A stretch of 64,000 bases of DNA from Hyalangium gracile. GTDB lineage: Bacteria; Myxococcota; Myxococcia; Myxococcales; Myxococcaceae. The position numbers and the translations under genes are program-made. The stretch is taken from positions 1-64,000 of the forward strand of contig NZ_JAHXBG010000003.1 in assembly GCF_020103725.1 (NCBI RefSeq), read 5' to 3'. The notes beneath the pieces are model-generated. The model was not told the origin of the DNA, did no database searches, and was given only the letters and a program-made list of their open reading frames with translations. Below are positions 1 through 64,000 of this stretch, one piece after another (the stretch's first letter is position 1; each line of letters begins with the position of its first letter).

Positions 1-2948
1 TTCGGGTTGGCCGTGGTGGTGGCCACCGCCGGCAGCGCCCCGGCGCACGCGTCGTTCGCCGTCGCGCCCGGGTCCGTGTAGGCGGCACCGCACTCCAGCG
101 GCACCGTCGTCGGGCCGTTGAGCGACACCGTCGGGGCCAGGGTGTCCTGCACCGTCACCTGGCGATCGGCCGTGACGCTGTGGCCGTTGCCGTCGCTGAC
201 CGTGTAGCGCAGCGAGTAGGGCCCCGGAGCCTGCGAGTTCACCGTGCCGGTCTTCGTAATCTGCGCCGTCAGGTTGCCGGCGCACTGGTCGCTGGCCGAG
301 GCCCCCGGGTCGGTGTACGGCGAGCCGCACTCGAGCGTCGAGGGAGACGAGCCCAGCAGCGTCAGCGTCGGCGGCAGCGTGTCGCTCACCGTCACCGAGC
401 GCGTGGAGGCCGAGGTGGCCTCGTTGCCGGACGGATCCTTCGCGCTGTAGGACACGGTGTAGTTGCCCGGCGCGTTGGCGTTGGCCGGCCCGTGGACGAT
501 GACGGGCACCGCACCGGCGCACGCGTCACTGGCCGTGGCGCCCGGATCCGTGTACGCGCCGCCGCACTCCACCTGCTGGCTCAGCGGGCCCGTGACGGTG
601 ATGTTCGGCGCGAGGGTGTCGCCCACCGTGACGGTGCGCGTCACCTCGGGGGCGGCGTTGTTCTTGGCGTCCTTCACGTTGTAGCGCAGCGTGTAGGGGC
701 CCAGCGCCATGTTGTTCACCGTGCCGGTCTTCACGATGGCGCTGGTCAGGTTGCCTTGGCACTGGTCGTTGGCCGTGGCGCCCGGATCGTTGAAGGCCGT
801 GGCGCACTCCAGCGGCATCGCGGCCGGGCCCACCAGCGCCAGCGTCGGCCCCTGCGTGTCGGCCACCGTCACCGTGCGGTTGCCCGAGACGCCCATGTTG
901 CCCGACGGGTCGATCGCCCTGTAGTTGATGGTGTAGTTGCCCGGCGCGTTCAGGTTGAGGTTGGTGGAGTTGACCACCGCCGTCAGCGTGCCAGCGCAAG
1001 TGTCCGTCGCCGTGGCGCCAGGATCCGTGAAGGTGCCACCGCACTCGATCGTCTGGCTCGCCGGGGCCACGAGCGTCACGGTCGGCTTCACCCTGTCGCG
1101 CACATAGACGGTGCGCGTCTGCTCGATCGCGGCGTTGTTCTGCGCGTCCTTCACGTTGTAGCGAATGGTGTAGTCACCCAGCACCGCGGTGTTCACAGCT
1201 CCGGTCTTCACGACCGTGAGCGGGCCCTGGCACTGGTCATTGGCCGTGGCGCCCTGGTCGACGTAGTTCCCACCGCACTCCTGCGTCACCATCTCCAGGC
1301 CGAGGCGCGTGATGACCGGCGCCAGCGTGTCGGCCACGGTGACCCTGCGCGTCACGGTCGCGGACTGGTTCCCGGACGAGTCCTTGGCGAAGTAGGACAG
1401 CGTGTAGGTACCAAGCGTCCCCATCGTCACCGTGCCGCTCTTCGTGATGCTGCTCTGGGGCAGCGGGCCCTCGCACAGGTCGCTCGCCGTGGCGCCCGGG
1501 TCCGTGTACGTGCCGCTCTTGACGCACTCCACCGACTGGTTGGCCTCGCCGATGAGGGCCACCGTCGGCAGCACCTTGTCCGTCACCGTCACGGTGCACG
1601 GGGAAGAGGTGGCCACGTTGCCCTTCGCGTCGGTGCACGTCAGCGCCACCTCCGTGTCGCCGATGTTGTACGGGCCGGCCGGGCTCGCGGTGCAGCCCAC
1701 CAGGTCGCCGTCCTCATCGTAGGAGCCGTTGTTGATGTCGGCGGCCACGCCGCAGGTGTTCGTCGCCTGCACCGTCACGTTCTGGCAGACCGCGACCGGC
1801 GGGTGATCGGCCGGAACGGGGATGTTGGGGATCTTGCAGAACGAGGTGCACGTACCGATGGCACCACTGGTGTCACCCGTGCGGCCGTTCTTGATGCCGT
1901 TGTCGCACTCCTCGCCGAAGTCCACGTCCACCTTGCCGTCGCCGCACCAGTCGTGGTGGCACGACCACGAGCAGAGAGACGCGGGGTTCTGGTTGCCGGT
2001 GTTGGGCTGGCCGTTGCCGGTGTCGCCCAGGTCGCATTCCTCACCCGAAGGCATCGCGGGCAGGCCGCACCCGGCGCCGACAGCCATGGCGCCACGCACC
2101 AGGACGTAGGGCGTACCCACGTAGTTCGTCTCGAAGCCCGGGTCGATGGTGTAGTCGATGAAGAGCTTCGCCCCGGGAATGGGCGTGGGGGGATCGTTGT
2201 AGCTCGTCGCGATGGCCACGAACGAGAAGGTGCGGTCCGGATAGGACGTGAACACTGTGCGCGTCGCGCACCCATCCTCGCCCACGAAGGCGCCGTCATA
2301 GGTGTCGCGGGACATCAGGTCGCCCTGCATCTGGAACGTGTGCTGCCACTCGGCGCACACGTCCATGCCCTGCACCTTGAAGTCACCGAACGGCTCGAGC
2401 AGGGTCACGTGCGTGTTGGCCGGAGCATCCTGGTAGGCGCAGCCCAGCGCGATGTACATGCCCGTCAGGTACTGCACGGAGTTGAGCACGTAGCGGACGC
2501 CGTTCTCCACCAGCTGCGCCGAGTTGGCGCTGGTCGGAGCCGCGGCGATGATCGCCACGTCGCCATCGACGATGGCGCCCCAGGTGTTGCGGTTCTCGAT
2601 GGCCGCCTGGAACGCCGCCGTGCCGCTCTCGCACGCCGCGTCACCGATGATGATGGCCTTGTAGGACATGAACTGCTCGGCCGTCATCGCGCTCCACTGC
2701 GACGGCGTCACCACGTGGATCTCGGCCGTGGAGTAGTCCCTCACGGCCTGGGCCTCGCGGCTGTCGAGCCCGCCATTGACGCTGCTGCCCAGGATCAGCA
2801 CCTTGTTGGTGCTGCGGACCTCCTGGCGTGTCGTATGAGCGCTCGCCGGGGTCACGTCAGGCGGTGGCGCACCATCCTCTTGGTCGCAGGAGCTGGCCGC
2901 CAATGCGACCAACACCAGCGATGCTCCCCATACGCCTTTGAGTTTCAT
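1..2948 (-). CDS. Large repeat surface lipoprotein (DUF4215-like, HYR, DUF5011 repeats), partial
   Basis: This minus-strand gene starts at 2948 and runs off the left edge, so about 982 residues are visible and the C-terminus is missing. It opens with a hydrophobic stretch ending in AASSC, a lipoprotein signal that suggests outer-membrane anchoring. Residues about 45-280 form a domain I do not recognise. A Cys-rich segment follows (two GEECD-type units near 280-370, as in myxobacterial DUF4215 repeats), then an HYR-like module ending near 450, then at least seven immunoglobulin-like DUF5011 repeats of about 80 residues, each with an EC...DPGA.A.D.C.G core. A GGGGGATG stretch precedes the ATG. 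By family this is an extracellular, probably adhesive, protein; its partner is unknown. It is divergent from the pilin pair. Confidence 0.85.
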   Translation of the reverse strand, partial: MKLKGVWGASLVLVALAASSCDQEDGAPPPDVTPASAHTTRQEVRSTNKVLILGSSVNGGLDSREAQAVRDYSTAEIHVVTPSQWSAMTAEQFMSYKAIIIGDAACESGTAAFQAAIENRNTWGAIVDGDVAIIAAAPTSANSAQLVENGVRYVLNSVQYLTGMYIALGCAYQDAPANTHVTLLEPFGDFKVQGMDVCAEWQHTFQMQGDLMSRDTYDGAFVGEDGCATRTVFTSYPDRTFSFVAIATSYNDPPTPIPGAKLFIDYTIDPGFETNYVGTPYVLVRGAMAVGAGCGLPAMPSGEECDLGDTGNGQPNTGNQNPASLCSWSCHHDWCGDGKVDVDFGEECDNGIKNGRTGDTSGAIGTCTSFCKIPNIPVPADHPPVAVCQNVTVQATNTCGVAADINNGSYDEDGDLVGCTASPAGPYNIGDTEVALTCTDAKGNVATSSPCTVTVTDKVLPTVALIGEANQSVECVKSGTYTDPGATASDLCEGPLPQSSITKSGTVTMGTLGTYTLSYFAKDSSGNQSATVTRRVTVADTLAPVITRLGLEMVTQECGGNYVDQGATANDQCQGPLTVVKTGAVNTAVLGDYTIRYNVKDAQNNAAIEQTRTVYVRDRVKPTVTLVAPASQTIECGGTFTDPGATATDTCAGTLTAVVNSTNLNLNAPGNYTINYRAIDPSGNMGVSGNRTVTVADTQGPTLALVGPAAMPLECATAFNDPGATANDQCQGNLTSAIVKTGTVNNMALGPYTLRYNVKDAKNNAAPEVTRTVTVGDTLAPNITVTGPLSQQVECGGAYTDPGATASDACAGAVPVIVHGPANANAPGNYTVSYSAKDPSGNEATSASTRSVTVSDTLPPTLTLLGSSPSTLECGSPYTDPGASASDQCAGNLTAQITKTGTVNSQAPGPYSLRYTVSDGNGHSVTADRQVTVQDTLAPTVSLNGPTTVPLECGAAYTDPGATANDACAGALPAVATTTANP

Positions 2949-3356
2949 GCTGTACATCCCCCACGGCTTGATGAACGACGCGATCGAAAGAACACAGTGC
3001 TCGGCATCCCACTGACGGCTTGTTACGGCGTGAAAGATTCACTCGCAGTCGGCGATGTGGGCGCAACCGGGTGGCCCGGTACCTCACGCCAGCATCTCCT
3101 AGCTGAAAGTTCCACTTCAGCCGCCTCGCAATTTTCCCTTTTAAGCGGAGCCAAGCAAGTAGATATTTTCTTGCTTTATTCGAATTCCCCGGATGTGTCG
3201 CAGGAACTGGGACATGGGCCTACTCTGTCCTAGCTCCTTCGGGCTGCAACCTCGAGGAGCGGTGCGTCATGAGCCACGGCCCTCGCGGTGTGTCTCCTCC
3301 TGGATGGAGTTGCGCGCAGCCCTCGAGTGTGGATCGCCCGGCATCGAGCGCTGAAG

Positions 3357-3368
3357 CACGTCACTGAC
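3357..3368 (+). repeat. CACGTCACTGAC element, copy 1
   Basis: First of three exact copies of a 12-base element. Copies 2 and 3 each end 79 bases before a sigma-54 -24 box of a pilin gene. This copy has no pilin after it; a GG-N10-GC match (3417-3432, TGGCAC then CCGCA) follows at 48 bases but has a poor -12 box. It may be a relic of a third duplication unit. Confidence 0.55.
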
Positions 3369-3526
3369 GGCCCTTCATGAGTCGCGTGCTGGCTCCGGCG
3401 CGTTGATGCAGGCTGATGGCACCTGCACCGCAGTGGCATTTCCCAGCAGACGCCGCCTCCCGAGGATGCCATCCGCGGCTGCCATCAAGACGGACCATGC
3501 GCGGCATTCGCGGGTGAGTGCCCAGA

Positions 3527-3538
3527 CACGTCACTGAC
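3527..3538 (+). repeat. CACGTCACTGAC element, copy 2 (pilin 1)
   Basis: Exact 12-base element 79 bases upstream of the -24 box of the first pilin. The same spacing occurs in the second unit. The distance suits an upstream activator site such as one for a PilR-type regulator, but the regulator is not identified here. Confidence 0.55.
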
Positions 3539-3617
3539 TGCCGTGCTTCGTCGATCCGCTTGCGAGCGTCTCACGCCAACCTCTCGCAATCCTATGGCAT
3601 CCCCCCTTTTTCTCGCG

Positions 3618-3633
3618 TGGCCCGCGACTTGCT
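3618..3633 (+). promoter_or_regulatory. Sigma-54 promoter of pilin gene 1
   Basis: TGGCCC-N5-TTGCT has the invariant GG and GC dinucleotides exactly 10 bases apart, as sigma-54 requires. Transcription would begin near 3644, leaving a leader of about 42 bases before the ATG at 3686. Myxobacterial pilA promoters are known to be sigma-54 dependent. The box is conserved in the second pilin unit. Confidence 0.8.
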
Positions 3634-3685
3634 CTGCTTCCTCCTCGTTGTCCTTCCCCTTCACTCACCCAACGAGGAGCACTCC

Positions 3686-4327
<642 letters not shown>

Positions 4328-4352
4328 GCTGAGCGTCCGCGGATGAAGTCTG

Positions 4353-4390
4353 AACCCCCGAGTGCGGCGAGGCACTCGGGGGTTTCTCTT
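4353..4390 (+). terminator. Terminator of pilin 1
   Basis: GC-rich stem CCCCCGAGTGC / GCACTCGGGGG with a short GGCGA spacer, followed by TTTCTCTTT. It is a good intrinsic terminator 25 bases after the stop codon, and a related hairpin follows the second pilin. Confidence 0.85.
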
Positions 4391-4448
4391 TGCGGGCCTC
4401 GCGGGCCAGCTGCTCGCGGCTCGCTACGCCCGCGCTGAAGTGCCCAGG

Positions 4449-4460
4449 CACGTCACTGAC
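4449..4460 (+). repeat. CACGTCACTGAC element, copy 3 (pilin 2)
   Basis: Third exact copy of the element, again 79 bases upstream of the -24 box. The flanking leader (about 4441-4606) closely matches 3520-3685, so the duplication included the regulatory region. Confidence 0.55.
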
Positions 4461-4539
4461 TGCCGCGCTTCGTCGCTCCGCTTCCGCGCCCCTCACGCCA
4501 ACCTCTCGCAATCCGGTGGCATCTACCGTTCCTCTCGCG

Positions 4540-4555
4540 TGGCCCGCTGATTGCT
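4540..4555 (+). promoter_or_regulatory. Sigma-54 promoter of pilin gene 2
   Basis: TGGCCC-N5-TTGCT with correct GG-N10-GC spacing, the same boxes as in unit 1 but with a different spacer. The distance to the ATG (4607) is almost unchanged. Confidence 0.8.
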
Positions 4556-4606
4556 CTGCTTCCTCTTCGTTGTCCTTCCCCTTCACCCACCAACGAGGAG
4601 CACCCC

Positions 4607-5248
<642 letters not shown>

Positions 5249-5271
5249 CAGGCGTCGTTCACATGAACGGG

Positions 5272-5309
5272 AAGCCCCCGAGCGCGGCGAGGCGCCCAGG
5301 GGCTTCTCC
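5272..5309 (+). terminator. Terminator of pilin 2
   Basis: GCCCCCGAGCGC / GGCGCCCAGGGGC stem, a diverged copy of the terminator after pilin 1, followed by TTCTCCT. The T-tract is weaker than in unit 1. Confidence 0.65.
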
Positions 5310-5316
5310 TGACGGA

Positions 5317-5349
5317 ACGGCCCGTGCCCCCACCAGGGACACGGGCCGT
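5317..5349 (-). terminator. Hairpin after the 1553-residue surface protein
   Basis: A perfect 10-bp stem (ACGGCCCGTG / CACGGGCCGT) with a 13-base loop lies just past the minus-strand stop codon at 5374. There is no T-run, so it may act with a protein factor, or may serve both converging transcripts. Confidence 0.5.
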
Positions 5350-5373
5350 CGTCCTCCACACCTCTTCCCGCGG

Positions 5374-8300
5374 CTACAGCCCCGTGCGGCGCGCCACCGG
5401 CGGAGGCGGCACCACCGTGTAGCCCGAGGCCGAGCCGCTGTCGGTGGCCAGGCCTCCCTCCGTGAGCGGCACATGCACCTTGCAGAGCCCCGTCCGGGCG
5501 TTGCCTGTCTGATCCTTCAGCTCGAAGAGCACCCCGTACACGCGGCCATCGCCATCGCTCCGGCGCTCCGCGCGCAGCTTGAAGGTGCTCTTGCCCGTGA
5601 TGACAATGTCCTCGGTGGTGCTCCCATCGCTGGAGTCCACCGCATCCTCGGGCTCGTCGCTGTAGATGGAGAGGATGGTGCCGTTGTTGGGCAGCGCGAA
5701 CCCATCACACGCGTCCGTGGCCGTGACACAGTCGGACAGCGAGAAGTTGCGCATGGCCTGGTCCGCCGGCCACACGTTGTTCTCACGGCACTCGAGCGTC
5801 GGCGCCTGCGTGTCCACCACCTGCACCGTGCGGGTGAGCGTCGCGGCCTTGAGCAGCGCGCTGTCCTGCACGTTGTACGTGAGGGTGTAGTTGCCCCGCG
5901 CCCAGGCGTTCACGCTGCCCGCCTTGGTGATGGCGCGCGTCAGGTCGCCATAGCACGCGTCCGCCGCGGTGGCTCCCGGGTCGACATAGGCGCCGCTGGC
6001 GCACTCGTGCCGCACCGTGGCCGAGCCCACCAGCGAGAGCGTGGGAGGCAGGCGATCCACCACCTTCACCGTGCGCAGCGCCATGGTCGTGTTGCCCGAG
6101 GCGTCCCACACCCCGTACTGGATGCTGTACGTGCCCACGGCGCTGGGGTTCGCGCCGCTGCCGTAGGTGTTGAGCTGGCTCGTCATGTCTCCCTGGCACG
6201 CGTCATACGCCGTGGCGCCCAGCTCCGTGTACGTGTCCATGCCGCACTCCAGCGTCATGTTGGCCTCGCCGCGGATCGTCACCACGGGCGCCTTCGTGTC
6301 CCGGACGGTCACGCTGCGCGTGACGCTCTCCGCCGCGTTCCCGGACGGATCCGTGACGTTGTAGGTGATGGGGTAGGTGCCTGGCGCGACGATGTTCTGC
6401 GTGCCCGAGATGGTGATGCGGTGGGTGATGTCCCCGGCGCACAGGTCCGTGGCCGTCGCCCCCAGGGCGACGAAGGCCTCCCGCGAGCACTCCATCACCG
6501 GCGCGGCCGCGCCCTCGAGGGTGATCGTCGGCTTGCGCGTGTCCACCACCTTCACGTCCCGCACCTTCTCCGAGGAGTTCCCATGGCCATCCGCCACGCG
6601 GTAGAGCAGCGGGTAGGCGCCCGGCACGTTCGTGTCCACCGCGCCCGTGACTTCGATGGAGCTCGTCCGGTTCCCCGCGCACAGGTCCGACGCCGTGGCG
6701 CCCGGATCCGTGAACGTGTCCACCTTGCACTCCAGCGCGATGGTGGCGGCGCCATTCAGGGTGAGCTGCGGCTCGAGGGTGTCCTGGACGATGACCTGAC
6801 GCGTAGCGGTGATCACGTTGCCGCCGCTGGCCTGCGCGCTGTAGGTGACCTGGTACGTGGCCGGCGTGTTCGTGTCGATGACCGGCTGCTCGATGGTGAC
6901 GGGGAGCGCCCCGGCGCACCCATCCACCGCCGTCGCGCCCTGCTCGGAGTACGTGTCCCGCCTGCACTCGAGCAGCACGGGGCTGGGGCCATTGAGGGCG
7001 ATGACCGGGCCCTGGGAGTCACGCACCGTCACCGTGCGCGTCACCGGCGTGGCGGCGTTGCCAGAGGGGTCCGTCGCGCCGTAGGTGAGCACGTAGGAGC
7101 CCGCGTGCGTGGGGTCCACCGAGCCCGTCACCGTCACCCGGCTGCTCACGTCCCCGCGGCACGCGTCGATCGCGGTGGCTCCCGGATCCACGAAGGTGGC
7201 GGAGCAGTCGAGCGTCAGCGAGGCCGGGCCGTTGAGCGCCAGGCTCGGGCCCTGGGTGTCCGTCACCGTCACCGTGCGCGTCACCGACGGCGCCGCGTTG
7301 CCCGCCGGGTCGGCCACGCTGTAGGTCCGCGTATAGGTGCCCGGCAGCGCCACATCGACGGAGCCGGACGCCACCACCGCATTGCTCAGGTCGCTGGCGC
7401 ACACGTCGCTCGCCTGCGCGCCAGGGTCGACGTAGGAGGAGCCACACTCCAGCGCCAGCTGGGCCTCGCCATTGAGGACCAGCGTCGGGGCCTGCGTATC
7501 GGACACCGTCACCGCGCGCGTCACCGAGGCGGAGGCATTGCCCGACGGATCCACCACGCTGTAGGTCCGCGTGTAGCTGCCCGGCTGCCCCGGGTTGACG
7601 GTGCCGGTGGCCACCACCTGGGCCGTCAGATCGCCCACGCACGCGTCGCTCGCCGTCGCTCCGGAGTCCACGTAGCTGGAGCCGCACTCCAGCGCCTGGC
7701 TGGTGGAGCCGAGCAGCGTGAGGGCGGGCGCCTGCGTGTCCGCCACGGTGAACGGCGCGGAGCAGCTCGCCGCGTTGCCCGAGGTGTCCGTCGCGGTCCA
7801 GGTCAGCGACGTCGTGCCCAGCGGGAAGCTGGCCAGCCCCGGCGCCTGCACCGTCGCCGGCGCGCACACGTCCGTGGCGCTCGCCGAGCCCAGCCCGCTG
7901 TTGGTGGCTCCACCGCCCACGCACTCGGCGGTGGTGGGAGCCGGACAGGTGATGGAGGGCGGCAGCGTGTCCTGCACCTGCACGAGGGTGGTGCAGGTGG
8001 CCGTGTTCCCCGCCGCGTCCGTCGCCGTGTACGTGACGGACGTGTTGCCCAGCGGATAGGAGGCCAGGCCGGGACCGCTCACGCTCACCGTCGAGCACGA
8101 GTCCGTCGCGTCCGCCCCGCCCGCCGACACCGTGGCCGACTGGTTGCCCGTGCACTCGGCCTGCACGGGCTCTGCGCAGGTGATGGCGGGCGGCTCGCAG
8201 TCGCGCACCCGCACGCTGGCGGAGCAGCTCGCGCTCAAGGAGGCATCGGAGACGGTGAGGCTCACCGCCCGTGAGCCGATGGCATACGGGCCCGCGGGCG

Positions 8301-10035
8301 ACTGGGCCAGGGAGATGGCGTCTCCGTCCGGGTCATACGAGCCGTCGTTCACGCTGACCTGCGCGGTGCACGTCGGGCCCGCGCAGACGTTCTGGTCCTG
8401 GCACTGGGCCACCGGCGCCTGGTTGCCGGAGAGGATCGTCAGATCGCTGAGCACCGGGTCCGGGCCGAAGTTCTCGGAGCGCAGCGTGGCGCGGAGCTCG
8501 ACATAGCGGCCCCGGATGTTGGACAGGCTCCCGTTGTTCGTCGCGGTGGCGAACGCCTGGGTGGCCAGCGCCTCGACCGTGTTGGCCGCCCTCACCTCCA
8601 CGGTGATGCTGGTGCTCGCGGGCACGGTGCCCTGCGACTCCTGGTTCCAGCGAACCGCGCCCCAGCTCCTCCCCACCAGTCCGCTGTCATGCACCACGCT
8701 CCACGAGCCCTGGCGCACGACGAAGCGGTGGTGGTGGGAGCCCGTCATGTCCCCGTACGTGTACGGCAAGGTTCCCGAGACATGGGCCGTGACATCGTTG
8801 GGGACCGCTGGATCGATCACGGACAGGTTGTCCATCCCCGGGACAGTGGCCCAGATCTTCCCATCCGAGGCGACCGCGACGCCCTCGGGCCGCATGCCCA
8901 CGTACCAGTAGCTCTTCGCGACGCCATTCGAGTCGAGACGCAGCACGCGGCTGTTGCTCCAGCACGCCGCCCAGATGTCCCCCGTGGCATCCACCGCGAT
9001 GCCCTTCGTGCGGCCGCTGCAGCCGCCAGCGCCGCCCACCTGCTGGATCGAGTCCGCCGCGAAGTCCGCCCGCACCACGCCCAAGGCGGAGTCCGCGTCC
9101 GCGCCGAGCCACGCCACGCCGCTGCCATCCACCACGAGCCCGAAGGTCGGCACCGACGACGTGAGCGTGTCCACCACGTACGGTGCCGCCGTCCTCCTCG
9201 GATCGATCTTCCAGAGACGCCGCGTGGTGGCGTTGTCCGAGGTATAGAGATGGCCATCCGGCCCGATGGCCAGCGCATGGATGCCCGCGGACACGCCCGT
9301 CTCCGCGGACAGGTCGATGGTCTTCATGTGCGCGCCGGTCTGCCCGTTCAGCTGGTAGAGCTTCGACGTGGTGAAGCCCGCGGCCCACACGTTCTGTTGC
9401 GCATCCACCACGATGGCGCGGCCCGGGTCGCCCGCGGGCGCGAAGTTCTTCGTCCAGAGGATGCACTCGTCCGCCTGGCCCGGAAACTCGGCGGTGTCGC
9501 TCAGGTTGATGCTGCCGTCCGCGTTGACGTCGGTGGACGTGTCGATGCGTCCGTTGCCGTTGCGGTCCACGCAGTACGCCAGCGAGCCCGCGTAGCGGGT
9601 GATGGAGGCCGAGCCGCCCGAGCAGTTGGTGCGGTTGACGACATAGGCGTCGCCGCGCGCATCCACCGCGGTGACCACCGGGTAGTTGCACCCGTCACGC
9701 GGTGGCCGCACCGCCGGCACGCTGTTGTCCCAGTTGCGCGTGAGCACCGAGTCGTACCGCGCCACCTGGCGCCCCGTGCGCGTGTCCACCTTGGTGACGG
9801 TGCCGGTGCCTGCGTTGGCCATCCACAGGAAGGGCGGCACGCTCGCGCCGGTCTCGATGCGGAGCTCGCCCGCGCTGGGTGCTCCCGGCCGCGTTCCCGC
9901 GAAGGTGCCGAGCGCAAAGTCCGCGTCCGTGGTGAAGGTTCTTCCCTCTTCGCCTCCCAGGTCCTGCGCCAGTGCCACCGGCGAGGCCCAGAGCAGGCTG
10001 CTCAAAACGACGTACGTCGCTGCGCGAGTTCTCAT
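5374..10035 (-). CDS. Giant secreted beta-propeller / HYR / DUF5011 repeat protein
   Basis: 1553-residue secreted protein. The start at 10035 gives a signal peptide ending in ALAQ after residue 24. Residues about 40-430 look like a beta-propeller of the NHL/streptogramin-lyase type, interrupted near 180 by two EF-hand-like calcium loops (DRNGNGRID, DVNADGS) of dockerin style. Next come HYR-like Cys-paired modules (about 540-740) and then eight DUF5011 immunoglobulin-like repeats, each with the EC...GATA.D.C.G signature. The C-terminal region from about 1440 is a Cys-containing cap. There is no sorting tail. The repeat type matches the partial gene at the left edge, so the two are probably paralogous adhesins on either side of the pilins. 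The role is inferred from architecture only. Confidence 0.88.
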   Translation of the reverse strand: MRTRAATYVVLSSLLWASPVALAQDLGGEEGRTFTTDADFALGTFAGTRPGAPSAGELRIETGASVPPFLWMANAGTGTVTKVDTRTGRQVARYDSVLTRNWDNSVPAVRPPRDGCNYPVVTAVDARGDAYVVNRTNCSGGSASITRYAGSLAYCVDRNGNGRIDTSTDVNADGSINLSDTAEFPGQADECILWTKNFAPAGDPGRAIVVDAQQNVWAAGFTTSKLYQLNGQTGAHMKTIDLSAETGVSAGIHALAIGPDGHLYTSDNATTRRLWKIDPRRTAAPYVVDTLTSSVPTFGLVVDGSGVAWLGADADSALGVVRADFAADSIQQVGGAGGCSGRTKGIAVDATGDIWAACWSNSRVLRLDSNGVAKSYWYVGMRPEGVAVASDGKIWATVPGMDNLSVIDPAVPNDVTAHVSGTLPYTYGDMTGSHHHRFVVRQGSWSVVHDSGLVGRSWGAVRWNQESQGTVPASTSITVEVRAANTVEALATQAFATATNNGSLSNIRGRYVELRATLRSENFGPDPVLSDLTILSGNQAPVAQCQDQNVCAGPTCTAQVSVNDGSYDPDGDAISLAQSPAGPYAIGSRAVSLTVSDASLSASCSASVRVRDCEPPAITCAEPVQAECTGNQSATVSAGGADATDSCSTVSVSGPGLASYPLGNTSVTYTATDAAGNTATCTTLVQVQDTLPPSITCPAPTTAECVGGGATNSGLGSASATDVCAPATVQAPGLASFPLGTTSLTWTATDTSGNAASCSAPFTVADTQAPALTLLGSTSQALECGSSYVDSGATASDACVGDLTAQVVATGTVNPGQPGSYTRTYSVVDPSGNASASVTRAVTVSDTQAPTLVLNGEAQLALECGSSYVDPGAQASDVCASDLSNAVVASGSVDVALPGTYTRTYSVADPAGNAAPSVTRTVTVTDTQGPSLALNGPASLTLDCSATFVDPGATAIDACRGDVSSRVTVTGSVDPTHAGSYVLTYGATDPSGNAATPVTRTVTVRDSQGPVIALNGPSPVLLECRRDTYSEQGATAVDGCAGALPVTIEQPVIDTNTPATYQVTYSAQASGGNVITATRQVIVQDTLEPQLTLNGAATIALECKVDTFTDPGATASDLCAGNRTSSIEVTGAVDTNVPGAYPLLYRVADGHGNSSEKVRDVKVVDTRKPTITLEGAAAPVMECSREAFVALGATATDLCAGDITHRITISGTQNIVAPGTYPITYNVTDPSGNAAESVTRSVTVRDTKAPVVTIRGEANMTLECGMDTYTELGATAYDACQGDMTSQLNTYGSGANPSAVGTYSIQYGVWDASGNTTMALRTVKVVDRLPPTLSLVGSATVRHECASGAYVDPGATAADACYGDLTRAITKAGSVNAWARGNYTLTYNVQDSALLKAATLTRTVQVVDTQAPTLECRENNVWPADQAMRNFSLSDCVTATDACDGFALPNNGTILSIYSDEPEDAVDSSDGSTTEDIVITGKSTFKLRAERRSDGDGRVYGVLFELKDQTGNARTGLCKVHVPLTEGGLATDSGSASGYTVVPPPPVARRTGL

Positions 10036-10281
10036 ACAGCGTGCCCTCAGGGTGGAGACTGCGTTGGCTGCCCCCCCGTGTGTCGGGCGTCCGGACGCTC
10101 GCTCCGCTACACGTGGAGCCGTTGCGAATTGTAGCGATACGTCTCGCGCGAAAGCAGCCACCCTTCTCACGCAACGCTGTGCGAAGAACGGTGTCGCGCT
10201 CTCACCGAATCACTACCGAGACAGGATTTTTTCGACGTCGATCTCTACGCGAGGCGTAGGGCCATCACCACCCACCCCGGG

Positions 10282-11928
10282 TCAGGTCGGACCTTCGATG
10301 GTGAAGTGTTCCTGCCGAGCGATTCGGAGCTTCTTCATGCGGCTCTGCAGCGTGGAGGGCTTGAGGCCCAGCAGCTGCGCCGCGCCACCCGGTCCGTAGA
10401 TGCGTCCCTTCGTGAGCGTGAGCACGCGGAGGATGTGCTCGCGCTGCACCGCCTCGAGCGTGAGCACGGCCTCGCGCTTCGCGACGGGCGCGTGCACGCG
10501 AGGCTGCTCGGCCTGAGCGCGTGCGGGCAGATCGAACGCATCCGCGCCCAGCTCCACGCCGGGCGAGAGGATGGTGGCGCGCTCGAGCACGTTGGCCAGC
10601 TCACGCAGGTTGCCGGGCCAGCCATATGCCTCGAGCCGCTGCAGTCCCTCGGGCGTCACGCGCATGCCTCGCCGCCCCGTGCGCCGCGACTGCTCCTCGA
10701 GCAGGAAGGCGCAGAGCTGAGGCAGATCCTCGAGCCGCTCGCGCAGCGGCGGCAGGCGCAGCGGGAAGACACTCAGCCGATAGTAGAGGTCCTCTCGGAA
10801 GCGCTTCTGCGCGATGGCCTGCTGCAGGTCCACGTGCGTGGCCGCCAGCAGCCGCACGTCCGCGCGCACCGTGCGGTCGCTGCCCACGGGCTCGAACGTC
10901 TTCTCCTGCAGCGCGCGCAGGAGCTTGGCCTGCAGCTCCACCGGCAGCTCCCCCACCTCGTCCAGCAGCAGCGTGCCGCCGCTCGCCATCTGGAAGCGAC
11001 CGGCGCGATCCTTGGTGGCTCCGGTGAAGGCGCCCTTCACGTGGCCGAACAGCTCACTCTCCAACAGCCCGGCGGGGATGGCCGCGCAGTTGATGGTGAC
11101 GAAGGGCTGGTCCGCCCGCGCGCTCCAGCGGTGGATGGCTCGCGACAGGCGCTCCTTGCCGGTGCCCGTCTCGCCCAGCAGCAGCACCGGCGTGTCCGTC
11201 TCCGCCACCTGCCGCGCCCGCCGCGCCAGATCCCTCATGACGGGGCTCAGGCTCGTCTCGAGGATGCCCTCCGAGTCCCCGCCGAGCTGCGACTCCAGGA
11301 GCTTGGCGTGCTCGTGGTCCTGCCGGTGCAGCCGCTCGAAGGCGGCCTTCTGCTCCGCGTTCTGCAGCGCGGTGGCCAGCAGCTGCCCGTACACCTCCAC
11401 CAGATCCACCACGGACTGCGGATACGTCTCGCACTCGGCGCGATCCAGCGTCAGCACGCCATAGCGGCGATCGCCCGCGCACAGCGGCACCACCATGCAC
11501 GAGTGCCCTGGCGGTAGATCCAGCACGCCATCGAAAGGATCGCCCTCGCCGGTGTGGTCCTCCTCCGTGAAGGCGCGCGCCCGCCGCGTCTCCAGCGCCT
11601 GGCGCACCATGGGGAAGTTCGCGAGGTTCAACACATGCCCGCGCACCTTGGCGTTGGCCAGCGGGCCGCGCGCCGCCACGGCCACCAGCCGCTCGTCCCG
11701 CAACAGGAAGAGCGTGGCCAGGTCGAACCGGGTGATGCGAGTGAGCCAGTCCAACCCACGGCGTAGCAGCTCCGACACGGCCTCTTCCGTGCCCGCCAGC
11801 TCGACCAGATCCCTTGCTTCCTTGGCCAGCGACGGGCCGGCCGCCACGATTTCGTCCGCCATGGCCAACGAATAGTCAGTGCCCACCGAAATTGCAGTGG
11901 CGAAGCGCACCGAGATTTCGTTATTCAC
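10282..11928 (-). CDS. Sigma-54-dependent activator, GAF-AAA+-HTH
   Basis: 548-residue enhancer-binding protein (GTG start; an ATG at 11862 is an alternative, neither with a clear Shine-Dalgarno). A GAF sensor spans about 45-190 and holds three Cys (144, 150, 166). The AAA+ domain spans about 225-455 with Walker A GETGTGKE (252-259), the sigma-54-contacting GAFTGA loop (299-304) and Walker B LLLDEVGE (320-327). The C-terminal helix-turn-helix is of the FhlA/NorR type. It is divergent from ahpC, which carries a sigma-54 promoter and a palindrome, so it most likely activates ahpCD in response to peroxide or another redox signal. The Cys residues are attractive sensors, but that is inference. 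Confidence 0.9.
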   Translation of the reverse strand: MNNEISVRFATAISVGTDYSLAMADEIVAAGPSLAKEARDLVELAGTEEAVSELLRRGLDWLTRITRFDLATLFLLRDERLVAVAARGPLANAKVRGHVLNLANFPMVRQALETRRARAFTEEDHTGEGDPFDGVLDLPPGHSCMVVPLCAGDRRYGVLTLDRAECETYPQSVVDLVEVYGQLLATALQNAEQKAAFERLHRQDHEHAKLLESQLGGDSEGILETSLSPVMRDLARRARQVAETDTPVLLLGETGTGKERLSRAIHRWSARADQPFVTINCAAIPAGLLESELFGHVKGAFTGATKDRAGRFQMASGGTLLLDEVGELPVELQAKLLRALQEKTFEPVGSDRTVRADVRLLAATHVDLQQAIAQKRFREDLYYRLSVFPLRLPPLRERLEDLPQLCAFLLEEQSRRTGRRGMRVTPEGLQRLEAYGWPGNLRELANVLERATILSPGVELGADAFDLPARAQAEQPRVHAPVAKREAVLTLEAVQREHILRVLTLTKGRIYGPGGAAQLLGLKPSTLQSRMKKLRIARQEHFTIEGPT

Positions 11929-11948
11929 CCATCAGGCGGCGTCGTTCT

Positions 11949-11971
11949 GGAGGGTTGAATGGATAACCTCC
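11949..11971 (+). promoter_or_regulatory. Candidate enhancer palindrome upstream of ahpC
   Basis: GGAGGGTT-N8-AACCTCC is an imperfect inverted repeat between the divergent activator and ahpC. Its centre lies about 60 bases before the expected transcription start, closer than most enhancer sites but usable. It is the only clear inverted repeat in this short region. Confidence 0.4.
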
Positions 11972-11994
11972 TGAAAAGACTGGACCCGTTTTTC

Positions 11995-12010
11995 TGGCAC
12001 GGCGCCTGCT
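11995..12010 (+). promoter_or_regulatory. Sigma-54 promoter of ahpC-ahpD
   Basis: TGGCAC-GGCGC-CTGCT matches the sigma-54 consensus (perfect -24 box, GG-N10-GC spacing, one mismatch in the -12 box). Transcription would start near 12021, about 63 bases before the ahpC start. A sigma-54 activator gene is directly divergent. Confidence 0.8.
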
Positions 12011-12083
12011 CTAGTGGTAGCTGGCAAAACCCTTTCGGGCTCGTCCACAGGGGATGGGCCCCCTACCCCACAAGGAGTCGAGC

Positions 12084-12638
12084 ATGCTGACCGTTGGCGA
12101 CAAGCTTCCCAACTTTTCCGTGAAGGCCACCGTGAGCCTGGAGAAGGGCAAGGAGTTCACGACCATCAACCAGGATTCGTACAAGGGGAAGTGGATCATC
12201 CTGTTTGCGTGGCCCAAGGACTTCACCTTCATCTGCCCGACGGAGATCGCGGAGTTCGGGAAGAAGAACAAGGACTTCGGTGACCGCGACGCGGTGGTCC
12301 TGGGCCTGAGCACCGACAGCGAGTTCGTGCACCACGCGTGGCGCACGCACCACCCGGACCTGAAGAACCTGCCCTTCCCGATGCTGGCGGACATGAAGCA
12401 CGAGCTGTGCAACGCGCTGGGCATCCTGCACAAGCAGGAGGGCGTGGCTCTGCGCGCCACCTTCATCATCGACCCGACGGGCATCATCCGCCACGTGTCG
12501 GTGAACGATCTGTCGGTGGGCCGCAACGTGTCCGAGGTGCTGCGCACGCTGGACGCGTTCCAGACGGACGAGCTGTGCCCGTGCAACTGGCAGAAGGGTG
12601 AGGAGACGCTCACCAAGAAGCTGGCGAAGGCGGGGTAA
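12084..12638 (+). CDS. ahpC: Alkyl hydroperoxide reductase C (2-Cys peroxiredoxin)
   Basis: 184-residue cytoplasmic peroxiredoxin that reduces peroxides. The peroxidatic Cys51 sits in FICPTE; Cys165 and Cys167 in the C-terminal ELCPCNW segment are candidate resolving residues. The start at 12084 is fixed by AAGGAG seven bases upstream. The next gene follows after six bases and encodes AhpD, the expected electron-donor partner of AhpC in bacteria that lack AhpF. No ahpF is present here. Expression is probably driven by the sigma-54 promoter upstream. Confidence 0.95.
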   Translation: MLTVGDKLPNFSVKATVSLEKGKEFTTINQDSYKGKWIILFAWPKDFTFICPTEIAEFGKKNKDFGDRDAVVLGLSTDSEFVHHAWRTHHPDLKNLPFPMLADMKHELCNALGILHKQEGVALRATFIIDPTGIIRHVSVNDLSVGRNVSEVLRTLDAFQTDELCPCNWQKGEETLTKKLAKAG

Positions 12639-12644
12639 CACGTC

Positions 12645-13169
12645 ATGGCCTCGCTCGAAGTCGTCCGCGGTGAGCTGGCGGACGCCCACAAGGACACCCG
12701 CCTCAACCTCCAGGCAGTGCTGGAGGGCGGCAGCCTCACCCCCGAGCAGCGCTGGGGCGTGGCCGTCGCGTGCGCCTTCGCCGCCCGGAACGAGCGGCTG
12801 AAGGAGGCCATCCTCAACGAGGCGAAGAAGGCCCTGACCAACCCCGAGCCGGTCATCGAGGACGCGCGCGCCGCGGCGTCCCTGATGGGGATGAACAACG
12901 TCTACTACCGGTTCCGCCACATGGTCGGGAAGGAGAGCTACTCGACCAAGCGGCCGGGGCTGCGGATGAACCGGCTGGCGCAGGTGCTGACGAACAAGGT
13001 GGACTTCGAGCTGGTCTGCCTCGCGGTCAGCGCCATCAATGGCTGCGAGATGTGCGTGCAGTCCCACGAGAAGGTCGTCATCGAGGGCGGCCTCTCGGAG
13101 GACCAGGTGCACGACGCGGTGCGCATCGCGTCGGTCATCCACGCGGCGGCGGTGGGCCTGGAGTCGTAA
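12645..13169 (+). CDS. ahpD: Alkylhydroperoxidase AhpD
   Basis: 174-residue member of the carboxymuconolactone decarboxylase/AhpD family. The active-site pattern of AhpD is intact: Glu122, Cys134-x-x-Cys137 (in CEMC) and His141, with the Glu-to-Cys distance of 12 known from the mycobacterial enzyme. In that system AhpD takes electrons from a lipoyl protein and passes them to AhpC. It is co-transcribed with ahpC and followed by a strong terminator, so the operon ends here. Confidence 0.93.
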   Translation: MASLEVVRGELADAHKDTRLNLQAVLEGGSLTPEQRWGVAVACAFAARNERLKEAILNEAKKALTNPEPVIEDARAAASLMGMNNVYYRFRHMVGKESYSTKRPGLRMNRLAQVLTNKVDFELVCLAVSAINGCEMCVQSHEKVVIEGGLSEDQVHDAVRIASVIHAAAVGLES

Positions 13170-13193
13170 GGACCACTGAAGCCCGGCGGTAAC

Positions 13194-13234
13194 GAGCGCC
13201 CTCCGGTGAGCCCACCGGGGGGCGCTCTGTTTTT
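13194..13234 (+). terminator. Terminator of ahpCD
   Basis: GAGCGCCCTCCGGTG / CACCGGGGGGCGCTC stem with a four-base loop, followed by TGTTTTT. It lies 25 bases past the ahpD stop. Confidence 0.9.
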
Positions 13235-13303
13235 CGGGCTCGCCCCTGCGTGAGGCCTTGCTCGTCACGCCATCGGGGCGAGGTGACGTATCGGGCCACC
13301 TGC

Positions 13304-14644
13304 TCAGCCCCGGTGTCGCTCGGCCACTCGGTACAGCTGGGTGAGCGAGAAGTCCAGCAGCGACTGGCGAGAGCGCAGATAGCGCTGGGCGCGCAGGAAG
13401 GGCAGCCAGACACGCTGGCCCACACGCACCTGCGCCTCTTCCAGTTTCCCACGCGCCATCCACTGCCCGCCCAGGCGGCGTACGAGGACCTGCCCCAGGT
13501 AGGCGCCCACCGCCGGCACCGCGCGCGCATCGAGGTGGTGCCGCTCGAAGACTTCCGGGAAGTTCTCCGCCCAGAGCTGAGCATCCACATCGGTGAGCGA
13601 CTCGGCCGTCTGCTCGAAGATGGAGGGCACCCGGGTGTGCAGCAGCGCCACCAGTTGCTCGGCCAGCAGCGCGTAGTTCTCCAGCGCTGCCTTCGTGTCG
13701 GGCACGTCCGAGGGCAGGGCCGCGCTGGCGGGCAGCCACTCCTCCGGCGCTGGTGGCTGGTAGGCATTCAGCTCCGCGATCCGCGTCTGGCGCTCACCGA
13801 TGGCGACCGTGTCCGCCAGGCGTGCCAGCAGGGGTGCCACGTCCGGGTGAAAGTGGGGCTCCACGGGAACGAGGGCGACGCTGCGCGCATGCAGCGTGCG
13901 CAACACCGTGTCGAAGTCCAGCTCCGGGCGGAGATGAACGAGCGCGCGGGCCTGGGCCTGGCGTGCCTCTTCGCGAGAGAAGTCGGCCGCGGTAGGCCAC
14001 GTCACCAGCAGCACCGAGCCGTTGGGCAGCTCCTCCACGCGGTGCGCTGGAGTGGACAGCATCCGCTCGCGGCCCACCGTGTCCACCAGCTTCGGACCAA
14101 ACACGTTGAGCCAGAACACCTCGTAGATCTTGTCGAACCCATTCTGGAATCGGGTCTCGTCATCCCGGCCAAAGCTGGGAAAGTCCGCCAGCTGCCGGTC
14201 CGCCTTGCTGTGCGCCGTCGCGTAGGCAACCGGGTACTGCAAGGCCCAGGCACGCACCAGCTCCACGAAGGCACGACAGCGCTGCGCCTGCGTGAAGAAG
14301 GTGAGTGGCTGCACATGGAGGTCGACTCTCATCTCCCGGGGGAGCTGCGCGAGCAGGAGGTAGAGCGTCAGTGACACCGCGGGTGCGGCGGCGCGATGCA
14401 TGCTGATCACCGAGCCGGACTCATCGAGTCGCTCTTCCACTGCCGTCCAGACGGCGGCCTGGGAGTACTTGCGCCTCCGCTTTCCCTTGACGGTGTCGGG
14501 CATCCACTCCCCAGCATGTACCTCCAGCGCCTGGAGAAACGGCTCCACCGCACGCTCGAGCGTCATCCGGGGATCGAAGGCCCCATCCAGGGAGAGGGCC
14601 AGGCTGTCCTCCACATTCAGCTCCCGCAGCTTCGACGCCTTCAT
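13304..14644 (-). CDS. Putative immunity/partner protein of the SitA-like toxin
   Basis: 446-residue protein with no signal peptide or membrane segment, so cytoplasmic. I do not recognise a characterised domain. The ATG at 14644 overlaps the toxin stop codon (ATGA), which fixes the start and implies translational coupling with the toxin gene upstream. Coupled production immediately after a polymorphic toxin is what is expected of a cognate immunity protein, though 446 residues is large for one; an accessory or transfer role is possible. The gene ends 69 bases from the convergent ahpCD terminator. Confidence 0.6.
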   Translation of the reverse strand: MKASKLRELNVEDSLALSLDGAFDPRMTLERAVEPFLQALEVHAGEWMPDTVKGKRRRKYSQAAVWTAVEERLDESGSVISMHRAAAPAVSLTLYLLLAQLPREMRVDLHVQPLTFFTQAQRCRAFVELVRAWALQYPVAYATAHSKADRQLADFPSFGRDDETRFQNGFDKIYEVFWLNVFGPKLVDTVGRERMLSTPAHRVEELPNGSVLLVTWPTAADFSREEARQAQARALVHLRPELDFDTVLRTLHARSVALVPVEPHFHPDVAPLLARLADTVAIGERQTRIAELNAYQPPAPEEWLPASAALPSDVPDTKAALENYALLAEQLVALLHTRVPSIFEQTAESLTDVDAQLWAENFPEVFERHHLDARAVPAVGAYLGQVLVRRLGGQWMARGKLEEAQVRVGQRVWLPFLRAQRYLRSRQSLLDFSLTQLYRVAERHRG

Positions 14645-16776
14645 GGAAACAGGACCTCCACGCCATTGATCTCCTGCCTGATGGTGTCCACGGCGCGCTT
14701 CAGATCGTCCCCCTTCATGGGAATGAGTTCCCCACCCTCGTAGACGAGGCGAACCCGCTGCACCCGCGCGCGGATCCTGAGTGAGGGCCGCAGAATGTCC
14801 AACGTCCCGCCGTAATAGGTCACGGCGGCACGCGCATCCATCCTCATCTGGGCCACGAGGTCCCCACCTTCGAGGGAAGCGAGGTAGCGGCTCTTGAAGC
14901 TGAAGGTCTCCACCCGGGGGCTCTGTCCCGCGGGTGGCTGCTCTTCGATGATGAGCACGTCCGCGAAGCGCATGCCGGGCACGCCCGGCTTCGACACGCC
15001 CACGTGCACCTCGACGCGTGGCTGGGAGAAGCCCTTGAGCCAGCGACGCCGCGCTGGCGGCAGGAGGGCATCCGCACGTAGCAGGGCCACCATGGCGCGC
15101 TCGAAGGACAGCCCTCGAGCGAATGCACTCCGCATCCGCTCGTACGGCTCCCACCGCAGTGGCCCTTCCGGCACCTTGCCTTGCCGCAGATCCGCCAGGC
15201 GCCTCTGCCGGTAGGAGACGTACTCGCTCCACAGGGCGGAGCCTTGCGGCACTCCTGGCGGCGGCGAGCTCAACGTGGAGCTCAGGCGCTGGAGCAACGC
15301 CACGTCCGCTGGCAGGCGTGGGCCCGAGGCGTCCAGTTCCGCCTGGTGGAGCCTGGCCTCCACGACTTCCGCGCTGTAGCCGGCGGCCTCATCCACCAGC
15401 GAGGCCAGCCCGCCCGGAGCCCTGCCGGTGCTGGCCCTGGGCTCCGCGGCTCCCACGCGCTCGGGTGGAGCCTCGGACAGCCATGCCTGTGCCCGCGCGA
15501 CGTTTCCCCGCGCTTCATGCAACGCCACGGCAGCCGGCTCGCCCCCGGCAGCCACGAACACCGCCGCTTCCCGGCTGGCTCGAATGTAGCGCGCCAGCGT
15601 TCCCAGCCCCTCCACCCCCAGGCGCTCCCCCACCCTCCACGCCACCTGCTTCAGCGCCTCCATCCTCAGCGCCGGCGAGGAGCGCCACGCTCGCGCCTCG
15701 GCTCCTTCCACCCCAGCCAGGTACCGTGCTCCCCTGCCTCCCGCGTACAGCGCCACGAGCAGCGCCGCGGGCGCCAGCTCACGCGTGGCTTGCTCATACT
15801 GCCCTTGCGTCAGCTCCTTCACCCCATGCGCGGTGCCAGCCACCAGGTGGTAGAAACCCAGCGGAACACCGAACGTCAGCTGGTCCATGCCGCCCAGAGC
15901 CATGTTCCCGGCCGTGTAGTGCTCGCTCACCAGCGCCCGTTCCACCTCCTCCAGCGCCTGCTGGTAGGCCGGCGGCAGCTGCGCGCGCTGCGCGGACAAC
16001 CGCTGGTAGCGAGCCCCGTCGCTCACCGGAGTGCCGCTCAGCGCGTCTCTCGCCGCGCGCTCCAGTCCCCGAAGGATGTCCTCTGCCCGTTCGTCTCGGT
16101 CCGAGTAGTCCTCCAGCTTCAGCCCGCGCTCCGCCAGTTCCTGGCGCACGGGCTCCAGCGGACCCAACGTCTGACCCAGCTGCTTGTCCCGCGCGAGCGC
16201 TCGCAGCAGCAGGTCCAGCTCGTCATCGTAGGCCGCGTGGATGATGAAGAAGGCGAACACCTGGGCGTAGGCCCCGTAGTCCTCCGTGGCCTTCAGCAGG
16301 AAAGAGACCCTCTTGCCGTTCAGTACCCGCGAGGCGCGCGCGTCCACCAGCGGTCCGAACGCGCCCAGCCGCACCGCGCTCCAGTCCCCCAGCCTCTCCA
16401 CCACGCGCGCCATGTTCACGCCGCGCTGCGCCGCCAGGAAGTCCGCCACCGTGGAGCAGCCCAGCAATGGCGCCAGAAGCTCCGCGTCGCTCGCGGCCTC
16501 CTCCGGCCACCCTTCCGGCTTCCGAGGACAACCTGAAACCGGCAGCGCCCCTTGCTCCGCCTCCTGCCATCCCCTCTCCGTCACGAGGACCGCAGCCGGA
16601 GCAGGCGCATCTCCGGGAGTGCTCGGCCGGTAGCGCAGCGCCTCGAACATCATCATCCCGCCCAGCGGAGCTTGCGCTCTGCTGGTGGCGCACCCCGCCA
16701 ACAACAGCCCCCACACCAACCCCCACCCGCTCCAGGCGGCACGGGATGCGAGCGGCTTCAAACGGCCCCCACACAT
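14641..16776 (-). CDS. SitA-like polymorphic toxin lipoprotein
   Basis: 711-residue lipoprotein. The start at 16776 has GGAGG just upstream and gives a compact signal peptide with lipobox LLAGC; an ATG at 16797 has no ribosome site. Most of the chain (about 60-560) is Ala/Arg-rich and helical with a Gly/Ala hydrophobic patch near 320-350. The last 130 residues form a compact domain with an RFADVLIIEE strand and an FSFKSR segment, recalling restriction-endonuclease-fold toxins. A lipoprotein head plus a variable C-terminal effector followed by an immunity gene is the layout of myxobacterial SitA toxins, which kin exchange through TraA/TraB. Family assignment rests on architecture; the nuclease suggestion is weak. 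Confidence 0.6.
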   Translation of the reverse strand: MCGGRLKPLASRAAWSGWGLVWGLLLAGCATSRAQAPLGGMMMFEALRYRPSTPGDAPAPAAVLVTERGWQEAEQGALPVSGCPRKPEGWPEEAASDAELLAPLLGCSTVADFLAAQRGVNMARVVERLGDWSAVRLGAFGPLVDARASRVLNGKRVSFLLKATEDYGAYAQVFAFFIIHAAYDDELDLLLRALARDKQLGQTLGPLEPVRQELAERGLKLEDYSDRDERAEDILRGLERAARDALSGTPVSDGARYQRLSAQRAQLPPAYQQALEEVERALVSEHYTAGNMALGGMDQLTFGVPLGFYHLVAGTAHGVKELTQGQYEQATRELAPAALLVALYAGGRGARYLAGVEGAEARAWRSSPALRMEALKQVAWRVGERLGVEGLGTLARYIRASREAAVFVAAGGEPAAVALHEARGNVARAQAWLSEAPPERVGAAEPRASTGRAPGGLASLVDEAAGYSAEVVEARLHQAELDASGPRLPADVALLQRLSSTLSSPPPGVPQGSALWSEYVSYRQRRLADLRQGKVPEGPLRWEPYERMRSAFARGLSFERAMVALLRADALLPPARRRWLKGFSQPRVEVHVGVSKPGVPGMRFADVLIIEEQPPAGQSPRVETFSFKSRYLASLEGGDLVAQMRMDARAAVTYYGGTLDILRPSLRIRARVQRVRLVYEGGELIPMKGDDLKRAVDTIRQEINGVEVLFP

Positions 16777-16835
16777 GGCTCCTCCCCCTCCGCTCATCGG
16801 CCCAGGAGCGGAGACAGGGAGCAGTAGAGTCCGGC

Positions 16836-16864
16836 CCTCGGGGGGAAGACCACGCCCCCCGAGG
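16836..16864 (-). terminator. Hairpin after the thioesterase gene
   Basis: CCTCGGGGGG / CCCCCCGAGG forms a 10-bp perfect stem with a nine-base loop between the end of the biosynthetic operon (16895) and the toxin gene (16776). No T-tract follows, so it may terminate weakly or protect the 3' end. Confidence 0.45.
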
Positions 16865-16894
16865 TTGCACCGCGCCGATGAGGCTCGGACCGGG

Positions 16895-17824
16895 CTACTT
16901 GATGAACTCGGCCATGGCGCGGGAGATGGCTCCCGTGTCCGGCTCGCCGCCGCTGAAGAGCGTGCCGGCGTCCGCGTTCAGTCGGTGGTAGCGGATCTGC
17001 TCGGGCGGCAGCGCGCGCAGGTGCACCGTGTAAGAGGTGTTCATGTCCAGCTCGAGCTCGTTCTTCTCCTTGCGGCCCACGAGGATGACGTCCACGTGGC
17101 CACGCAGCCGGTTGCGCGGCTTGTAGTTGAGCATCGAGCTGAGCCCCGCCTCGTACATCTTCATCCGGTGCCGGAACAGGTGCTCCTCGGCGGGCCCCTT
17201 CAGGTAGCCCTCGTCACGCACCAGGCCCGTGACGTACTCGTAGCGCTCGGTCTCCGGCAGCGAGCGGATCTTCTCCATCGGCAGCGGCACGTGGATGCCC
17301 AGCAGGCGCTCGAAGATGAAGTGGTGATCCTCGATGGCCCGCAGCTGCAGCGCATCCGTCCCGGGCAGGCACGCCCACGGACGCAGGAACACCGGCATCA
17401 CCTGCACCAGCACCGCCACCTCCTCGCCCTCCTCCTGGAGCCGGCACGCCAGCTCGTAGGACGGCAGCCCTCCCATGCAGAAGCCGCCGATGTAGTAGGG
17501 CCCGTGCGGCTGGAGCGCTCGCACGTGGCGCATCCCGTAGTCGACCACCTCCTCCACCGTGCGCAGGGGCTCGCGCTCCTCGTCGAAGCCGGGCGCCTGC
17601 ACGCCGTAGAAGGGCCGGCGCTCGGGCAGGTACGGCACCATGTGACGGAAGTAGGAGACGCCTCCATCCGTGGCGGGGAAGAAGAAGAAGGGCGGTACCC
17701 CCGCCTCCCCCTTCCTGAACTGGATGAGGTTGGAGGGTGTGTCCTTGGATCCGGATTCGCGGTTCTGGATGAGCGCGCGAAGGAGATGCTGCTTGGCCTG
17801 CGAGAGGGGTGCTGATGCCGTCAT
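16895..17824 (-). CDS. Thioesterase-like alpha/beta hydrolase with Cys nucleophile and degenerate triad
   Basis: 309-residue stand-alone protein of the thioesterase family found in PKS/NRPS clusters. The nucleophile elbow reads GGFCMGG, with Cys116 in place of the usual Ser. The position that normally holds the Asp (VLVDT-type strand) is Gln141, and the GDH segment near the C-terminus reads ADA, so the expected His is absent; His280 is nearby. Cys nucleophiles are known in thioesterases that close strained rings and in Dieckmann cyclases. The ATG overlaps the NRPS stop (ATGA), so it is made with the line and probably releases or edits its product, or has become non-catalytic. Confidence 0.8.
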   Translation of the reverse strand: MTASAPLSQAKQHLLRALIQNRESGSKDTPSNLIQFRKGEAGVPPFFFFPATDGGVSYFRHMVPYLPERRPFYGVQAPGFDEEREPLRTVEEVVDYGMRHVRALQPHGPYYIGGFCMGGLPSYELACRLQEEGEEVAVLVQVMPVFLRPWACLPGTDALQLRAIEDHHFIFERLLGIHVPLPMEKIRSLPETERYEYVTGLVRDEGYLKGPAEEHLFRHRMKMYEAGLSSMLNYKPRNRLRGHVDVILVGRKEKNELELDMNTSYTVHLRALPPEQIRYHRLNADAGTLFSGGEPDTGAISRAMAEFIK

Positions 17825-20800
17825 GGACGTACCTCCTGGGTGGGAACGAGTCGGGAAAGCATGGACTGGGCCTCCTCTTCGCTGAGCTCCGCGACGGCGG
17901 CCTCCAGCGCATCCACGTCACCGCTGCTCGCCGCGGACTTCAGCCGTGCGAACTTGAGCGCACCGGCGAGGCCCTTCACGGTGGGATGGATGAACAGCTC
18001 GGACATGGGCACGGACACACCCAGCCGCTCGCGAGCGGCATACAGCAGGCGCGCCGCCATCAGGGAGTGGCCTCCCAGCGAGAAGAAGTCATCGCCGCGC
18101 CCAGGGCTTCGGCCCGGCAGCAGCTCGCCGAAGAGCGCGGCCACCGCCTCCTCCATGGCCCCCACCGGCGCCTCGTAGGCCATCTCGGCGGGCAGCAGGG
18201 CGTGTGAGGAGGGTGGCAGCGCCTGGCGGTGCACCTTGCCGTTGTGGGTGCGCGGCAGCTCGGTCAGCAGCACGAAGTGCGCGGGCACCATGTACGCCGG
18301 CAGCCGTCCCTTGAGCCAGCTGCGCAGCTCCTGCACCTTCGGATCCGCCCCCGGCGCGGGGCAGAGGCAGGCGATGAGCTCCTTCTCCCCGTCCGGCCCG
18401 ACGCGCGCCACCACGGCCACCTCACCCACCTTCGGGTTCTGGCGCAGCACGTGCTCGATCTCCCCCGTCTCGATGCGGTAGCCGCGGACCTTCACCTGAT
18501 CGTCCAGTCGCCCGAGGAACTCCATGCGCCCATCACCGCGCTGGCGCACCAGATCTCCCGTGCGGTAGCAGCGCAGGGGCTGGGGGAGCACGCCCCCGGG
18601 GTTGATCGTGACGAAGCGCTCGGCGGTGAGCTCCGGCCGGTTCCAGTAGCCCAGCGCCACGCCCTCGCCGCCGATGTACAGCTCCCCGGGCACGCCCGGC
18701 CCCACCGGCAGCCCCGACTCGTCCAGCACGAAGAGCTGCGTGTTCTCCAGGGGCAGCCCCGCGAGGATGGGGGCTGCCTCCACCAGCTTCTCCCGAAGCG
18801 ACCAGATGGTGGTCTCCGTGGGGCCGTACAGGTTCCACAGCTCCGCGCAGCGCGAGGCCAGCCAGTCCACCAGCTCGCGCGAGGGGTGCTCGCCGCCGCA
18901 CAGCGCCTTGAAGCGCGGGTTGCCCTGCCACTCGCACGCCCTGAGCAGCGACCAGGTGGAGGGCGTGCCCTGCATGGCGGTGACACCCTGCTCCGAGAGC
19001 AGCCGGGCCAGCCGCTCCCCGTCGCGCACGACATCGGTCTCGGCGATCACCAGCCGGGCCCCCGTCACCAGCGGCAGGAAGAGCTCCAGCACCGAGATGT
19101 CGAAGGACCACGTGGTGACGGCCAGCAGCACATCCTTCGCGCCGAGCCCCGGCTGGCGCGCCAGGGCCCACAGGCAGCTCACGACGTTGCGGTGGCGCAC
19201 CACCACGCCCTTGGGCCTGCCGGTGGAGCCCGAGGTGTAGAGCAGGTACGCGGGAGCCTCGGAGGTCTGCGCCACGCGCGGGGGCTCCGCGGCACGCAGC
19301 GGCTCCAGCTCTCGCAGCGTCAGGACGGGAACACCCGCGGGCACGGCGCTCGGAGCCGACTCCTCGGCCAGCACGAGCCGGGCCTGGCTGTCCTCCAGCA
19401 TGAAGCGCAGCCGGTCCTCGGGCAGGTCCGGATCCAGCGGCAGGTACGCCGCGCCCGAGCTCAACACTCCGAGCACCGCCGCGAGCAGCGAGGAGGAGCG
19501 CTGCCCCAGCACCCCCACGAAGTGGCCTGGACCGATGCCTCGCCGGGCGAGCTCCTGGGCAATGCCGTGCGCCCGCGCCATCAGCTCCACGCGAGGCAGG
19601 GTGCGGCCCGCGTACGTCACCGCGGGAGCGTCCGGGGCCCGAGCCGCCTCCTGACGCACCCACTCGTGAAGCGTGCGCTCACGCGGCCAGTCCGCCTGCG
19701 TCTGGTTCCACTCCACGAGCACCTCGCGCGCCCGCGCCTGGCTGAGCAAGCCCGCCGCGTCCACCGGCGCCTCCGGGGCCGCGGACAGCCGCGTGGCCAG
19801 GGTGGTGAAGGCCTCCGAGAAGCGCGGGCCGAACTCCTCCGAGAACAGCGACGTGCTGATGAGCAGCATGCCCCGGGTGCCCGTGGCGCTCGGGGTGAGG
19901 TGGCACTCCAGATCGAACTGGCAGAGCTGCGAGTCGAAGGGGTATTCCGCGCAGTCCACCCCCGACAGCCGCAGCGGGCGCGAGGCGTTCTGCATCCCGA
20001 AGAGGATCTGGATCAGCGGACTGCGCGAGGGATCCCTTCGCTGCCCGGCCAGCTGCACCAGCTGCTCGAAGGCCACGCCCTGGTGCTCGGAGGCCTCGAG
20101 CGCATGGCGGTGGACCGCTCGCACCAGCTCCGTGAAGGGCATCCCCGGGGAGATCTCCGTGCGCACCACCAGCGTGTTCACCATGCAGCCGATGAGCGGC
20201 TCCAGGCCGCGATCCCCGCGGTTGGCGTGCGGCGTGCCCACCACCACGTCCCGCTGGCGGCAGAAGCGCTGCAGCGTCACCATCAGCACCGCGAACAGCG
20301 CCGCGAAGGCAGTGGCCCCCGCCTCCGCCGCCACGCGCGCGAGCGCCGCGTCCACCTCGGGAGTCAGGCTGAAGAGGTGCTGCCGCCCCCGGTAGTGCGT
20401 GATGGGCGGCCGGGGGAAGTCCGTCGGCAGCTCCATGGACTGCAGGCGGTCCAGCCGCGAGCGCCAGTAGTCCAGCCCCGTGGAGGCGCGCTGCACCTCG
20501 CGCTCCCAGTCCACGAAGTCCGCATAGCCGAGCTTCAGCTCGGGCAGCGCCGCGGGCCCGCCCTCTCGCGCGGCGCGGTAGAGCGCCTCCAGCTCCGCGT
20601 TGAGCAGCCCGAGCGACCAGCCGTCCGCGACGAGGTGGTGCAGCCCGATGCCCCAGATGTGGTGCTCCGGCCCCAGCTCCAGCAGGCAGGTGCGCACGGG
20701 CGGCTCGCGCTCGAAGTCGAACGGCCCCGCCAGCGCCTCGCGCAGGGCCTGCTGCACCCGCGCCTCGGTGGGCGGGCCCTCCAGGCGGATGCGCCGCAGC

Positions 20801-21201
20801 GGCAGCACGTGGTGCGCGGCGAAGAACTGGACCAGGTGGCCCTCCAGCTCGCAGAAGGTGGCGCGCAGCGACTCCTGGCGCTCCACCACCTGCCGCAGGG
20901 CGCGCTCGAGCAGCTCGGGCCGCAATGGGCCTCGCAGCTCGAAGGCCTGCGAGACAAGGTAGGCGTTCTGATCCGGTGCCAGGCGCGTGAGGAACCACAG
21001 CCGGCGCTGCACGCTCGAGAGCCCCACGGCGGTGCGCCCCTCCAGCAGCGACAACAGCTCCGCCTTGTGCGTGCGCAGCGCCTCCTTGTCCTCGGCCGAG
21101 AGCACTCCACCCGCCGCCTTGAAGCGCAGCTGCCCCTCGGCGGCCCACAGCCGCACGCCCTTGCTGGTGAGCAGCCCCAGCAACCCCCTGGCAGTCGTCA
21201 C
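17821..21201 (-). CDS. NRPS: TubC-type docking domain-C-A(Gly)-PCP
   Basis: 1126-residue single-module peptide synthetase. Residues 1-55 resemble a TubC_N docking domain, used to receive chains from an upstream PKS. The condensation domain (about 58-490) has an intact HHLVADG (188-194). The adenylation domain (about 515-995) has YTSGSTGRPKG (655-665), NLYGPTE and YRTGD. The specificity residues 701, 702, 705, 744, 767, 769, 791, 799 and 800 read D-I-L-Q-L-G-L-I-W with Lys989, the known glycine code. The carrier Ser1046 is in LGGHS. A helical tail follows, and there is no fused thioesterase. The GTG start is preceded by GGAGG and overlaps the PKS stop (GTGA). Confidence 0.93.
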   Translation of the reverse strand: MTTARGLLGLLTSKGVRLWAAEGQLRFKAAGGVLSAEDKEALRTHKAELLSLLEGRTAVGLSSVQRRLWFLTRLAPDQNAYLVSQAFELRGPLRPELLERALRQVVERQESLRATFCELEGHLVQFFAAHHVLPLRRIRLEGPPTEARVQQALREALAGPFDFEREPPVRTCLLELGPEHHIWGIGLHHLVADGWSLGLLNAELEALYRAAREGGPAALPELKLGYADFVDWEREVQRASTGLDYWRSRLDRLQSMELPTDFPRPPITHYRGRQHLFSLTPEVDAALARVAAEAGATAFAALFAVLMVTLQRFCRQRDVVVGTPHANRGDRGLEPLIGCMVNTLVVRTEISPGMPFTELVRAVHRHALEASEHQGVAFEQLVQLAGQRRDPSRSPLIQILFGMQNASRPLRLSGVDCAEYPFDSQLCQFDLECHLTPSATGTRGMLLISTSLFSEEFGPRFSEAFTTLATRLSAAPEAPVDAAGLLSQARAREVLVEWNQTQADWPRERTLHEWVRQEAARAPDAPAVTYAGRTLPRVELMARAHGIAQELARRGIGPGHFVGVLGQRSSSLLAAVLGVLSSGAAYLPLDPDLPEDRLRFMLEDSQARLVLAEESAPSAVPAGVPVLTLRELEPLRAAEPPRVAQTSEAPAYLLYTSGSTGRPKGVVVRHRNVVSCLWALARQPGLGAKDVLLAVTTWSFDISVLELFLPLVTGARLVIAETDVVRDGERLARLLSEQGVTAMQGTPSTWSLLRACEWQGNPRFKALCGGEHPSRELVDWLASRCAELWNLYGPTETTIWSLREKLVEAAPILAGLPLENTQLFVLDESGLPVGPGVPGELYIGGEGVALGYWNRPELTAERFVTINPGGVLPQPLRCYRTGDLVRQRGDGRMEFLGRLDDQVKVRGYRIETGEIEHVLRQNPKVGEVAVVARVGPDGEKELIACLCPAPGADPKVQELRSWLKGRLPAYMVPAHFVLLTELPRTHNGKVHRQALPPSSHALLPAEMAYEAPVGAMEEAVAALFGELLPGRSPGRGDDFFSLGGHSLMAARLLYAARERLGVSVPMSELFIHPTVKGLAGALKFARLKSAASSGDVDALEAAVAELSEEEAQSMLSRLVPTQEVRP

Positions 21202-24200
21202 AGACTTCCCTCCTCGAGCGCCTCGGCCATGGCCTCGGCATTGATGGCAGGCGCACTCGCCTGCCGCACGTGCGTGCACAGCGCCTGGGCCAGGGCTCGA
21301 AGGCTCCGGTCCTCCAGGTAGAGCGACACCGGCACCTCCACCCCCACGAGCGCCCGCATCCGGTTGTTGAGCTGCATGGCCAGCAGCGAGTCGAGCCCGA
21401 GCCGCTTGAGCGACATTCCCTCGGAGATCGCGGTCTCGGTGAGCTGCAGGATGGTGACGGAGTAGCGGCGCAGCAGGGACTCGACGAGCCCTGGCTCCGG
21501 CGTCGAGGCCGAGGCGCGCAGGGCCTGCTCCAGGCGGAGCAGCTCGGGAGGCTCGGGCGTGGCGGCCTGGGCCTCGGTCACGCTCGGCATGCCGGAGGCG
21601 GCGCCCTCCAGGCCCTCGGGCCAGCAAGGGATGCGCTGCCACGGGTAGGCCGGCAGGGAGATGATGCGCCCGCCCCGCCGCTGCACCGCGGCCCAGTCCA
21701 GCTCCACGCCTCGCTCGTAGAGCTGCGCGAGCGTCTCGTAGAAGTAGCGCTGCCCCTCGCCGCGCCGCAGCGAGTGCAGCACGCCGCCCTTCGAGCCCAC
21801 CTCCGCCAGGGTCTGCTCGCAGGCCAGCCCCAGCAGCGGGTGAGGCCCTACTTCGAGCAGCAGATCGATGCCGTCGCGCACCAGCGCGCGCACCTGATCG
21901 TAGAAGCGCACCGGCTGGAGCACGTTGCGCACCCAGTGCCGCGCATCCAGCTCCGAGCCCTCCGCGATGTTGCCGCTCGTGGTGGAGTAGATCGGAATGG
22001 AGCCGACGCGCGGCGCCAGCCCCTCCAGCTCCCGCATGAGGGGCCCCTGGACGGGCTCCACCTGGGGGCAGTGCGACACGGGGAACTCGGCGCCCAGCAC
22101 CCGGGCGAACAGGCCGCGAGCCTGCAGCTCGGCGGCGATGTCCTCCAGGGCCTCCCGCTCTCCCGCCAGGGCGAAGCTGCGCGGGCCGTTGCGCGCGGCC
22201 CGGCTGGCACGCCCCTGCCACCGCGCGAGCGCCGCCTCCAGCTCCTCGGGGGCGCACTCGACCACGGCCATCGTCCCCCGGCCTCGCACGGCCTCCAGGT
22301 GCCGGCTTCGAGCGCTGATGAGGCGCGCCGCGTCCTCCAGGCTCAGCGCGCCCGCCACGTGCGCGGCAGCCACCTCGCCCATGCTGTGGCCGACGACGGC
22401 CGCCGCCCTCACCCCCAGCGACTCCCAGAGCCGGCACAGCGCCACCTGGAACGCGAACAGCACCGGCTGGGCCACGTCGGCCCGCTCCAGGACGGTGGAG
22501 CCCTCGGCCAGCTTCGCCGCGACGGACCAGCCCGTGTAGCGGGCAATCGCCGCGTCGCAGGCCAGCAGCGCCTGACGGAAGACGGGCTCACGCTCCAGCA
22601 GCTCCCGGGCCATCCCGTCCCACTGGCCGCCCTGGCCGGGGAACACGAAGGCCACGCGCGGCGGGTGGGTGGGCGACAGCCGCTCCTCGCGGGGCTGCGC
22701 CAGGGCCGCGGCGAGCCGGTCCTTCAGCACGGTGCGCGAGGTGCCGACCACCGCCATGCGGTGGGGCAGGTGGCTGCGCCCGCAGGCGGCGGTGTAGCAG
22801 AGGTCGTCCAGCGCCACGGACGGCTGGGACTCCAGCATCTCCAACATCCCGGCCACCCGCGCCTGCAGGGCCCGGGGCGAGTGCGCCGACACCGCGAGCA
22901 CGTGCGGTGGGCTCAGGGTCTCCTCGTGCGAGGCCCTGGGGCTGACAGGCACGCCGCAGGCCTGCAGCGCGCTGGCGGCCTCGAGCAGCGTCTCCCACTC
23001 CGAGCCCTGGCGATGGGTGGAGGTGACGACCATGCCGTCACGGCCCGCGTGCGTCAGGCACTGCTCCACGAAGCGGGCGAGCGCCGGCTGCGGCCCCACC
23101 TCGAGGAAGAGATCCTCGCCGCTCTGGGCGAGCATCTCGATGGCCGCGGCGAACTCCACGGGCTCGCGCAGGTTGCGCGCCCAGTAGTTGCCGTCCAGCT
23201 CGCGCCCTTCCATGAAGCGCCCCGTCATCGTGGACAGCAGCGGGGTGTGCGTGGGCTGCGGCGACAGCTCGCGCAGGCCCTGCACGAACTCGGGGAGGAT
23301 GGGCTCGATGAGGGCGCTGTGCGAGGGGAACGCGGCGTCCACGAACGTGCAGCGCACGCCCGCGGCCCGCTGCTCGGCGGCCAGCTTCTCCAGCACCGGG
23401 TGCTCGCCCGCCACCACCGTGGAGGTGGGGCTGTTGCACACGGCGATCGACGCGCCGGGCGTGTGGGCGAGGATCTCCTCGACCTGCTTGCGCGAGCGCT
23501 CCATCAGCAGCAGTCCGCCATGCCCCACCAGCCGACCCGTGAGCTGCCCGCGCAGGCACACCAGGCGCACGGCATCCTCGAGGCTCAGCGCCCCGGCGAC
23601 ATGCGCCGCCGCCACCTCTCCGAGGCTGTGCCCGAGCACCATCCGGGGCACGACGCCCCACGAGCGCCACAGCTCCGCCAGGGCCACCTGCACGGCGAAG
23701 ATGGCCGGCTGCACCACCTCCGGCTCGTGGAGCCGGGACTGTCCCGGGGGCGCCAGCAGCTCCGGCAGCAGCGCCCAGCCCGTCTGCGCCTGGATCTGCC
23801 GCTCGCAGGCCTGGAGGCTGGCGCGGAACAGCGGCGAGGCCATCAGCAGCTCGCGCCCCATGCCGACCCACTGCGAGCCATGTCCCGCGAAGAAGAACAC
23901 CGGCTGGCGGCCCTCTCCCACGCCCTGGGAGACCAGCTCGCGCAGCAGCTCCTCCATCTGCGGGGTGGAGGGCGGGTGCGACTCCTCCAGAATCACGTGC
24001 GCGTTGGTGCCGCCGAACCCGAACGAGCTGACACCCGCGCGCGCCGGCCCGTCGCGCCGGGGCCACTCGGTCAGCCGGGTGTGCACCTCGAGCCCCAGGC
24101 CGGCGAAGTCGATCTGGGGATTGGGCGTGTGGAAGTGCAGGCTCGGCGGGAGCTGCCGGTGACGCAGGCCGAGCGCGAGCTTCATCAGCCCCGCGATGCC

Positions 24201-25547
24201 CGCCGCGGCCTCCGCGTGGCCGATGTTGCTCTTCACCGAGCCGATGCGCAGCGGGCGATCCGAAGGCCGGCCCTGGCCATAGACGGCGCCGATGGCGGAG
24301 GCCTCGATGGGGTCTCCCAGCCGGGTGCCCGTGCCGTGCGCCTCGACGTAGTCGACGGAGGAGGGCTCCACGCCCGCGCGCGCGCACGCCAGGCTGAGCA
24401 CGGCGCGCTGGGCCCGAGGGCTCGGCGCCGTCAGCCCGTTGCTGCGCCCGTCATTGTTGATGGCGGTGCCGCGAATCACGCAGGCGATGGGGTTGCCGTC
24501 CGCGATGGCTCGCGACAGGCGCTTGAGCACCACGAGGCCCGCGCCCTCGGCCCGGACATAGCCGTCTCCGTCCGCGTCGAAGGAGCGGCAGCGCCCGGTG
24601 GGGCTGGTGGCGCCGAAGCGCGCCATCTGCACCATGCTGTCCGGCGCGAGGATGAGGTTGACGCCCCCGGCGATGGCCAGCGTGGACTCGCCGCTGCGCA
24701 GGCTCTCGCAGGCCTGGTGCACCGCGACGAGCGAGGCGGAGCACGCCGTGTCGATGGCCATGCTGGGCCCCTCGAGCCCCAGCGAGTACGAGATGCGGTT
24801 GGCGATGATGCTGTGGTGCAGGCCGGTGACGCTGTGAGGCGCGATGGCGCTCAGCCCCAGGCGCCCCAGCAGCAGGGCGAAGTCACTCCAGATGGCCCCC
24901 AGGAAGACGCCGGTGGCCGAGCCCGCGAGCGAGTACGGCGGAATGCCCGCGTCCTCGAGCGCCTCCCACGTCAGCTCCAGCACCACGCGCTGCTGGGGAT
25001 CCATGTGTGAGGCTTCGCGCGGCGAGATGCCGAAGAACGCCGGGTCGAAGCCCATCACGTCGGGCAGGAAGCCGCCCTGGCGCATGGGGATGGTGCCGGG
25101 CCTGGAGGGGTCCGGGTGGTAGAGGGCCTCGACGTTCAGACGCTCCGGGGGAATCTCCGTCACCGCGTCCTGGCCCGAGCGCAGCAGCTCCCAGAACGCG
25201 GAGGGCGAGTCCGCGCCTCCCGGGAAGCGGCACGCCATGCCGACGATGGCGATGGGCTCCTGCGCGGCGGCCCGAGGCAGCTCGTGGAGGGAGGGAGCGC
25301 TCGCCTTCCCGCCCAGGTGCGCGGCGAGCTCGGAGATGCTCGGGTGCTCCCACAGCAGGGTGAGAGGCACCGGCCGTCCCAGCCACGTGGACAGCCGGGC
25401 GGCGAGTGCGCCCGCGCCCAGGGAGTCCAGGCCGAGCCGACGAAAGCTCGCATGGGCATCCACGCGCTCCGGAGGCACGCTCAGAGATTCCGCCAGCGCA
25501 GCGATGAGCCACCGGCGGATGCTGTCCTGTCCGTATAGGTTGGGCAC
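21198..25547 (-). CDS. Type I PKS: ACP-KS-AT-AT-ACP
   Basis: 1449-residue polyketide synthase. Order: ACP (about 8-80, Ser42), ketosynthase (about 97-520, Cys269 in DTACSAS, His404, His444), acyltransferase 1 (about 548-835, Ser641 in GHSLG), acyltransferase 2 (about 963-1250, Ser1055 in GHSMG), and ACP (about 1355-1430, Ser1387). There is no KR, DH or ER, so the chain stays a beta-ketoacyl thioester. An ACP-KS-AT-AT order is known from myxobacterial combined loading/first-extension modules, where one AT loads the starter on the N-terminal ACP. The residues at the HAFH/YASH selectivity site read FPSH (740-743) and PVSH (1156-1159), so neither extender can be called. GTG start; no clear ribosome site. 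Confidence 0.92.
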   Translation of the reverse strand: MPNLYGQDSIRRWLIAALAESLSVPPERVDAHASFRRLGLDSLGAGALAARLSTWLGRPVPLTLLWEHPSISELAAHLGGKASAPSLHELPRAAAQEPIAIVGMACRFPGGADSPSAFWELLRSGQDAVTEIPPERLNVEALYHPDPSRPGTIPMRQGGFLPDVMGFDPAFFGISPREASHMDPQQRVVLELTWEALEDAGIPPYSLAGSATGVFLGAIWSDFALLLGRLGLSAIAPHSVTGLHHSIIANRISYSLGLEGPSMAIDTACSASLVAVHQACESLRSGESTLAIAGGVNLILAPDSMVQMARFGATSPTGRCRSFDADGDGYVRAEGAGLVVLKRLSRAIADGNPIACVIRGTAINNDGRSNGLTAPSPRAQRAVLSLACARAGVEPSSVDYVEAHGTGTRLGDPIEASAIGAVYGQGRPSDRPLRIGSVKSNIGHAEAAAGIAGLMKLALGLRHRQLPPSLHFHTPNPQIDFAGLGLEVHTRLTEWPRRDGPARAGVSSFGFGGTNAHVILEESHPPSTPQMEELLRELVSQGVGEGRQPVFFFAGHGSQWVGMGRELLMASPLFRASLQACERQIQAQTGWALLPELLAPPGQSRLHEPEVVQPAIFAVQVALAELWRSWGVVPRMVLGHSLGEVAAAHVAGALSLEDAVRLVCLRGQLTGRLVGHGGLLLMERSRKQVEEILAHTPGASIAVCNSPTSTVVAGEHPVLEKLAAEQRAAGVRCTFVDAAFPSHSALIEPILPEFVQGLRELSPQPTHTPLLSTMTGRFMEGRELDGNYWARNLREPVEFAAAIEMLAQSGEDLFLEVGPQPALARFVEQCLTHAGRDGMVVTSTHRQGSEWETLLEAASALQACGVPVSPRASHEETLSPPHVLAVSAHSPRALQARVAGMLEMLESQPSVALDDLCYTAACGRSHLPHRMAVVGTSRTVLKDRLAAALAQPREERLSPTHPPRVAFVFPGQGGQWDGMARELLEREPVFRQALLACDAAIARYTGWSVAAKLAEGSTVLERADVAQPVLFAFQVALCRLWESLGVRAAAVVGHSMGEVAAAHVAGALSLEDAARLISARSRHLEAVRGRGTMAVVECAPEELEAALARWQGRASRAARNGPRSFALAGEREALEDIAAELQARGLFARVLGAEFPVSHCPQVEPVQGPLMRELEGLAPRVGSIPIYSTTSGNIAEGSELDARHWVRNVLQPVRFYDQVRALVRDGIDLLLEVGPHPLLGLACEQTLAEVGSKGGVLHSLRRGEGQRYFYETLAQLYERGVELDWAAVQRRGGRIISLPAYPWQRIPCWPEGLEGAASGMPSVTEAQAATPEPPELLRLEQALRASASTPEPGLVESLLRRYSVTILQLTETAISEGMSLKRLGLDSLLAMQLNNRMRALVGVEVPVSLYLEDRSLRALAQALCTHVRQASAPAINAEAMAEALEEGSL

Positions 25548-25944
25548 GAAAGATAGGAGGTGGTGGAGCCTTTACAGCCCGCATAGCCCACCATGGATGT
25601 GAGGCGCGGTTCAACCTCACATGCGCGCAGTTGCACGCAGATGTGACTCTCCACCTCGGAGAATCACCCATGAAAACCTGTTTCACATGTTTCAAATGGC
25701 TCTCGGTCATCGCCGCGACACAGGCAGGGTGATGAGGGCAGCGGACGCGAAGAGCGCCCGTTAGTGATGCTCGACGAGCGCCTGGAAGGGACCTTCCCGT
25801 TTGTGCAGCTTCCTGCACGGAGGTTCACAGTCGAGCCTTACCCGGGGCTCCTTCTCTCGCGGGGTTGGCGCGGGCATGAGGGTTGCTGAACCGGATGTGC
25901 CTCCGCCGCCCAAGCGGCCGAGCCACTCCGAGGAGCCCCCCCAC
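25548..25944. promoter_or_regulatory. Divergent control region of the PKS-NRPS operon
   Basis: This gene-free region separates the PKS (minus) from a lipoprotein gene (plus). It carries four half-sites: ATGTGA at 25597 and 25641, and TCACAT at 25617 and 25683. The first pair forms an inverted repeat with a 14-base spacer. They resemble CRP-type half-sites, but the spacing is not the CRP spacing. The rest holds nothing recognisable. Confidence 0.4.
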
Positions 25945-26757
25945 ATGATTCGCCGCCCCCTGTCCCTCGCTGCCCTCACCGCTCTCGCCGCCGCCTGTGG
26001 AGGCGAGCCCCCCACGCAGGAGGAGATCGACGAGGCCCATGGCCGGGTCGACCTCGCGCTCAGCGTGGCGAAGCAGGCCCGCTCGGCGCTGGAGCTGCTC
26101 GGCATCCTCCCGGTGTACGAGTGCGGTGAGTCCCGGCGGAGCTTCGTGGGGCGAGCCACCGAGTCGCTCCAGGCGCAGGTGAGCTGCGTGAGCGCGCGGA
26201 CCGAGGCCCTGGATGCCGCCACGGACGCGGTGGTGCTCTCCTTCGAGGAAGGCGGCTGCGAGGTTCGCGAGCACACCGTCACCGGCCAGACGGCCTTCAA
26301 GTACTCGGGAGGCCAGGACCGGATGGACATGAAGGCCGACCTGCGCGGGCTGCGGGTGGACGGCGACCCGCTCCAGGTGGAGGTGGGCTACGGCACCTGC
26401 GGCGACGAGTCCCGCTACTACGCGCTGGCGGAGGGCCCCCTGCCCCGCCGGCCCGAGTACTCGTACCGGGTGGACGGCCGGGTGGGAAAGCGCGACGGCC
26501 CGCCGCTGATCGGCAGCAGCTCGCTGGTGCTCGACGGCCCGGGCGAGTTCACCGGCCCCTCGGGCACGAACCGGCTCACCTTCACCGGGCTCGAGTACGA
26601 GCTGGGGGAGTACGCCCCGAAGGAGGGCGAGGCGCTGCTGGAGACGGCGGATGGCCGCTCCGTCAAGGCGTCCTTCAGCCAGACGCTCTGGCGCCTGGGG
26701 AAGATGGAGCTGACGGTGGATGATCGCGAGCCGGTGACGGTTCCCATCGTTCGCTGA
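25945..26757 (+). CDS. Lipoprotein of unknown function
   Basis: 270-residue predicted lipoprotein: a short signal with lipobox LAAAC (Cys16). GAGGAG lies nine bases before the ATG, which fixes the start. Residues 25-70 are helical. The remainder is rich in charged and aromatic residues, probably beta-rich, with paired Cys (about positions 54, 77, 103, 152) that may form disulfides. No family recognised. It is divergent from the biosynthetic operon, and the aminotransferase gene follows closely on the same strand. Confidence 0.75.
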   Translation: MIRRPLSLAALTALAAACGGEPPTQEEIDEAHGRVDLALSVAKQARSALELLGILPVYECGESRRSFVGRATESLQAQVSCVSARTEALDAATDAVVLSFEEGGCEVREHTVTGQTAFKYSGGQDRMDMKADLRGLRVDGDPLQVEVGYGTCGDESRYYALAEGPLPRRPEYSYRVDGRVGKRDGPPLIGSSSLVLDGPGEFTGPSGTNRLTFTGLEYELGEYAPKEGEALLETADGRSVKASFSQTLWRLGKMELTVDDREPVTVPIVR

Positions 26758-26803
26758 AACCTGGGTGAGGCGCGCGGGCCCGACCTCCGGTAGGGTGCGC
26801 GCC

Positions 26804-28081
26804 GTGAGCGACGACTTCTCCATTCCAGCGTTCCGCGCCGTGCCCCGCACGGGCGTCATCTACGTCACCACCGAGGCCAGCCGCCGGGGTTACCGTCCAG
26901 GAGACCCCGAGTGGTGCAACCTGGGCCAGGGCCAGCCGGAGACGGGCGATCTGCCGGGGGCCCCGCCCCGGGTGGGCAAGGTGGCGGTGGACGTGGCGGA
27001 CCTGGAGTACGCCCCGGTGGCGGGGCTGTGGGAGGTGCGCGAGGCGATCGCGGGCCTCTACAACAAGCTCTACCGCAAGGGGATGCCCAGCCAGTACAGC
27101 GCGGAGAACGTGAGCCTGTCCGGCGGTGGCCGCACCTCGCTGACGCGGGCGGCGGCGAGCCTGGGCATGGTGAACCTGGGCCACTTCCTGCCGGACTACA
27201 CCGCCTACGAGGAGCTGCTGGACGTCTTCAAGGCGTTCACCGCCATCCCCATCCTGCTGGAGGGCGAGCGCGGCTACGCCTTCACCCACGAGGATCTGCG
27301 GCGCGAGGTGCAGGGGCGCGGGCTGTCCGCCCTGCTCTTCTCCAACCCGTGCAACCCCACCGGCAAACTGGTGCAGGGTGACGAGCTGGCGCGCTGGGTG
27401 GGCGTGGCGCGCGAGCAGGAGTGCACGCTGCTCATCGACGAGTTCTACTCGCACTACGTCTGGACGGGGCGCCCCGGACAGCTCCCGGTGGAGAGCGCGA
27501 CGCGCTACGTGGAGGACGTGAACCGCGATCCAGTGGTCGTCTTCGACGGCCTGACGAAGAACTGGCGCTATCCAGGCTGGCGGATGACGTGGACGGTGGG
27601 GCCCAAGCAGGTCATCGAGGCCGTCTCCAGCGCGGGCAGCTTCCTGGATGGCGGAGGCAGCCGTCCCCTGCAGCGCGCCGCGCTGCCGCTGCTGGACGAG
27701 CAGACGGTGGTGGCCGAGACGCTGGCCATCAACGCGGCGTTCCGCGAGAAGCGGGACCGGTTCCACTCGCGGCTGGAGCGGCTGGGCATCCGCAGCGATC
27801 GCCCGCCGGATGGGACGTTCTACGTCTGGGGCAACCTGGCCGGGCTGCCGGCGCCGCTCAACGACGGCATGGGCTTCTTCCGGGCCGCGCTGGAGCAGAA
27901 GATCATCTGCGTGCCGGGCGAGTTCTTCGACGTGAACCCGGGCAAGCGCCGCGCCCGCTCCTCGCGCTTCCGGCAGTACGTGCGCCTGTCCTTCGGCCCT
28001 TCCATGGATGTGCTGGACAAGGCGCTCGAGCGGCTGGAGGCCCTCATCCTGCGCCACATGCAGGCGCCCCCGCAGCCGTGA
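26804..28081 (+). CDS. PLP-dependent aminotransferase, class I/II
   Basis: About 425 residues (GTG at 26804 preferred because an AGGG sits upstream; a GTG at 26765 would add 13 residues). Fold-type I landmarks are present: the substrate Asn in NPCNPTG, the Asp-x-x-Tyr pair in DEFYSHY, and the Schiff-base Lys in the TKNWRYPG segment, followed by an Arg-rich C-terminal part. The family transfers amino groups between amino acids and 2-oxo acids in the cytoplasm; the substrate cannot be read here. It lies 48 bases before the arsenosugar-associated gene, so it may share that transcript, or may belong functionally to the nearby biosynthetic operon. Confidence 0.85.
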   Translation: MSDDFSIPAFRAVPRTGVIYVTTEASRRGYRPGDPEWCNLGQGQPETGDLPGAPPRVGKVAVDVADLEYAPVAGLWEVREAIAGLYNKLYRKGMPSQYSAENVSLSGGGRTSLTRAAASLGMVNLGHFLPDYTAYEELLDVFKAFTAIPILLEGERGYAFTHEDLRREVQGRGLSALLFSNPCNPTGKLVQGDELARWVGVAREQECTLLIDEFYSHYVWTGRPGQLPVESATRYVEDVNRDPVVVFDGLTKNWRYPGWRMTWTVGPKQVIEAVSSAGSFLDGGGSRPLQRAALPLLDEQTVVAETLAINAAFREKRDRFHSRLERLGIRSDRPPDGTFYVWGNLAGLPAPLNDGMGFFRAALEQKIICVPGEFFDVNPGKRRARSSRFRQYVRLSFGPSMDVLDKALERLEALILRHMQAPPQP

Positions 28082-28129
28082 TGCGGGCCCCTCCTCATCC
28101 GTATCCACCCGAAGCAGGAGGTCCCCACC

Positions 28130-28468
28130 ATGGAGCACCCGCACTACTACCACTCGCATGATCTGGCCCGCTTCCCCGAGATGGGGAAGAACCGGCCGGA
28201 GCTGGCGCAGAAGTTCTTCGACTGGTACGGCGCCGTCTTCGCGGAGGGCGCGCTCTCCGCGCGGGAGAAGTCGCTCATCGCCCTGGCGGTGGCGCATGCC
28301 GTCCAGTGCCCGTACTGCATCGACGCCTACAGCAAGGACGCGCTGGAGAAGGGCTCGGACCTGGACCAGATGACGGAGGCGGTGCACGTGGCGGCGGCCA
28401 TCCGGGGAGGCGCCTCGCTGGTTCACGGCGTGCAGATGCGCAACCACGTGGACAAGGTGGGCATGTAG
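28130..28468 (+). CDS. Arsenosugar biosynthesis-associated peroxidase-like protein
   Basis: 112-residue AhpD/carboxymuconolactone decarboxylase-type protein with the CPYC redox motif (CPYCIDAY) near residue 62, preceded by a helix rich in Ala. Proteins of this subfamily sit next to arsS in many bacteria and sometimes have selenocysteine at the first Cys; here it is an ordinary Cys. It lies nine bases before arsS, so the two are co-transcribed. The exact reaction is not established; a redox role in organoarsenic handling is the usual inference. Confidence 0.85.
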   Translation: MEHPHYYHSHDLARFPEMGKNRPELAQKFFDWYGAVFAEGALSAREKSLIALAVAHAVQCPYCIDAYSKDALEKGSDLDQMTEAVHVAAAIRGGASLVHGVQMRNHVDKVGM

Positions 28469-28477
28469 GGCCCCACC

Positions 28478-29527
28478 ATGGCTACGAACACGCCTCCCTC
28501 CCTGCTGTCGCGTCGAGCACCGCTCGCCTCTCCGGCCACCCAGCTGGAGACGCTGCACCGGCTGAAGCTGCCGCGAGAGTTCGACGACGCCCTCCGGGAG
28601 GCGGGGCTCCATCCGCTACGGCCCATGCGGCTGGACATCCTCCAGATGAACCTGGGGAAGATGTGCAACCAGACGTGCCGCCACTGCCACGTGGACGCGG
28701 GGCCGGACCGGCGCGAGGTGATGAGCCGGGAGACGATGGAGCAGTGCCTGGCGGCGCTGGCGAAGACGGCCATCCCCACGGTGGACCTCACGGGCGGCGC
28801 GCCGGAGATGAACCCGCACTTCCGCTGGCTGGTGGAGGAGGCGCGGAAGCTGGGGCGGCACGTGATGGACCGGTGCAACCTGACCATCCTCGAGACGGCG
28901 CCGCACGCGGACCTGCCGGAGTTCCTCGCGCGGCACCGGGTGGAGGTGGTGTGCTCGCTGCCGCACTACCGGGCGCTGAACACGGACAAGCAGCGCGGCG
29001 AGGGCGTGTACGAGAAGTCCATCCGCGCGCTGAAGCGGCTCAACGCGCTGGGCTATGGAGACGGCCAGAGCGGGCTGCGCCTGGTGCTGGTGACCAACCC
29101 CGTGGGCGCGTACCTGCCCGCGGGCCAGGCCTCGCTGGAGGCGGAGTGGAAGCGCGAGCTGCTGAGGAACCACGGCGTCCGCTTCGACGCGCTCTTCACC
29201 ATCACCAACATGCCCATCAGCCGCTTCCTGGAGTGGCTGGAGCAGTCAGGCAACCTCGCCGCGTACCTGGAGCGGCTGGTGACGGCGTTCAACCCGGCGG
29301 CGGCCCCAGGGGTGATGTGCCGCAACACGCTGTCGGTGGGCTGGGACGGCCAGCTCTACGACTGTGACTTCAACCAGATGCTCGACCTGCCGGTGGAGGC
29401 CGGAGCACCTCGGCACATCCGGGACTTCGATCTGGCGAAGCTGGAGGCCCGGAGCATCGTCACGGAGCGTCACTGCTTCGGATGCACCGCCGGGGCGGGC
29501 TCGAGCTGCGGCGGCGCCACCACCTGA
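28478..29527 (+). CDS. arsS: Arsenosugar biosynthesis radical SAM protein ArsS
   Basis: 349-residue radical SAM enzyme. The cluster motif CNQTCRHC (Cys63, 67, 70) binds the 4Fe-4S that cleaves S-adenosylmethionine. The C-terminal DUF3641 region carries further Cys in CRNT, DCDFNQ, CFGC and a final SSCGG, typical of the ArsS family that adds a deoxyadenosyl group to arsenic. The peroxidase-like partner is immediately upstream. The arsenite methyltransferase ArsM, often nearby, is not in this window. The 3' end overlaps the convergent gene by 58 bases. Confidence 0.9.
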   Translation: MATNTPPSLLSRRAPLASPATQLETLHRLKLPREFDDALREAGLHPLRPMRLDILQMNLGKMCNQTCRHCHVDAGPDRREVMSRETMEQCLAALAKTAIPTVDLTGGAPEMNPHFRWLVEEARKLGRHVMDRCNLTILETAPHADLPEFLARHRVEVVCSLPHYRALNTDKQRGEGVYEKSIRALKRLNALGYGDGQSGLRLVLVTNPVGAYLPAGQASLEAEWKRELLRNHGVRFDALFTITNMPISRFLEWLEQSGNLAAYLERLVTAFNPAAAPGVMCRNTLSVGWDGQLYDCDFNQMLDLPVEAGAPRHIRDFDLAKLEARSIVTERHCFGCTAGAGSSCGGATT

Positions 29528-30252
29528 CCTTGCGGTGACTTGGAGAAGACCGAGCTGGCGGCTCGCGGCGAGATGCGCTGGTAGCGGGCATAGGCGTCCA
29601 CCAGCGCGGAGCGGATCGCCCCCGCCTCCTCAGGCCCGTGGCGTGCCACGGCCGCCGCCAGCTCTTCGAGGAGGTACGCCTCGGGAGCCATCATCGTTCG
29701 AGTGAGCACGATCGGCCGTGCGCCGACGGCTCGCAGCACTGGCCCGAAGAACTGCTCGCTCATGCAGGCCAGGACCACGACGGGACGGGGCGTGGCGTCG
29801 GTACCGGGCCGCGTCTCGGGCGGTGTCCGGTCCATGAGTCGATCATGTCCGGCCCAGACCACGAGATCCGCCGAACTTCCCCCCGCCGCCGCGCGCAGAA
29901 AGTCCTCCAGGGCGGTGTCGATCCGGTCCCCCGCGTAGGCGTGGAGTGAGAGCCGCACGGCCCGCTCCCCATGGGCGGGAGCCCGCTCGAGGACGAGCTC
30001 GCGCAGCACCGCGGAGTCAGACGCGCCGTCTCGGCGGCTCCGCACCTGGAAGCCAGGGGCTCGGCGCAGGAAGCGCTCCGCGCCATAGGCCGCGCCCCAA
30101 TAGAGGTTCGCCTCCAGGGAACGGGGATCGCCCGCAGCCGCGCGACCACAGGCGATGAGGGAGTTGTCGCACAGGGGCACGAACACCTCGATCTCTACCG
30201 CCTGCGCCGGCGCCGCGGCGAGCAGGCTCAGCAGGCTCAGCGTGAGCACCAT
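29470..30252 (-). CDS. Secreted protein of unknown function with possible His/Cys dyad
   Basis: 260-residue secreted protein. The ATG at 30252 is chosen because GGAGG lies six bases upstream and the result is a clean signal peptide ending in AQA at 18; a GTG at 30318 lacks a ribosome site. No named family recognised. Within a predicted alternating strand/helix region, LVVWAGHD (His136) and VVVLACMSE (Cys163) fall 27 residues apart on hydrophobic strands, the arrangement of the catalytic dyad in caspase-like peptidases of clan CD. That is pattern-based inference. The tail is Pro/Gln-rich. Confidence 0.65.
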   Translation of the reverse strand: MVLTLSLLSLLAAAPAQAVEIEVFVPLCDNSLIACGRAAAGDPRSLEANLYWGAAYGAERFLRRAPGFQVRSRRDGASDSAVLRELVLERAPAHGERAVRLSLHAYAGDRIDTALEDFLRAAAGGSSADLVVWAGHDRLMDRTPPETRPGTDATPRPVVVLACMSEQFFGPVLRAVGARPIVLTRTMMAPEAYLLEELAAAVARHGPEEAGAIRSALVDAYARYQRISPRAASSVFSKSPQGQVVAPPQLEPAPAVHPKQ

Positions 30253-30462
30253 GAGAAGCCTCCAGGAACGACCTCCTGGGACGCCGATGGGGCCCGAGGC
30301 GTTCCCTTCCCTCGCCACCAGGCGCTAAGCAGGTCCGAAGAAGTCTTTTCACGCCCCCATCAGAGGCTGCGCCACCTGAAACCAGCACAGGGTCCGAGTC
30401 CGCCCCCGCGTCCGGTGCCCCCTCCTGCCGGGCGCACTTTGCCCGTACTGGTCTGCTTGTCA

Positions 30463-30474
30463 TACCAGTTGGTA
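30463..30474. promoter_or_regulatory. Palindrome TACCA-GT-TGGTA before the MFS gene
   Basis: Perfect 5-bp inverted repeat with a two-base centre. A further CTGGT just upstream (about 30449) pairs with ACCAG, so two overlapping inverted repeats exist. The form recalls GntR-type operators. The rest of the 370-base gap between the two divergent genes (30253-30623) holds nothing else recognisable. Confidence 0.35.
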
Positions 30475-30623
30475 CCGGTTCGCTCACAGAGCGCCTCCCC
30501 GGCCAGACCGTAGCCTTGGCACAGGAGCCTCTCTCTGGTGTGGAGCTGAAGCGCCGTGGGCTCTGGCACCTTGTGCGTCTTCGTGTGCGGTCGCCACGGC
30601 GGGCGTCTCCAGGTTCTCCAGTG

Positions 30624-31919
30624 ATGGCCTCTCCATGGGCACTCCACGATAATGCGTCCCGTGATGGCGTTCATGCCCCCCGGCCAGCCTTGAAGCTCTC
30701 TCCCCGCAAGCTCGGCCTGCTCAGCGCGCTCTACTTCGTCCAGGGAATGCCCTTCGGCTTCCAAGCCATCGCGCTCCCGGTCTACCTGCGCACCCAGGGC
30801 GTGTCCGTCCTGGCCCTGGGCTTCTTCCTCCAGCTGCTTGCCCTGCCCTGGCTGTTCAAGGCCCTGTGGGCCCCCCTGGTGGATCGCTACGGGTCGACCC
30901 GGATCGGGCGGCGCAAGTCGTGGATCCTCCCCCTCCAGCTCTCGCTGGCCGCCACCTGTGTCGTCGCGGCTTTCGTCCCCGCCCAGGGGGCACTGCCTCT
31001 GCTGCTGGGGCTCATCCTGCTGATGAACCTCATCGCGGCCACGCAGGACGTCGCGGTGGACGGGTTCGCCGCGGACTCCTTGCGGGCCGAGGAGCTGGGT
31101 CTCGGCAACACCGCGCAGGTGGCCGGCTACAAGCTGGGGATGATCACGGGCGGAGGCATCCTCGTGTGGGCGAGCCAGTTCATCGGCTGGAAGGGCTTGT
31201 TCCTGTCCATGGCGGCGCTCTGCCTCGTCGTGTTCGGGGTGATGCTCTTCGCACGCGAGTCCGCGCCTCGGGAGCGCGCCTCCCCCCGCACGAACTGGCG
31301 CGAGGTGCTCGGCCAGATCAAGGAAGCGCTGCGGCTGCCGGGGACGGTGTGGCTGCTCCTCTTCATCGGCACGTACAAGTTCGGAGAGACGCTGTCGGAC
31401 GTGCTCTACAAGTTCTTCCTCGTCGACGCGGGCATCCGTCCAGAACAGATCGGTCTCTGGGTGGGGACGTGGGGTACGACCACCTCGTTGCTGGGCTCCG
31501 TGGTGGGCGGCGCTCTCGCGACCCGGATGCCGCTGCTCGGAGCGCTCACCCTCACCGCGACGCTGCGGGTGTTCCCACTGGTGGGACGGTGGTGGCTGGC
31601 GACGGCGGGCGTCACGGACGAGGGCGTCATCGGCGTCACCATGGCCGAGGAGTTCTTCGGTGGAGCGCTGACCACGGTGATGTTCGCCTTCATGATGTCG
31701 CGCGTGGACCGCCGCATCAGCGCCACCCACTTCACGCTGCTGGCCAGCGTGGAAGTCGCCGGCAAGTCTCCGGGAGGCCCGCTCGGAGGACTGCTCGTGG
31801 AGAAGGCGCACTGGAGCTATGCCCAGGCCTTCCTCCTCGGCGTGGGGCTCTCCGTGGCATTCCTCTTCCTGCTCCTGCCGCTGAGAAGGAAGGCAGACTC
31901 CCCTACCCCGCAGCCCTGA
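30624..31919 (+). CDS. MFS transporter, AmpG-like
   Basis: About 431 residues with twelve predicted membrane segments. The first (LGLLSALYFVQGMPFGF) and the following loop with GRRKSWI between helices 2 and 3 match the AmpG/acetyl-CoA transporter branch of the major facilitator superfamily. AmpG imports muropeptides from cell-wall turnover in Gram-negative bacteria; whether this member does so is not shown. The start is uncertain: 30624 (ATG) is used, since the sequence upstream is Arg-rich and unlike a transporter. Confidence 0.8.
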   Translation: MASPWALHDNASRDGVHAPRPALKLSPRKLGLLSALYFVQGMPFGFQAIALPVYLRTQGVSVLALGFFLQLLALPWLFKALWAPLVDRYGSTRIGRRKSWILPLQLSLAATCVVAAFVPAQGALPLLLGLILLMNLIAATQDVAVDGFAADSLRAEELGLGNTAQVAGYKLGMITGGGILVWASQFIGWKGLFLSMAALCLVVFGVMLFARESAPRERASPRTNWREVLGQIKEALRLPGTVWLLLFIGTYKFGETLSDVLYKFFLVDAGIRPEQIGLWVGTWGTTTSLLGSVVGGALATRMPLLGALTLTATLRVFPLVGRWWLATAGVTDEGVIGVTMAEEFFGGALTTVMFAFMMSRVDRRISATHFTLLASVEVAGKSPGGPLGGLLVEKAHWSYAQAFLLGVGLSVAFLFLLLPLRRKADSPTPQP

Positions 31920-31932
31920 AAGGTACGCACAA

Positions 31933-32901
31933 ATGACGCAGCCCACCCTCCCAGCCATCGCCATCCCCATGGGCCAGGCCAACGTCGCCGCCTTCGCCGC
32001 CTTCCAGAAGAAGTCCTGGACCGCGCCGTCCGGCTGGAAACAGGTCGACCAGGTCACCGGCTGGGACACCATCTTCAGCGTCCTGGGCTCCGAGGAGCTC
32101 TACGCGTTCCTGTGGCAGTCGACGTCCGACTCCTCGCAGTTCCTCATCGGCTTCCGCGGCACCGCCAACCCCACGGACCTGGAGGACGACACGTTCTACT
32201 TCACCACCTCGTTCTCGGCATGGAATGCGTCGAGCACGCCGACCCCCACGCCGCAGGTGGCCAAGGGCTGGTACGGCATCTACACGAAGACGGGCGGCTC
32301 GATGACCGCGTCGATGCAGGCGCAGCTCTTCGCGCTCATCAGCAAGTGGAACATCCAGACGCTCTACATCAGCGGCCACAGCCTCGGGGGCGCGCTCGCG
32401 GAGCTGTTCGCGCTCGATCTGGCCGTGAGCCTGCCCTCGGTCTCCGCGACGATCCTCACCTATGCCGCGCCGATGGTGGGCATCGAGTCCTGGACCAGCG
32501 CGTACGCGGCCAACTCCACCACCGCCGCCACGATTCGCGTCGTCAACCAGTACGACATCGTCCCCGCGCTGCCGCCGAGAACGGTGGCTCCCAACTATGG
32601 CCAGGTGGGTCAGGAGTTCGACGTCTCGTTCCGCGACCCGAACGAGAGCATCCTCCACGAGCTGCGAAACCTCGAGATCCGCCACGAGATGTTCAACTAC
32701 CTCACCGTCGTCACCACCTTGCTGCTGAACCCGCCGCAGCAGTGGCCCTTCTCGTTCACCGATGGGGTGTACAACGGCCAGAACGGCCAGCCCCTCATCA
32801 CCGACGAGGCCTACCAGCCATCCAGCGCCGCGGTGCAGAACCGCGACGCGCTGCTGGCGGCTCGGCGGCAGTCCAAGGCCAGGACCGCCGCCGCGAGCTG
32901 A
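31933..32901 (+). CDS. Class 3 lipase
   Basis: 322-residue alpha/beta hydrolase of the Lipase_3 family. The nucleophile Ser150 lies in GHSLGG, the oxyanion segment is GFRGT (73-77), the Asp is in NQYDIVP (Asp208) and the His is His251 in HEMFNYL. All triad residues are therefore present. No signal peptide is visible, so export, if any, uses another route. It follows the transporter gene by 13 bases and may share its transcript. The substrate is probably an ester lipid; not determinable here. Confidence 0.88.
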   Translation: MTQPTLPAIAIPMGQANVAAFAAFQKKSWTAPSGWKQVDQVTGWDTIFSVLGSEELYAFLWQSTSDSSQFLIGFRGTANPTDLEDDTFYFTTSFSAWNASSTPTPTPQVAKGWYGIYTKTGGSMTASMQAQLFALISKWNIQTLYISGHSLGGALAELFALDLAVSLPSVSATILTYAAPMVGIESWTSAYAANSTTAATIRVVNQYDIVPALPPRTVAPNYGQVGQEFDVSFRDPNESILHELRNLEIRHEMFNYLTVVTTLLLNPPQQWPFSFTDGVYNGQNGQPLITDEAYQPSSAAVQNRDALLAARRQSKARTAAAS

Positions 32902-32914
32902 ACCTCACGCGTCC

Positions 32915-32930
32915 GAGCCCCCCGGGGCTC
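32915..32930. terminator. Short palindrome between convergent genes
   Basis: GAGCCCC-CC-GGGGCTC lies between the lipase stop and the convergent small-protein stop (it overlaps the latter by two bases). No T-run on either side; a possible bidirectional terminator only. Confidence 0.3.
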
Positions 32931-33306
32931 AGCGCTTGAGCAGCTTCACCGCGAGGCCGCCGGCGACGACGACGGCCGCAAGTGGAAGGATCCTCCGCAG
33001 GTTGTGCTCCCAGGAGTCCACCCGGTCCGCCATCAGCAGCATCATCCAGTGGCGGGCCCAGTGGTCGGGGTAGTGGTAGGCCGCCTTGCGCAGCACGCCG
33101 CTGAGCCCCTTGGGCGGCGCCGCCGTGCCGAACACCGGCGGCATCTTCTGGCTGCCACCGTGCCGGAACACCGGGTAGTCCGACTGCTGCGGCGTGATGG
33201 GCAGCTCCGCGCCCGCCAGCGGCTGCGGCTCCAGCTCCATGGGGATGCCGGGGCGCTGGCTCGGGTCCAGGTCCGCTCCCCTGCCCTCGATCAATTGCTC
33301 GTTCAT
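32929..33306 (-). CDS. Small protein with C-terminal membrane anchor
   Basis: 125 residues. The N-terminal half is Pro/Gln-rich and polar; the centre has aromatic and Trp residues (YHYPDHWARHW); the C-terminus is a single hydrophobic helix (LAAVVVAGGLAVKL) ending in Lys/Arg. No family recognised. The gene lies 15 bases downstream of the zinc dehydrogenase on the same strand and is probably co-transcribed with it. Confidence 0.7.
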   Translation of the reverse strand: MNEQLIEGRGADLDPSQRPGIPMELEPQPLAGAELPITPQQSDYPVFRHGGSQKMPPVFGTAAPPKGLSGVLRKAAYHYPDHWARHWMMLLMADRVDSWEHNLRRILPLAAVVVAGGLAVKLLKR

Positions 33307-33321
33307 GGCTGTCTCCTCTCG

Positions 33322-34470
33322 TCAGGCGTGGCCGTGGGGAGCGAGGACGCACTTGATGCAGCCGTCCCGCTTCTGGGCGAACAGGTGGTAGGCGTGCGGC
33401 GCGTCCTCGAGCGGGAAGCGGTGGGTGATGATGCCCTTGGCGTCGATGCGCCCCGCGCGGATGTGCTCCAGCAGGTGCGGCATGTACCGGCGCACGTTGC
33501 ACTGGTTCATCCGCAGCGTCAGGCCCTTGTTCATCGCCGTGCCGATGTTGATCAGGTTCCACGGCGGGCCGTACACGCCGATGATCGACACGTTGCCGCC
33601 CTTGCGCACCGCGCTGATGCTCCAGTTGATCGCCGTGGGCGCGCCGGCCTCCAGCTTCGCCAGGCCCAGCATCTTGTGCATCGTCGAGCCCTCGGCCTCC
33701 ATGCCCACCGCGTCGATGCACACGTCCGGCCCGCGGCCGTTGCACATCTCCCGCAGGTGCATCACCACGTCACCCACCTCCTTGAAGTTCACCGTCTCCA
33801 CCTTGGCGTACTGCTCGGCGAAGGCCAGCCGGTAGGGCAGGTGGTCCACGGCGATGACGCGCCCGGCCCCCATCAGCCACGCGGACTTCATGGCGAACAG
33901 GCCCACCGGCCCGGCGCCGAACACCACCACCGTCTCGCCGCCCTTGATCTCCCCCATCTCCGCGCCCTGGTAGCCCGTGGGCAGGATGTCGCTGAGGAAG
34001 AGCACGGACTCGTCGTCCATGTCGTCGGGGACCTTCATCGGCCCCACGTCCGCGTAGGGCACGCGCACGTACTCGGCCTGGCCTCCCTCATAGCCGCCGG
34101 TGGTGTGCGAGTAGCCGTACACTCCGCTGGCCAGATCGCTGGACGGGTTGGAGTTCTCGCAGAGCGCCGTCAGCCCTCGCTGGCAGTAGAAGCACCCGCC
34201 GCAGGAGATGTTGAAGGGCACCACCACGCGGTCGCCCTTGCGCAGGCTCTTCACCTCGCGGCCCGTCTCCTCCACCACGCCGACGAACTCATGTCCGAAG
34301 GTGCAGCCCACGCGGGTGTCCGCGATGAGCCCGTGCAGCAGGTGCAGGTCCGATCCACAGATCGCCGAGCGGGTCACCTTCAGGACGACGTCCTGCGGGT
34401 GCTCGATGGTCGGATCCGGCTTGGTCTCCACGCGAACCCGATAGGGTCCCTGATACGTCAGTGCGCGCAT
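33322..34470 (-). CDS. Zinc-dependent alcohol/formaldehyde-type dehydrogenase
   Basis: 382-residue medium-chain dehydrogenase. Catalytic zinc ligands appear in ICGSDLH and GHEFVG. Structural zinc Cys residues are in CGGCFYCQRGLTALC (about 96-110). The NAD-binding motif GAGPVG is near 190. Sequence length and the CNxxxxxYGYSHTTGG-like insert fit the glutathione-independent formaldehyde dehydrogenase/threonine dehydrogenase branch. The start at 34470 follows AAAGGAG at 10 bases. It is divergent from the phosphoribosyltransferase-like gene. Confidence 0.9.
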   Translation of the reverse strand: MRALTYQGPYRVRVETKPDPTIEHPQDVVLKVTRSAICGSDLHLLHGLIADTRVGCTFGHEFVGVVEETGREVKSLRKGDRVVVPFNISCGGCFYCQRGLTALCENSNPSSDLASGVYGYSHTTGGYEGGQAEYVRVPYADVGPMKVPDDMDDESVLFLSDILPTGYQGAEMGEIKGGETVVVFGAGPVGLFAMKSAWLMGAGRVIAVDHLPYRLAFAEQYAKVETVNFKEVGDVVMHLREMCNGRGPDVCIDAVGMEAEGSTMHKMLGLAKLEAGAPTAINWSISAVRKGGNVSIIGVYGPPWNLINIGTAMNKGLTLRMNQCNVRRYMPHLLEHIRAGRIDAKGIITHRFPLEDAPHAYHLFAQKRDGCIKCVLAPHGHA

Positions 34471-34615
34471 AGGCAATGAGCTCCTTTGCCTAAGGGGTGC
34501 GGACGCCTGCGCTTCCGGGCAAGGCATGCACCCCTGCCCCCCACTGGGCGCTAGGCCGGCCGAGCGGCCAACCTGCATTTGCAGACAGCTGTCCGGCTCC
34601 TCACGTTCCGCCCAA

Positions 34616-35296
34616 ATGATCACTCCCTTCTCCCACCGGGCTCACGCGGGTGAGGTGCTCGCCCGCTCGCTCGCGCGGTTCGCAGGACGGCACGACGTCA
34701 CCGTGCTCGGCGTCCCCAACGGCGGGGCCGTCGTCGCCTTCGAGGTCGCGCGTCACCTCGCCGCGCCGCTGGATCTCTGCTTCCTGGAGCCCATCAGCCC
34801 CGCCCAGGGAGAGGCCACCCTCGGGCTGCTCGGCTGGCCGCCGGCGCAGCAGCTCCACGAGCCCGTCATCAACGCGCTCGGAATGAGCGACGAGCCGCTG
34901 CGGCAGGCCACCGCCCGGGCCTGGCGGCGGCTGCGCCAGCGGATCCACGCCCTGCGTCCTCCCTCGCCCCCACCCTCGCTCCATGGGCGCACGGTGATTC
35001 TGGTGGACGAGGGCGCGGCCCAGGGCGTGCTGCTCCAGGAGCTGGCGGGGCTGGTGCGCCGCACGGGAGCGCGCACCGTGGTGGCCGCGGTGCCCGTGGG
35101 AGCTCGCGAGGGGCTGCGGCTGCTCGCCCCGGACTTCGATGACGTCGTCTGCCCCTGGCAGCCCGTGCCCTTCGACGTGCTCCCGTCCTTCTACGGCGAC
35201 TTCCGGCCCGTGACGGAGGAAGAGGTGCGCGGCTTGCTCCTCCGGGCCTGGGGCGACTGGGGACGCCTGGACGCCGCGACGCTCGACGTCTCCTGA
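34616..35296 (+). CDS. Phosphoribosyltransferase-like protein (COG1926 type)
   Basis: 226-residue cytoplasmic protein related to the predicted phosphoribosyltransferases that often travel with stress genes. The PRPP-binding loop, normally DDGxATG, reads DEGAAQG here (near residue 130), so the second acidic residue is conservatively changed and the Thr is lost. The enzyme may bind a different ligand or be inactive. The C-terminal PVTEEEVRGLL helix matches the family. No ribosome site is obvious before the ATG. The 3' end overlaps the convergent glycosylase gene by 106 bases. Confidence 0.75.
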   Translation: MITPFSHRAHAGEVLARSLARFAGRHDVTVLGVPNGGAVVAFEVARHLAAPLDLCFLEPISPAQGEATLGLLGWPPAQQLHEPVINALGMSDEPLRQATARAWRRLRQRIHALRPPSPPPSLHGRTVILVDEGAAQGVLLQELAGLVRRTGARTVVAAVPVGAREGLRLLAPDFDDVVCPWQPVPFDVLPSFYGDFRPVTEEEVRGLLLRAWGDWGRLDAATLDVS

Positions 35297-35961
35297 GCCG
35301 CGGGCGTATCCAGGGAGCGCCAGAGGTACCAGCTCGCCACCGTGCGCCAGGGCCGCCAGCGCTCGCCGTACTCCAGCACCTCGCGCGGGCGCGGCGACTC
35401 CTCCAGGCCCCGCATCAGCATGAAGCCCTTGCGGATGGCGAAGTCATCCACCGGCAGCACGTCCGGCCGTCCGAGCCGGAAGATGAGCAGCATCTCCACC
35501 GTCCACTGACCGATTCCACGCACCTGCGTGAAGCGCTCGATGAGCTCCGCGTCGCTCAGCCGGCGGACCTCGGCCAGCGTGGGCACCGCGCCCTCTCGCG
35601 TCTTCCGCGCCAGGTCCTTCACCGCCGCGGCCTTGGCGGCCGACAGCCCCGCCTCGCGCAGCGCCGTGTCCGGGGTGGCCAGCAGCGCCTCGGGCGTGAA
35701 GCCGGGCCCCTTGCCCACCCGCTCGCAGAGCCGGCCGAAGATGGTGGCCGCCGCGCGGCCGTGGAGCTGCTGGTAGACGATGGACTCGGCCAGCGCCGCG
35801 AACGGGCTGTGCAGCGGCCGCAGCTCGAGCCGGAAGGGCCCCACCCGCCGCATCAGCTCCGCCAGGTGGGGATCCGCGCGGCCCAGCGCCCGGCGGGCCG
35901 CGGGAGTGAAGGCTTCAGGAAGCAGCGGAACAGCGGCGACTGCGCGCGAGGTGGCGGACAT
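35191..35961 (-). CDS. DNA-3-methyladenine glycosylase (AlkA-type, HhH-GPD)
   Basis: About 256 residues (ATG at 35961; a GTG at 35979 is possible). Base-excision repair enzyme of the HhH-GPD superfamily. The hairpin is VRGIGQWTVEM, followed about 20 residues later by the catalytic Asp in LPVDD. ESIVYQQLHGRAA is the typical helix of bacterial AlkA proteins. It would remove alkylated purines from DNA. The last 35 residues are Ser/Arg-rich and lie in the region overlapping the convergent gene, so they are probably a disordered tail. Confidence 0.9.
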   Translation of the reverse strand: MSATSRAVAAVPLLPEAFTPAARRALGRADPHLAELMRRVGPFRLELRPLHSPFAALAESIVYQQLHGRAAATIFGRLCERVGKGPGFTPEALLATPDTALREAGLSAAKAAAVKDLARKTREGAVPTLAEVRRLSDAELIERFTQVRGIGQWTVEMLLIFRLGRPDVLPVDDFAIRKGFMLMRGLEESPRPREVLEYGERWRPWRTVASWYLWRSLDTPAAQETSSVAASRRPQSPQARRSKPRTSSSVTGRKSP

Positions 35962-36004
35962 GGCGAGCCATGCTGCCACCCCGGCGCGAGGACTGCACGC
36001 AAGT

Positions 36005-36493
36005 TCAGATGGGAGCCGCCTCGTCCGTCTGCATCGGCACTTCGTTGCGCGGCTCGGTCTTCATCAGCTCCTCGAACTCCGCCTTCATCTGGACGCCGAG
36101 CGCCAGGAGCTGGTCGTCGTTGAGGATGCGCCGCACCATCGGGAAGAGCTCCTCCTCCTCCTCCTCGACGTGGTGCTCGACGTTCTCCTTGAGCACCTTC
36201 ATCTTCGCGTCGAAGTTCTCGTCGGTCGGCGCCATGTCGAGCAGGTCCGCGATGAAGCGCTTGACGCCCAGGTGCTCCTCCAGGGCCTCGCGGACGAGAG
36301 CCTCGCTCTTGTCCGTCTTGATGGAGGGATAGAAGTACTGCTCCTCGATGGTGGCGTGGGCCGAGAGCCGGTCGGCGATCATGATGAAGAGCTCTCGGCG
36401 CTCGGCGGAAGCTCCGTCGTCCAGCTTCTCGAACTTCTTGAAGAGCTTGCTCACCTCTTCGTGCTGTTCCTTGAGCAGATCAAGCGCGTTCAT
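36005..36493 (-). CDS. Hemerythrin HHE domain protein
   Basis: 162-residue four-helix protein. The iron-binding pattern is visible: His in KEQHEEV, HATIEEQYFYP, EEHLGVK and VEHHVEEEEEELFP. The family binds a di-iron centre and responds to oxygen, nitric oxide or iron. The ATG overlaps the stop of the Rieske oxidoreductase gene (ATGA), so both are made together, suggesting joint action in redox or oxygen handling. Confidence 0.9.
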   Translation of the reverse strand: MNALDLLKEQHEEVSKLFKKFEKLDDGASAERRELFIMIADRLSAHATIEEQYFYPSIKTDKSEALVREALEEHLGVKRFIADLLDMAPTDENFDAKMKVLKENVEHHVEEEEEELFPMVRRILNDDQLLALGVQMKAEFEELMKTEPRNEVPMQTDEAAPI

Positions 36494-38046
36494 CGGTCGT
36501 CTCCGTGCGTGGTGTTGGGTGAAGCATTCGAGGCCTCCGCGGGCAGCTTCTTGGAGGCGAGATCCTTGACGGCCGGGCCGTTGAGCACCTTGCCGGTGGG
36601 GCTGTAGCGGGCGCCGTGGCAGGGGCAGTCCCAGGAGCGCTCGGCGCGGTTCCAGTGCACGTGGCAGCCCAGGTGCGTGCACACCGGCGAGACGGCATGG
36701 CAGGCGCCGCCCTCCTCGCGGTAGACGGCCACCTTCCGCCCCTCCACCTCGAGGATCTTCCCCTCGCCCGGCGCCACCTCGGACAGCGCGTGCCCGGCCG
36801 GCCGCGAGAGCCGATCCGCGACGAAGTGGAAGGCCACCTCCGCGTTCTCCTGGATGAAGTCCCTGGCGCCCGCCCTCACCTTCACGCGCGTGGCGTCATG
36901 GAGCGCGGCGTACGGGTTCTCCCGCCCGAGGATGAGATCCGAGAGGATCATCGCGGACAGCGTGCCCCACGTCATGCCCGTGCCGGAGAAGCCCGTGGCC
37001 ACGTACGTGTGCCGCGAGGCGCTGTTCCGGCCGATGTACGCCAGCCCGTCCGCCGGCTCGATGACCTGGCCGGACCACCGGTGGGTGATGCGCGTGACGG
37101 GGAAGAGCCGGCGCGTGTACGCCTCGAGCGCCGCGAAGTGCCGCTCCGTGTCCTCCTCCGTGCCGACCTTGTGGTCCTCGCCGCCGACGATGAGGTAGTC
37201 CGCCCCGTCGATGCGCTGCGTGCGGATGTAGTGGTACGGGTCCTGGCTGTCGTAATAGAGGCCCGGCTCCAGCGGCGCGTTGAGCGGCCCCGCCACCGAA
37301 TAGGTGCGGTAGGGGTAGAGCTTGGTGTGCATGAACACGCGGTTGAGCGGCGTGGTCGTCGCCTCCACCACGTCCGTGGCCAGCACGGTGCCGTGCTCGG
37401 TGACGACGCGGCAGGGCGCGCCGTCCTGCACGTCCACCACGCGCGTGTCCTCGTAGATGAGGCAGCCTTCCTTCTCGAGGCGCTCGGCCATCGCGAGCAG
37501 GTAGGACCGCGGGTGGAAGAGCGCCTGGTTCTCCAGTCGCAGCGCGCCCTTCACCGGGTACGGCAGCGGCACGTCCCGCGAGAAGCTGGCCTGCAGCCCC
37601 AGCTCGCGCGCCGCGGCCACCTCCTTCTCGATGTCTCGCAGCTGACTGTCCGTCTCCGCGTAGCGGAACATCGGCACGCGCTGGAAGCCGCAGTCCACGC
37701 CCAGCTCCTCCACCAGCGCGGCGATCTGCTCGATGGACGCGCGGCTGGAGGCGGCCGCCAGCCGCGCCCCCTTCTCCCCGAAGTCCGAGCGCAGCGTGTA
37801 GTAGGGGGTGTCCAGCAGCTCGGTGAGGTGCGCGGTCGTCTGTCCGGTCTGCCCGGTGAGCAGCCGGTTCATCTCCAGCACCACCACCTTCTTGCCCGCC
37901 CGCTGGAGGAGCCACGCCGTGGTCAGGCCCGCGATGCCAGCGCCCACCACCGCCACGTCCACCGTCAGGTCCCCCGCCAGCGCCGGAAAGCGGCGGCCCG
38001 GGGCCGTCGTCGTCCAGAGCGATTTGTGGATCCGCTCTTCGGTCAT
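36490..38046 (-). CDS. FAD-dependent oxidoreductase with C-terminal Rieske domain
   Basis: 518 residues. An FAD-binding GAGIAGLTTAW motif at about 35-45 begins a DAO-type oxidoreductase domain that extends to about 390. A Rieske 2Fe-2S domain follows (about 430-500), with ligands in CTHLGC and CPCHG. Such fusions occur in many bacteria; their substrates are mostly unknown. It is the first gene of a two-gene unit with the hemerythrin and is divergent from the gas-vesicle-like operon. Confidence 0.9.
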   Translation of the reverse strand: MTEERIHKSLWTTTAPGRRFPALAGDLTVDVAVVGAGIAGLTTAWLLQRAGKKVVVLEMNRLLTGQTGQTTAHLTELLDTPYYTLRSDFGEKGARLAAASSRASIEQIAALVEELGVDCGFQRVPMFRYAETDSQLRDIEKEVAAARELGLQASFSRDVPLPYPVKGALRLENQALFHPRSYLLAMAERLEKEGCLIYEDTRVVDVQDGAPCRVVTEHGTVLATDVVEATTTPLNRVFMHTKLYPYRTYSVAGPLNAPLEPGLYYDSQDPYHYIRTQRIDGADYLIVGGEDHKVGTEEDTERHFAALEAYTRRLFPVTRITHRWSGQVIEPADGLAYIGRNSASRHTYVATGFSGTGMTWGTLSAMILSDLILGRENPYAALHDATRVKVRAGARDFIQENAEVAFHFVADRLSRPAGHALSEVAPGEGKILEVEGRKVAVYREEGGACHAVSPVCTHLGCHVHWNRAERSWDCPCHGARYSPTGKVLNGPAVKDLASKKLPAEASNASPNTTHGDDR

Positions 38047-38268
38047 GCCCCAAGGCTAGGGATCCCCCCAGGGGCTGGTAAGCCAGCAGCCATGGCTCGC
38101 ACGCCCGCCTGCCCGGCGGGCCCGACATTGGACAGGGTGTGTGCGAGGCAACAGACTGAGACAGGAGCTGTTGGCAATTCACGCGCTTGCGCCGAAACCC
38201 TGGAGTGGCTGGGGGGACGACGCGGTATGAAGGAGACGGGTGGTTGGCCCCACCGCCAGGAGTGCAGG

Positions 38269-38478
38269 ATGCCTGTCGCGAGAAACCCAGGAAGCACCAG
38301 TCTCGTCGATATCCTGGATCGGGTCCTGGATCAGGGCATCCGGTTCGAGGGCGGGGTGCGCCCCCCGCTGATGGAGGGCCGCACGCCCGAGGAGCAGGGC
38401 CGCATCGTCGTCGCGGCCGTGGAGACCCACCTGGAGCATCCCCAGAGTGCACCGGGGAAGACGGGAACCGGAGCCTAG
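38269..38478 (+). CDS. GvpA-like mini-protein
   Basis: 69-residue protein. SLVDILDRVLDQGI (about 11-24) and RIVVAAVETHLE (about 44-55) align with the two conserved halves of the gas vesicle shell family GvpA/GvpJ (SLAxVLDRxLDKGI ... RIVIASVETYLK). Between them the usual hydrophobic VSLVGIELLTIE strand is replaced by a polar Pro/Glu-rich segment, so it is unlikely to build a normal shell lattice. AGGAG lies six bases before the ATG; an in-frame ATG at 38227 is an alternative. It is followed by a kinase, receiver and GvpF/L in the same operon. Confidence 0.75.
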   Translation: MPVARNPGSTSLVDILDRVLDQGIRFEGGVRPPLMEGRTPEEQGRIVVAAVETHLEHPQSAPGKTGTGA

Positions 38479-40171
38479 CGCCTTGCCGTCCACCGCCCCC
38501 CTGACGCCCCCCTCCGCGCCTGGGCTCGAGGCGCGCTCCGAGTCGAGCCCCGCCGGGTCCGATCCCGAGCGGGCCTTGCTGCGGCACCTGGTGGACGCGG
38601 TGTCGGACCCGCTGCTCTTCACCGGCCCCGAGGGGAAGATCCTCATGGCCAATGCCCGCGCCCGCGAGCTGCTCGTGGCGAGCGAGGGAGCCAGCGAGGG
38701 CCGCCGCCGCGCCGTGGAGCTCAACCAGCAGCTGTTCCACACCGCGCTGGTCAGCGCCGCCACCGGGGGCGCCTCGCCCGTGCGCCGCAGGGACCTGTCC
38801 CTGCTGGACCCCATGGAGGGCACGGATCTGCTCTTCGAGCTGGACTGCACCCCGGTCCAGGAGCCTGGCAGCCCTCCGGGGCGGGTGTGCGTGCTGCGCA
38901 ACGTGACGGACCTGGGCCGCGCCACCCGGGCCCTGGGCGAGAGCTACCGGCGCCTGCGGGCCTCGGAGCAGGAGGCGCGCTCGGAGCGGCTGCGGCTGGA
39001 TCTCGTCCTGGACTCGGTGGCAGACCCCATCATCCTCACGGATCCTTCCGGCGGCACGGTGCTGATGAATGATCCGGCCGAGCGCCTCTTCGCCGCCTCG
39101 CATGACAGCGGCGAGGCCACGCGGCGGCGCGCGCACACCAACGACGCGCACCTGTCCTCGTTCCTCTCGCACCTGCTCTCCCCGGGGGGCATGCGGCGCT
39201 GGCGGGGCGAGCTGACCCTGGTGGAGCCGTCCACCGGCGCGCCGCTGCCCATGGAGGCCGTGGCCACCCAGGTGCTGTCGGACCAGGGCGAGCCCACCTC
39301 CATCGTCACCCTGCTGCACGATCGGACCGAGGCGCGAGAGAAGGCCCGGCTCCTGGAGCAGCTGACGACCGCCTCCAACGAGCTGGAGGCCAAGGTCCAC
39401 ACGGCCACCGCGGAGCTGGCCGAGCAGAACGAGAAGCTGCGGCGGCAGGCGCTGCAGCTCGAGCAGGCCAGCGCGGCCAAGTCCCAGTTCCTGGCCAACA
39501 TGTCCCACGAGTTCCGCACCCCGCTCAACGCCATCCTCGGCTACACGAGCATGCTCCTGCAGGGCGTCAACGGAGAGATGACGCCCCAGCAGAAGCGCAA
39601 CCTGGGGCGCATCGACTCCAACGGCCGGCACCTGCTGCAGGTCATCAACGAGATCCTCGACATCACCCGCATCGAGGCGGGGCGGATGCCGCTCAACGAG
39701 ACCGACTTCATGCTCCCGGAGCTCATCCAGGAGGTGATGGCGGAGATGGACCCCATCATCGCGCGCACGAAGCTGGCGGTGAGCACCTCGCTGGAGCCCG
39801 AGCTGCCGGAGCTGCACAGCGACCGGCAGAAGGTGAAGCAGATCGTCCTCAACCTGCTGTCCAACGCGCTGAAGTTCACCCACGAGGGGTCCGTGCAGGT
39901 GATCGCCGCGTATGAGCTGGCGACCTCCACCGTCACCATCTCCGTGAAGGACACGGGCATCGGCATCGCGCCGGAGCACCAGGAGAAGATCTTCGAGGAC
40001 TTCCAGCAGGTCGACAGCTCGCCCACGCGAGCCTACGGGGGCACGGGCCTGGGTCTGTCCATCTGCCGACGTCTCGCCGCGATGATGGGGGGCCGCGTGA
40101 CGGTGCAAAGCGGCCTGAGCCAGGGTTCCAACTTCACACTGCACCTGCCCCGTCGTATGAGGCGCCCATGA
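38447..40171 (+). CDS. PAS-PAS sensor histidine kinase
   Basis: 574-residue soluble kinase without membrane segments. Two PAS-like domains (about 45-155 and 183-295) precede a coiled coil (about 295-345), a HisKA domain with His354 in SHEFRTPL, and a HATPase domain (N-box NLLSNALKF, DTGIGI, GGTGLGL). The GTG start overlaps the GvpA-like gene; a TTG at 38483, just past its stop, is equally plausible. The stop overlaps the receiver start (ATGA), so the pair is a cognate two-component system. Its position between the two gas-vesicle-like genes suggests it senses an internal cue, with PAS domains probably binding a ligand or cofactor. Confidence 0.9.
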   Translation: MHRGRREPEPSALPSTAPLTPPSAPGLEARSESSPAGSDPERALLRHLVDAVSDPLLFTGPEGKILMANARARELLVASEGASEGRRRAVELNQQLFHTALVSAATGGASPVRRRDLSLLDPMEGTDLLFELDCTPVQEPGSPPGRVCVLRNVTDLGRATRALGESYRRLRASEQEARSERLRLDLVLDSVADPIILTDPSGGTVLMNDPAERLFAASHDSGEATRRRAHTNDAHLSSFLSHLLSPGGMRRWRGELTLVEPSTGAPLPMEAVATQVLSDQGEPTSIVTLLHDRTEAREKARLLEQLTTASNELEAKVHTATAELAEQNEKLRRQALQLEQASAAKSQFLANMSHEFRTPLNAILGYTSMLLQGVNGEMTPQQKRNLGRIDSNGRHLLQVINEILDITRIEAGRMPLNETDFMLPELIQEVMAEMDPIIARTKLAVSTSLEPELPELHSDRQKVKQIVLNLLSNALKFTHEGSVQVIAAYELATSTVTISVKDTGIGIAPEHQEKIFEDFQQVDSSPTRAYGGTGLGLSICRRLAAMMGGRVTVQSGLSQGSNFTLHLPRRMRRP

Positions 40172-40560
40172 CGAATTCTCCGGCTGGAGACAAGCCGCTG
40201 GTGCTGGTCGTCGACGACTACCAGGACGCCCGGGAGATGTACGCGGAGTACCTGGAGTTCTCCGGCTTCCGCGTGGCGGAGGCGAAGAACGGGGCCGAGG
40301 CGCTGGACAAGGCCTTCGAGCTGCTGCCGGACATCATCCTGATGGATCTGTCGCTGCCGGTGATCGATGGCTGGGAGGCCACGCGCCGCCTGAAGAACGA
40401 CGAGCGCACGAAGAAGATCCCCGTGGTGGCGCTGACCGGCCACGCGCTCGGCCAGAACGAGGGGGCGCAGGTGGGCTGCGACGCCTTCGTCATCAAGCCG
40501 TGCCTGCCAGACACGCTCGTGGCGGAGGTGAAGCGGGTGCTGGCGACACGGGCGGGGTGA
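40168..40560 (+). CDS. Single-domain response regulator
   Basis: 130-residue receiver domain with no output domain. Phosphoacceptor Asp60 in LMDLSLP, acidic pair Asp16/Asp17, Thr90 and Lys110 are all present. It should accept phosphate from the kinase encoded just upstream and act by protein contact, like CheY-type regulators. Its own stop overlaps the GTG of the next gene (GTGA), so GvpF/L is made in step with it and is a natural candidate target. Confidence 0.92.
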   Translation: MTNSPAGDKPLVLVVDDYQDAREMYAEYLEFSGFRVAEAKNGAEALDKAFELLPDIILMDLSLPVIDGWEATRRLKNDERTKKIPVVALTGHALGQNEGAQVGCDAFVIKPCLPDTLVAEVKRVLATRAG

Positions 40561-41252
40561 GCGCGCTCATGGATCCCTGGGCCGAGCCCTCGGGCTCTCG
40601 CGGCGTCTATGTCTATGGGGTGCTGCGCTCACGAGAGGACCTGAGCTTTGGCGCCATCGGCCTCGGCACACCTCCGGCGGAGGTGGGGACGGTGTGCGAG
40701 GGAGGCCTGGCGGCGGTGGTGTCCGCGGGGCCGGCTGGCGTGCCGGACCCGACGCGGGACAACGTGCTGGCCCACCACCGCGTGCAGGAGGCGGTGATGC
40801 GCGAGCACACGCTGCTGCCCACGGCCTTCGGCCTCACCGTCTCCGGGCGCCAGCAGGTGGTGGAGCTGCTGCGCTCGGCCCATGACGCCTTCACGGACGT
40901 GCTGGCGCGGCTGGAGGGGCAGCTGGAGCTGGGCCTGAAGGTGCTGTGGGATCGCGACCTGATTCCCATGGAGGCGGCCCGGCACGACGCGCAGACCATC
41001 GTGGAGGCCCTGAGGCCGCACGCCACGGCGACGCGGGTGGTGAGCCCCATCGGGGAGCGGATGATCCTCAACGTGGCCTTCCTCGTGGCGCGAGAGCAGG
41101 CGGTGAGCTTCGACGCGAAGGTGCGCTCGCTGGCCGCGCGCTTCGAGCTGCTCACGTTCCAGTACACGGGCCCGTGGGCGCCCTACCACTTCACGGACAT
41201 CCGCCTGCGGCGCGAGCCCGGGGCGCCAGCCCTCCCGTCCGCCTCGGACTGA
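40557..41252 (+). CDS. GvpF/GvpL family gas vesicle protein
   Basis: 231 residues from the overlapping GTG (an ATG at 40569 also fits). The N-terminal GVYVYGV strand, the VLAHHRVQEAVMREHTLLPTAFG block (about 78-100), NVAFLVAR (about 180) and the terminal GPWAPYHF are hallmarks of GvpF/GvpL, accessory proteins required for gas vesicle assembly. No gvpN, gvpO, gvpK, gvpG or full-length gvpA is in the window. The protein may assemble a non-buoyant or filamentous structure with the GvpA-like partner. Confidence 0.88.
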   Translation: MSALMDPWAEPSGSRGVYVYGVLRSREDLSFGAIGLGTPPAEVGTVCEGGLAAVVSAGPAGVPDPTRDNVLAHHRVQEAVMREHTLLPTAFGLTVSGRQQVVELLRSAHDAFTDVLARLEGQLELGLKVLWDRDLIPMEAARHDAQTIVEALRPHATATRVVSPIGERMILNVAFLVAREQAVSFDAKVRSLAARFELLTFQYTGPWAPYHFTDIRLRREPGAPALPSASD

Positions 41253-41258
41253 GGGCGC

Positions 41259-42095
41259 TCAGCGCGGCCCCAGCGCCGTGCCGCAGTGCTTGCAGTACAC
41301 GGCGTCCTGATCGTGGCCGTACGCGGCGCAGCCGGGGCAGGCCTGGGTGTCCACGTGCCTGCGGGAGGCCGCGGCCAGCTCCACGGAGACGATGCCCGTG
41401 GGCACCGCGAGGATTCCGTAGCCGGCGACCATCAGCAGCGACGCGATGAACTGCCCCACCACCGTCTTGGGGGTGATGTCGCCAAAGCCCACCGTCGTCA
41501 TGGTCACCACGGCCCAGTACATGCCGCGCGGGATGCTGTCGAAGCCGTTCTTCTCGCCCTCCACCAGGTACATGAGCGCGCCCATGATGACGACGGTGCT
41601 CATGACGCCGCAGAGGAAGACGATGATCTTCTGACGGCTGGCGCGCAGCGCCGTGAGGAGGATCTCCGCCTGCCCCAGGAAGCTGGCGAGCTTGAGCACC
41701 CGGAAGATGCGCAGCAGGCGCAGCACCCGGATGACCAGCAGCGACTGGGCCCCCGGCAGCAGCAGGCTCAGGTAGGTGGGGAGGATGGCGATCAGGTCCA
41801 CCACCCCGAAGAAGCTGGTCGCGTACCGCCAGGGCTTGAGGACGGACACCAGCCGCAGCAGGTACTCGAAGGTGAAGAGGACGGTGAAGCCCCACTCCGC
41901 CGCGCGCAGCTCCTCCCCGAAGCGCTCGCGGATGGGGGCCACGCTCTCCAGCGCCACCGTGGCGACGCTCAGGAGGATGGCGCACAGCAGGACGACATCG
42001 AAGAGCTTTCCAGCGGGTGTGTCCGCCTCGAAGACGATCTCGTGGAGGCGGTGCCGGAAGCCGCTGGGAGGACTCTGCTCGGAGTGCGTGGCCAC
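41259..42095 (-). CDS. Voltage-gated K+ channel (Kv type) with C-terminal zinc ribbon
   Basis: 278-residue six-helix channel. The S4 segment carries regularly spaced Arg (RVLRLLRIFRVLKL), and the pore has the selectivity filter TVGFGD near residue 200. Instead of a cytoplasmic RCK domain, the C-terminus ends in a rubredoxin-like zinc ribbon (CPGC and CKHC, about 253-273). It would conduct K+ across the inner membrane in response to voltage; the ribbon may couple gating to a partner, metal or redox state. GTG start. It converges on the GvpF/L gene with six bases between. Confidence 0.9.
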   Translation of the reverse strand: MATHSEQSPPSGFRHRLHEIVFEADTPAGKLFDVVLLCAILLSVATVALESVAPIRERFGEELRAAEWGFTVLFTFEYLLRLVSVLKPWRYATSFFGVVDLIAILPTYLSLLLPGAQSLLVIRVLRLLRIFRVLKLASFLGQAEILLTALRASRQKIIVFLCGVMSTVVIMGALMYLVEGEKNGFDSIPRGMYWAVVTMTTVGFGDITPKTVVGQFIASLLMVAGYGILAVPTGIVSVELAAASRRHVDTQACPGCAAYGHDQDAVYCKHCGTALGPR

Positions 42096-42162
42096 GGGTC
42101 CAGTCTACCCGGAGCCGGTGGCGGGCCACGCATTCCTCTGGAGGCGTGGCCTCGCGGGCAGC

Positions 42163-43041
42163 TCAACGCAGCGTCATCAGCCAGTCCACGAAGACTCGCG
42201 CCGATGCCCGCAGTCGTCGATGGGAGGGATACACCACGTAGTACCCGAACCTTGCCTTCACCGACGGCCCCGGCAGCCGCACCAGCCGCCCCTCGGCCAG
42301 ATACGGTGTCGCGATCTTCTCTCGAGCCAGCGCCGCGCCGAGCCCGAAGGCGGCCGCGTTCAAGGCATCCGTCGTGTCGCTGAATCGGTAACGCTCGTCG
42401 AGTTTGACGCCATGCACGCCGACGGCGCGGAACCAGTCGTGCCAGCCCTGCCGCGAGAGATCAGCGATCAACGGCAGCCGCGCGATGTGCTCGGGCTCCG
42501 TGATGCTGGCCAACCCCGGCAGCTTCGGCGAGGTGACCGGGAACAAGGTCTCGTCCATGAGGTGATGGGCCGTCAGCCCCGGCCAGTGCCCGGCCCCATG
42601 GCGGATGGCCAGATCAGGTCCCCCATCCTCGAAGCGCGTCAGCGCCGCCTCGGTATCCACGGTGAGCCGGATGCGTGGCTGCGCGGCCATGAACGCCGGC
42701 AGGCGCGGCAGCAGCCAGCAGTAGGTCAGCGAGTGCAGGGTGGAGATGCGCACGACATCCTGCTCCTCTCGCGCCGCGCGCAGGCCCCGCAGCACGCTGT
42801 CCACGTCGGCCAGCGCGGTGCCGGCGGCGTCGGCGAGCTGGCGCCCCTCGGCGGTCAAGGTCACCCCCCGCGCGTGGCGCTGGAACAGGGGCACCTCCAG
42901 CTGCGCTTCGAGCCTGCGCACATGGTGGCTGACGGCGCTCGCCGTGAGGTGCAGTTCCTCGGCGGCGTGGGCGAAGTTCTGGTGGCGGGCGGCGGCTTCG
43001 AACGCCGCAAGGGCTGGGAGCCAGTCGGGACGCAGGGCCAT
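42163..43041 (-). CDS. LysR-type transcriptional regulator
   Basis: 292 residues. The winged HTH (about 5-65) contains the family helix AAEELHLTASAVSHHVRRLE, and the ligand-binding domain follows (about 90-290), closest in form to the GcvA/AmpR subgroup. It is divergent from an EamA exporter gene across 140 bases, the standard layout in which a LysR protein controls its neighbour and itself. The co-inducer is not readable from sequence. Confidence 0.92.
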   Translation of the reverse strand: MALRPDWLPALAAFEAAARHQNFAHAAEELHLTASAVSHHVRRLEAQLEVPLFQRHARGVTLTAEGRQLADAAGTALADVDSVLRGLRAAREEQDVVRISTLHSLTYCWLLPRLPAFMAAQPRIRLTVDTEAALTRFEDGGPDLAIRHGAGHWPGLTAHHLMDETLFPVTSPKLPGLASITEPEHIARLPLIADLSRQGWHDWFRAVGVHGVKLDERYRFSDTTDALNAAAFGLGAALAREKIATPYLAEGRLVRLPGPSVKARFGYYVVYPSHRRLRASARVFVDWLMTLR

Positions 43042-43181
43042 GGATGAGCCTCAAATCTGGTTTGTGTCTGACCTCAATAGGATGCGCTTGTGCCTCTAAT
43101 TCGCGCCGACTAATCAGTACGCAGTCTAGCCACAAAGCGAATGGTTGCCGCAGCCTTCGCTCATCTCACCGGAGTCCTCCC

Positions 43182-44081
43182 ATGCGCTCGATCGATGCAG
43201 TCCCGGTTCCCCTGGACGCGCCCAACACCCAGGCCTGGAGGACCCCGCTGGAGCTGGCCCTGCTCGGCGCCATCTGGGGCGCGTCCTTCATGTTCATGCG
43301 CGTGGCCGCCAAGGACTTCGGCGCCGTGCCGCTCGTCGAGCTCCGGCTGGGGCTGGGGGCGCTGGTGCTGATGCCGTTCCTGTGGCGCGCGCGCGCCTCG
43401 ATGACCCTGAAGCACTGGCCCATGCTCGTGCTGGTCGGCGCGATCAACTCGGCCATCCCCTTCGTGCTGTTCGCCTGGGCCGCTCAGCGCGCGCCAGCGG
43501 GCGTCGGCGCGATCGCCAACTCGATGGCGGTGCTGTTCACAGCGCTGGTGGGCTTCCTCTTCTTCGGGGAGAAGATCGGCACGCGCCGCGCGATCGCGCT
43601 GGCGGCCGGCTTCGTCGGCGTCGTGGTGCTCGCCAGTGGCAAGGCCGCGGGCGCGAGCGTTGGCTCGGCGGTGGCCGCGGGCGCGACCGCGGCGTTCCTG
43701 TACGGTATTGGCGGGAACCTGGTGCGCAGGCACCTGAGCGGTCTGCCGCCGTCCGCGGTGGCCGCCGCCACGCTCGGCACCGCGGCCTTGATGGTGCTGC
43801 CGTTCGCCATCACGCAGTGGCCGCAGCATGAGATCCCCGCCAGGTCGTGGTTCGCCGCGGGGATGATCGGCGTGCTCTGCACGGGCGTCGCCTACGCCAT
43901 GTTCTATCGCCTGATTCAGCGCATCGGCGCCGGCAGCGCGGCCACCGTGACCTACCTCGTCCCGCTGTTCGGCGTGGCGTGGGCGTGGCTGCTGCTCGAC
44001 GAGCCTTTGACGTTGACCATGGGCATCGCCGGCTCGATCATCCTCGGCAGTGTGGCGCTGAGCCAGCGCTCGACGCGCTGA
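43182..44081 (+). CDS. EamA/DMT family exporter
   Basis: 299-residue inner-membrane protein with ten predicted helices in two repeated EamA halves (about 20-150 and 165-295). GGAG seven bases before the ATG supports the start. The family exports metabolites or amino acids; the divergent LysR gene is its likely regulator. Confidence 0.9.
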   Translation: MRSIDAVPVPLDAPNTQAWRTPLELALLGAIWGASFMFMRVAAKDFGAVPLVELRLGLGALVLMPFLWRARASMTLKHWPMLVLVGAINSAIPFVLFAWAAQRAPAGVGAIANSMAVLFTALVGFLFFGEKIGTRRAIALAAGFVGVVVLASGKAAGASVGSAVAAGATAAFLYGIGGNLVRRHLSGLPPSAVAAATLGTAALMVLPFAITQWPQHEIPARSWFAAGMIGVLCTGVAYAMFYRLIQRIGAGSAATVTYLVPLFGVAWAWLLLDEPLTLTMGIAGSIILGSVALSQRSTR

Positions 44082-44141
44082 CTCGCCGCGCCGCCTTCCC
44101 GGCGCACCCATGGCGTGCGCCTGAAGCGCTCCGAGGAAGAG

Positions 44142-44543
44142 ATGACCTTGCGTCGTGCATCCTGCAGTTGCGGTCAGTTGCAGGTGGTGTGCACCGGCGA
44201 GCCCGTCCGGGTGTCCATGTGCCACTGCCTCGCATGTCAGAAGAGGACGGGGAGCGTCTTTGGGACCCAAGCGCGGTTTCGCCGCCAGGACATCTCCTCC
44301 ATCGAAGGGCGCTCCACCTCGTTCTCCCGAGTGGGGGACAGCGGAAACACCGCCACCTTCCATTTCTGCCCGACATGCGGCGCCACCGTGTACTGGGAGC
44401 TCGGCGCCATGCCGGACTTCGTCGCCGTCGCTGTTGGCGCCTTTGCCGACCCCAGCTTTCCTGCTCCGAAGATCTCCGTGTACGAGGAGAGGCGCCATGC
44501 CTGGGCGCTGCCTACGGGGATCGAGCTCGAGCACATGGACTGA
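44142..44543 (+). CDS. GFA-family (Mss4-like) zinc protein
   Basis: 133-residue protein of the glutathione-dependent formaldehyde-activating (GFA) fold. Zinc ligands are in CSCG, CHCLACQK and CPTCG, which is the family pattern. The ATG at 44142 follows GAGGA; a GTG at 44115 would add nine residues. Only a few GFA members are proven enzymes, so the reaction here is open. Confidence 0.85.
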   Translation: MTLRRASCSCGQLQVVCTGEPVRVSMCHCLACQKRTGSVFGTQARFRRQDISSIEGRSTSFSRVGDSGNTATFHFCPTCGATVYWELGAMPDFVAVAVGAFADPSFPAPKISVYEERRHAWALPTGIELEHMD

Positions 44544-44576
44544 GCCGAACCAGGCGAGTGGCATAGAGTCACGGCC

Positions 44577-45902
44577 GTGACGGCGATCATCTACTCCGAC
44601 CGCGCTGCAACCTCTCCCCATGGCCGGTTCCTTCTCGAGGCCCGCTCGCCTCACAACGGGACGATCCCCGATCAAGAGGGGCGATGGGCGACCGAGAGCG
44701 ACTTCTCGTTCCGGTACCGCCAGCACCAGAGAAACTTCCGCTACCGCCTGCTCGAGCCTTCACCCGGGAGTGTCGAGCCTCGTGTCATCTGGACGCGGTG
44801 GCAGGGCGAGGAAGAGGACTCGCCAAACGAGCTCGTGGTGTCTGACGCGGGGTGGTCGGCCCTCCGGACCCACGGCTTCCGCCCCGAAGTGATCGTGGTG
44901 TCCCCATCCGGGCAAGACGTCGCCCGGGTGCGGATCCTCGACACGCGCGGCAGGCTGGAGGACGACGAGGACGACGAGAAGCCGAAGCCACGGGAGGGAC
45001 GACAGCTCGAATGGCGAGTCCGGCATCTCGTCCTGTCGACCGGGGGGACGTTCTGGGCGAACCACTCGTGGCCGTACTTCTTCGAGCATGACGCCACGGC
45101 CTTCTTCGTCTGGCGGACGTACTCGGGGCAGCGACTGCTCCTCGACCTCACCCATGCGACCCTCATCCCGGAGGGCGACCCGGCATGGGCCACCCTCGAG
45201 CGCTCGATGATCGACGCCGAGAGGCGGAGCGCGTACGAGCTGCTGGCGAGCTTGTCGACGCGGATGGATGAGGTCCAGAAGCTCCTGGCGCCACGCGACT
45301 CCGAGGAGGAGGAGCAATCGCCTCTCCCGCTGAGGGAAGAGCTCGGACGCGTCGTGGCCGCCCTCCACCTGGTGGGAGTGCATCGCATCCAGGAGGGCCT
45401 GCCCTTCCTCCGGCAGTGGGAGGCGATCGATTGCCCGCTCTACTCCACGGGCAGTAATGCCTTCGGAGATCGCATCTCGGCCTGGATGCAGGTCCAGAAC
45501 TTCCGCCCCATCGCCCAGCACTCCCTTCGACTGCTCGGCGAACGGCCCCAAGGGTATGCGGCGTACCACTTCCTCATCCGTGGCCAGGGACGGTTCCCGG
45601 TGCCCGAGCTGATCTCCGATAGGCGCCAGCGAGCGGCGGAGCTGGACTCCAACATGTCGGCGGAGCAGGTCCTCCGGTTGCTCGGCTCGCCGGACCACAT
45701 CCGGCGACGGTCGCGCCCGGTGGGCAAGCTGCACCGCTCGTCGGAGGAGTGGGAGTACGACTTCCAGGATGGGGAGCACTGGCTGACGCTGCGCATCACC
45801 TGGGAGGAGCACCGGAGGCAAGGCCGGATCACCTCCATCGAAGAGGTGCCCGCCGATTGGCTCCGGACCGATGAGCGCGTACTGGAGTTGCTGGGCCACT
45901 AG
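44577..45902 (+). CDS. Protein of unknown function with SmpA-like C-terminal segment
   Basis: 441-residue cytoplasmic-looking protein, GTG start 34 bases after the GFA gene. Residues 1-220 are beta-rich with many Trp and Tyr, and include an acidic linker (DDEDDEKPKPRE, about 128-139). Residues 240-340 are helical. Near the end, AEQVLRLLGSPDHIRRR followed by WEYDFQDGEHWLTLRITW recalls the SmpA/OmlA fold, where a short helix precedes a paired strand sheet. No family was recognised for the whole. Confidence 0.7.
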   Translation: MTAIIYSDRAATSPHGRFLLEARSPHNGTIPDQEGRWATESDFSFRYRQHQRNFRYRLLEPSPGSVEPRVIWTRWQGEEEDSPNELVVSDAGWSALRTHGFRPEVIVVSPSGQDVARVRILDTRGRLEDDEDDEKPKPREGRQLEWRVRHLVLSTGGTFWANHSWPYFFEHDATAFFVWRTYSGQRLLLDLTHATLIPEGDPAWATLERSMIDAERRSAYELLASLSTRMDEVQKLLAPRDSEEEEQSPLPLREELGRVVAALHLVGVHRIQEGLPFLRQWEAIDCPLYSTGSNAFGDRISAWMQVQNFRPIAQHSLRLLGERPQGYAAYHFLIRGQGRFPVPELISDRRQRAAELDSNMSAEQVLRLLGSPDHIRRRSRPVGKLHRSSEEWEYDFQDGEHWLTLRITWEEHRRQGRITSIEEVPADWLRTDERVLELLGH

Positions 45903-45933
45903 TCCTCGTGCCGTTACAGTGGTGGCAGACACC

Positions 45934-46800
45934 ATGCCCCCTTCCCCCGCCGCAGCTCCTTCCGACACGACACCGGGCAAGCGCTTCCTGCAATTTCCGC
46001 TGACTCGAATCGTGCTCGCCACGTTCGTCACAGCGCTCTCCGTGGGCCTGGCCGTGTCACTCGCCAGCGCCGTTGCCGGTGAGGCCGAGCGCAGCATGTG
46101 GCCGCAGTTGCTGGGAGCCGGCGCCGCGCTGGCGTCCTATGCCCTCTACGTGCGCCTCGTGGAGAAGCGGCCCGTCTCAGAGCTCTCCCCGACAGGAGCG
46201 TGGCGTGAACTCGGCATAGGGCTGCTGCTCGGGGCATTGCTGGTCGTGGTGGTGATAGGCGTGCTCGCGGGGCTCGGCGCCTACGAGGTGGTCGGCAGCA
46301 ATGGCTGGAGCATGAAGCTCCTCAATCCCCTGGCGGAGATGACCCTCGTCGGAGTGCTCGAAGAGCTCCTGTGCCGCGGCATCCTCTTCCGGATCACCGA
46401 AAAGGCCCTGGGAAGCTGGATTGCGCTGGGGATCTCGGCGGTCCTGTTCGGTGTGGCCCACCTGCCGGGAGCCGGTGCCGGGATGCTGGCCATCGGGATT
46501 GCGGTGGTCGCGGGCGTGTTCTTCGCCACGGCGTTCATGGTGACACGCCGCCTCTGGCTGTGTATCGGCATCCATGTCGCGTGGAACTACACCCTGGGCA
46601 CGATCTTCTCCGTCGCGGTCTCCGGGCATGAGAGTACCGGGCTGCTGCAGGGAAGCCTGACCGGTCCGGACTGGCTGGTCGGCGGCCGGTGCGGCCTGGA
46701 AGCCTCGGTGCTCACCTTGCTCGTGCTCGTCGTGACAGGGGCCTGCTTCTTGTGGAGAGCCTGGGCGAAAGGACATTTCGTTGCTCTGTCGTCCCCATGA
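45934..46800 (+). CDS. CPBP family intramembrane metalloprotease
   Basis: 288-residue membrane protein (ATG at 45934; upstream GTG codons are possible). The CPBP/Abi signature is complete: EELLCRG (EExxxR) near residue 150, the His in FGVAHLPG, and HVAWN in the last conserved helix. These are glutamate-type intramembrane proteases or scaffolds. The substrate is unknown. The 3' end overlaps the convergent AraC gene by 89 bases. Confidence 0.88.
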   Translation: MPPSPAAAPSDTTPGKRFLQFPLTRIVLATFVTALSVGLAVSLASAVAGEAERSMWPQLLGAGAALASYALYVRLVEKRPVSELSPTGAWRELGIGLLLGALLVVVVIGVLAGLGAYEVVGSNGWSMKLLNPLAEMTLVGVLEELLCRGILFRITEKALGSWIALGISAVLFGVAHLPGAGAGMLAIGIAVVAGVFFATAFMVTRRLWLCIGIHVAWNYTLGTIFSVAVSGHESTGLLQGSLTGPDWLVGGRCGLEASVLTLLVLVVTGACFLWRAWAKGHFVALSSP

Positions 46801-47539
46801 GGACGATGCCGCTGGGCGCGTAGCCGAGCAGGCGGCGGCACGTGCGCGAGAAGTGGGCCTGGTCCGAGAAACCCGCCGCCACCGCCGCCGTGGTGAGCGA
46901 GACGCCCGTCAGCGTGATGCGCAGCCCGTGCACGAGCCGGTTCCACAAAAGCCAGGCGCGCGGCGAGATGCCGATGTCACGAAGGAAGAGCGCACGGAAG
47001 TGCTGAAGCGTCACGCCCAGATGCGACTCCAGCCCGAGCTCCTCGCCGTCGGGATCATCGAGCCGGGCGCGGAGGCGCTCGATGGCACGCTCGACGCGCA
47101 TGTCGAAATCCACGCGGAGGCGGGTGCTCGGAAACGCGATGGCTTGCAGCTCCTCACCGAGCCCATCCAGGTGCAACGGGCTCTCGAGATGGCACCGCGC
47201 CGACCAGACCGCTTCACGGAGCCGGAGCGCCAGGGCCGGCTCGATCGGCGCCGCGGCACCCAGCGCCCGCGTGCGCGCGTTCGGCTCGCGATTGGTCTCC
47301 GGATCGAGCAGTACCGTGATGGCCGGACCTTGGCACACCACGCTCGAGGCGATGTCGCTGGGAATCACTACCGCCGGAGAACATACGCGGCGGCCGGAAG
47401 GCTCGAGCACTGATACATCCGCGTCGAGCCCGATGAGCAGCTTGATCACGTGCGATTGATGAAGGCTGGTGTCGACATCGAGCGAGAAGCGGGTGCCGCG
47501 AGCGTGGTTGATCGTGATGAGGGGCTGTTGTTCGATCAT
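46712..47539 (-). CDS. AraC family transcriptional regulator
   Basis: 275 residues. The N-terminal two thirds is a cupin-like ligand domain; the C-terminal double HTH (about 160-265) contains the second-helix signature AAGFSDQAHFSRTCRRLLGYAPS. Start at 47539 (ATG), with a weak ribosome site. The tail after the HTH is Arg/Ser-rich and lies in the overlap with the CPBP gene. Its target is unknown. Confidence 0.88.
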   Translation of the reverse strand: MIEQQPLITINHARGTRFSLDVDTSLHQSHVIKLLIGLDADVSVLEPSGRRVCSPAVVIPSDIASSVVCQGPAITVLLDPETNREPNARTRALGAAAPIEPALALRLREAVWSARCHLESPLHLDGLGEELQAIAFPSTRLRVDFDMRVERAIERLRARLDDPDGEELGLESHLGVTLQHFRALFLRDIGISPRAWLLWNRLVHGLRITLTGVSLTTAAVAAGFSDQAHFSRTCRRLLGYAPSGIVLMGTTEQRNVLSPRLSTRSRPLSRRARAR

Positions 47540-47618
47540 GTTTGCCACTGTCTCTGCCTCTCCCGGTTTTCCCGCGTGTCGATGCCAGATTAAGGACCAC
47601 GGCTGACACAGGGAGATG

Positions 47619-48293
47619 TCAGGACTCGAGCAGCGCGGGGAGCTCCGCCATGTCGGTGAAGATCCGCACCGCGCCGGCCCGACGCAGGACTTCGGGCGCA
47701 TCGTGGCCGGCCTCTGGAGGGCTGTAGCCGAACACCGTGGCGCCTGCTGCCACGCCGGCCGTCACGCCGGTGCGGGTGTCCTCCACGACAGCGCAGCGCG
47801 CCGGTTCCACGGACAGGGCGCTCGCCGCCGCCAGGTACACGTCCGGAGCGGGCTTGGAGCGCGGCTGCTCGACGCCGCTGAAGATCCGCCCGTCGAAGTA
47901 CTTCATGAGGCCGACCTTGCGCAGCTGAAGCTCGATCTTGCCGCGGTCCGCGCCCGAGGCACAGGCGATGCGTCCCTCGTACCGCTCATGGATGGACTCC
48001 ACCGCCGCGTGGATGTTGCGGATCGCCACCAGGTCGCGCTCCAGGGCCTCGTTGCGCCGCTGCCGGAACCGGGCGAGCCACTCCTCCGTCAACGGCTTGC
48101 CGGTGCGCGCCTCGATGATGGCCGCCTCGTCCTTCACCATCTTGCCGATGAACAGCGCCATGCACTCCAGCAGGCTGAGCTTCCAGCCCTGCTCCTCGAG
48201 CATGTCGCGCAGGACGCTCAGGGTGATGGACTCGGAGTCCACCAGGACGCCGTCACAATCGAAGAGGACTGCCTCGAACCGCCGTGAAGTCAT
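47619..48293 (-). CDS. HAD-superfamily hydrolase, beta-phosphoglucomutase-like
   Basis: 224-residue enzyme. HAD motif I is FDCDGVLVDSE (Asp12, Asp14), motif II ACASGAD, motif III Lys in SKPAPD, and motif IV VVEDTRTGV, with a four-helix cap between motifs I and II. It would hydrolyse or transfer phosphate on a small sugar phosphate or similar. It is divergent from the TPR gene across 76 bases. Confidence 0.9.
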   Translation of the reverse strand: MTSRRFEAVLFDCDGVLVDSESITLSVLRDMLEEQGWKLSLLECMALFIGKMVKDEAAIIEARTGKPLTEEWLARFRQRRNEALERDLVAIRNIHAAVESIHERYEGRIACASGADRGKIELQLRKVGLMKYFDGRIFSGVEQPRSKPAPDVYLAAASALSVEPARCAVVEDTRTGVTAGVAAGATVFGYSPPEAGHDAPEVLRRAGAVRIFTDMAELPALLES

Positions 48294-48369
48294 GAGCACC
48301 AATTCATCCCATGGAATCGACAGAAGCGATTCTGATAATATGGAGCCGCCAGATACGAGGAGGACTGCC

Positions 48370-48942
48370 ATGGGACGGTTCAAGCTGTTGCTCGGCACCA
48401 TCGCGCTCGTTGGAGCGACCCTCGTTCCCGCGCATGCGGAAGCCTCCATCAAGGTGCTCGGCAACGGGTTCGGTCGCATCTGCTACGAACACGCCAAGGC
48501 CGGCCAGGCCTCGGACTCGGGGCTCGAGGCTTGCGACCGGGCGCTCACCGAGCAGCGCCTGACACCGAGCGATCGCGCCGCGACCCTCGTCAACCGCGGC
48601 ATCCTCCAGATGCATGCCAGGAAGCACGCGCTCGCGCTCGCCAGCTACGAGGAGGCGCTCAAGCTGAATCCAGACCTCGCCGAGGCCTACGTCAACAAGG
48701 GCGTCGCGCTGGTAAACCTCGGCCGGGACGCCGAGGCAGTGGAGGCGATCGGCAAGGCGCTGGAGCTGAACACCGAATGGCCCGAGATCGCCTACTACAC
48801 GCGAGGCATCGCCCACGAGATGCTCGGCAACGTCCGCTCCGCCTACAACGACTACCGCCAGGCCGCGGCGCTCAAGCCCGAGTGGCAGGAGCCGCAGCGG
48901 CAGCTCCAGCGCTTCTCGGTGGTTCCCAAGGGCCGGGGTTGA
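48370..48942 (+). CDS. Secreted TPR protein
   Basis: 190 residues with a signal peptide ending in AHA (about residue 22). Three to four tetratricopeptide repeats follow from about 68, with landmarks NRGILQMHARKHALALASYEEALKLNP and two further units. GGAGG precedes the ATG. The stop codon overlaps the next start (TGATG), so it is coupled to the lipoprotein downstream; the TPR fold probably serves as an adaptor in the periplasm. Confidence 0.85.
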   Translation: MGRFKLLLGTIALVGATLVPAHAEASIKVLGNGFGRICYEHAKAGQASDSGLEACDRALTEQRLTPSDRAATLVNRGILQMHARKHALALASYEEALKLNPDLAEAYVNKGVALVNLGRDAEAVEAIGKALELNTEWPEIAYYTRGIAHEMLGNVRSAYNDYRQAAALKPEWQEPQRQLQRFSVVPKGRG

Positions 48943-50000
48943 TGCCGCGGGTGGGAGTGATTGCGCGCAAGGCTCGCGCCCTCCTGCTCGCACTGGGGCT
49001 GGCCGGGTGTACTTCGGGCTCCGCCCAGCAGGGTCCGCTGACGGATGTGCCCGCTGCGTTACGCGGGACAGCGCCGGAGCAGGCCGTCACCCTCCTACCG
49101 CTCGGTGGTCCTCTTCGAAGCAATAGCGCCGAGCTCTCCGGACTCGCCTGGTACCGAGAGCACCTCGTCATGCTGCCGCAGTATCCCGACTGGGAGGATG
49201 ACGACGCCCCCTGCCTCTATACCGTCTCGAAGGCAGACATCCTCGCGCGGCTCGAGCGCACCACCTCGGAGCCCCTGACGCCCCGCTGCATTCCCTTCGA
49301 CAGCGCCGGCATCGAGAAGCGCATCCCCGGCTTCGAGGGCTACGAGTCCATCCAGTTCGCCGATGAGCAGGCGTACCTGACCGTGGAGACCCGCAAGAGC
49401 ACCGGAAAGGCCTTCCTCGTCACCGGACACATCGCGCCGGACCTGAGCGTGCTGAAGCTCGAGCCGTCGCCCCAGGCCTCGCTTTCCCTGCCGTCCGACG
49501 TTTCCAACGCGGGCTTCGAGGCGCTGGTGGTGAGCGAGGATCGCGTGCTGGCCCTGTACGAAGCCAACGGCGTCAACGTGAACCGCGCCCCTGCCGCCGA
49601 GAGCTTCGATCGATCGCTCTCCCCTTCCGGGAAGCTGGCTCTCCCCTCGATCGAGCACCGCACCACCGACGCCACCTCCATGGATGCGGCGGGCCGCTTC
49701 TGGGTGATGAACTACAGCTTTCCGGGGACCTCTGCCGCCTACAAACCAGCGTCGGATCCCCTCCTGGCCCGTTACGGCACCGGCCCCACCCATGCCCGGA
49801 TGCCCCAGGTGGAGCGGCTCATCGAGCTACAGGTGCAGCCCTCTGGCATCGTGCTCACCGATCGGCCGCCCCTCCAGTTCCAGCTCTCCAGCGAAGCGGC
49901 ACGAAACTGGGAAGGAGTGGTGCGGCTGGACGAGCGCGGCTTCCTGCTCGTGACCGACAAGTTCCCTGGGACGCTGCTCGGCTTCGTGCCAGGGCCATGA
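48942..50000 (+). CDS. Lipoprotein with phytase/SdiA-regulated-like propeller
   Basis: 352 residues. Signal with lipobox LGLAGC (Cys23). The remainder has repeated strand patterns (SAELSGLAWYREHLVML, ESIQFADEQAYLTVE, DERGFLLVTDKFPG) resembling beta-propeller phytase or SdiA-regulated proteins; catalytic residues are not identifiable. It is translationally coupled to the TPR protein, so the two probably act together at the envelope. Confidence 0.75.
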   Translation: MPRVGVIARKARALLLALGLAGCTSGSAQQGPLTDVPAALRGTAPEQAVTLLPLGGPLRSNSAELSGLAWYREHLVMLPQYPDWEDDDAPCLYTVSKADILARLERTTSEPLTPRCIPFDSAGIEKRIPGFEGYESIQFADEQAYLTVETRKSTGKAFLVTGHIAPDLSVLKLEPSPQASLSLPSDVSNAGFEALVVSEDRVLALYEANGVNVNRAPAAESFDRSLSPSGKLALPSIEHRTTDATSMDAAGRFWVMNYSFPGTSAAYKPASDPLLARYGTGPTHARMPQVERLIELQVQPSGIVLTDRPPLQFQLSSEAARNWEGVVRLDERGFLLVTDKFPGTLLGFVPGP

Positions 50001-50031
50001 CCGGCCGCGGCGAGCGCGGGTGCCCAAAGGC

Positions 50032-51849
50032 CTACTCGGGCTTCTTCACGCCGAGCACCTTCAGCCGATACGACAGCGTCCGCACCGCCATGCCCAGCTT
50101 CTTCGCGGCTTCCGCCCGATTCCAGCCGGTCGCGGCCAGGGCCTCCTGGAGCACCCGGGCCTCGAACTGCTGCACCCGGGCACGGGCCTGCTCCGGCTCC
50201 TGAGCAGCGAGAGCCGAGGCCTTGCTCGACCCCGCCTCGGGACGGTGCTCCCCGGTACGCAGCCGCACGGGCAGATCCTCCGGCCTGATGAGCCCTCCCT
50301 GGGAGACCACCACCGCGCGCTCAATCACGTTGCGCAGCTCGCGGACGTTGCCGGGCCACGAGTAGGCCTCCAGGAGCGCGAGCGTCTCCGGGGAGATGCC
50401 CTCCACCCGGCGCCCATTGGCCTTGTTGGCGGCCAGCAGGAACCTGCGTGCCAGGGGCTCGATCTCGTCCCGGCGCTCACGCAGCGGTGGAATCTCGATG
50501 ACCACGCCGCTGAGCCGGTAATAGAGATCCGAGCGGAAGGAGCCCTCCTCCGCCATGGTCTCGAGATCGCGGTGCGTCGCGGCCACGATGCGCACGTCCA
50601 CTTCGAGCTCACGGTTGGAACCCACGCGGTTGAAGGTCCCCACCTCGAGGACTCGCAGCAGCGAGACCTGCGCCGCGGGGGGAAGCTCGCCGATCTCGTC
50701 CAGGAAGACCGTGCCGCCGTCGGCCTCCTCGAACACGCCTTTCTGCTGCTGCAGGGCGCCGGTGAAGGCCCCTCGCTCGTGCCCGAAGAGCGTGCTCTCG
50801 ACCAGGTCCCTGGGGAGCGCTCCACAGTTGACGCGGACGATGCGGCGGTCCTTGCGAGGGCCGCTCTCGTGGATCAGCTGCGCGAGCACCTCCTTGCCCG
50901 TGCCTGTCTCTCCGTGAAGGATGACCGGGATGCGCGAGGTGGCAACGCTCGCCACCGTCTCAAGCACCGGGCGCATCACCCGCCCCACGACGAGCGACCC
51001 CTCGGGGCTCTCCCCTCGCGCGAGCCTCGCGGCCGGGCCGCTCTCCACCGGGTGCTCGGGCGAGGCCCGGTGAGCCGCATCGCGAGCGGCCTCGAGCAGC
51101 ACGTCCGCGGTGCCGCCGGAAGCGGGATAGAGGGCAAGGCCCACGACCAGCGGGCGGCTCCCACCCGCCCGAGAGGCCGCCATGGCCCGGGCAATGCGAT
51201 GGGCCTCCTCGGCGCCCGTCTCCGGCAGCAGCACCTCAAGCGCGCTGGAGCCGTAGAGCGCCATGAGATCGACCGGGCGGAGATGACTGCGCACCTCCTC
51301 GATCCAGGTCCCCTCTTCCGACTCTGGCGGAGCGGCTCCTCCCGCGGAGAGCACTCGCACCATGAGCAAGGCGAAGGGACGGTTGAACTGCCGGGCGCGC
51401 GTGAGCTCCTCCTCCAGGTGGTGGTGGATCAGCTCTTCCCGAACGAGGCCGAGGGAGTCACCCCGGGCCCCGAGGGCCTGCACCTGCAGGGCAACGCCGC
51501 CCAGGACGATCTCATCTCCAATCGTGAGTTCGATGCGGGCGACGCGGCTGCCCAGGAAGTGGGTACCGTTCTTGGAGCCGAGGTCCTCCACCAGGACCCG
51601 CGAGCCGGAGAGCACGAAGCGGGCGTGCTCTCGCGACAGGGTCTGGTCATCGATTCGGAGCCCCGCCTCCGGAGCGCGCCCCACGATGAGAGGCGTGTCC
51701 GGCGAGAGCAGGCGCGTCACCTTGTTTCCAGCGTGGTTCGCGATCAATGCGACACGCAGCCTGACCGTCGGTTGGTACGCACGAACCAGGAGCCCCTCCA
51801 GGCTCGCGGTCTCCTGGGAGTCACCCTGCGCTGATGGGTTCCTGGGCAT
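50032..51849 (-). CDS. FHA-domain sigma-54 activator
   Basis: 605-residue enhancer-binding protein. An N-terminal FHA domain (about 50-118: GRAPE...LSREHARF...GSKNGT) reads phosphothreonine. Then comes a degenerate GGDEF-like region (about 140-265), the AAA+ ATPase (about 285-510) with Walker A GETGTGKE and GAFTGA, and a Fis-type HTH (about 560-600). It lies 31 bases after the TPR protein gene in an operon that begins with a Ser/Thr kinase, so the kinase is a likely source of the signal the FHA domain reads. It should activate sigma-54 promoters elsewhere. Confidence 0.93.
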   Translation of the reverse strand: MPRNPSAQGDSQETASLEGLLVRAYQPTVRLRVALIANHAGNKVTRLLSPDTPLIVGRAPEAGLRIDDQTLSREHARFVLSGSRVLVEDLGSKNGTHFLGSRVARIELTIGDEIVLGGVALQVQALGARGDSLGLVREELIHHHLEEELTRARQFNRPFALLMVRVLSAGGAAPPESEEGTWIEEVRSHLRPVDLMALYGSSALEVLLPETGAEEAHRIARAMAASRAGGSRPLVVGLALYPASGGTADVLLEAARDAAHRASPEHPVESGPAARLARGESPEGSLVVGRVMRPVLETVASVATSRIPVILHGETGTGKEVLAQLIHESGPRKDRRIVRVNCGALPRDLVESTLFGHERGAFTGALQQQKGVFEEADGGTVFLDEIGELPPAAQVSLLRVLEVGTFNRVGSNRELEVDVRIVAATHRDLETMAEEGSFRSDLYYRLSGVVIEIPPLRERRDEIEPLARRFLLAANKANGRRVEGISPETLALLEAYSWPGNVRELRNVIERAVVVSQGGLIRPEDLPVRLRTGEHRPEAGSSKASALAAQEPEQARARVQQFEARVLQEALAATGWNRAEAAKKLGMAVRTLSYRLKVLGVKKPE

Positions 51850-51880
51850 GGGCTCTCTTCCATTCGCGGCAGGGCTGCTG

Positions 51881-52690
51881 TCACGGCACGGGTAGAGAGA
51901 AACCGAGCCCCGCCTGGGCTGTGACGGCGAAGCGGTAGCGACTATTCGGGCGGGTGAAGAAGTAGTCGGCTCCGAAATCTACCACGCCCACGAGACCCGC
52001 TGGCAGTGCGATACGGCCCCCCACCACGGGCCCCGCGCCATAGGTATCGATCCCAGGAAGCAGGCTGGCGCGTAGGCCCAGGAAGGGCCTGAAATCGCCC
52101 TGGCCTGGCAGCACTCCGCCTTGGAGCTGGAAGACCGGCGGATCACCCAGCATGACGCGGACACTGCCCTCCAGGGACTTGCGCCGGAAGGCGAACCCTG
52201 CTCCCACGGTCCATTGCCGATCCAGGGCCTCAATGAGGCCGAGCACCTCGGGCCTCAGCTCGATGGAAGCGGCCTTGGCGGCACGACGCCGCTCCTCCTC
52301 TCGCGCCTGTTGAAGCTCGGCCTCTCGCGCCGCGAGCTGCCGCTGCTCGGACTCGACCTGCTGGCGGATGAGCTCGGCGAGCACGACCAGCTCTGGCGGG
52401 AAGCGCACGGGATCCACCCTCTCCTCGGGGTGCTCGCGCGCCAGCGCCTCGAGCGGTTTCCGAGCCTCCTCCACCTGGCCCAGGGCGTACAACGAGGCGG
52501 CCAGGTACATCCGGGTCAGCGCCCGACGCGCTGGGGGCAGGTGGGAAGTGGCCAGCTCCTGCTCGAAGAGCCGGGCCGCTGCCTCGAAGTCTCCGTACTC
52601 GTAGTGCTCGATGCCTGTCGTCTGCGCCCAGGCGGCCCCGGACACGAGCAGGAGCGCCACCAGCAGCCACAGCCCAGGCCGGAGCTTCAT
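51881..52690 (-). CDS. Envelope protein: TPR-like helices, coiled coil and beta-strand tail
   Basis: 269 residues with a signal peptide ending in AWAQ (about 23). A TPR-like part (about 25-110) is followed by a charged coiled coil rich in Glu, Gln and Arg (about 111-140), then a Gly/aromatic strand-rich C-terminal half (about 150-269) with alternating hydrophobics, as in outer-membrane barrels. The start overlaps the kinase stop (ATGA). It probably passes an envelope state to the kinase, or is the structure being monitored. Confidence 0.75.
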   Translation of the reverse strand: MKLRPGLWLLVALLLVSGAAWAQTTGIEHYEYGDFEAAARLFEQELATSHLPPARRALTRMYLAASLYALGQVEEARKPLEALAREHPEERVDPVRFPPELVVLAELIRQQVESEQRQLAAREAELQQAREEERRRAAKAASIELRPEVLGLIEALDRQWTVGAGFAFRRKSLEGSVRVMLGDPPVFQLQGGVLPGQGDFRPFLGLRASLLPGIDTYGAGPVVGGRIALPAGLVGVVDFGADYFFTRPNSRYRFAVTAQAGLGFSLPVP

Positions 52691-54366
52691 GGCGAGACGG
52701 ACTGAGCCTCGGCGCTCAGGTCCGCCACGTGCTGAAGCTTGCCGCCAGAGGGGATGACGAGTGTTCTCCGATAGGTCGCGAAGGCCGGGTTGCGAAGCTC
52801 GAGCGAATGCTCGCCCGAGCTCAGCGTGTAGCTGTGCAGAGGGGGCACACGCCCGAGCTTCTGCCCATCCACCCAGACATCCGCCCAGCTCCCTCTCATC
52901 ACCAGATGGAGGGTACCGGTGGCCACGGGCAGCGCAGCGGGCTCGGGCGCAGCGGGCTCGGGATCCACGGGAGTTGCCTGGGCAGTGACGATAGGAGGAG
53001 CAGCAGGCGGAGGAGCCACGAGCGCCTTCTTGCGGCGCGTGGCTGGCGCCGGGGGCACAGGGACGGGAGCCTGAATCGGCTCAGGCTCGACGCTCGGCAC
53101 ATGAACCACCGGCCTGGCAACGGAGGTGCTCGTCTCGGGCTGGACCACGGGTGGCGGCGCGGGGTTGATGGGGGCAGGCTGCCTGGGCCCGCGAGCCATG
53201 ACCGCGCCTACCCCGAGGACCAGGGTCAGGACGCCGCCTGCCACCGCGCCCCGCTGCCAGAGCGTGCCGCGCCTGGGAGACGCTGGGAGCGGCGTGACCA
53301 TGGGGCCCGGCATGCCCGCGGGTGATTGCAGGGTCGCGGTGGGAGGCAGAGCGGGTGTCTCGGCCGGTGGAGCCTCGAGGAGGGCGGACACCTGGGAACC
53401 ACGCATCCCCGAGGACAGGCTGGAGCCGTCCCGCGTCAGGAGCATGCCCCTGAGCTTGCGCGCCACCTCGCTGGCCGAGCCTGGACGCTGCCGGGGCTCC
53501 TTGGCGAGAAGTTGGAGGATGAGGGCATCCACTTCGGAGGGCAGCTCCACGAACAACGAGGGAGCGGGCGGCGCCGTCCTCAGATGGTGCGCGACGATCT
53601 CCATGGGAGAGCGGCCGGTGAAGGGCCGCTGCCCGGTGAGCAGCTCGAAAGCAATGACACCCACCGCATACAAATCAGTCTGGGGCCCCACGTCCTCGCA
53701 CAGGGCCTGCTCTGGCGACATGTACTGAGGAGTGCCGACAACCACGTCCGAGTGCGTCTGGGGAGAGGTGCCCTGGGGCGTCGCACTGCGCTTGGCGAGC
53801 CCGAAGTCGAGCACCTTGATGGACTCGGTCCCATCGGACTGCCGGGCCACGAAGATATTGCTCGGCTTGAGGTCCCGATGGATGACCCCCACGGCGTGCG
53901 CGGCGGAGAGCGCGTCGAGGACCTGGCAGAGCAGCGCCAGGGCCTCGGCGAGGGGCAGGGACACGCGCGCCCGGAGCAGCTCGCTGAGGGGAATGCCCTC
54001 GAGATACTCCATGACGAGATACTGGCCGACGCCCGGCTGCTGGCCGATGCCGAAGATGTCGATGATGCCGTGATGACGGATGGCGCTGGCGGCGCGAGCC
54101 TCAGCCAGCAGCCCGCGGGCCTGGGGCCCCTGGGAGTGCTCCTCGCGGATGAGCTTGATGGCGACCTTGCGGCCGATCGTCAGGTGCTCACCCTCGTAGA
54201 CCAGGCCCATGCCGCCGCTGCCGATGTGCCGGCGCACCACGTACTCGCCGAGGTGCTGGCCCACCAGGGCGTCGGGCACGAGCGTCCCATCGTGAGGACA
54301 CGCCAGCGCTCCCTGGGACACGGCCTGACCACAGGTGCTGCAGGAGCGAGGTGCGCGCGCGCTCAT
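52687..54366 (-). CDS. Ser/Thr protein kinase with C-terminal PEGA domain
   Basis: 559 residues. A small zinc ribbon (CSTCG, CPHDG) at the N-terminus precedes a full kinase domain (about 42-310): GSGGMG loop, Lys71, HRDLKPSN, DFG and the SPEQ activation end. A Pro-rich linker holds one membrane helix (about 378-398), and a periplasmic PEGA domain (about 475-550) follows another long Pro/Ala linker. It is the first gene of the operon with the TPR protein and the FHA activator and is most likely the upstream kinase of that path. Confidence 0.93.
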   Translation of the reverse strand: MSARAPRSCSTCGQAVSQGALACPHDGTLVPDALVGQHLGEYVVRRHIGSGGMGLVYEGEHLTIGRKVAIKLIREEHSQGPQARGLLAEARAASAIRHHGIIDIFGIGQQPGVGQYLVMEYLEGIPLSELLRARVSLPLAEALALLCQVLDALSAAHAVGVIHRDLKPSNIFVARQSDGTESIKVLDFGLAKRSATPQGTSPQTHSDVVVGTPQYMSPEQALCEDVGPQTDLYAVGVIAFELLTGQRPFTGRSPMEIVAHHLRTAPPAPSLFVELPSEVDALILQLLAKEPRQRPGSASEVARKLRGMLLTRDGSSLSSGMRGSQVSALLEAPPAETPALPPTATLQSPAGMPGPMVTPLPASPRRGTLWQRGAVAGGVLTLVLGVGAVMARGPRQPAPINPAPPPVVQPETSTSVARPVVHVPSVEPEPIQAPVPVPPAPATRRKKALVAPPPAAPPIVTAQATPVDPEPAAPEPAALPVATGTLHLVMRGSWADVWVDGQKLGRVPPLHSYTLSSGEHSLELRNPAFATYRRTLVIPSGGKLQHVADLSAEAQSVSP

Positions 54367-54460
54367 ACGTGACGTGGAAGAGAGGGCCTCATCCAGGTCA
54401 TATCACGGCGATGCGTCCCCCGATGGCGGGTGGGGTGCCTGCTCGCTCGGCATTACCGCC

Positions 54461-56650
54461 TCAATGTAACGACCCTCCATGGAACGGACGGGAGCGCGGG
54501 CGCAGCAGCCCGAGCAGCAACAGGGCCCATGGCCAGGAGCCCTGCCAGGAGGAGGCGTGGGTGGAACACCCCAGGCCGTAGGCGCTGCGCCGGGAGGTGG
54601 AGAAGGGCACGGCGGAGAGAAGGTCGCTGGTATTGCCCGCCTTGTCGGTGGCCAGCGCCGTGGCGCGGTGCTCGCCCCAGGGGAGCGGCGACCCGGGTTG
54701 GCTCCACCAGACGCCTCGCTCATCGGCTCGAGCCGAGCCAGCTTCGACGCCGTCGACAAAGAGGGACACCGTCGCGCCCGGCTCCGCCGTACCGAAGAAG
54801 CGTGGCCTGTCCGTGAAGAGTTTCTGGCCGGCGGCAGGCTCCTCGACGACGGGCTCCAGGGGCGCCACGTTATCCACCCTCCAGGAATAGCGGGCGGCGT
54901 CGGGGTCCACGTTGCTGGCCTCATCGCGCGCCCGGACGACGAGCTGGTGGTCACCATCGGCCATCGCGGGGAAGACGCCAGGACACTCGGTGAAGGGGGC
55001 CTGGTCGAGGCTGCACTCGAAGGTGGAGCGCGGCTCGTTGGAGGAGAACATGAAGGAGGGCACTCGCTGGCGGGTCTCCAGCTCGGGAGTCGAGGCGAAG
55101 CTCGTCTCGGGCGGTGTCTTGTCCACCCTCCAGGAGAACTCCTTGGGCGAGCTCTCCACGTTGCCCACCGAATCGCGAGCCTGCACACGAAAGGTATGGC
55201 TGCCTTCGGGAAGAGACTGGGGGATGAACGGCGAGGTGCAGGGCTGGAAGGTGGCCTCATCCAGGCTGCACAGGTAGCGGAGCCCCGTCCCGTTGGCGCT
55301 GAACACGAATGGAGCGCTGTCCTCGTTGGTGGGGTTGGCCGGCCGATCACTGAAGCTCGTCTCCAGCTCCCGGGGGGCGGCTCCCGCGTTGAAGTGGGCG
55401 GCGATGAGGCTCGGCGACAGGACCGTCCGGTAGATGCGGAACTCCGAGAAGGCGCCCTTGAAGGGGCCGCCCAGCTGCCATGGGTGGCCCAGGTAATTGC
55501 CCAGGTAGGCGCCCAGATCGGCCGGAGTGGACTTCGAGGCCTTCCGCCCCACCTCCAGGCCATTGACGTACAAGCGAGTGAGCTCTTCCCTGGAGTCGAT
55601 GGTCACCACCACATGGGTGAGCACTCCCTTCGGGAACGAGCGGTTGAGCGATTCCACACTCACCTTTTCCATGGAGGAAGAGATGACGAAGAGGGACGTG
55701 GAGTCCGCGTGCACCAGCAGCAACATGCCGCTCCCGTTGGTCCTGAAGTCGAAGAGGGTGGTCGTGGTCTTCGGCTCGAGAGTGTCCCACCTCACCCAGG
55801 CTTCGAAGGTCGCGTCATGGAGGGTGGCCAGGGTGCCGCTGATGGGCAGGCTCACGTAGGCGTCCTCTCCATTCAGGGCCACCTCGCCCTGGGTGATTCT
55901 GGCGCCCCCCTCGAGCGTGCCATGCGCGCCGCCCACCGAGTCTTCCGCGCTGGTGGTGAAGCGATAGTTGTGGACCAGCTCTGGAGCGGGCGCCACGGCG
56001 GATCGCCAGTTGAGCCGCAGGAGACCGCCGAGGACGCCCATGCCACCGCAGTACCCCCCTCCCTCGAGGTTGACGCTCTGGCTGCCGCTGAAGGTGGCCG
56101 AGCCCGCCGCTCCAGATCCCGCGAGCACGAACTGCCCGGGAACGATGTCGAAGGGGGTGCCCGTCAGGTCGACGTTGGCGTGACCGCGCTGGGAGTTGTC
56201 GGCCACACAGTCCCCCGCGCTCGCCAGCGGGCGGGCGTCACTCAAGATATCTCCGAACTTCACCCAGCCCTGGGTCGTGGAGAAGGTGACGTCATCCACC
56301 AGGAGCGCGAGCATCGCGGGATCGAGGCGCGCCCGGGTGAACCACGTCGTCTGCCCGCCAGGAGACGTGTTCGCCCCCTCGCCGTAATGGGAGTAGTTGG
56401 TGGTGCTGCCCGTCCTGGGCAGGGCGAGAAACTCCCGAGGCGTGCCAGCCATGTCATGGCAGTACACGGACACCGACCGGCCGCCGAGCGTGAGGGGGTA
56501 GGTGCCATCTCCAGCCGAGGGGTCCTGCTTGCGAAGCTCGGCACAGGTGGCAGCGGCGAGGCTGGTGCCAGGCAGCACCAGCAAGGCCGCGGCGGTCAAT
56601 GCCAGACATAGCGGCTTCCAGTCGGAGAAGGAGCGAGCCAGGAATGGCAT
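54461..56650 (-). CDS. Surface protein with GON, LamG and Ig-like domains and MYXO-CTERM-like tail
   Basis: 729-residue secreted protein; start 56650, signal peptide to about 33. The N-terminal GON-type domain (about 35-265) contains VYCHDMAGTPREFL, seen in ADAMTS-type extracellular proteins and bacterial relatives. A LamG/concanavalin-like domain follows (about 275-460), with LYVNGLEVG and FRIYRTVLS marks. Three Ig-like segments (about 480-700) include repeats of FxCSLDxAxFxxC. The extreme C-terminus has a Cys, a hydrophobic helix (WPWALLLLGLL) and Arg residues, the form of the MYXO-CTERM sorting signal that anchors proteins on the myxobacterial surface. Confidence 0.85.
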   Translation of the reverse strand: MPFLARSFSDWKPLCLALTAAALLVLPGTSLAAATCAELRKQDPSAGDGTYPLTLGGRSVSVYCHDMAGTPREFLALPRTGSTTNYSHYGEGANTSPGGQTTWFTRARLDPAMLALLVDDVTFSTTQGWVKFGDILSDARPLASAGDCVADNSQRGHANVDLTGTPFDIVPGQFVLAGSGAAGSATFSGSQSVNLEGGGYCGGMGVLGGLLRLNWRSAVAPAPELVHNYRFTTSAEDSVGGAHGTLEGGARITQGEVALNGEDAYVSLPISGTLATLHDATFEAWVRWDTLEPKTTTTLFDFRTNGSGMLLLVHADSTSLFVISSSMEKVSVESLNRSFPKGVLTHVVVTIDSREELTRLYVNGLEVGRKASKSTPADLGAYLGNYLGHPWQLGGPFKGAFSEFRIYRTVLSPSLIAAHFNAGAAPRELETSFSDRPANPTNEDSAPFVFSANGTGLRYLCSLDEATFQPCTSPFIPQSLPEGSHTFRVQARDSVGNVESSPKEFSWRVDKTPPETSFASTPELETRQRVPSFMFSSNEPRSTFECSLDQAPFTECPGVFPAMADGDHQLVVRARDEASNVDPDAARYSWRVDNVAPLEPVVEEPAAGQKLFTDRPRFFGTAEPGATVSLFVDGVEAGSARADERGVWWSQPGSPLPWGEHRATALATDKAGNTSDLLSAVPFSTSRRSAYGLGCSTHASSWQGSWPWALLLLGLLRPRSRPFHGGSLH

Positions 56651-56824
56651 GTCGAGGAATCCTTTGAGCAGGTCCGCATGATACGGGCTTGCCGCCGTTC
56701 CAGAGCATCCTCCATGCCAGCGACCCGAGGGCCTGCTTGGGAAGCGGCCGTCACGGTCCTCCCGGGGACTCGAGCTTCGGCGGCAAGTTCCTACCAGCGG
56801 GCAGCTACTCCCCGGCAACTTCTT

Positions 56825-57136
56825 GCCGTGGCCAGCGGCCTCCAGCGCGGGGACATAGGTCGACTCATCGGCGGAGTTCGCCACGGCGACGATGATGTCG
56901 ATGATGGGCTTCGCCATCAGCCCGGGGACCGACGTCGAGCCGGCGTGCTCGATCATCAGCGCTCGGTCCCCCAGCGCCGCGCGGATCCTCGCCGCCTCTC
57001 GCGCGAACAGCACCGGCTACTCCGGATCGTAGTCGACGATCCGGATCTGCCCGTTGACCGGGGTCGGGGCACCGATGGTCGCCTGCCGCAGTTCTTCTTC
57101 GGTCGTCGGCTACTTGGACCTGTCTCGCCCGGTCAT
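56825..57136 (-). pseudogene. GrpB family protein, pseudogene
   Basis: A GrpB-like reading frame begins at ATG 57136 and continues into IEHAGSTSVPGL and KPIIDIIVAV, the family's core. Two in-frame TAG stops interrupt it: one at codon 9 and one where family members have Trp (DPEW then PVLFAREA). Homology ends near 56825, before the conserved C-terminal part of GrpB proteins. It is therefore a decayed, truncated copy, with the GON-domain gene starting just beyond. Confidence 0.7.
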
Positions 57137-57140
57137 GCCC

Positions 57141-57368
57141 TCAATTTAGCGCGCAGGAGCCGGGGCCGCGCGGGTCTCCACATGAGCCGCAGGGCCCCGC
57201 GGCCATCTTCGGCGCCGGCTCGGCGCCCGAGGCGTTCACGGCGAAGACGGAGAAGAGCTTCTCCAACGACTCGCCCTGGCAGGACGGGCACCGGGCGCGG
57301 TCATCCCCGCGCACCAGCGCCTCGAACTTCTTGGAGCAACCCTGGCAGCGATACTCGTACAGCGGCAT
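57141..57368 (-). CDS. FmdB-family zinc ribbon protein
   Basis: 75-residue protein. The N-terminus MPLYEYRCQGCSKKFE with CPSCQG supplies four zinc ligands, the FmdB/CxxC_CxxC_SSSS regulatory-type fold. The C-terminus has a second Cys pair in CGSCG. Function in this organism is not known. It is 28 bases downstream of the ABC/DUF4340 operon on the same strand. Confidence 0.85.
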   Translation of the reverse strand: MPLYEYRCQGCSKKFEALVRGDDRARCPSCQGESLEKLFSVFAVNASGAEPAPKMAAGPCGSCGDPRGPGSCALN

Positions 57369-57396
57369 GACGCTCTCCCTCCGTGCCTCGCCGGGC

Positions 57397-58491
57397 TCAG
57401 GTCCCCGTGGCGACCTTGACGGCCTCGTTCACCACCGTCTCCAGGCCGCTGTGGAAGCGGACCCACCCCGCGGAGTGCTCGGTCTTCGCGTAGAACTCGC
57501 CCTTGGCGCCGCGCGCGACGGTCAGGAAGCCCAGCACCTTGTCGCCCTTGCGGTACTCCACGCGGAACACCTCCTCCGGCACTCCGCCCTCGGGCTCCTC
57601 ACCCCGCCCGAGCACGTCCATGGCCAGCATCCGCCAGATGCGGTCGTGCCAGTTGTGGACGAACTCGTCCGGCTTGTCCGGCGCGGTTTGCGGCGCCACC
57701 GTCACCGCCCCGGGAGGCTTGCCGCTCACCACGAAGGTGCGCGCGTTCTTCCCCTGGGACACGGTGAAGGTGTCGAAGTCCTCGCCCTCGAAGGTGTGCA
57801 GCCGGCGGTCCACCAGCCGGTTCATCCCGCCCTCGAAGTCCGGGAGGATGGCCGAGCCCAGCAGGAAGACCTTGCCGTCCCCGCGCAGCGCGTAGGGGCT
57901 GCCCCAGCCGATCCCGATCGGCGCCGCCAGCGTGAGGACCTCCTCCCGGCCGTCCACCGTGAACGTCAGCTTGCGCGGGCTGTTCACCAGCCCCAGCTCC
58001 TCGAGCTTCTTCGCGTCCAGCTCGCCCAGCGACCGGGTGCCCTTCAGCGGCGCCAGGCGGTTGAAGAGGCTCTCCGCGTTCTGGTTGGCGCGCAGCTCCT
58101 TCGGAGGCGCAGGCGGCGCGGGCGGAGCCGCGGGCCCCGGAGGCACCCCGGCATCGCTGGCGCCCGCCGTGGCCACCACCGCGGGCCCCGCATCGGACGC
58201 TCCCGCCGCCACGCCTCCATCCATCACCCCACCGTCGGCCGTGGCCCCGGCGGGCGCGGGCGGCTTCGGCTTGTCGCCGATGCGCACCCAGAGCTCCCCG
58301 TCCTTCTCGCGGAACACCTCCACGAAGCGCGTCGCGTCGTCGAAGCGCGCCCGCTGGAGCGCCCGCTTGGAGATGTCCAGCACCGTCACCTCGCCGGGCA
58401 GCCCCTCCGGCTCCCGCTGCCAGGTGAGCAGGGCCGCCAGCAGCCCCAGGGCCGCGAGCCCTCCCTGCAGCGCTACCCCTCGCGCGTTCAT
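57397..58491 (-). CDS. DUF4340 domain protein of the Gld-like ABC operon
   Basis: 364 residues with an N-terminal membrane anchor (about 8-23) and a periplasmic domain. A Gly/Ala/Pro-rich linker with Asp-Ala-Gly units (about 76-135) separates an N-terminal sheet from the main DUF4340 domain (about 140-360). DUF4340 proteins follow GldG-type genes in many bacteria, as here, where the start overlaps the GldG stop (ATGA). Its role in the transporter is unknown; it probably stabilises the periplasmic part. Confidence 0.85.
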   Translation of the reverse strand: MNARGVALQGGLAALGLLAALLTWQREPEGLPGEVTVLDISKRALQRARFDDATRFVEVFREKDGELWVRIGDKPKPPAPAGATADGGVMDGGVAAGASDAGPAVVATAGASDAGVPPGPAAPPAPPAPPKELRANQNAESLFNRLAPLKGTRSLGELDAKKLEELGLVNSPRKLTFTVDGREEVLTLAAPIGIGWGSPYALRGDGKVFLLGSAILPDFEGGMNRLVDRRLHTFEGEDFDTFTVSQGKNARTFVVSGKPPGAVTVAPQTAPDKPDEFVHNWHDRIWRMLAMDVLGRGEEPEGGVPEEVFRVEYRKGDKVLGFLTVARGAKGEFYAKTEHSAGWVRFHSGLETVVNEAVKVATGT

Positions 58492-60344
58492 CGCGCACCT
58501 CCTTCCGGCACGGCCGGCGCACGCCGACCCCGCCGCCGCGTCACGAAGAAGCCCGCTCCGAGCACCACCGCCGGCGCCAGCAGCACCGTCGCCCAGAACC
58601 AGATGACGTCCTGCTCGCGCGTGTGCTGGATGGCCACGTCCTCCTCGGTGGACACGGTGCCGGAGATGGCCTCCTCACCCGTGAGCCAGCGCAGCGTGTC
58701 CAGCGCCAGGTAGGCATTGCCCAGGTTCGGCAGCACGCCGTCCGCCAGCGCATCCGAGTCTCCCATCACCACCGCGCGTCCCGGATCCTTTCCACCCGTG
58801 TCCTTCTTCTGCACCGCCACTACCAGCGCCCAGGAGTTCCGCTCCTCGCCCTGATCGCCGTTGAAGTTGTGGTTGGCGTCCGGGAACGTCGCCTCGTGCG
58901 AGCGGATGGACACGTCGTGGGTGATGCCCTGCGGCGGAGGGACGCGCGGCTCGATGGCGCCCGCGTTCAGCATGGCCACCGGCGCCTGCTGGCCCAGCTG
59001 CGCCAGCGTGGAGATGGACGGGTGCGAGGAGTAGTTCGCCGTCCCCAGGTTGGCGCGATCGCTCTGCTGACGCGTAGCCCGGAAGTACACCTGGTCGTTG
59101 GCCAGCGTCGTGTTCAGGTACTTCACCCCCAGCGCCTCCAGCAGCGAGTCGTACGACGGTCCGTCCGGGTCCAAGGCGATCCACAGCCGCCCGCCCTTGT
59201 TGAAGTACTCGCGCAGGGCCGCCACCTCCTCCGGGAGGAACTCCTTCGTGGGGCCGACGATGACCACCGCCGCCGCGTCTCGCGGCACCTCCGAGCCCAG
59301 GCCCTGGGCCGCGCTCGTCGTCTGCACCTCCACGTTCTGCCCGCGCAGCAGCTCCTTGAGCTGGGAGACTCCGGGGCGCGGCGTCTGCCCTGGCGCCGCC
59401 CGATCATCGCTGCGCTCGCCATGGCCCTCGGTGAGGTAGATGACGCGACGCGGCCGGGCCACCGTGAGCATCCGCTTCTGGACCTCCTGATCCAGCCGCG
59501 CCAGCTGCCCGCGCGCCCGCTCGATGTCCAGGCCCGCCGTGTACACCTCTCGCTGCTCGCCGCGAGACAGGACGACGACGCCGTTGGTGGTGACGCCCAG
59601 CGTCCGTGCCCGGGCCGGCTCCACGGCCTGGTCCAGCTGCTCCACCTGGAGCTGCGGGGACTCCTGGCCCAGCTCGCGGAAGTACTGCGCCACCGCCTCG
59701 CCCACCTCGTTGGCCGGCGGGAAGAAGAGCGTCACCTGCAGCGGCTCGGTCAGGCCCTGGACGATCTTCCGGGTGGACTCGCCCGGCCTCGCGGTGCGGA
59801 AGTAGGACAGGTCCCACGACTCGTCCCGCTGCGTGGCCACGTACATGATCGAGAAGGAGAAGATGAGCACGAAGGCCGTCCCCAGGCCGGAGAACAGCGC
59901 CCCGCGCGCCCGATCCGTCTCCATCACCGGCGCGCGCACCATGGCCGCGGCCGACGCCTCCAGCAGCGCCAGCGGCACCAGCGACAGCACGAGCAGCGCC
60001 GGGAAGAGCACCTGGAACGTCACCGCCAGCTTCGGCGAGGACTGCGACAGCGGGGTGTCCAGCAGCCGCGCCCCCAGCTCCGACTGGGCGGTGAACAGCA
60101 GCAGGCCCACGAAGCCCACCACGTAGCAGGCCAGCACCCAGCGCCACAGCACGCGGCGCTCGGCGGTGGCCTGGGCCATCTTCAAGCCACCCCAGGCGAT
60201 GATGCCCAGCAGCAGCACGGTGCGCACAGCCACGGTGACGGTGAGCGCGGTGCCCGCGCCGGCGATGCGCTCGGCGATGAGGCCCACCACCACCACCACC
60301 GCGAAGGCGATGCTCAGGAAGAGACTGCTCGCACGGGAGTTCAT
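58488..60344 (-). CDS. GldG-like auxiliary protein
   Basis: 618 residues. Five hydrophobic segments in the first 170 residues precede a membrane-spanning start of the large periplasmic ABC_transp_aux/GldG domain (about 195-590), which has VIYLTEGHGE and VVIVGPTKEFLPEEV. A final membrane helix (about 585-605) and a basic tail follow. Overlaps of 4 bp on both sides (ATGA) place it inside a single transcript with the permease before and DUF4340 after. The related GldG is needed for gliding in Bacteroidetes; a myxobacterial role is not shown. Confidence 0.88.
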   Translation of the reverse strand: MNSRASSLFLSIAFAVVVVVGLIAERIAGAGTALTVTVAVRTVLLLGIIAWGGLKMAQATAERRVLWRWVLACYVVGFVGLLLFTAQSELGARLLDTPLSQSSPKLAVTFQVLFPALLVLSLVPLALLEASAAAMVRAPVMETDRARGALFSGLGTAFVLIFSFSIMYVATQRDESWDLSYFRTARPGESTRKIVQGLTEPLQVTLFFPPANEVGEAVAQYFRELGQESPQLQVEQLDQAVEPARARTLGVTTNGVVVLSRGEQREVYTAGLDIERARGQLARLDQEVQKRMLTVARPRRVIYLTEGHGERSDDRAAPGQTPRPGVSQLKELLRGQNVEVQTTSAAQGLGSEVPRDAAAVVIVGPTKEFLPEEVAALREYFNKGGRLWIALDPDGPSYDSLLEALGVKYLNTTLANDQVYFRATRQQSDRANLGTANYSSHPSISTLAQLGQQAPVAMLNAGAIEPRVPPPQGITHDVSIRSHEATFPDANHNFNGDQGEERNSWALVVAVQKKDTGGKDPGRAVVMGDSDALADGVLPNLGNAYLALDTLRWLTGEEAISGTVSTEEDVAIQHTREQDVIWFWATVLLAPAVVLGAGFFVTRRRGRRAPAVPEGGAR

Positions 60345-61063
60345 CGCCACCTCCGCGCCTCGAGCACCCGGGTGGCACCGAACAGCGCCACGTAGGTGAG
60401 CACGAGGTAGTAGGCCACGTCTCGCACGTGCACCACGCCCGCCTGGAAGGGCGGGAAGTGCTGGTTCCACAGAGACATGGCACTGAACACGCCCGCCAGC
60501 GGCTGCTCGGTGATGCGCGCCAGCAGCCAGCAGAGGATGAGCGCCACCAGCATGACGGCGGTGAGGATGGCCGCCATCACCTGGTTGCGCGCCAGCGCCG
60601 AGCCGAACGTGCCCACCGCCAGCGACGCGCTCCCCAGCAGCAGCAGCCCCAGGTAGCCCGCGAAGATGTGCCCCGCGGACACCTTGCCGTGCACCGCGAT
60701 CAGCAGCGGCATGTACAGGGTGCACACCAGGTACACCGCCAGGAACACCAGCCCCGCCAGGTACTTGCCCAGGACGATGTCCCTGTCCCTCAGCGGAGAG
60801 GAGTACAGCAGCGGCAGCGTGCCCGCCTGACGCTCCTCGGCCAGCAGGCGCATGGAGATGAACACCGAGGCGACGATGGTGAAGCCGCTCGAGTAGTAGA
60901 AGAAGTTGGACAGCACCGTCGCGGAGCGCTCGGCCGCCTTGCCCAGCGCGAACGCGTTGAAGAACAGCCCGTTCAACGCGAGGATCGCCGCGATGATGAT
61001 GTAGCCGCTGAGCGTGCGCAGGTAGCCCGCCAGCTCGCGGCGTGCGATCAGCAGCGCCTTCAC
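60341..61063 (-). CDS. ABC transporter permease (GldF-like, ABC-2 type)
   Basis: 240 residues with six predicted membrane helices. MKALLIARRELAGYLRTL and the EERQAGTLPLLYSSPLRD segment are characteristic of ABC-2 permeases of the GldF/NosY line. The ATG overlaps the ATPase stop (ATGA). Confidence 0.9.
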   Translation of the reverse strand: MKALLIARRELAGYLRTLSGYIIIAAILALNGLFFNAFALGKAAERSATVLSNFFYYSSGFTIVASVFISMRLLAEERQAGTLPLLYSSPLRDRDIVLGKYLAGLVFLAVYLVCTLYMPLLIAVHGKVSAGHIFAGYLGLLLLGSASLAVGTFGSALARNQVMAAILTAVMLVALILCWLLARITEQPLAGVFSAMSLWNQHFPPFQAGVVHVRDVAYYLVLTYVALFGATRVLEARRWR

Positions 61064-62004
61064 GATGCCACCTCCGGGGCCCTGGCCCCACCGCCCGTCT
61101 GCGTCAGCCGCAGGAAGATGGACTCCAGCCGCTGCGCGCCTCTATCCAGTCGCAGCAGCTCCAGCCCCGCGCCCACCAGCGCCTGCGCCACCCTCGGCCG
61201 CATCTCCGGCGAGGCCTCCACGTGCAGCGAGAGCACCCCGCCGTCCTCGGAGGCGACGCTCACCGGGCCCACGCCCGCCAGCGCCTCCAGCGCCTTCGCC
61301 TTGTCCCCGCGCACCTCCACCTCGATGGAGCCGCCGCCCATCTTGCGCGCCAGCTCCTCCTCCGCGCCCTGCGCCACCAGCTGCCCGTTGTGGACGATGA
61401 GCAGCCTGTCACACGTCTCGCTGATCTCCGGGAGGATGTGGCTGGAGACGAGCACCGTGTGCGTGCCCTTCAGGCCGCGGATCAGCTCGCGCATGCCGCG
61501 GATCTGCGCCGGATCCAGCCCGCTGGTGGGCTCGTCCAGGATGAGGAAGGCGGGCCGGTGCACCAGCGCCTGCGCCACCCCCACACGCTGCCGGTAGCCG
61601 TGGCTGAGCGTGGAGATGAGCGCCCCGTCCATGTCCCGCAGGGCCGTCTTCTCCTCCGCCTCGGCCACCCGGGAGCGCGCCTCGTTGGGCGGCACCCCGC
61701 GCAGCTGGGCGACGAACGCGAGGTACTCCCCCACGGTCATCTCGTCATAGAGCGGCGGCGTGTCGGGCAAAAACCCGATGCGCTTGCGCACCTCGTGCGG
61801 ATCGCGCACCGCGTCGTACCCGTCGATGACGACGCGCCCCGAGGTGGGCAGAAGCACACACCCCAGGATCTTCAACGTCGTCGACTTCCCGGCGCCGTTG
61901 AGGCCCAGGAAGCCAATCACCTCACCCTTGCTGATGGTGAAGGCGAGATCTCGAATCGCCACGTGCTCGCCGTAGTACTTGGTGAGCCCTTCGACCTGGA
62001 TCAT
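61060..62004 (-). CDS. ABC transporter ATP-binding protein (GldA-like)
   Basis: 314 residues. Walker A GLNGAGKST (about 34-42), signature LSHGYRQRVGVAQAL in place of the usual LSGGQ, and Walker B FLILDEP are all present. A C-terminal extension (about 225-305) follows, as in the GldA/NatA branch. It is the first gene of the operon and is preceded by a consensus -35 box. Confidence 0.93.
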   Translation of the reverse strand: MIQVEGLTKYYGEHVAIRDLAFTISKGEVIGFLGLNGAGKSTTLKILGCVLLPTSGRVVIDGYDAVRDPHEVRKRIGFLPDTPPLYDEMTVGEYLAFVAQLRGVPPNEARSRVAEAEEKTALRDMDGALISTLSHGYRQRVGVAQALVHRPAFLILDEPTSGLDPAQIRGMRELIRGLKGTHTVLVSSHILPEISETCDRLLIVHNGQLVAQGAEEELARKMGGGSIEVEVRGDKAKALEALAGVGPVSVASEDGGVLSLHVEASPEMRPRVAQALVGAGLELLRLDRGAQRLESIFLRLTQTGGGARAPEVAS

Positions 62005-62040
62005 CGGGGACCTTCTGTGCCCTGCGAAAAAAGCGGGTCT

Positions 62041-62068
62041 TAATTCAAACAGCTGGGAAATTTGTCAA
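62041..62068 (-). promoter_or_regulatory. Promoter of the Gld-like ABC operon
   Basis: Reading the minus strand, a perfect TTGACA (62068-62063) is followed 17 bases later by AATTAA. It lies about 37-60 bases upstream of the ATPase start and is AT-rich against the local GC-rich DNA, fitting a housekeeping sigma promoter. The -10 box is only a partial match. Confidence 0.5.
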
Positions 62069-63495
62069 GGCGCAACCTGCGCCGGCCCATGGGTGAACTG
62101 GGGCCCCTGCGTGGTGAGGCCCAGCGTGAAGCGCAGGGCGGACTCCAGCTCGGGGAGCATGAAGTGGAAGCCCTGGCGCTCGGCGGCCTCGGGGCGGACG
62201 TGGGCGCCCTCCAGCACGGTCTCCTGGCCCATCTCTCCAAAGAGGGTGCGCACCGCCACCGCCGGCAGCGGGAACACCGCCGGACGGGAGAGCACCCGCC
62301 CCAGCGTCCGCGCGAAGTCCCCCTGGCGCACCGGCTGGGGGGACACGGCATTCACCGGCCCGCGCAGCTCCGGGGTGAAGAGGGCGAAGTGCGTCAGGCC
62401 CACCACGTCCTCGAGCGAGATCCAGCTCATCCACTGCCGGCCGCTGCCCAGGGGCCCGCCGCCGCCCATGCGGAAGGCCGGCGCCATCTTCGCCAGCGCC
62501 CCTCCCCGCGCGTCCAGCACCACGCCGGTGCGCAGGTGCACCACCCGGATGCCCGCCTCCTCCGCGGGCGCCGTGGCCGCCTCCCACGCCCGGCAGACGG
62601 TGGCCAGGAAGCCCTCGCCCGGGGGGCTCACCTCCGTCACCACCTCGTCCTGGCGGTTGCCGTAGAAGCCGATGCCCGTCAGGCACACCAGCACCCGAGG
62701 CTTCTTCTGGAGCCGGGCCAGCCCCTCGCACAGCACGCGCGTGCCGTCCGTCCGGCTGCGGAGGATGGTCTCCTTGGCCTGGGGCGTCCACCGCTGGGCC
62801 ACGTTCTCGCCCGCAAGGTGCACCACCGCGTCCACGCCCTCCAGCGCCGCCACGTCGAGCTCGCCCTTGGCGGGGTTCCACGCCACGTCCCCCCGCGCCG
62901 CGTTCGGGCGGCCTCGCACCAGCCGCCGCACCTGGTGCCCGCCCGTGGTGAGGAAGGGCACCAGCGCGCCTCCCACCAGCCCGGTGGCTCCCGTCACCGC
63001 CACCGTGAGCGGCCCCTGCCCGGCGAAGGCCGCGTGCCGCCGCAGGTCCTCTCGCGTCAGCGCGTGCCGGTACGCGAACATCCGCTCCAGCCGGCGGCGA
63101 ATCATCCCGCCACCGAAGGCCCGGCCCGCGGCGCCCAGCGGCGGCGCGTACACCACCTCGTCCTCCAGCACGGAGGAGTCCGGAGGCTCGGGCCACACCC
63201 GGTGGGTGTGCACCCAGCTCGCGAAGGGCCCGGACACCTGCTCGTCCTGGAAGAGCGAGCCCTCGATGTACTTCGTGTGCCGCGCCTCCCACCGCTGGGC
63301 CACGGGCCCTATCCGGATGCGCACCACCACCCGTGCGCCCTCCTGGATGCCGTCCCCGCTGCGCTCCAGCACCTCGGTCGTCTCCCAGGGAGGCGTCAGC
63401 CGCTCGAAGGCTCCCTCCCGGGCATGCCAGGAGAACAGCTCCGAGGCAGGCACTGGCATCCGGCTGCGTGCGTCGAACATCAACGACTTGCCCAT
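62065..63495 (-). CDS. SRPBCC domain fused to TIGR01777-type NAD epimerase
   Basis: 476 residues. An SRPBCC-type lipid/ligand-binding fold (about 5-155) is fused to a short-chain dehydrogenase-like epimerase (about 165-465) that carries TGATGLVGGAL and the family's GIGFYGNR, GTRVLCEGL and MSWISLEDVVGL segments. Both parts also exist as separate proteins in other bacteria. GGAGG five bases before the ATG supports the start at 63495. The substrate is unknown. It is divergent from the Sua5/YrdC gene. Confidence 0.9.
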   Translation of the reverse strand: MGKSLMFDARSRMPVPASELFSWHAREGAFERLTPPWETTEVLERSGDGIQEGARVVVRIRIGPVAQRWEARHTKYIEGSLFQDEQVSGPFASWVHTHRVWPEPPDSSVLEDEVVYAPPLGAAGRAFGGGMIRRRLERMFAYRHALTREDLRRHAAFAGQGPLTVAVTGATGLVGGALVPFLTTGGHQVRRLVRGRPNAARGDVAWNPAKGELDVAALEGVDAVVHLAGENVAQRWTPQAKETILRSRTDGTRVLCEGLARLQKKPRVLVCLTGIGFYGNRQDEVVTEVSPPGEGFLATVCRAWEAATAPAEEAGIRVVHLRTGVVLDARGGALAKMAPAFRMGGGGPLGSGRQWMSWISLEDVVGLTHFALFTPELRGPVNAVSPQPVRQGDFARTLGRVLSRPAVFPLPAVAVRTLFGEMGQETVLEGAHVRPEAAERQGFHFMLPELESALRFTLGLTTQGPQFTHGPAQVAP

Positions 63496-63528
63496 GACCC
63501 CTCCAGGCCGCGACAGTGAAGGCCGCGC

Positions 63529-64000
63529 ATGCTTACTCCGGAGCTTCTGAAACGCGCAGTGGAAATCCTCCGCCAGGGAGGCGTCGTCGCCCTGCCCACC
63601 GAGACCGTCTACGGCCTGGCCGCCAATGCCGAGGACGAGCTGGCGGTGCGCCGCGTCTTCGCCATCAAGGGGCGCCCTGCCACCCACCCCCTCATCGTCC
63701 ACCTGGCGGGCGTCGACGCCCTGCCGGACTGGGCCCGCTCCATCCCGGAGGAGGCCCGGCGCCTGGCCGCCGCCTTCTGGCCCGGCCCCCTCACCCTGGT
63801 GCTGCCGCGCACCTCCCGCGCCACGGACGCCGTCACCGGAGGCCAGGACACCGTCGCCCTGCGGGTGCCCGCCCACCCGGTGGCCCTCGCCGTGCTCCGC
63901 GAGCTCGGGGGTGGGCTTGCGGCCCCCAGCGCCAACCGCTTCGGCCGTGTCAGCCCCACCACCGCCGAGCATGTGCGCCATGATCTCGGAAACGACGTGG
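63529..64000 (+). CDS. Sua5/YciO/YrdC-type threonylcarbamoyl-AMP synthase, partial
   Basis: The N-terminal 157 residues are present; the gene leaves the right edge. YrdC-fold landmarks are seen: PTETVYGLAANA near residue 24, AIKGRP, PLIVHL, FWPGPLTLVL and APSANRFG. The family makes threonylcarbamoyl-AMP for the t6A modification of tRNA. GAAGG precedes the ATG. Whether it has the extra C-terminal Sua5 domain cannot be seen. Confidence 0.88.
   Translation, partial: MLTPELLKRAVEILRQGGVVALPTETVYGLAANAEDELAVRRVFAIKGRPATHPLIVHLAGVDALPDWARSIPEEARRLAAAFWPGPLTLVLPRTSRATDAVTGGQDTVALRVPAHPVALAVLRELGGGLAAPSANRFGRVSPTTAEHVRHDLGNDV

Follow-up and report, generated by a model that had tools for sequence, protein, structure and literature searches.

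A cassette of three genes in the window, the 64,000-nucleotide stretch of DNA from the soil myxobacterium Hyalangium gracile that was analysed, is, as judged from its domains and motifs, a hybrid polyketide synthase (PKS)-nonribosomal peptide synthetase (NRPS) gene cluster, in which a PKS module with intact motifs is followed by a docking-bearing C-A-PCP protein. The cassette may constitute a minimal PKS-NRPS line from which an N-(beta-ketoacyl)-glycyl chain, bound to Cys116 of a thioesterase-like (TE-like) protein, would be set free as a 3-acyl tetramic acid through a Dieckmann ring closure. This reading is tentative, with a probability of roughly 0.4; the assembly part of the pathway is well supported, and the release part is what we infer.

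Gene organization and integrity of the cassette

The cassette (16895-25547) consists of three minus-strand ORFs spanning approximately 8.7 kb, and adjacent genes share 4 bases of overlap. Pfam gives the domain order ACP-KS-AT-AT-ACP / TubC_N docking-C-A-PCP / TE-like and lists no KR, DH or ER in the three proteins. A first-pass annotation had claimed a three-gene line in this order, lacking any reductive domain, and both the ORFs and the Pfam domains agree with it. The features are as follows:

21198-25547, minus strand: PKS gene, 1449 aa, ACP-KS-AT1-AT2-ACP (Pfam)
25314-25514, minus strand: ACP1, starter carrier (Pfam, residues 12-78), GLDSL intact
23964-25259, minus strand: KS, Cys-His-His intact (DTACSAS, EAHGTGT, NIGH)
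22959-23900, minus strand: AT1, with GHSLG, LRG (Arg retained) and an FPSH motif
21741-22649, minus strand: AT2, with GHSMG, Arg retained and an unusual FPVSH motif
about 21279-21452, minus strand: ACP2, residues 1366-1423
17821-21201, minus strand: NRPS gene, 1126 aa, TubC_N-C-A-PCP, GTG start at 21201 within a longer ORF
21040-21183, minus strand: TubC_N docking domain (Pfam)
19723-21027, minus strand: Condensation domain, HHLVADG
18235-19656, minus strand: Adenylation domain, code DILQLGLIWK (predicted glycine)
17956-18138, minus strand: PCP, LGGHSL
16895-17824, minus strand: TE-like protein, 309 aa, alpha/beta-hydrolase, with Cys116 in GGFCMGG, Met143 (Asp column) and Ala286 (His column)

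A chance reading or a wrong frame was ruled out, because the same three genes recur in five other loci (L036-L040) and, with the PKS and NRPS in fragments, in L041. An inactive relic was also ruled out, by the intact motifs and the low dN/dS in close pairs; dN/dS reaches 0.58 in the most distant pair, in which synonymous counts are near saturation. The PKS orthologues match at 56-89% where a single alignment covers the whole protein (L036, L037, L038 and L040). A promoter scan found none, and 5 terminator-like sites were counted, compared with a shuffle mean of 2.5 (sd 1.9). The window yielded no Rfam or tRNA matches, and four flanking ORFs gave none to phage families.

The PKS protein and its acyltransferases

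The catalytic motifs of the PKS are intact, including the Cys-His-His of the KS, the Ser/His of both ATs and the Ser of both ACPs. After ACP2, the protein ends in an acidic C-terminal tail (EEGSL), which is likely a docking tail. The layout of a leading ACP, one KS, two adjacent ATs and an ACP is that of a loading module, and 25 of the 145 genomes of the class, that of the window among them, have matches for AT-AT tandems.

The motifs of both ATs are non-standard. A first AT in such a loading module would be expected to accept an unusual starter instead of malonyl or methylmalonyl. The Arg position, which we take to be the residue linked to the malonyl carboxylate, is retained in AT1 of all six aligned cassettes, unlike the AT1 of 23 of the 28 comparison AT-AT loci, and the Arg of AT2 is retained in 28/28 of these loci. 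Among solved structures, those nearest to AT1 and AT2 belong to modular ATs, for example those of erythromycin, pikromycin and tylactone, and gave no substrate call for either domain. The substrates of both ATs are unpredictable, and the earlier description of the product as 'short lipophilic' is therefore unsupported.

A pair of adjacent ATs following an ACP and a KS is a known pattern for loading and first extension, according to passages of two papers (PMC6117699; PMC10646177). In the excerpts that describe them, the loading modules of stigmatellin, myxothiazol, myxalamid and soraphen have the ACP-KS-AT1-AT2 order of the cassette PKS, as do those of ajudazol, aurafuron, chondramide and gulmirecin. 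The cassette differs from these myxobacterial systems in that the module is the entire PKS and would feed a glycine NRPS directly.

The NRPS protein and its predicted substrate

In the NRPS, Pfam recognizes TubC_N, Condensation, AMP-binding with its C-terminal domain, and PP-binding. The HHxxxDG motif of the C domain and the Ser of the PCP are intact, and the C-terminus is a conserved acidic/helical stretch. The adenylation residues were confirmed as DILQLGLIW, to which K517 is added. The resulting code, DILQLGLIWK, is found in the window, L036 and L040, and the related codes are DILQLGMIWK (L038 and L039), DILQFGLIWK (L037) and DILQLGVIWK (L043). Published glycine codes match these residues: DILQLGMIWK, identical to the code of L038 and L039, is given in an excerpt of PMC12283262, and DILQLGVI is described, in a passage of PMC5466765, as the glycine code of NcmB from the line of the tetramic acid nocamycin. 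The prediction that the A domain activates glycine, which the first-pass annotation had also made, is thus well supported, and the proposed beta-ketoacyl-glycyl thioester intermediate follows from the domains and this code.

The thioesterase-like protein

The TE-like protein scores 76.9 bits with PF00975 (Thioesterase; cut-off 26.4), a match covering only profile positions 2-99 of 226, and NCBIfam scans gave weak partial matches only. In a tblastn search against plasmid records, all matches were below 60% identity, and those listed were at 24-31%. The triad columns hold Ser, Asp/Asn and His in all 26 comparison TEs and Cys, Met/Leu and Ala/Ser/Gly in all nine family members; of a Ser/Cys-Asp-His triad at the aligned columns, only the Cys is present. 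The elbow GGFC[MN]GG, including Cys116, is kept in 9/9. Position 27 after the Cys, which corresponds to the Cys89/Asp116 spacing of BpdE, is Met or Leu and never Asp in the nine members, and none has a His in the aligned C-terminal column (BpdE His245, 156 after the Cys). L008 and L009 have an Asp two residues upstream of the usual Asp column. His280, located 164 residues after Cys116 and six before the usual His column, is found throughout the family and could be a shifted substitute for the usual His; column 280 is also His in 17 of the 26 ordinary TEs, alongside their normal His. The conserved residues that could act as a base facing Cys116 are Asp53, His219 and His280.

Among the three cassette proteins, conservation is highest in the TE-like protein. 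It has the lowest dN in 4/4 pairs, and its dN/dS (0.20, 0.19, 0.20 and 0.35) is below that of both synthases in three of the four pairs and slightly above in the closest pair. The predicted structure is middling (mean pLDDT 62.3). Its best fold match is AB3403 (4zxh; Z 19.5, rmsd 4.3, 274 residues), and the type II TEs RifR and BorB are also among the matches. NcmC (6e6y) is at rank 50 in the Foldseek list (E 2.8e-7), with other TEs placed higher. With the TrdC/NcmC type, the protein shares a Cys as the nucleophile residue and the form of a separate alpha/beta-hydrolase protein.

Proposed pathway and alternative modes of release

In the proposed pathway, AT1 would load a starter onto ACP1 and AT2 an extender onto ACP2, after which the KS would condense both into a beta-ketoacyl-ACP that no part of the line reduces. 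The tail of the PKS would dock onto the TubC_N domain of the NRPS, and the C domain would acylate the glycine held on the PCP. The N-(beta-ketoacyl)-glycyl chain would then move to Cys116 of the TE-like protein, where its acidic methylene would attack the thioester, giving the 3-acyl tetramic acid. The loading order, the docking, the transfer to Cys116 and the ring closure are steps that we infer. The tetramic acid named in the first-pass annotation is possible, but it would depend on a TE-like protein whose aligned columns lack the Asp and His that ordinary TEs and TrdC/NcmC have.

The loss of these residues can be interpreted in two ways. In ordinary TEs they are the activators of water, so their absence disfavours hydrolysis; it also means that the TE-like protein could be inactive, as judged from mutants of BpdE, SulM and ObiF. 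Free-standing Dieckmann cyclases use a Cys nucleophile, and in BpdE, a cyclase of this Cys type, four active sites (Cys89, Asp116, His245 and Tyr204) were mutated and called essential (PMC10956176). ObiF and SulM, TEs that form rings, also have a Cys as nucleophile; the Asp variant of SulM was dead, and every triad mutant of ObiF lost activity, about eightfold for the Asp variant. With both columns vacant in all nine members, the TE-like protein might therefore be a pseudoenzyme, a binding or gating partner beside which the beta-ketoacyl-glycyl thioester self-cyclises or is freed by some other cellular enzyme. This is somewhat unlikely, as the Cys and its elbow are retained in every member and neither synthase is as well conserved as this protein. 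Hydrolytic release to a linear N-(beta-ketoacyl)-glycine, perhaps through a shifted triad with His280, is distinctly unlikely: PF00975 membership, the invariance of His280 and the nearest solved fold, a single-module NRPS bearing a TE, are in its favor, but the usual columns have neither His nor Asp, column 280 is often His in TEs that keep their normal His, and Cys nucleophiles have been linked to ring-forming TEs.

It is improbable that the cassette makes only a starter unit, with the beta-ketoacyl-glycyl chain passed in trans to another NRPS or PKS of the cell. The acidic/helical end of the NRPS and the 36 Condensation matches in the host genome (34 above the cut-off) fit such a transfer, but Pfam names no further synthase among the 20 window ORFs that were scanned around the cassette, and in Polyangium and Nannocystis other genes surround the unit. 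A role as an editing (type II) TE, clearing stalled chains, is highly improbable; the protein is free-standing and has RifR and BorB among its fold matches, but the missing Asp and His speak against hydrolysis and the unit has no other release domain.

Comparison with known systems

Like the cassette, the NcmB/NcmC, TrdC and BpdE systems have a separate TE-like protein with a Cys nucleophile, and their product is a tetramic acid; NcmB is also a C-A-PCP protein predicted for glycine. In contrast, NcmC, TrdC and BpdE carry Cys-Asp-His together with an additional helical subdomain, whereas other residues fill the Asp and His columns of the cassette protein, and five PKS proteins make up the PKS part of the nocamycin line. 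AB3403, from Acinetobacter, shares the Cys nucleophile but retains an Asp after beta6, and its TE is fused to a four-domain NRPS without a PKS. The ObiF1 and SulM TEs, which form small rings (beta-lactone and beta-lactam), also use Cys but have a complete Cys-His-Asp triad with the Asp after beta7.

The TEs and free-standing Dieckmann cyclases of the cited papers have a complete Ser/Cys-Asp-His triad, unlike the TE-like protein. A conserved relative under selection that keeps only the Cys, beside lines predicted to end in a beta-ketoacyl-glycyl thioester, would allow a direct test of whether ring closure of an acidic chain needs a His base, or whether loss of the His is a route to avoiding hydrolysis. 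It is doubtful, although conceivable, that the protein founds a new kind of off-loading cyclase, using Cys without the standard Asp-His to form tetramic acids, within a modular PKS-NRPS route to tetramates that is unusually small and has moved as a cassette between myxobacterial lineages. The unit is compact enough to be expressed and tested whole, and if a tetramate is made, it would be a convenient minimal system for engineering tetramates.

In a text search of openly licensed papers, the strings "ACP-KS-AT-AT-ACP" and "DILQLGLIW" were absent. Among the matches listed in this literature for tetramic acids or tetramates from myxobacteria, Hyalangium, Nannocystis and Polyangium, and for Hyalangium compounds, there was neither a product for the cassette nor a characterised cluster. 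The word 'tetramic' is absent from PMC12766979. Hyalangium ruber is reported, in an excerpt of the source, to make pyrazinones and macrolactin A.

Distribution of the cassette

The distribution of the cassette is patchy. It is present in two of seven Hyalangium genomes, the other five having an empty site, and also in Polyangium and Nannocystis. Comparison of the flanks with a sister genome (G081) delimits the following stretch:

13248-25846, no strand: stretch of approximately 12.6 kb, present in the window and missing between the same flanks in G081

Besides the cassette, this stretch contains a lipoprotein-like gene of the multi-copy kind, and four further sister genomes lack a slightly longer stretch. 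The synteny claim rests on this comparison instead of on tblastx of the flanks, which is noisy because its summed E-values pool numerous short matches located beyond the cassette. Membership of a larger cluster nearby was rejected on the scan of the 20 flanking ORFs and because the right-hand neighbours occur in cassette-less sisters too.

Three observations go beyond the first-pass annotation: this patchiness, the AT-AT pair as a known loading module and the abnormal triad of the TE-like protein. Relatives of the latter at 38-39% are found in L042, beside a KR-less KS-MT-ACP PKS, and in L043, beside a glycine-type NRPS.

Genes, Domains and the Glycine Code

The cassette consists of three genes on the minus strand, overlapping by 4 bases between neighbours and together spanning 16895-25547, in a window that forms the start of its contig in an 11.7 Mb genome:

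21198-25547, minus strand, polyketide synthase (PKS)
17821-21201, minus strand, non-ribosomal peptide synthetase (NRPS)
16895-17824, minus strand, thioesterase-like (TE-like) protein

In Pfam, the PKS contains PP-binding, KS, two Acyl_transf_1 and PP-binding domains, the NRPS contains TubC_N, Condensation, AMP-binding, AMP-binding_C and PP-binding domains, and the TE-like protein has a Thioesterase match; KR, DH and ER domains were not detected by Pfam in the cassette proteins. The residues present include the KS Cys-His-His, the Ser and His of the ATs, the Ser of both ACPs, the HHxxxDG motif and the PCP Ser.

Adenylation codes were read from seven NRPSs (L041 was unreadable and L042 was left out), and all seven are of the glycine type. 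DILQLGLIWK is found in the window, Hyalangium versicolor H56D21 (L036) and the Nannocystis locus L040, DILQFGLIWK in Polyangium sp. 6x1 (L037), DILQLGMIWK in the Nannocystis loci L038 and L039, and DILQLGVIWK in the distant L043. Four glycine domains with MOX carry DILQLGMIWK, and 12 glycine codes vary at positions 299, 322 and 330 (PMC12283262); the codes read here vary at 299 and 322, both among these published positions. DILQLGVI has been predicted to select glycine, in agreement with the tetramic acid structure found for nocamycin (PMC5466765). Because of these matches, glycine is well supported as the predicted A-domain substrate. The first-pass annotation had proposed the same module order and adenylation code, and both hold; its beta-ketoacyl-glycine assembly by the PKS-NRPS is likewise well supported and probable.

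The PKS as a Loading Module

By analogy, the cassette PKS follows the pattern of a loading module. ACP-KS-AT1-AT2 is described as a rare myxobacterial arrangement, with starter loading conjectured for AT1 and extender loading for AT2 in myxalamid, soraphen and myxothiazol (PMC6117699), and ajudazol, aurafuron, chondramide and gulmirecin are also listed for this pattern (PMC10646177). With the AT1-AT2 of the window as query (E <= 1e-130), AT-AT tandems were found in at least 25 of the 145 genomes searched in this class, the window's own included, a lower bound as the best 7 candidates per genome were scored. The ATs were compared with 28 loci, many from close relatives (30 listed, minus the window and G082, a cassette-bearing genome of the same genus). 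The Arg after the GHSxG region is missing from AT1 in 23 of these 28 and kept by AT2 in all 28; the cassette AT1 retains it in 6 of 6 loci (window, L036-L040). This Arg binds the malonyl carboxylate in ATs, and if that role holds here, the starter accepted by AT1 may be a dicarboxylate and not a branched or aromatic acid. As specificity motifs the ATs have FPSH (AT1) and FP[VM]SH (AT2) in Hyalangium and Polyangium, and YAAH (AT1) and FPIH (AT2) in Nannocystis. Since these motifs are unusual and vary from genus to genus, they allow no statement on the chain length or lipophilicity of the product, and the earlier description of it as short and lipophilic is unsupported.

The TE-like Protein and Product Release

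AlphaFold predicts an alpha/beta-hydrolase fold for the TE-like protein with middling confidence (mean pLDDT 62.3, pTM 0.66, 7 sequences). The best solved matches of this model are AB3403 (4zxh; Z 19.5, rmsd 4.3, 274 residues) and the human FAS TE (Z 18.2, rmsd 3.4, 230 residues), and NcmC ranks 50 in the Foldseek list. Nine family members (seven orthologues and two relatives at 38-39% identity) were aligned with 26 TEs, one per locus L010-L035. The nucleophile is Cys in 9 of 9 family members, whereas it is Ser in all 26 comparison TEs. Column 143 is Met (7) or Leu (2) in the family as opposed to Asp (23) or Asn (3), and column 286 is Ala (3), Ser (4) or Gly (2) as opposed to His (26 of 26). 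Met143 also lies opposite the Asp of AB3403 in a phmmer alignment, independently of the multiple alignment.

All nine family members have His280, six residues upstream of column 286, and 17 of the 26 TEs also have His there alongside the normal one. Loci L008 and L009 have Asp at column 141, which together with His280 would speak against a clean loss of the triad. Asp53 and His219 are conserved family-wide; the comparison TEs have Gly at the former (26 of 26) and His at the latter in one of 26. Asp53, His219 and His280 are candidate substitute bases, nothing more.

Judging by characterized enzymes, a Cys nucleophile accompanies ring release in BpdE-type cyclases, SulM and ObiF. Free-standing TE-like Dieckmann cyclases use Cys-Asp-His, and in BpdE the mutated active sites were judged essential and the C89S variant failed (PMC10956176). 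The SulM C2818S variant gave rapid hydrolysis of its own product and the Asp variant was dead in a single trial; its authors argued that sulfamate activation needs no catalytic base (PMC11298585). In ObiF, beta-lactone formation requires the Cys, and activity was lost in every triad mutant, about eightfold for the Asp variant (PMC6668435). The TE-like protein shares the Cys with these enzymes, but Asp and His, present in all of them, are absent from its usual columns. Because all compared ring-forming enzymes keep both residues, the TE-like protein is not assigned, on alignment, to the TrdC/NcmC group. It might still work like TrdC/NcmC, either because the acidic methylene of a beta-keto amide would hardly need assistance or through His280 acting from a shifted position. 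The altered columns are also what a pseudoenzyme may present; the Cys is invariant in the family, and the protein is under selection, since its dN is the lowest of the three proteins in 4 of 4 pairs and its dN/dS (NG86) is 0.19-0.35. For TE-like, NRPS and PKS, respectively, dN/dS was 0.20, 0.18 and 0.16 (window-L036), 0.19, 0.25 and 0.30 (window-L037), 0.20, 0.38 and 0.39 (L038-L040), and 0.35, 0.58 and 0.51 (window-L038). Release of a tetramate by the TE-like protein is a plausible, putative step, with a probability of about 0.4. The notable feature of this PKS-NRPS line is its Cys TE-like protein lacking the usual Asp and His.

A second architecture occurs in another genus of the family, where two genomes have the order 38-39% identical TE-like gene, PKS and TubC_N-C-A-PCP NRPS:

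L042, 12948-20000, related line
L043, 4323-11933, related line

Pfam finds KS, methyltransferase and ACP domains in the L042 PKS, and neither AT nor KR. The TE-like gene adjoins a KS and an NRPS in all nine loci, and KR is absent from the four Pfam-scanned PKSs (window, L036, L038, L042); those of L037, L039 and L040 align along the PKS, and L041 and L043 were covered by tblastn pieces. This co-occurrence with a KR-less PKS and a glycine-type NRPS is the best, if indirect, pointer to the likely TE-like substrate.

Distribution and Probable Genomic Island

A single-protein scan of a contig set described as 84,980 species, which reaches close relatives only, returned six loci in all. The TE-like protein is 90% identical to that of the window in H. 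versicolor H56D21, the closest named relative at the locus, 78% in Polyangium sp. 6x1 and 65-66% in four Nannocystis records. Conservation extends to the entire unit: identity is 88% (L036), 73% (L037) and 54-56% (L038-L040) for the NRPS, and 89% (L036), 72% (L037), about 56% (L038 and L040) and 53-69% in pieces (L039) for the PKS. In L041 (Nannocystis pusilla, 1058-9970), PKS and NRPS are fragmented and the TE-like gene is intact, owing to sequencing error or decay. The ORFs flanking the cassette differ from genus to genus. Among 195 genomes drawn for the phylum, four have a TE-like match at E <= 1e-35, namely the genome of the window, G082 and the two at 38-39% (another genus, same family). 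G082 and H. versicolor were treated as one strain and counted once, and the genus is taken to be Hyalangium.

The cassette is present in 2 of 7 genomes of the genus. In the other five, the left and right flanks lie 542-927 bases apart, as opposed to about 12.6-13.5 kb; the left flank reaches window positions 13243-13247 and the right one starts at 25847 (G081) or 26769 (other four). G082 has a collinear right flank, but its left flank is on a separate contig, where different sequence follows it. That an island was gained would be the simpler reading of this arrangement, loss of the cassette from the sister genomes being a possible but less simple account. Next to the cassette (26765-29527, plus strand) are genes for an aminotransferase, a carboxymuconolactone-decarboxylase-like protein and a radical SAM/DUF3641 protein; cassette-less G081 has them too, so they probably do not belong to the cassette.

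A strong terminator-like hairpin (15 pairs, 13194-13227) lies just inside the left synteny end, about 20 bases from the island start. The island also holds a lipoprotein-like ORF of 718 aa (14641-16797, minus strand; homologous stretch 13299-16796) without a Pfam match. Its family is multi-copy, with related DNA about 66-81% identical, among the matches listed, at many Hyalangium sites, several of them in the window's own genome. Elsewhere in the window, a surface-type protein of 1598 aa (5374-10170, minus strand) combines Ig-like/HYR repeats with an NHL/SGL-like stretch.
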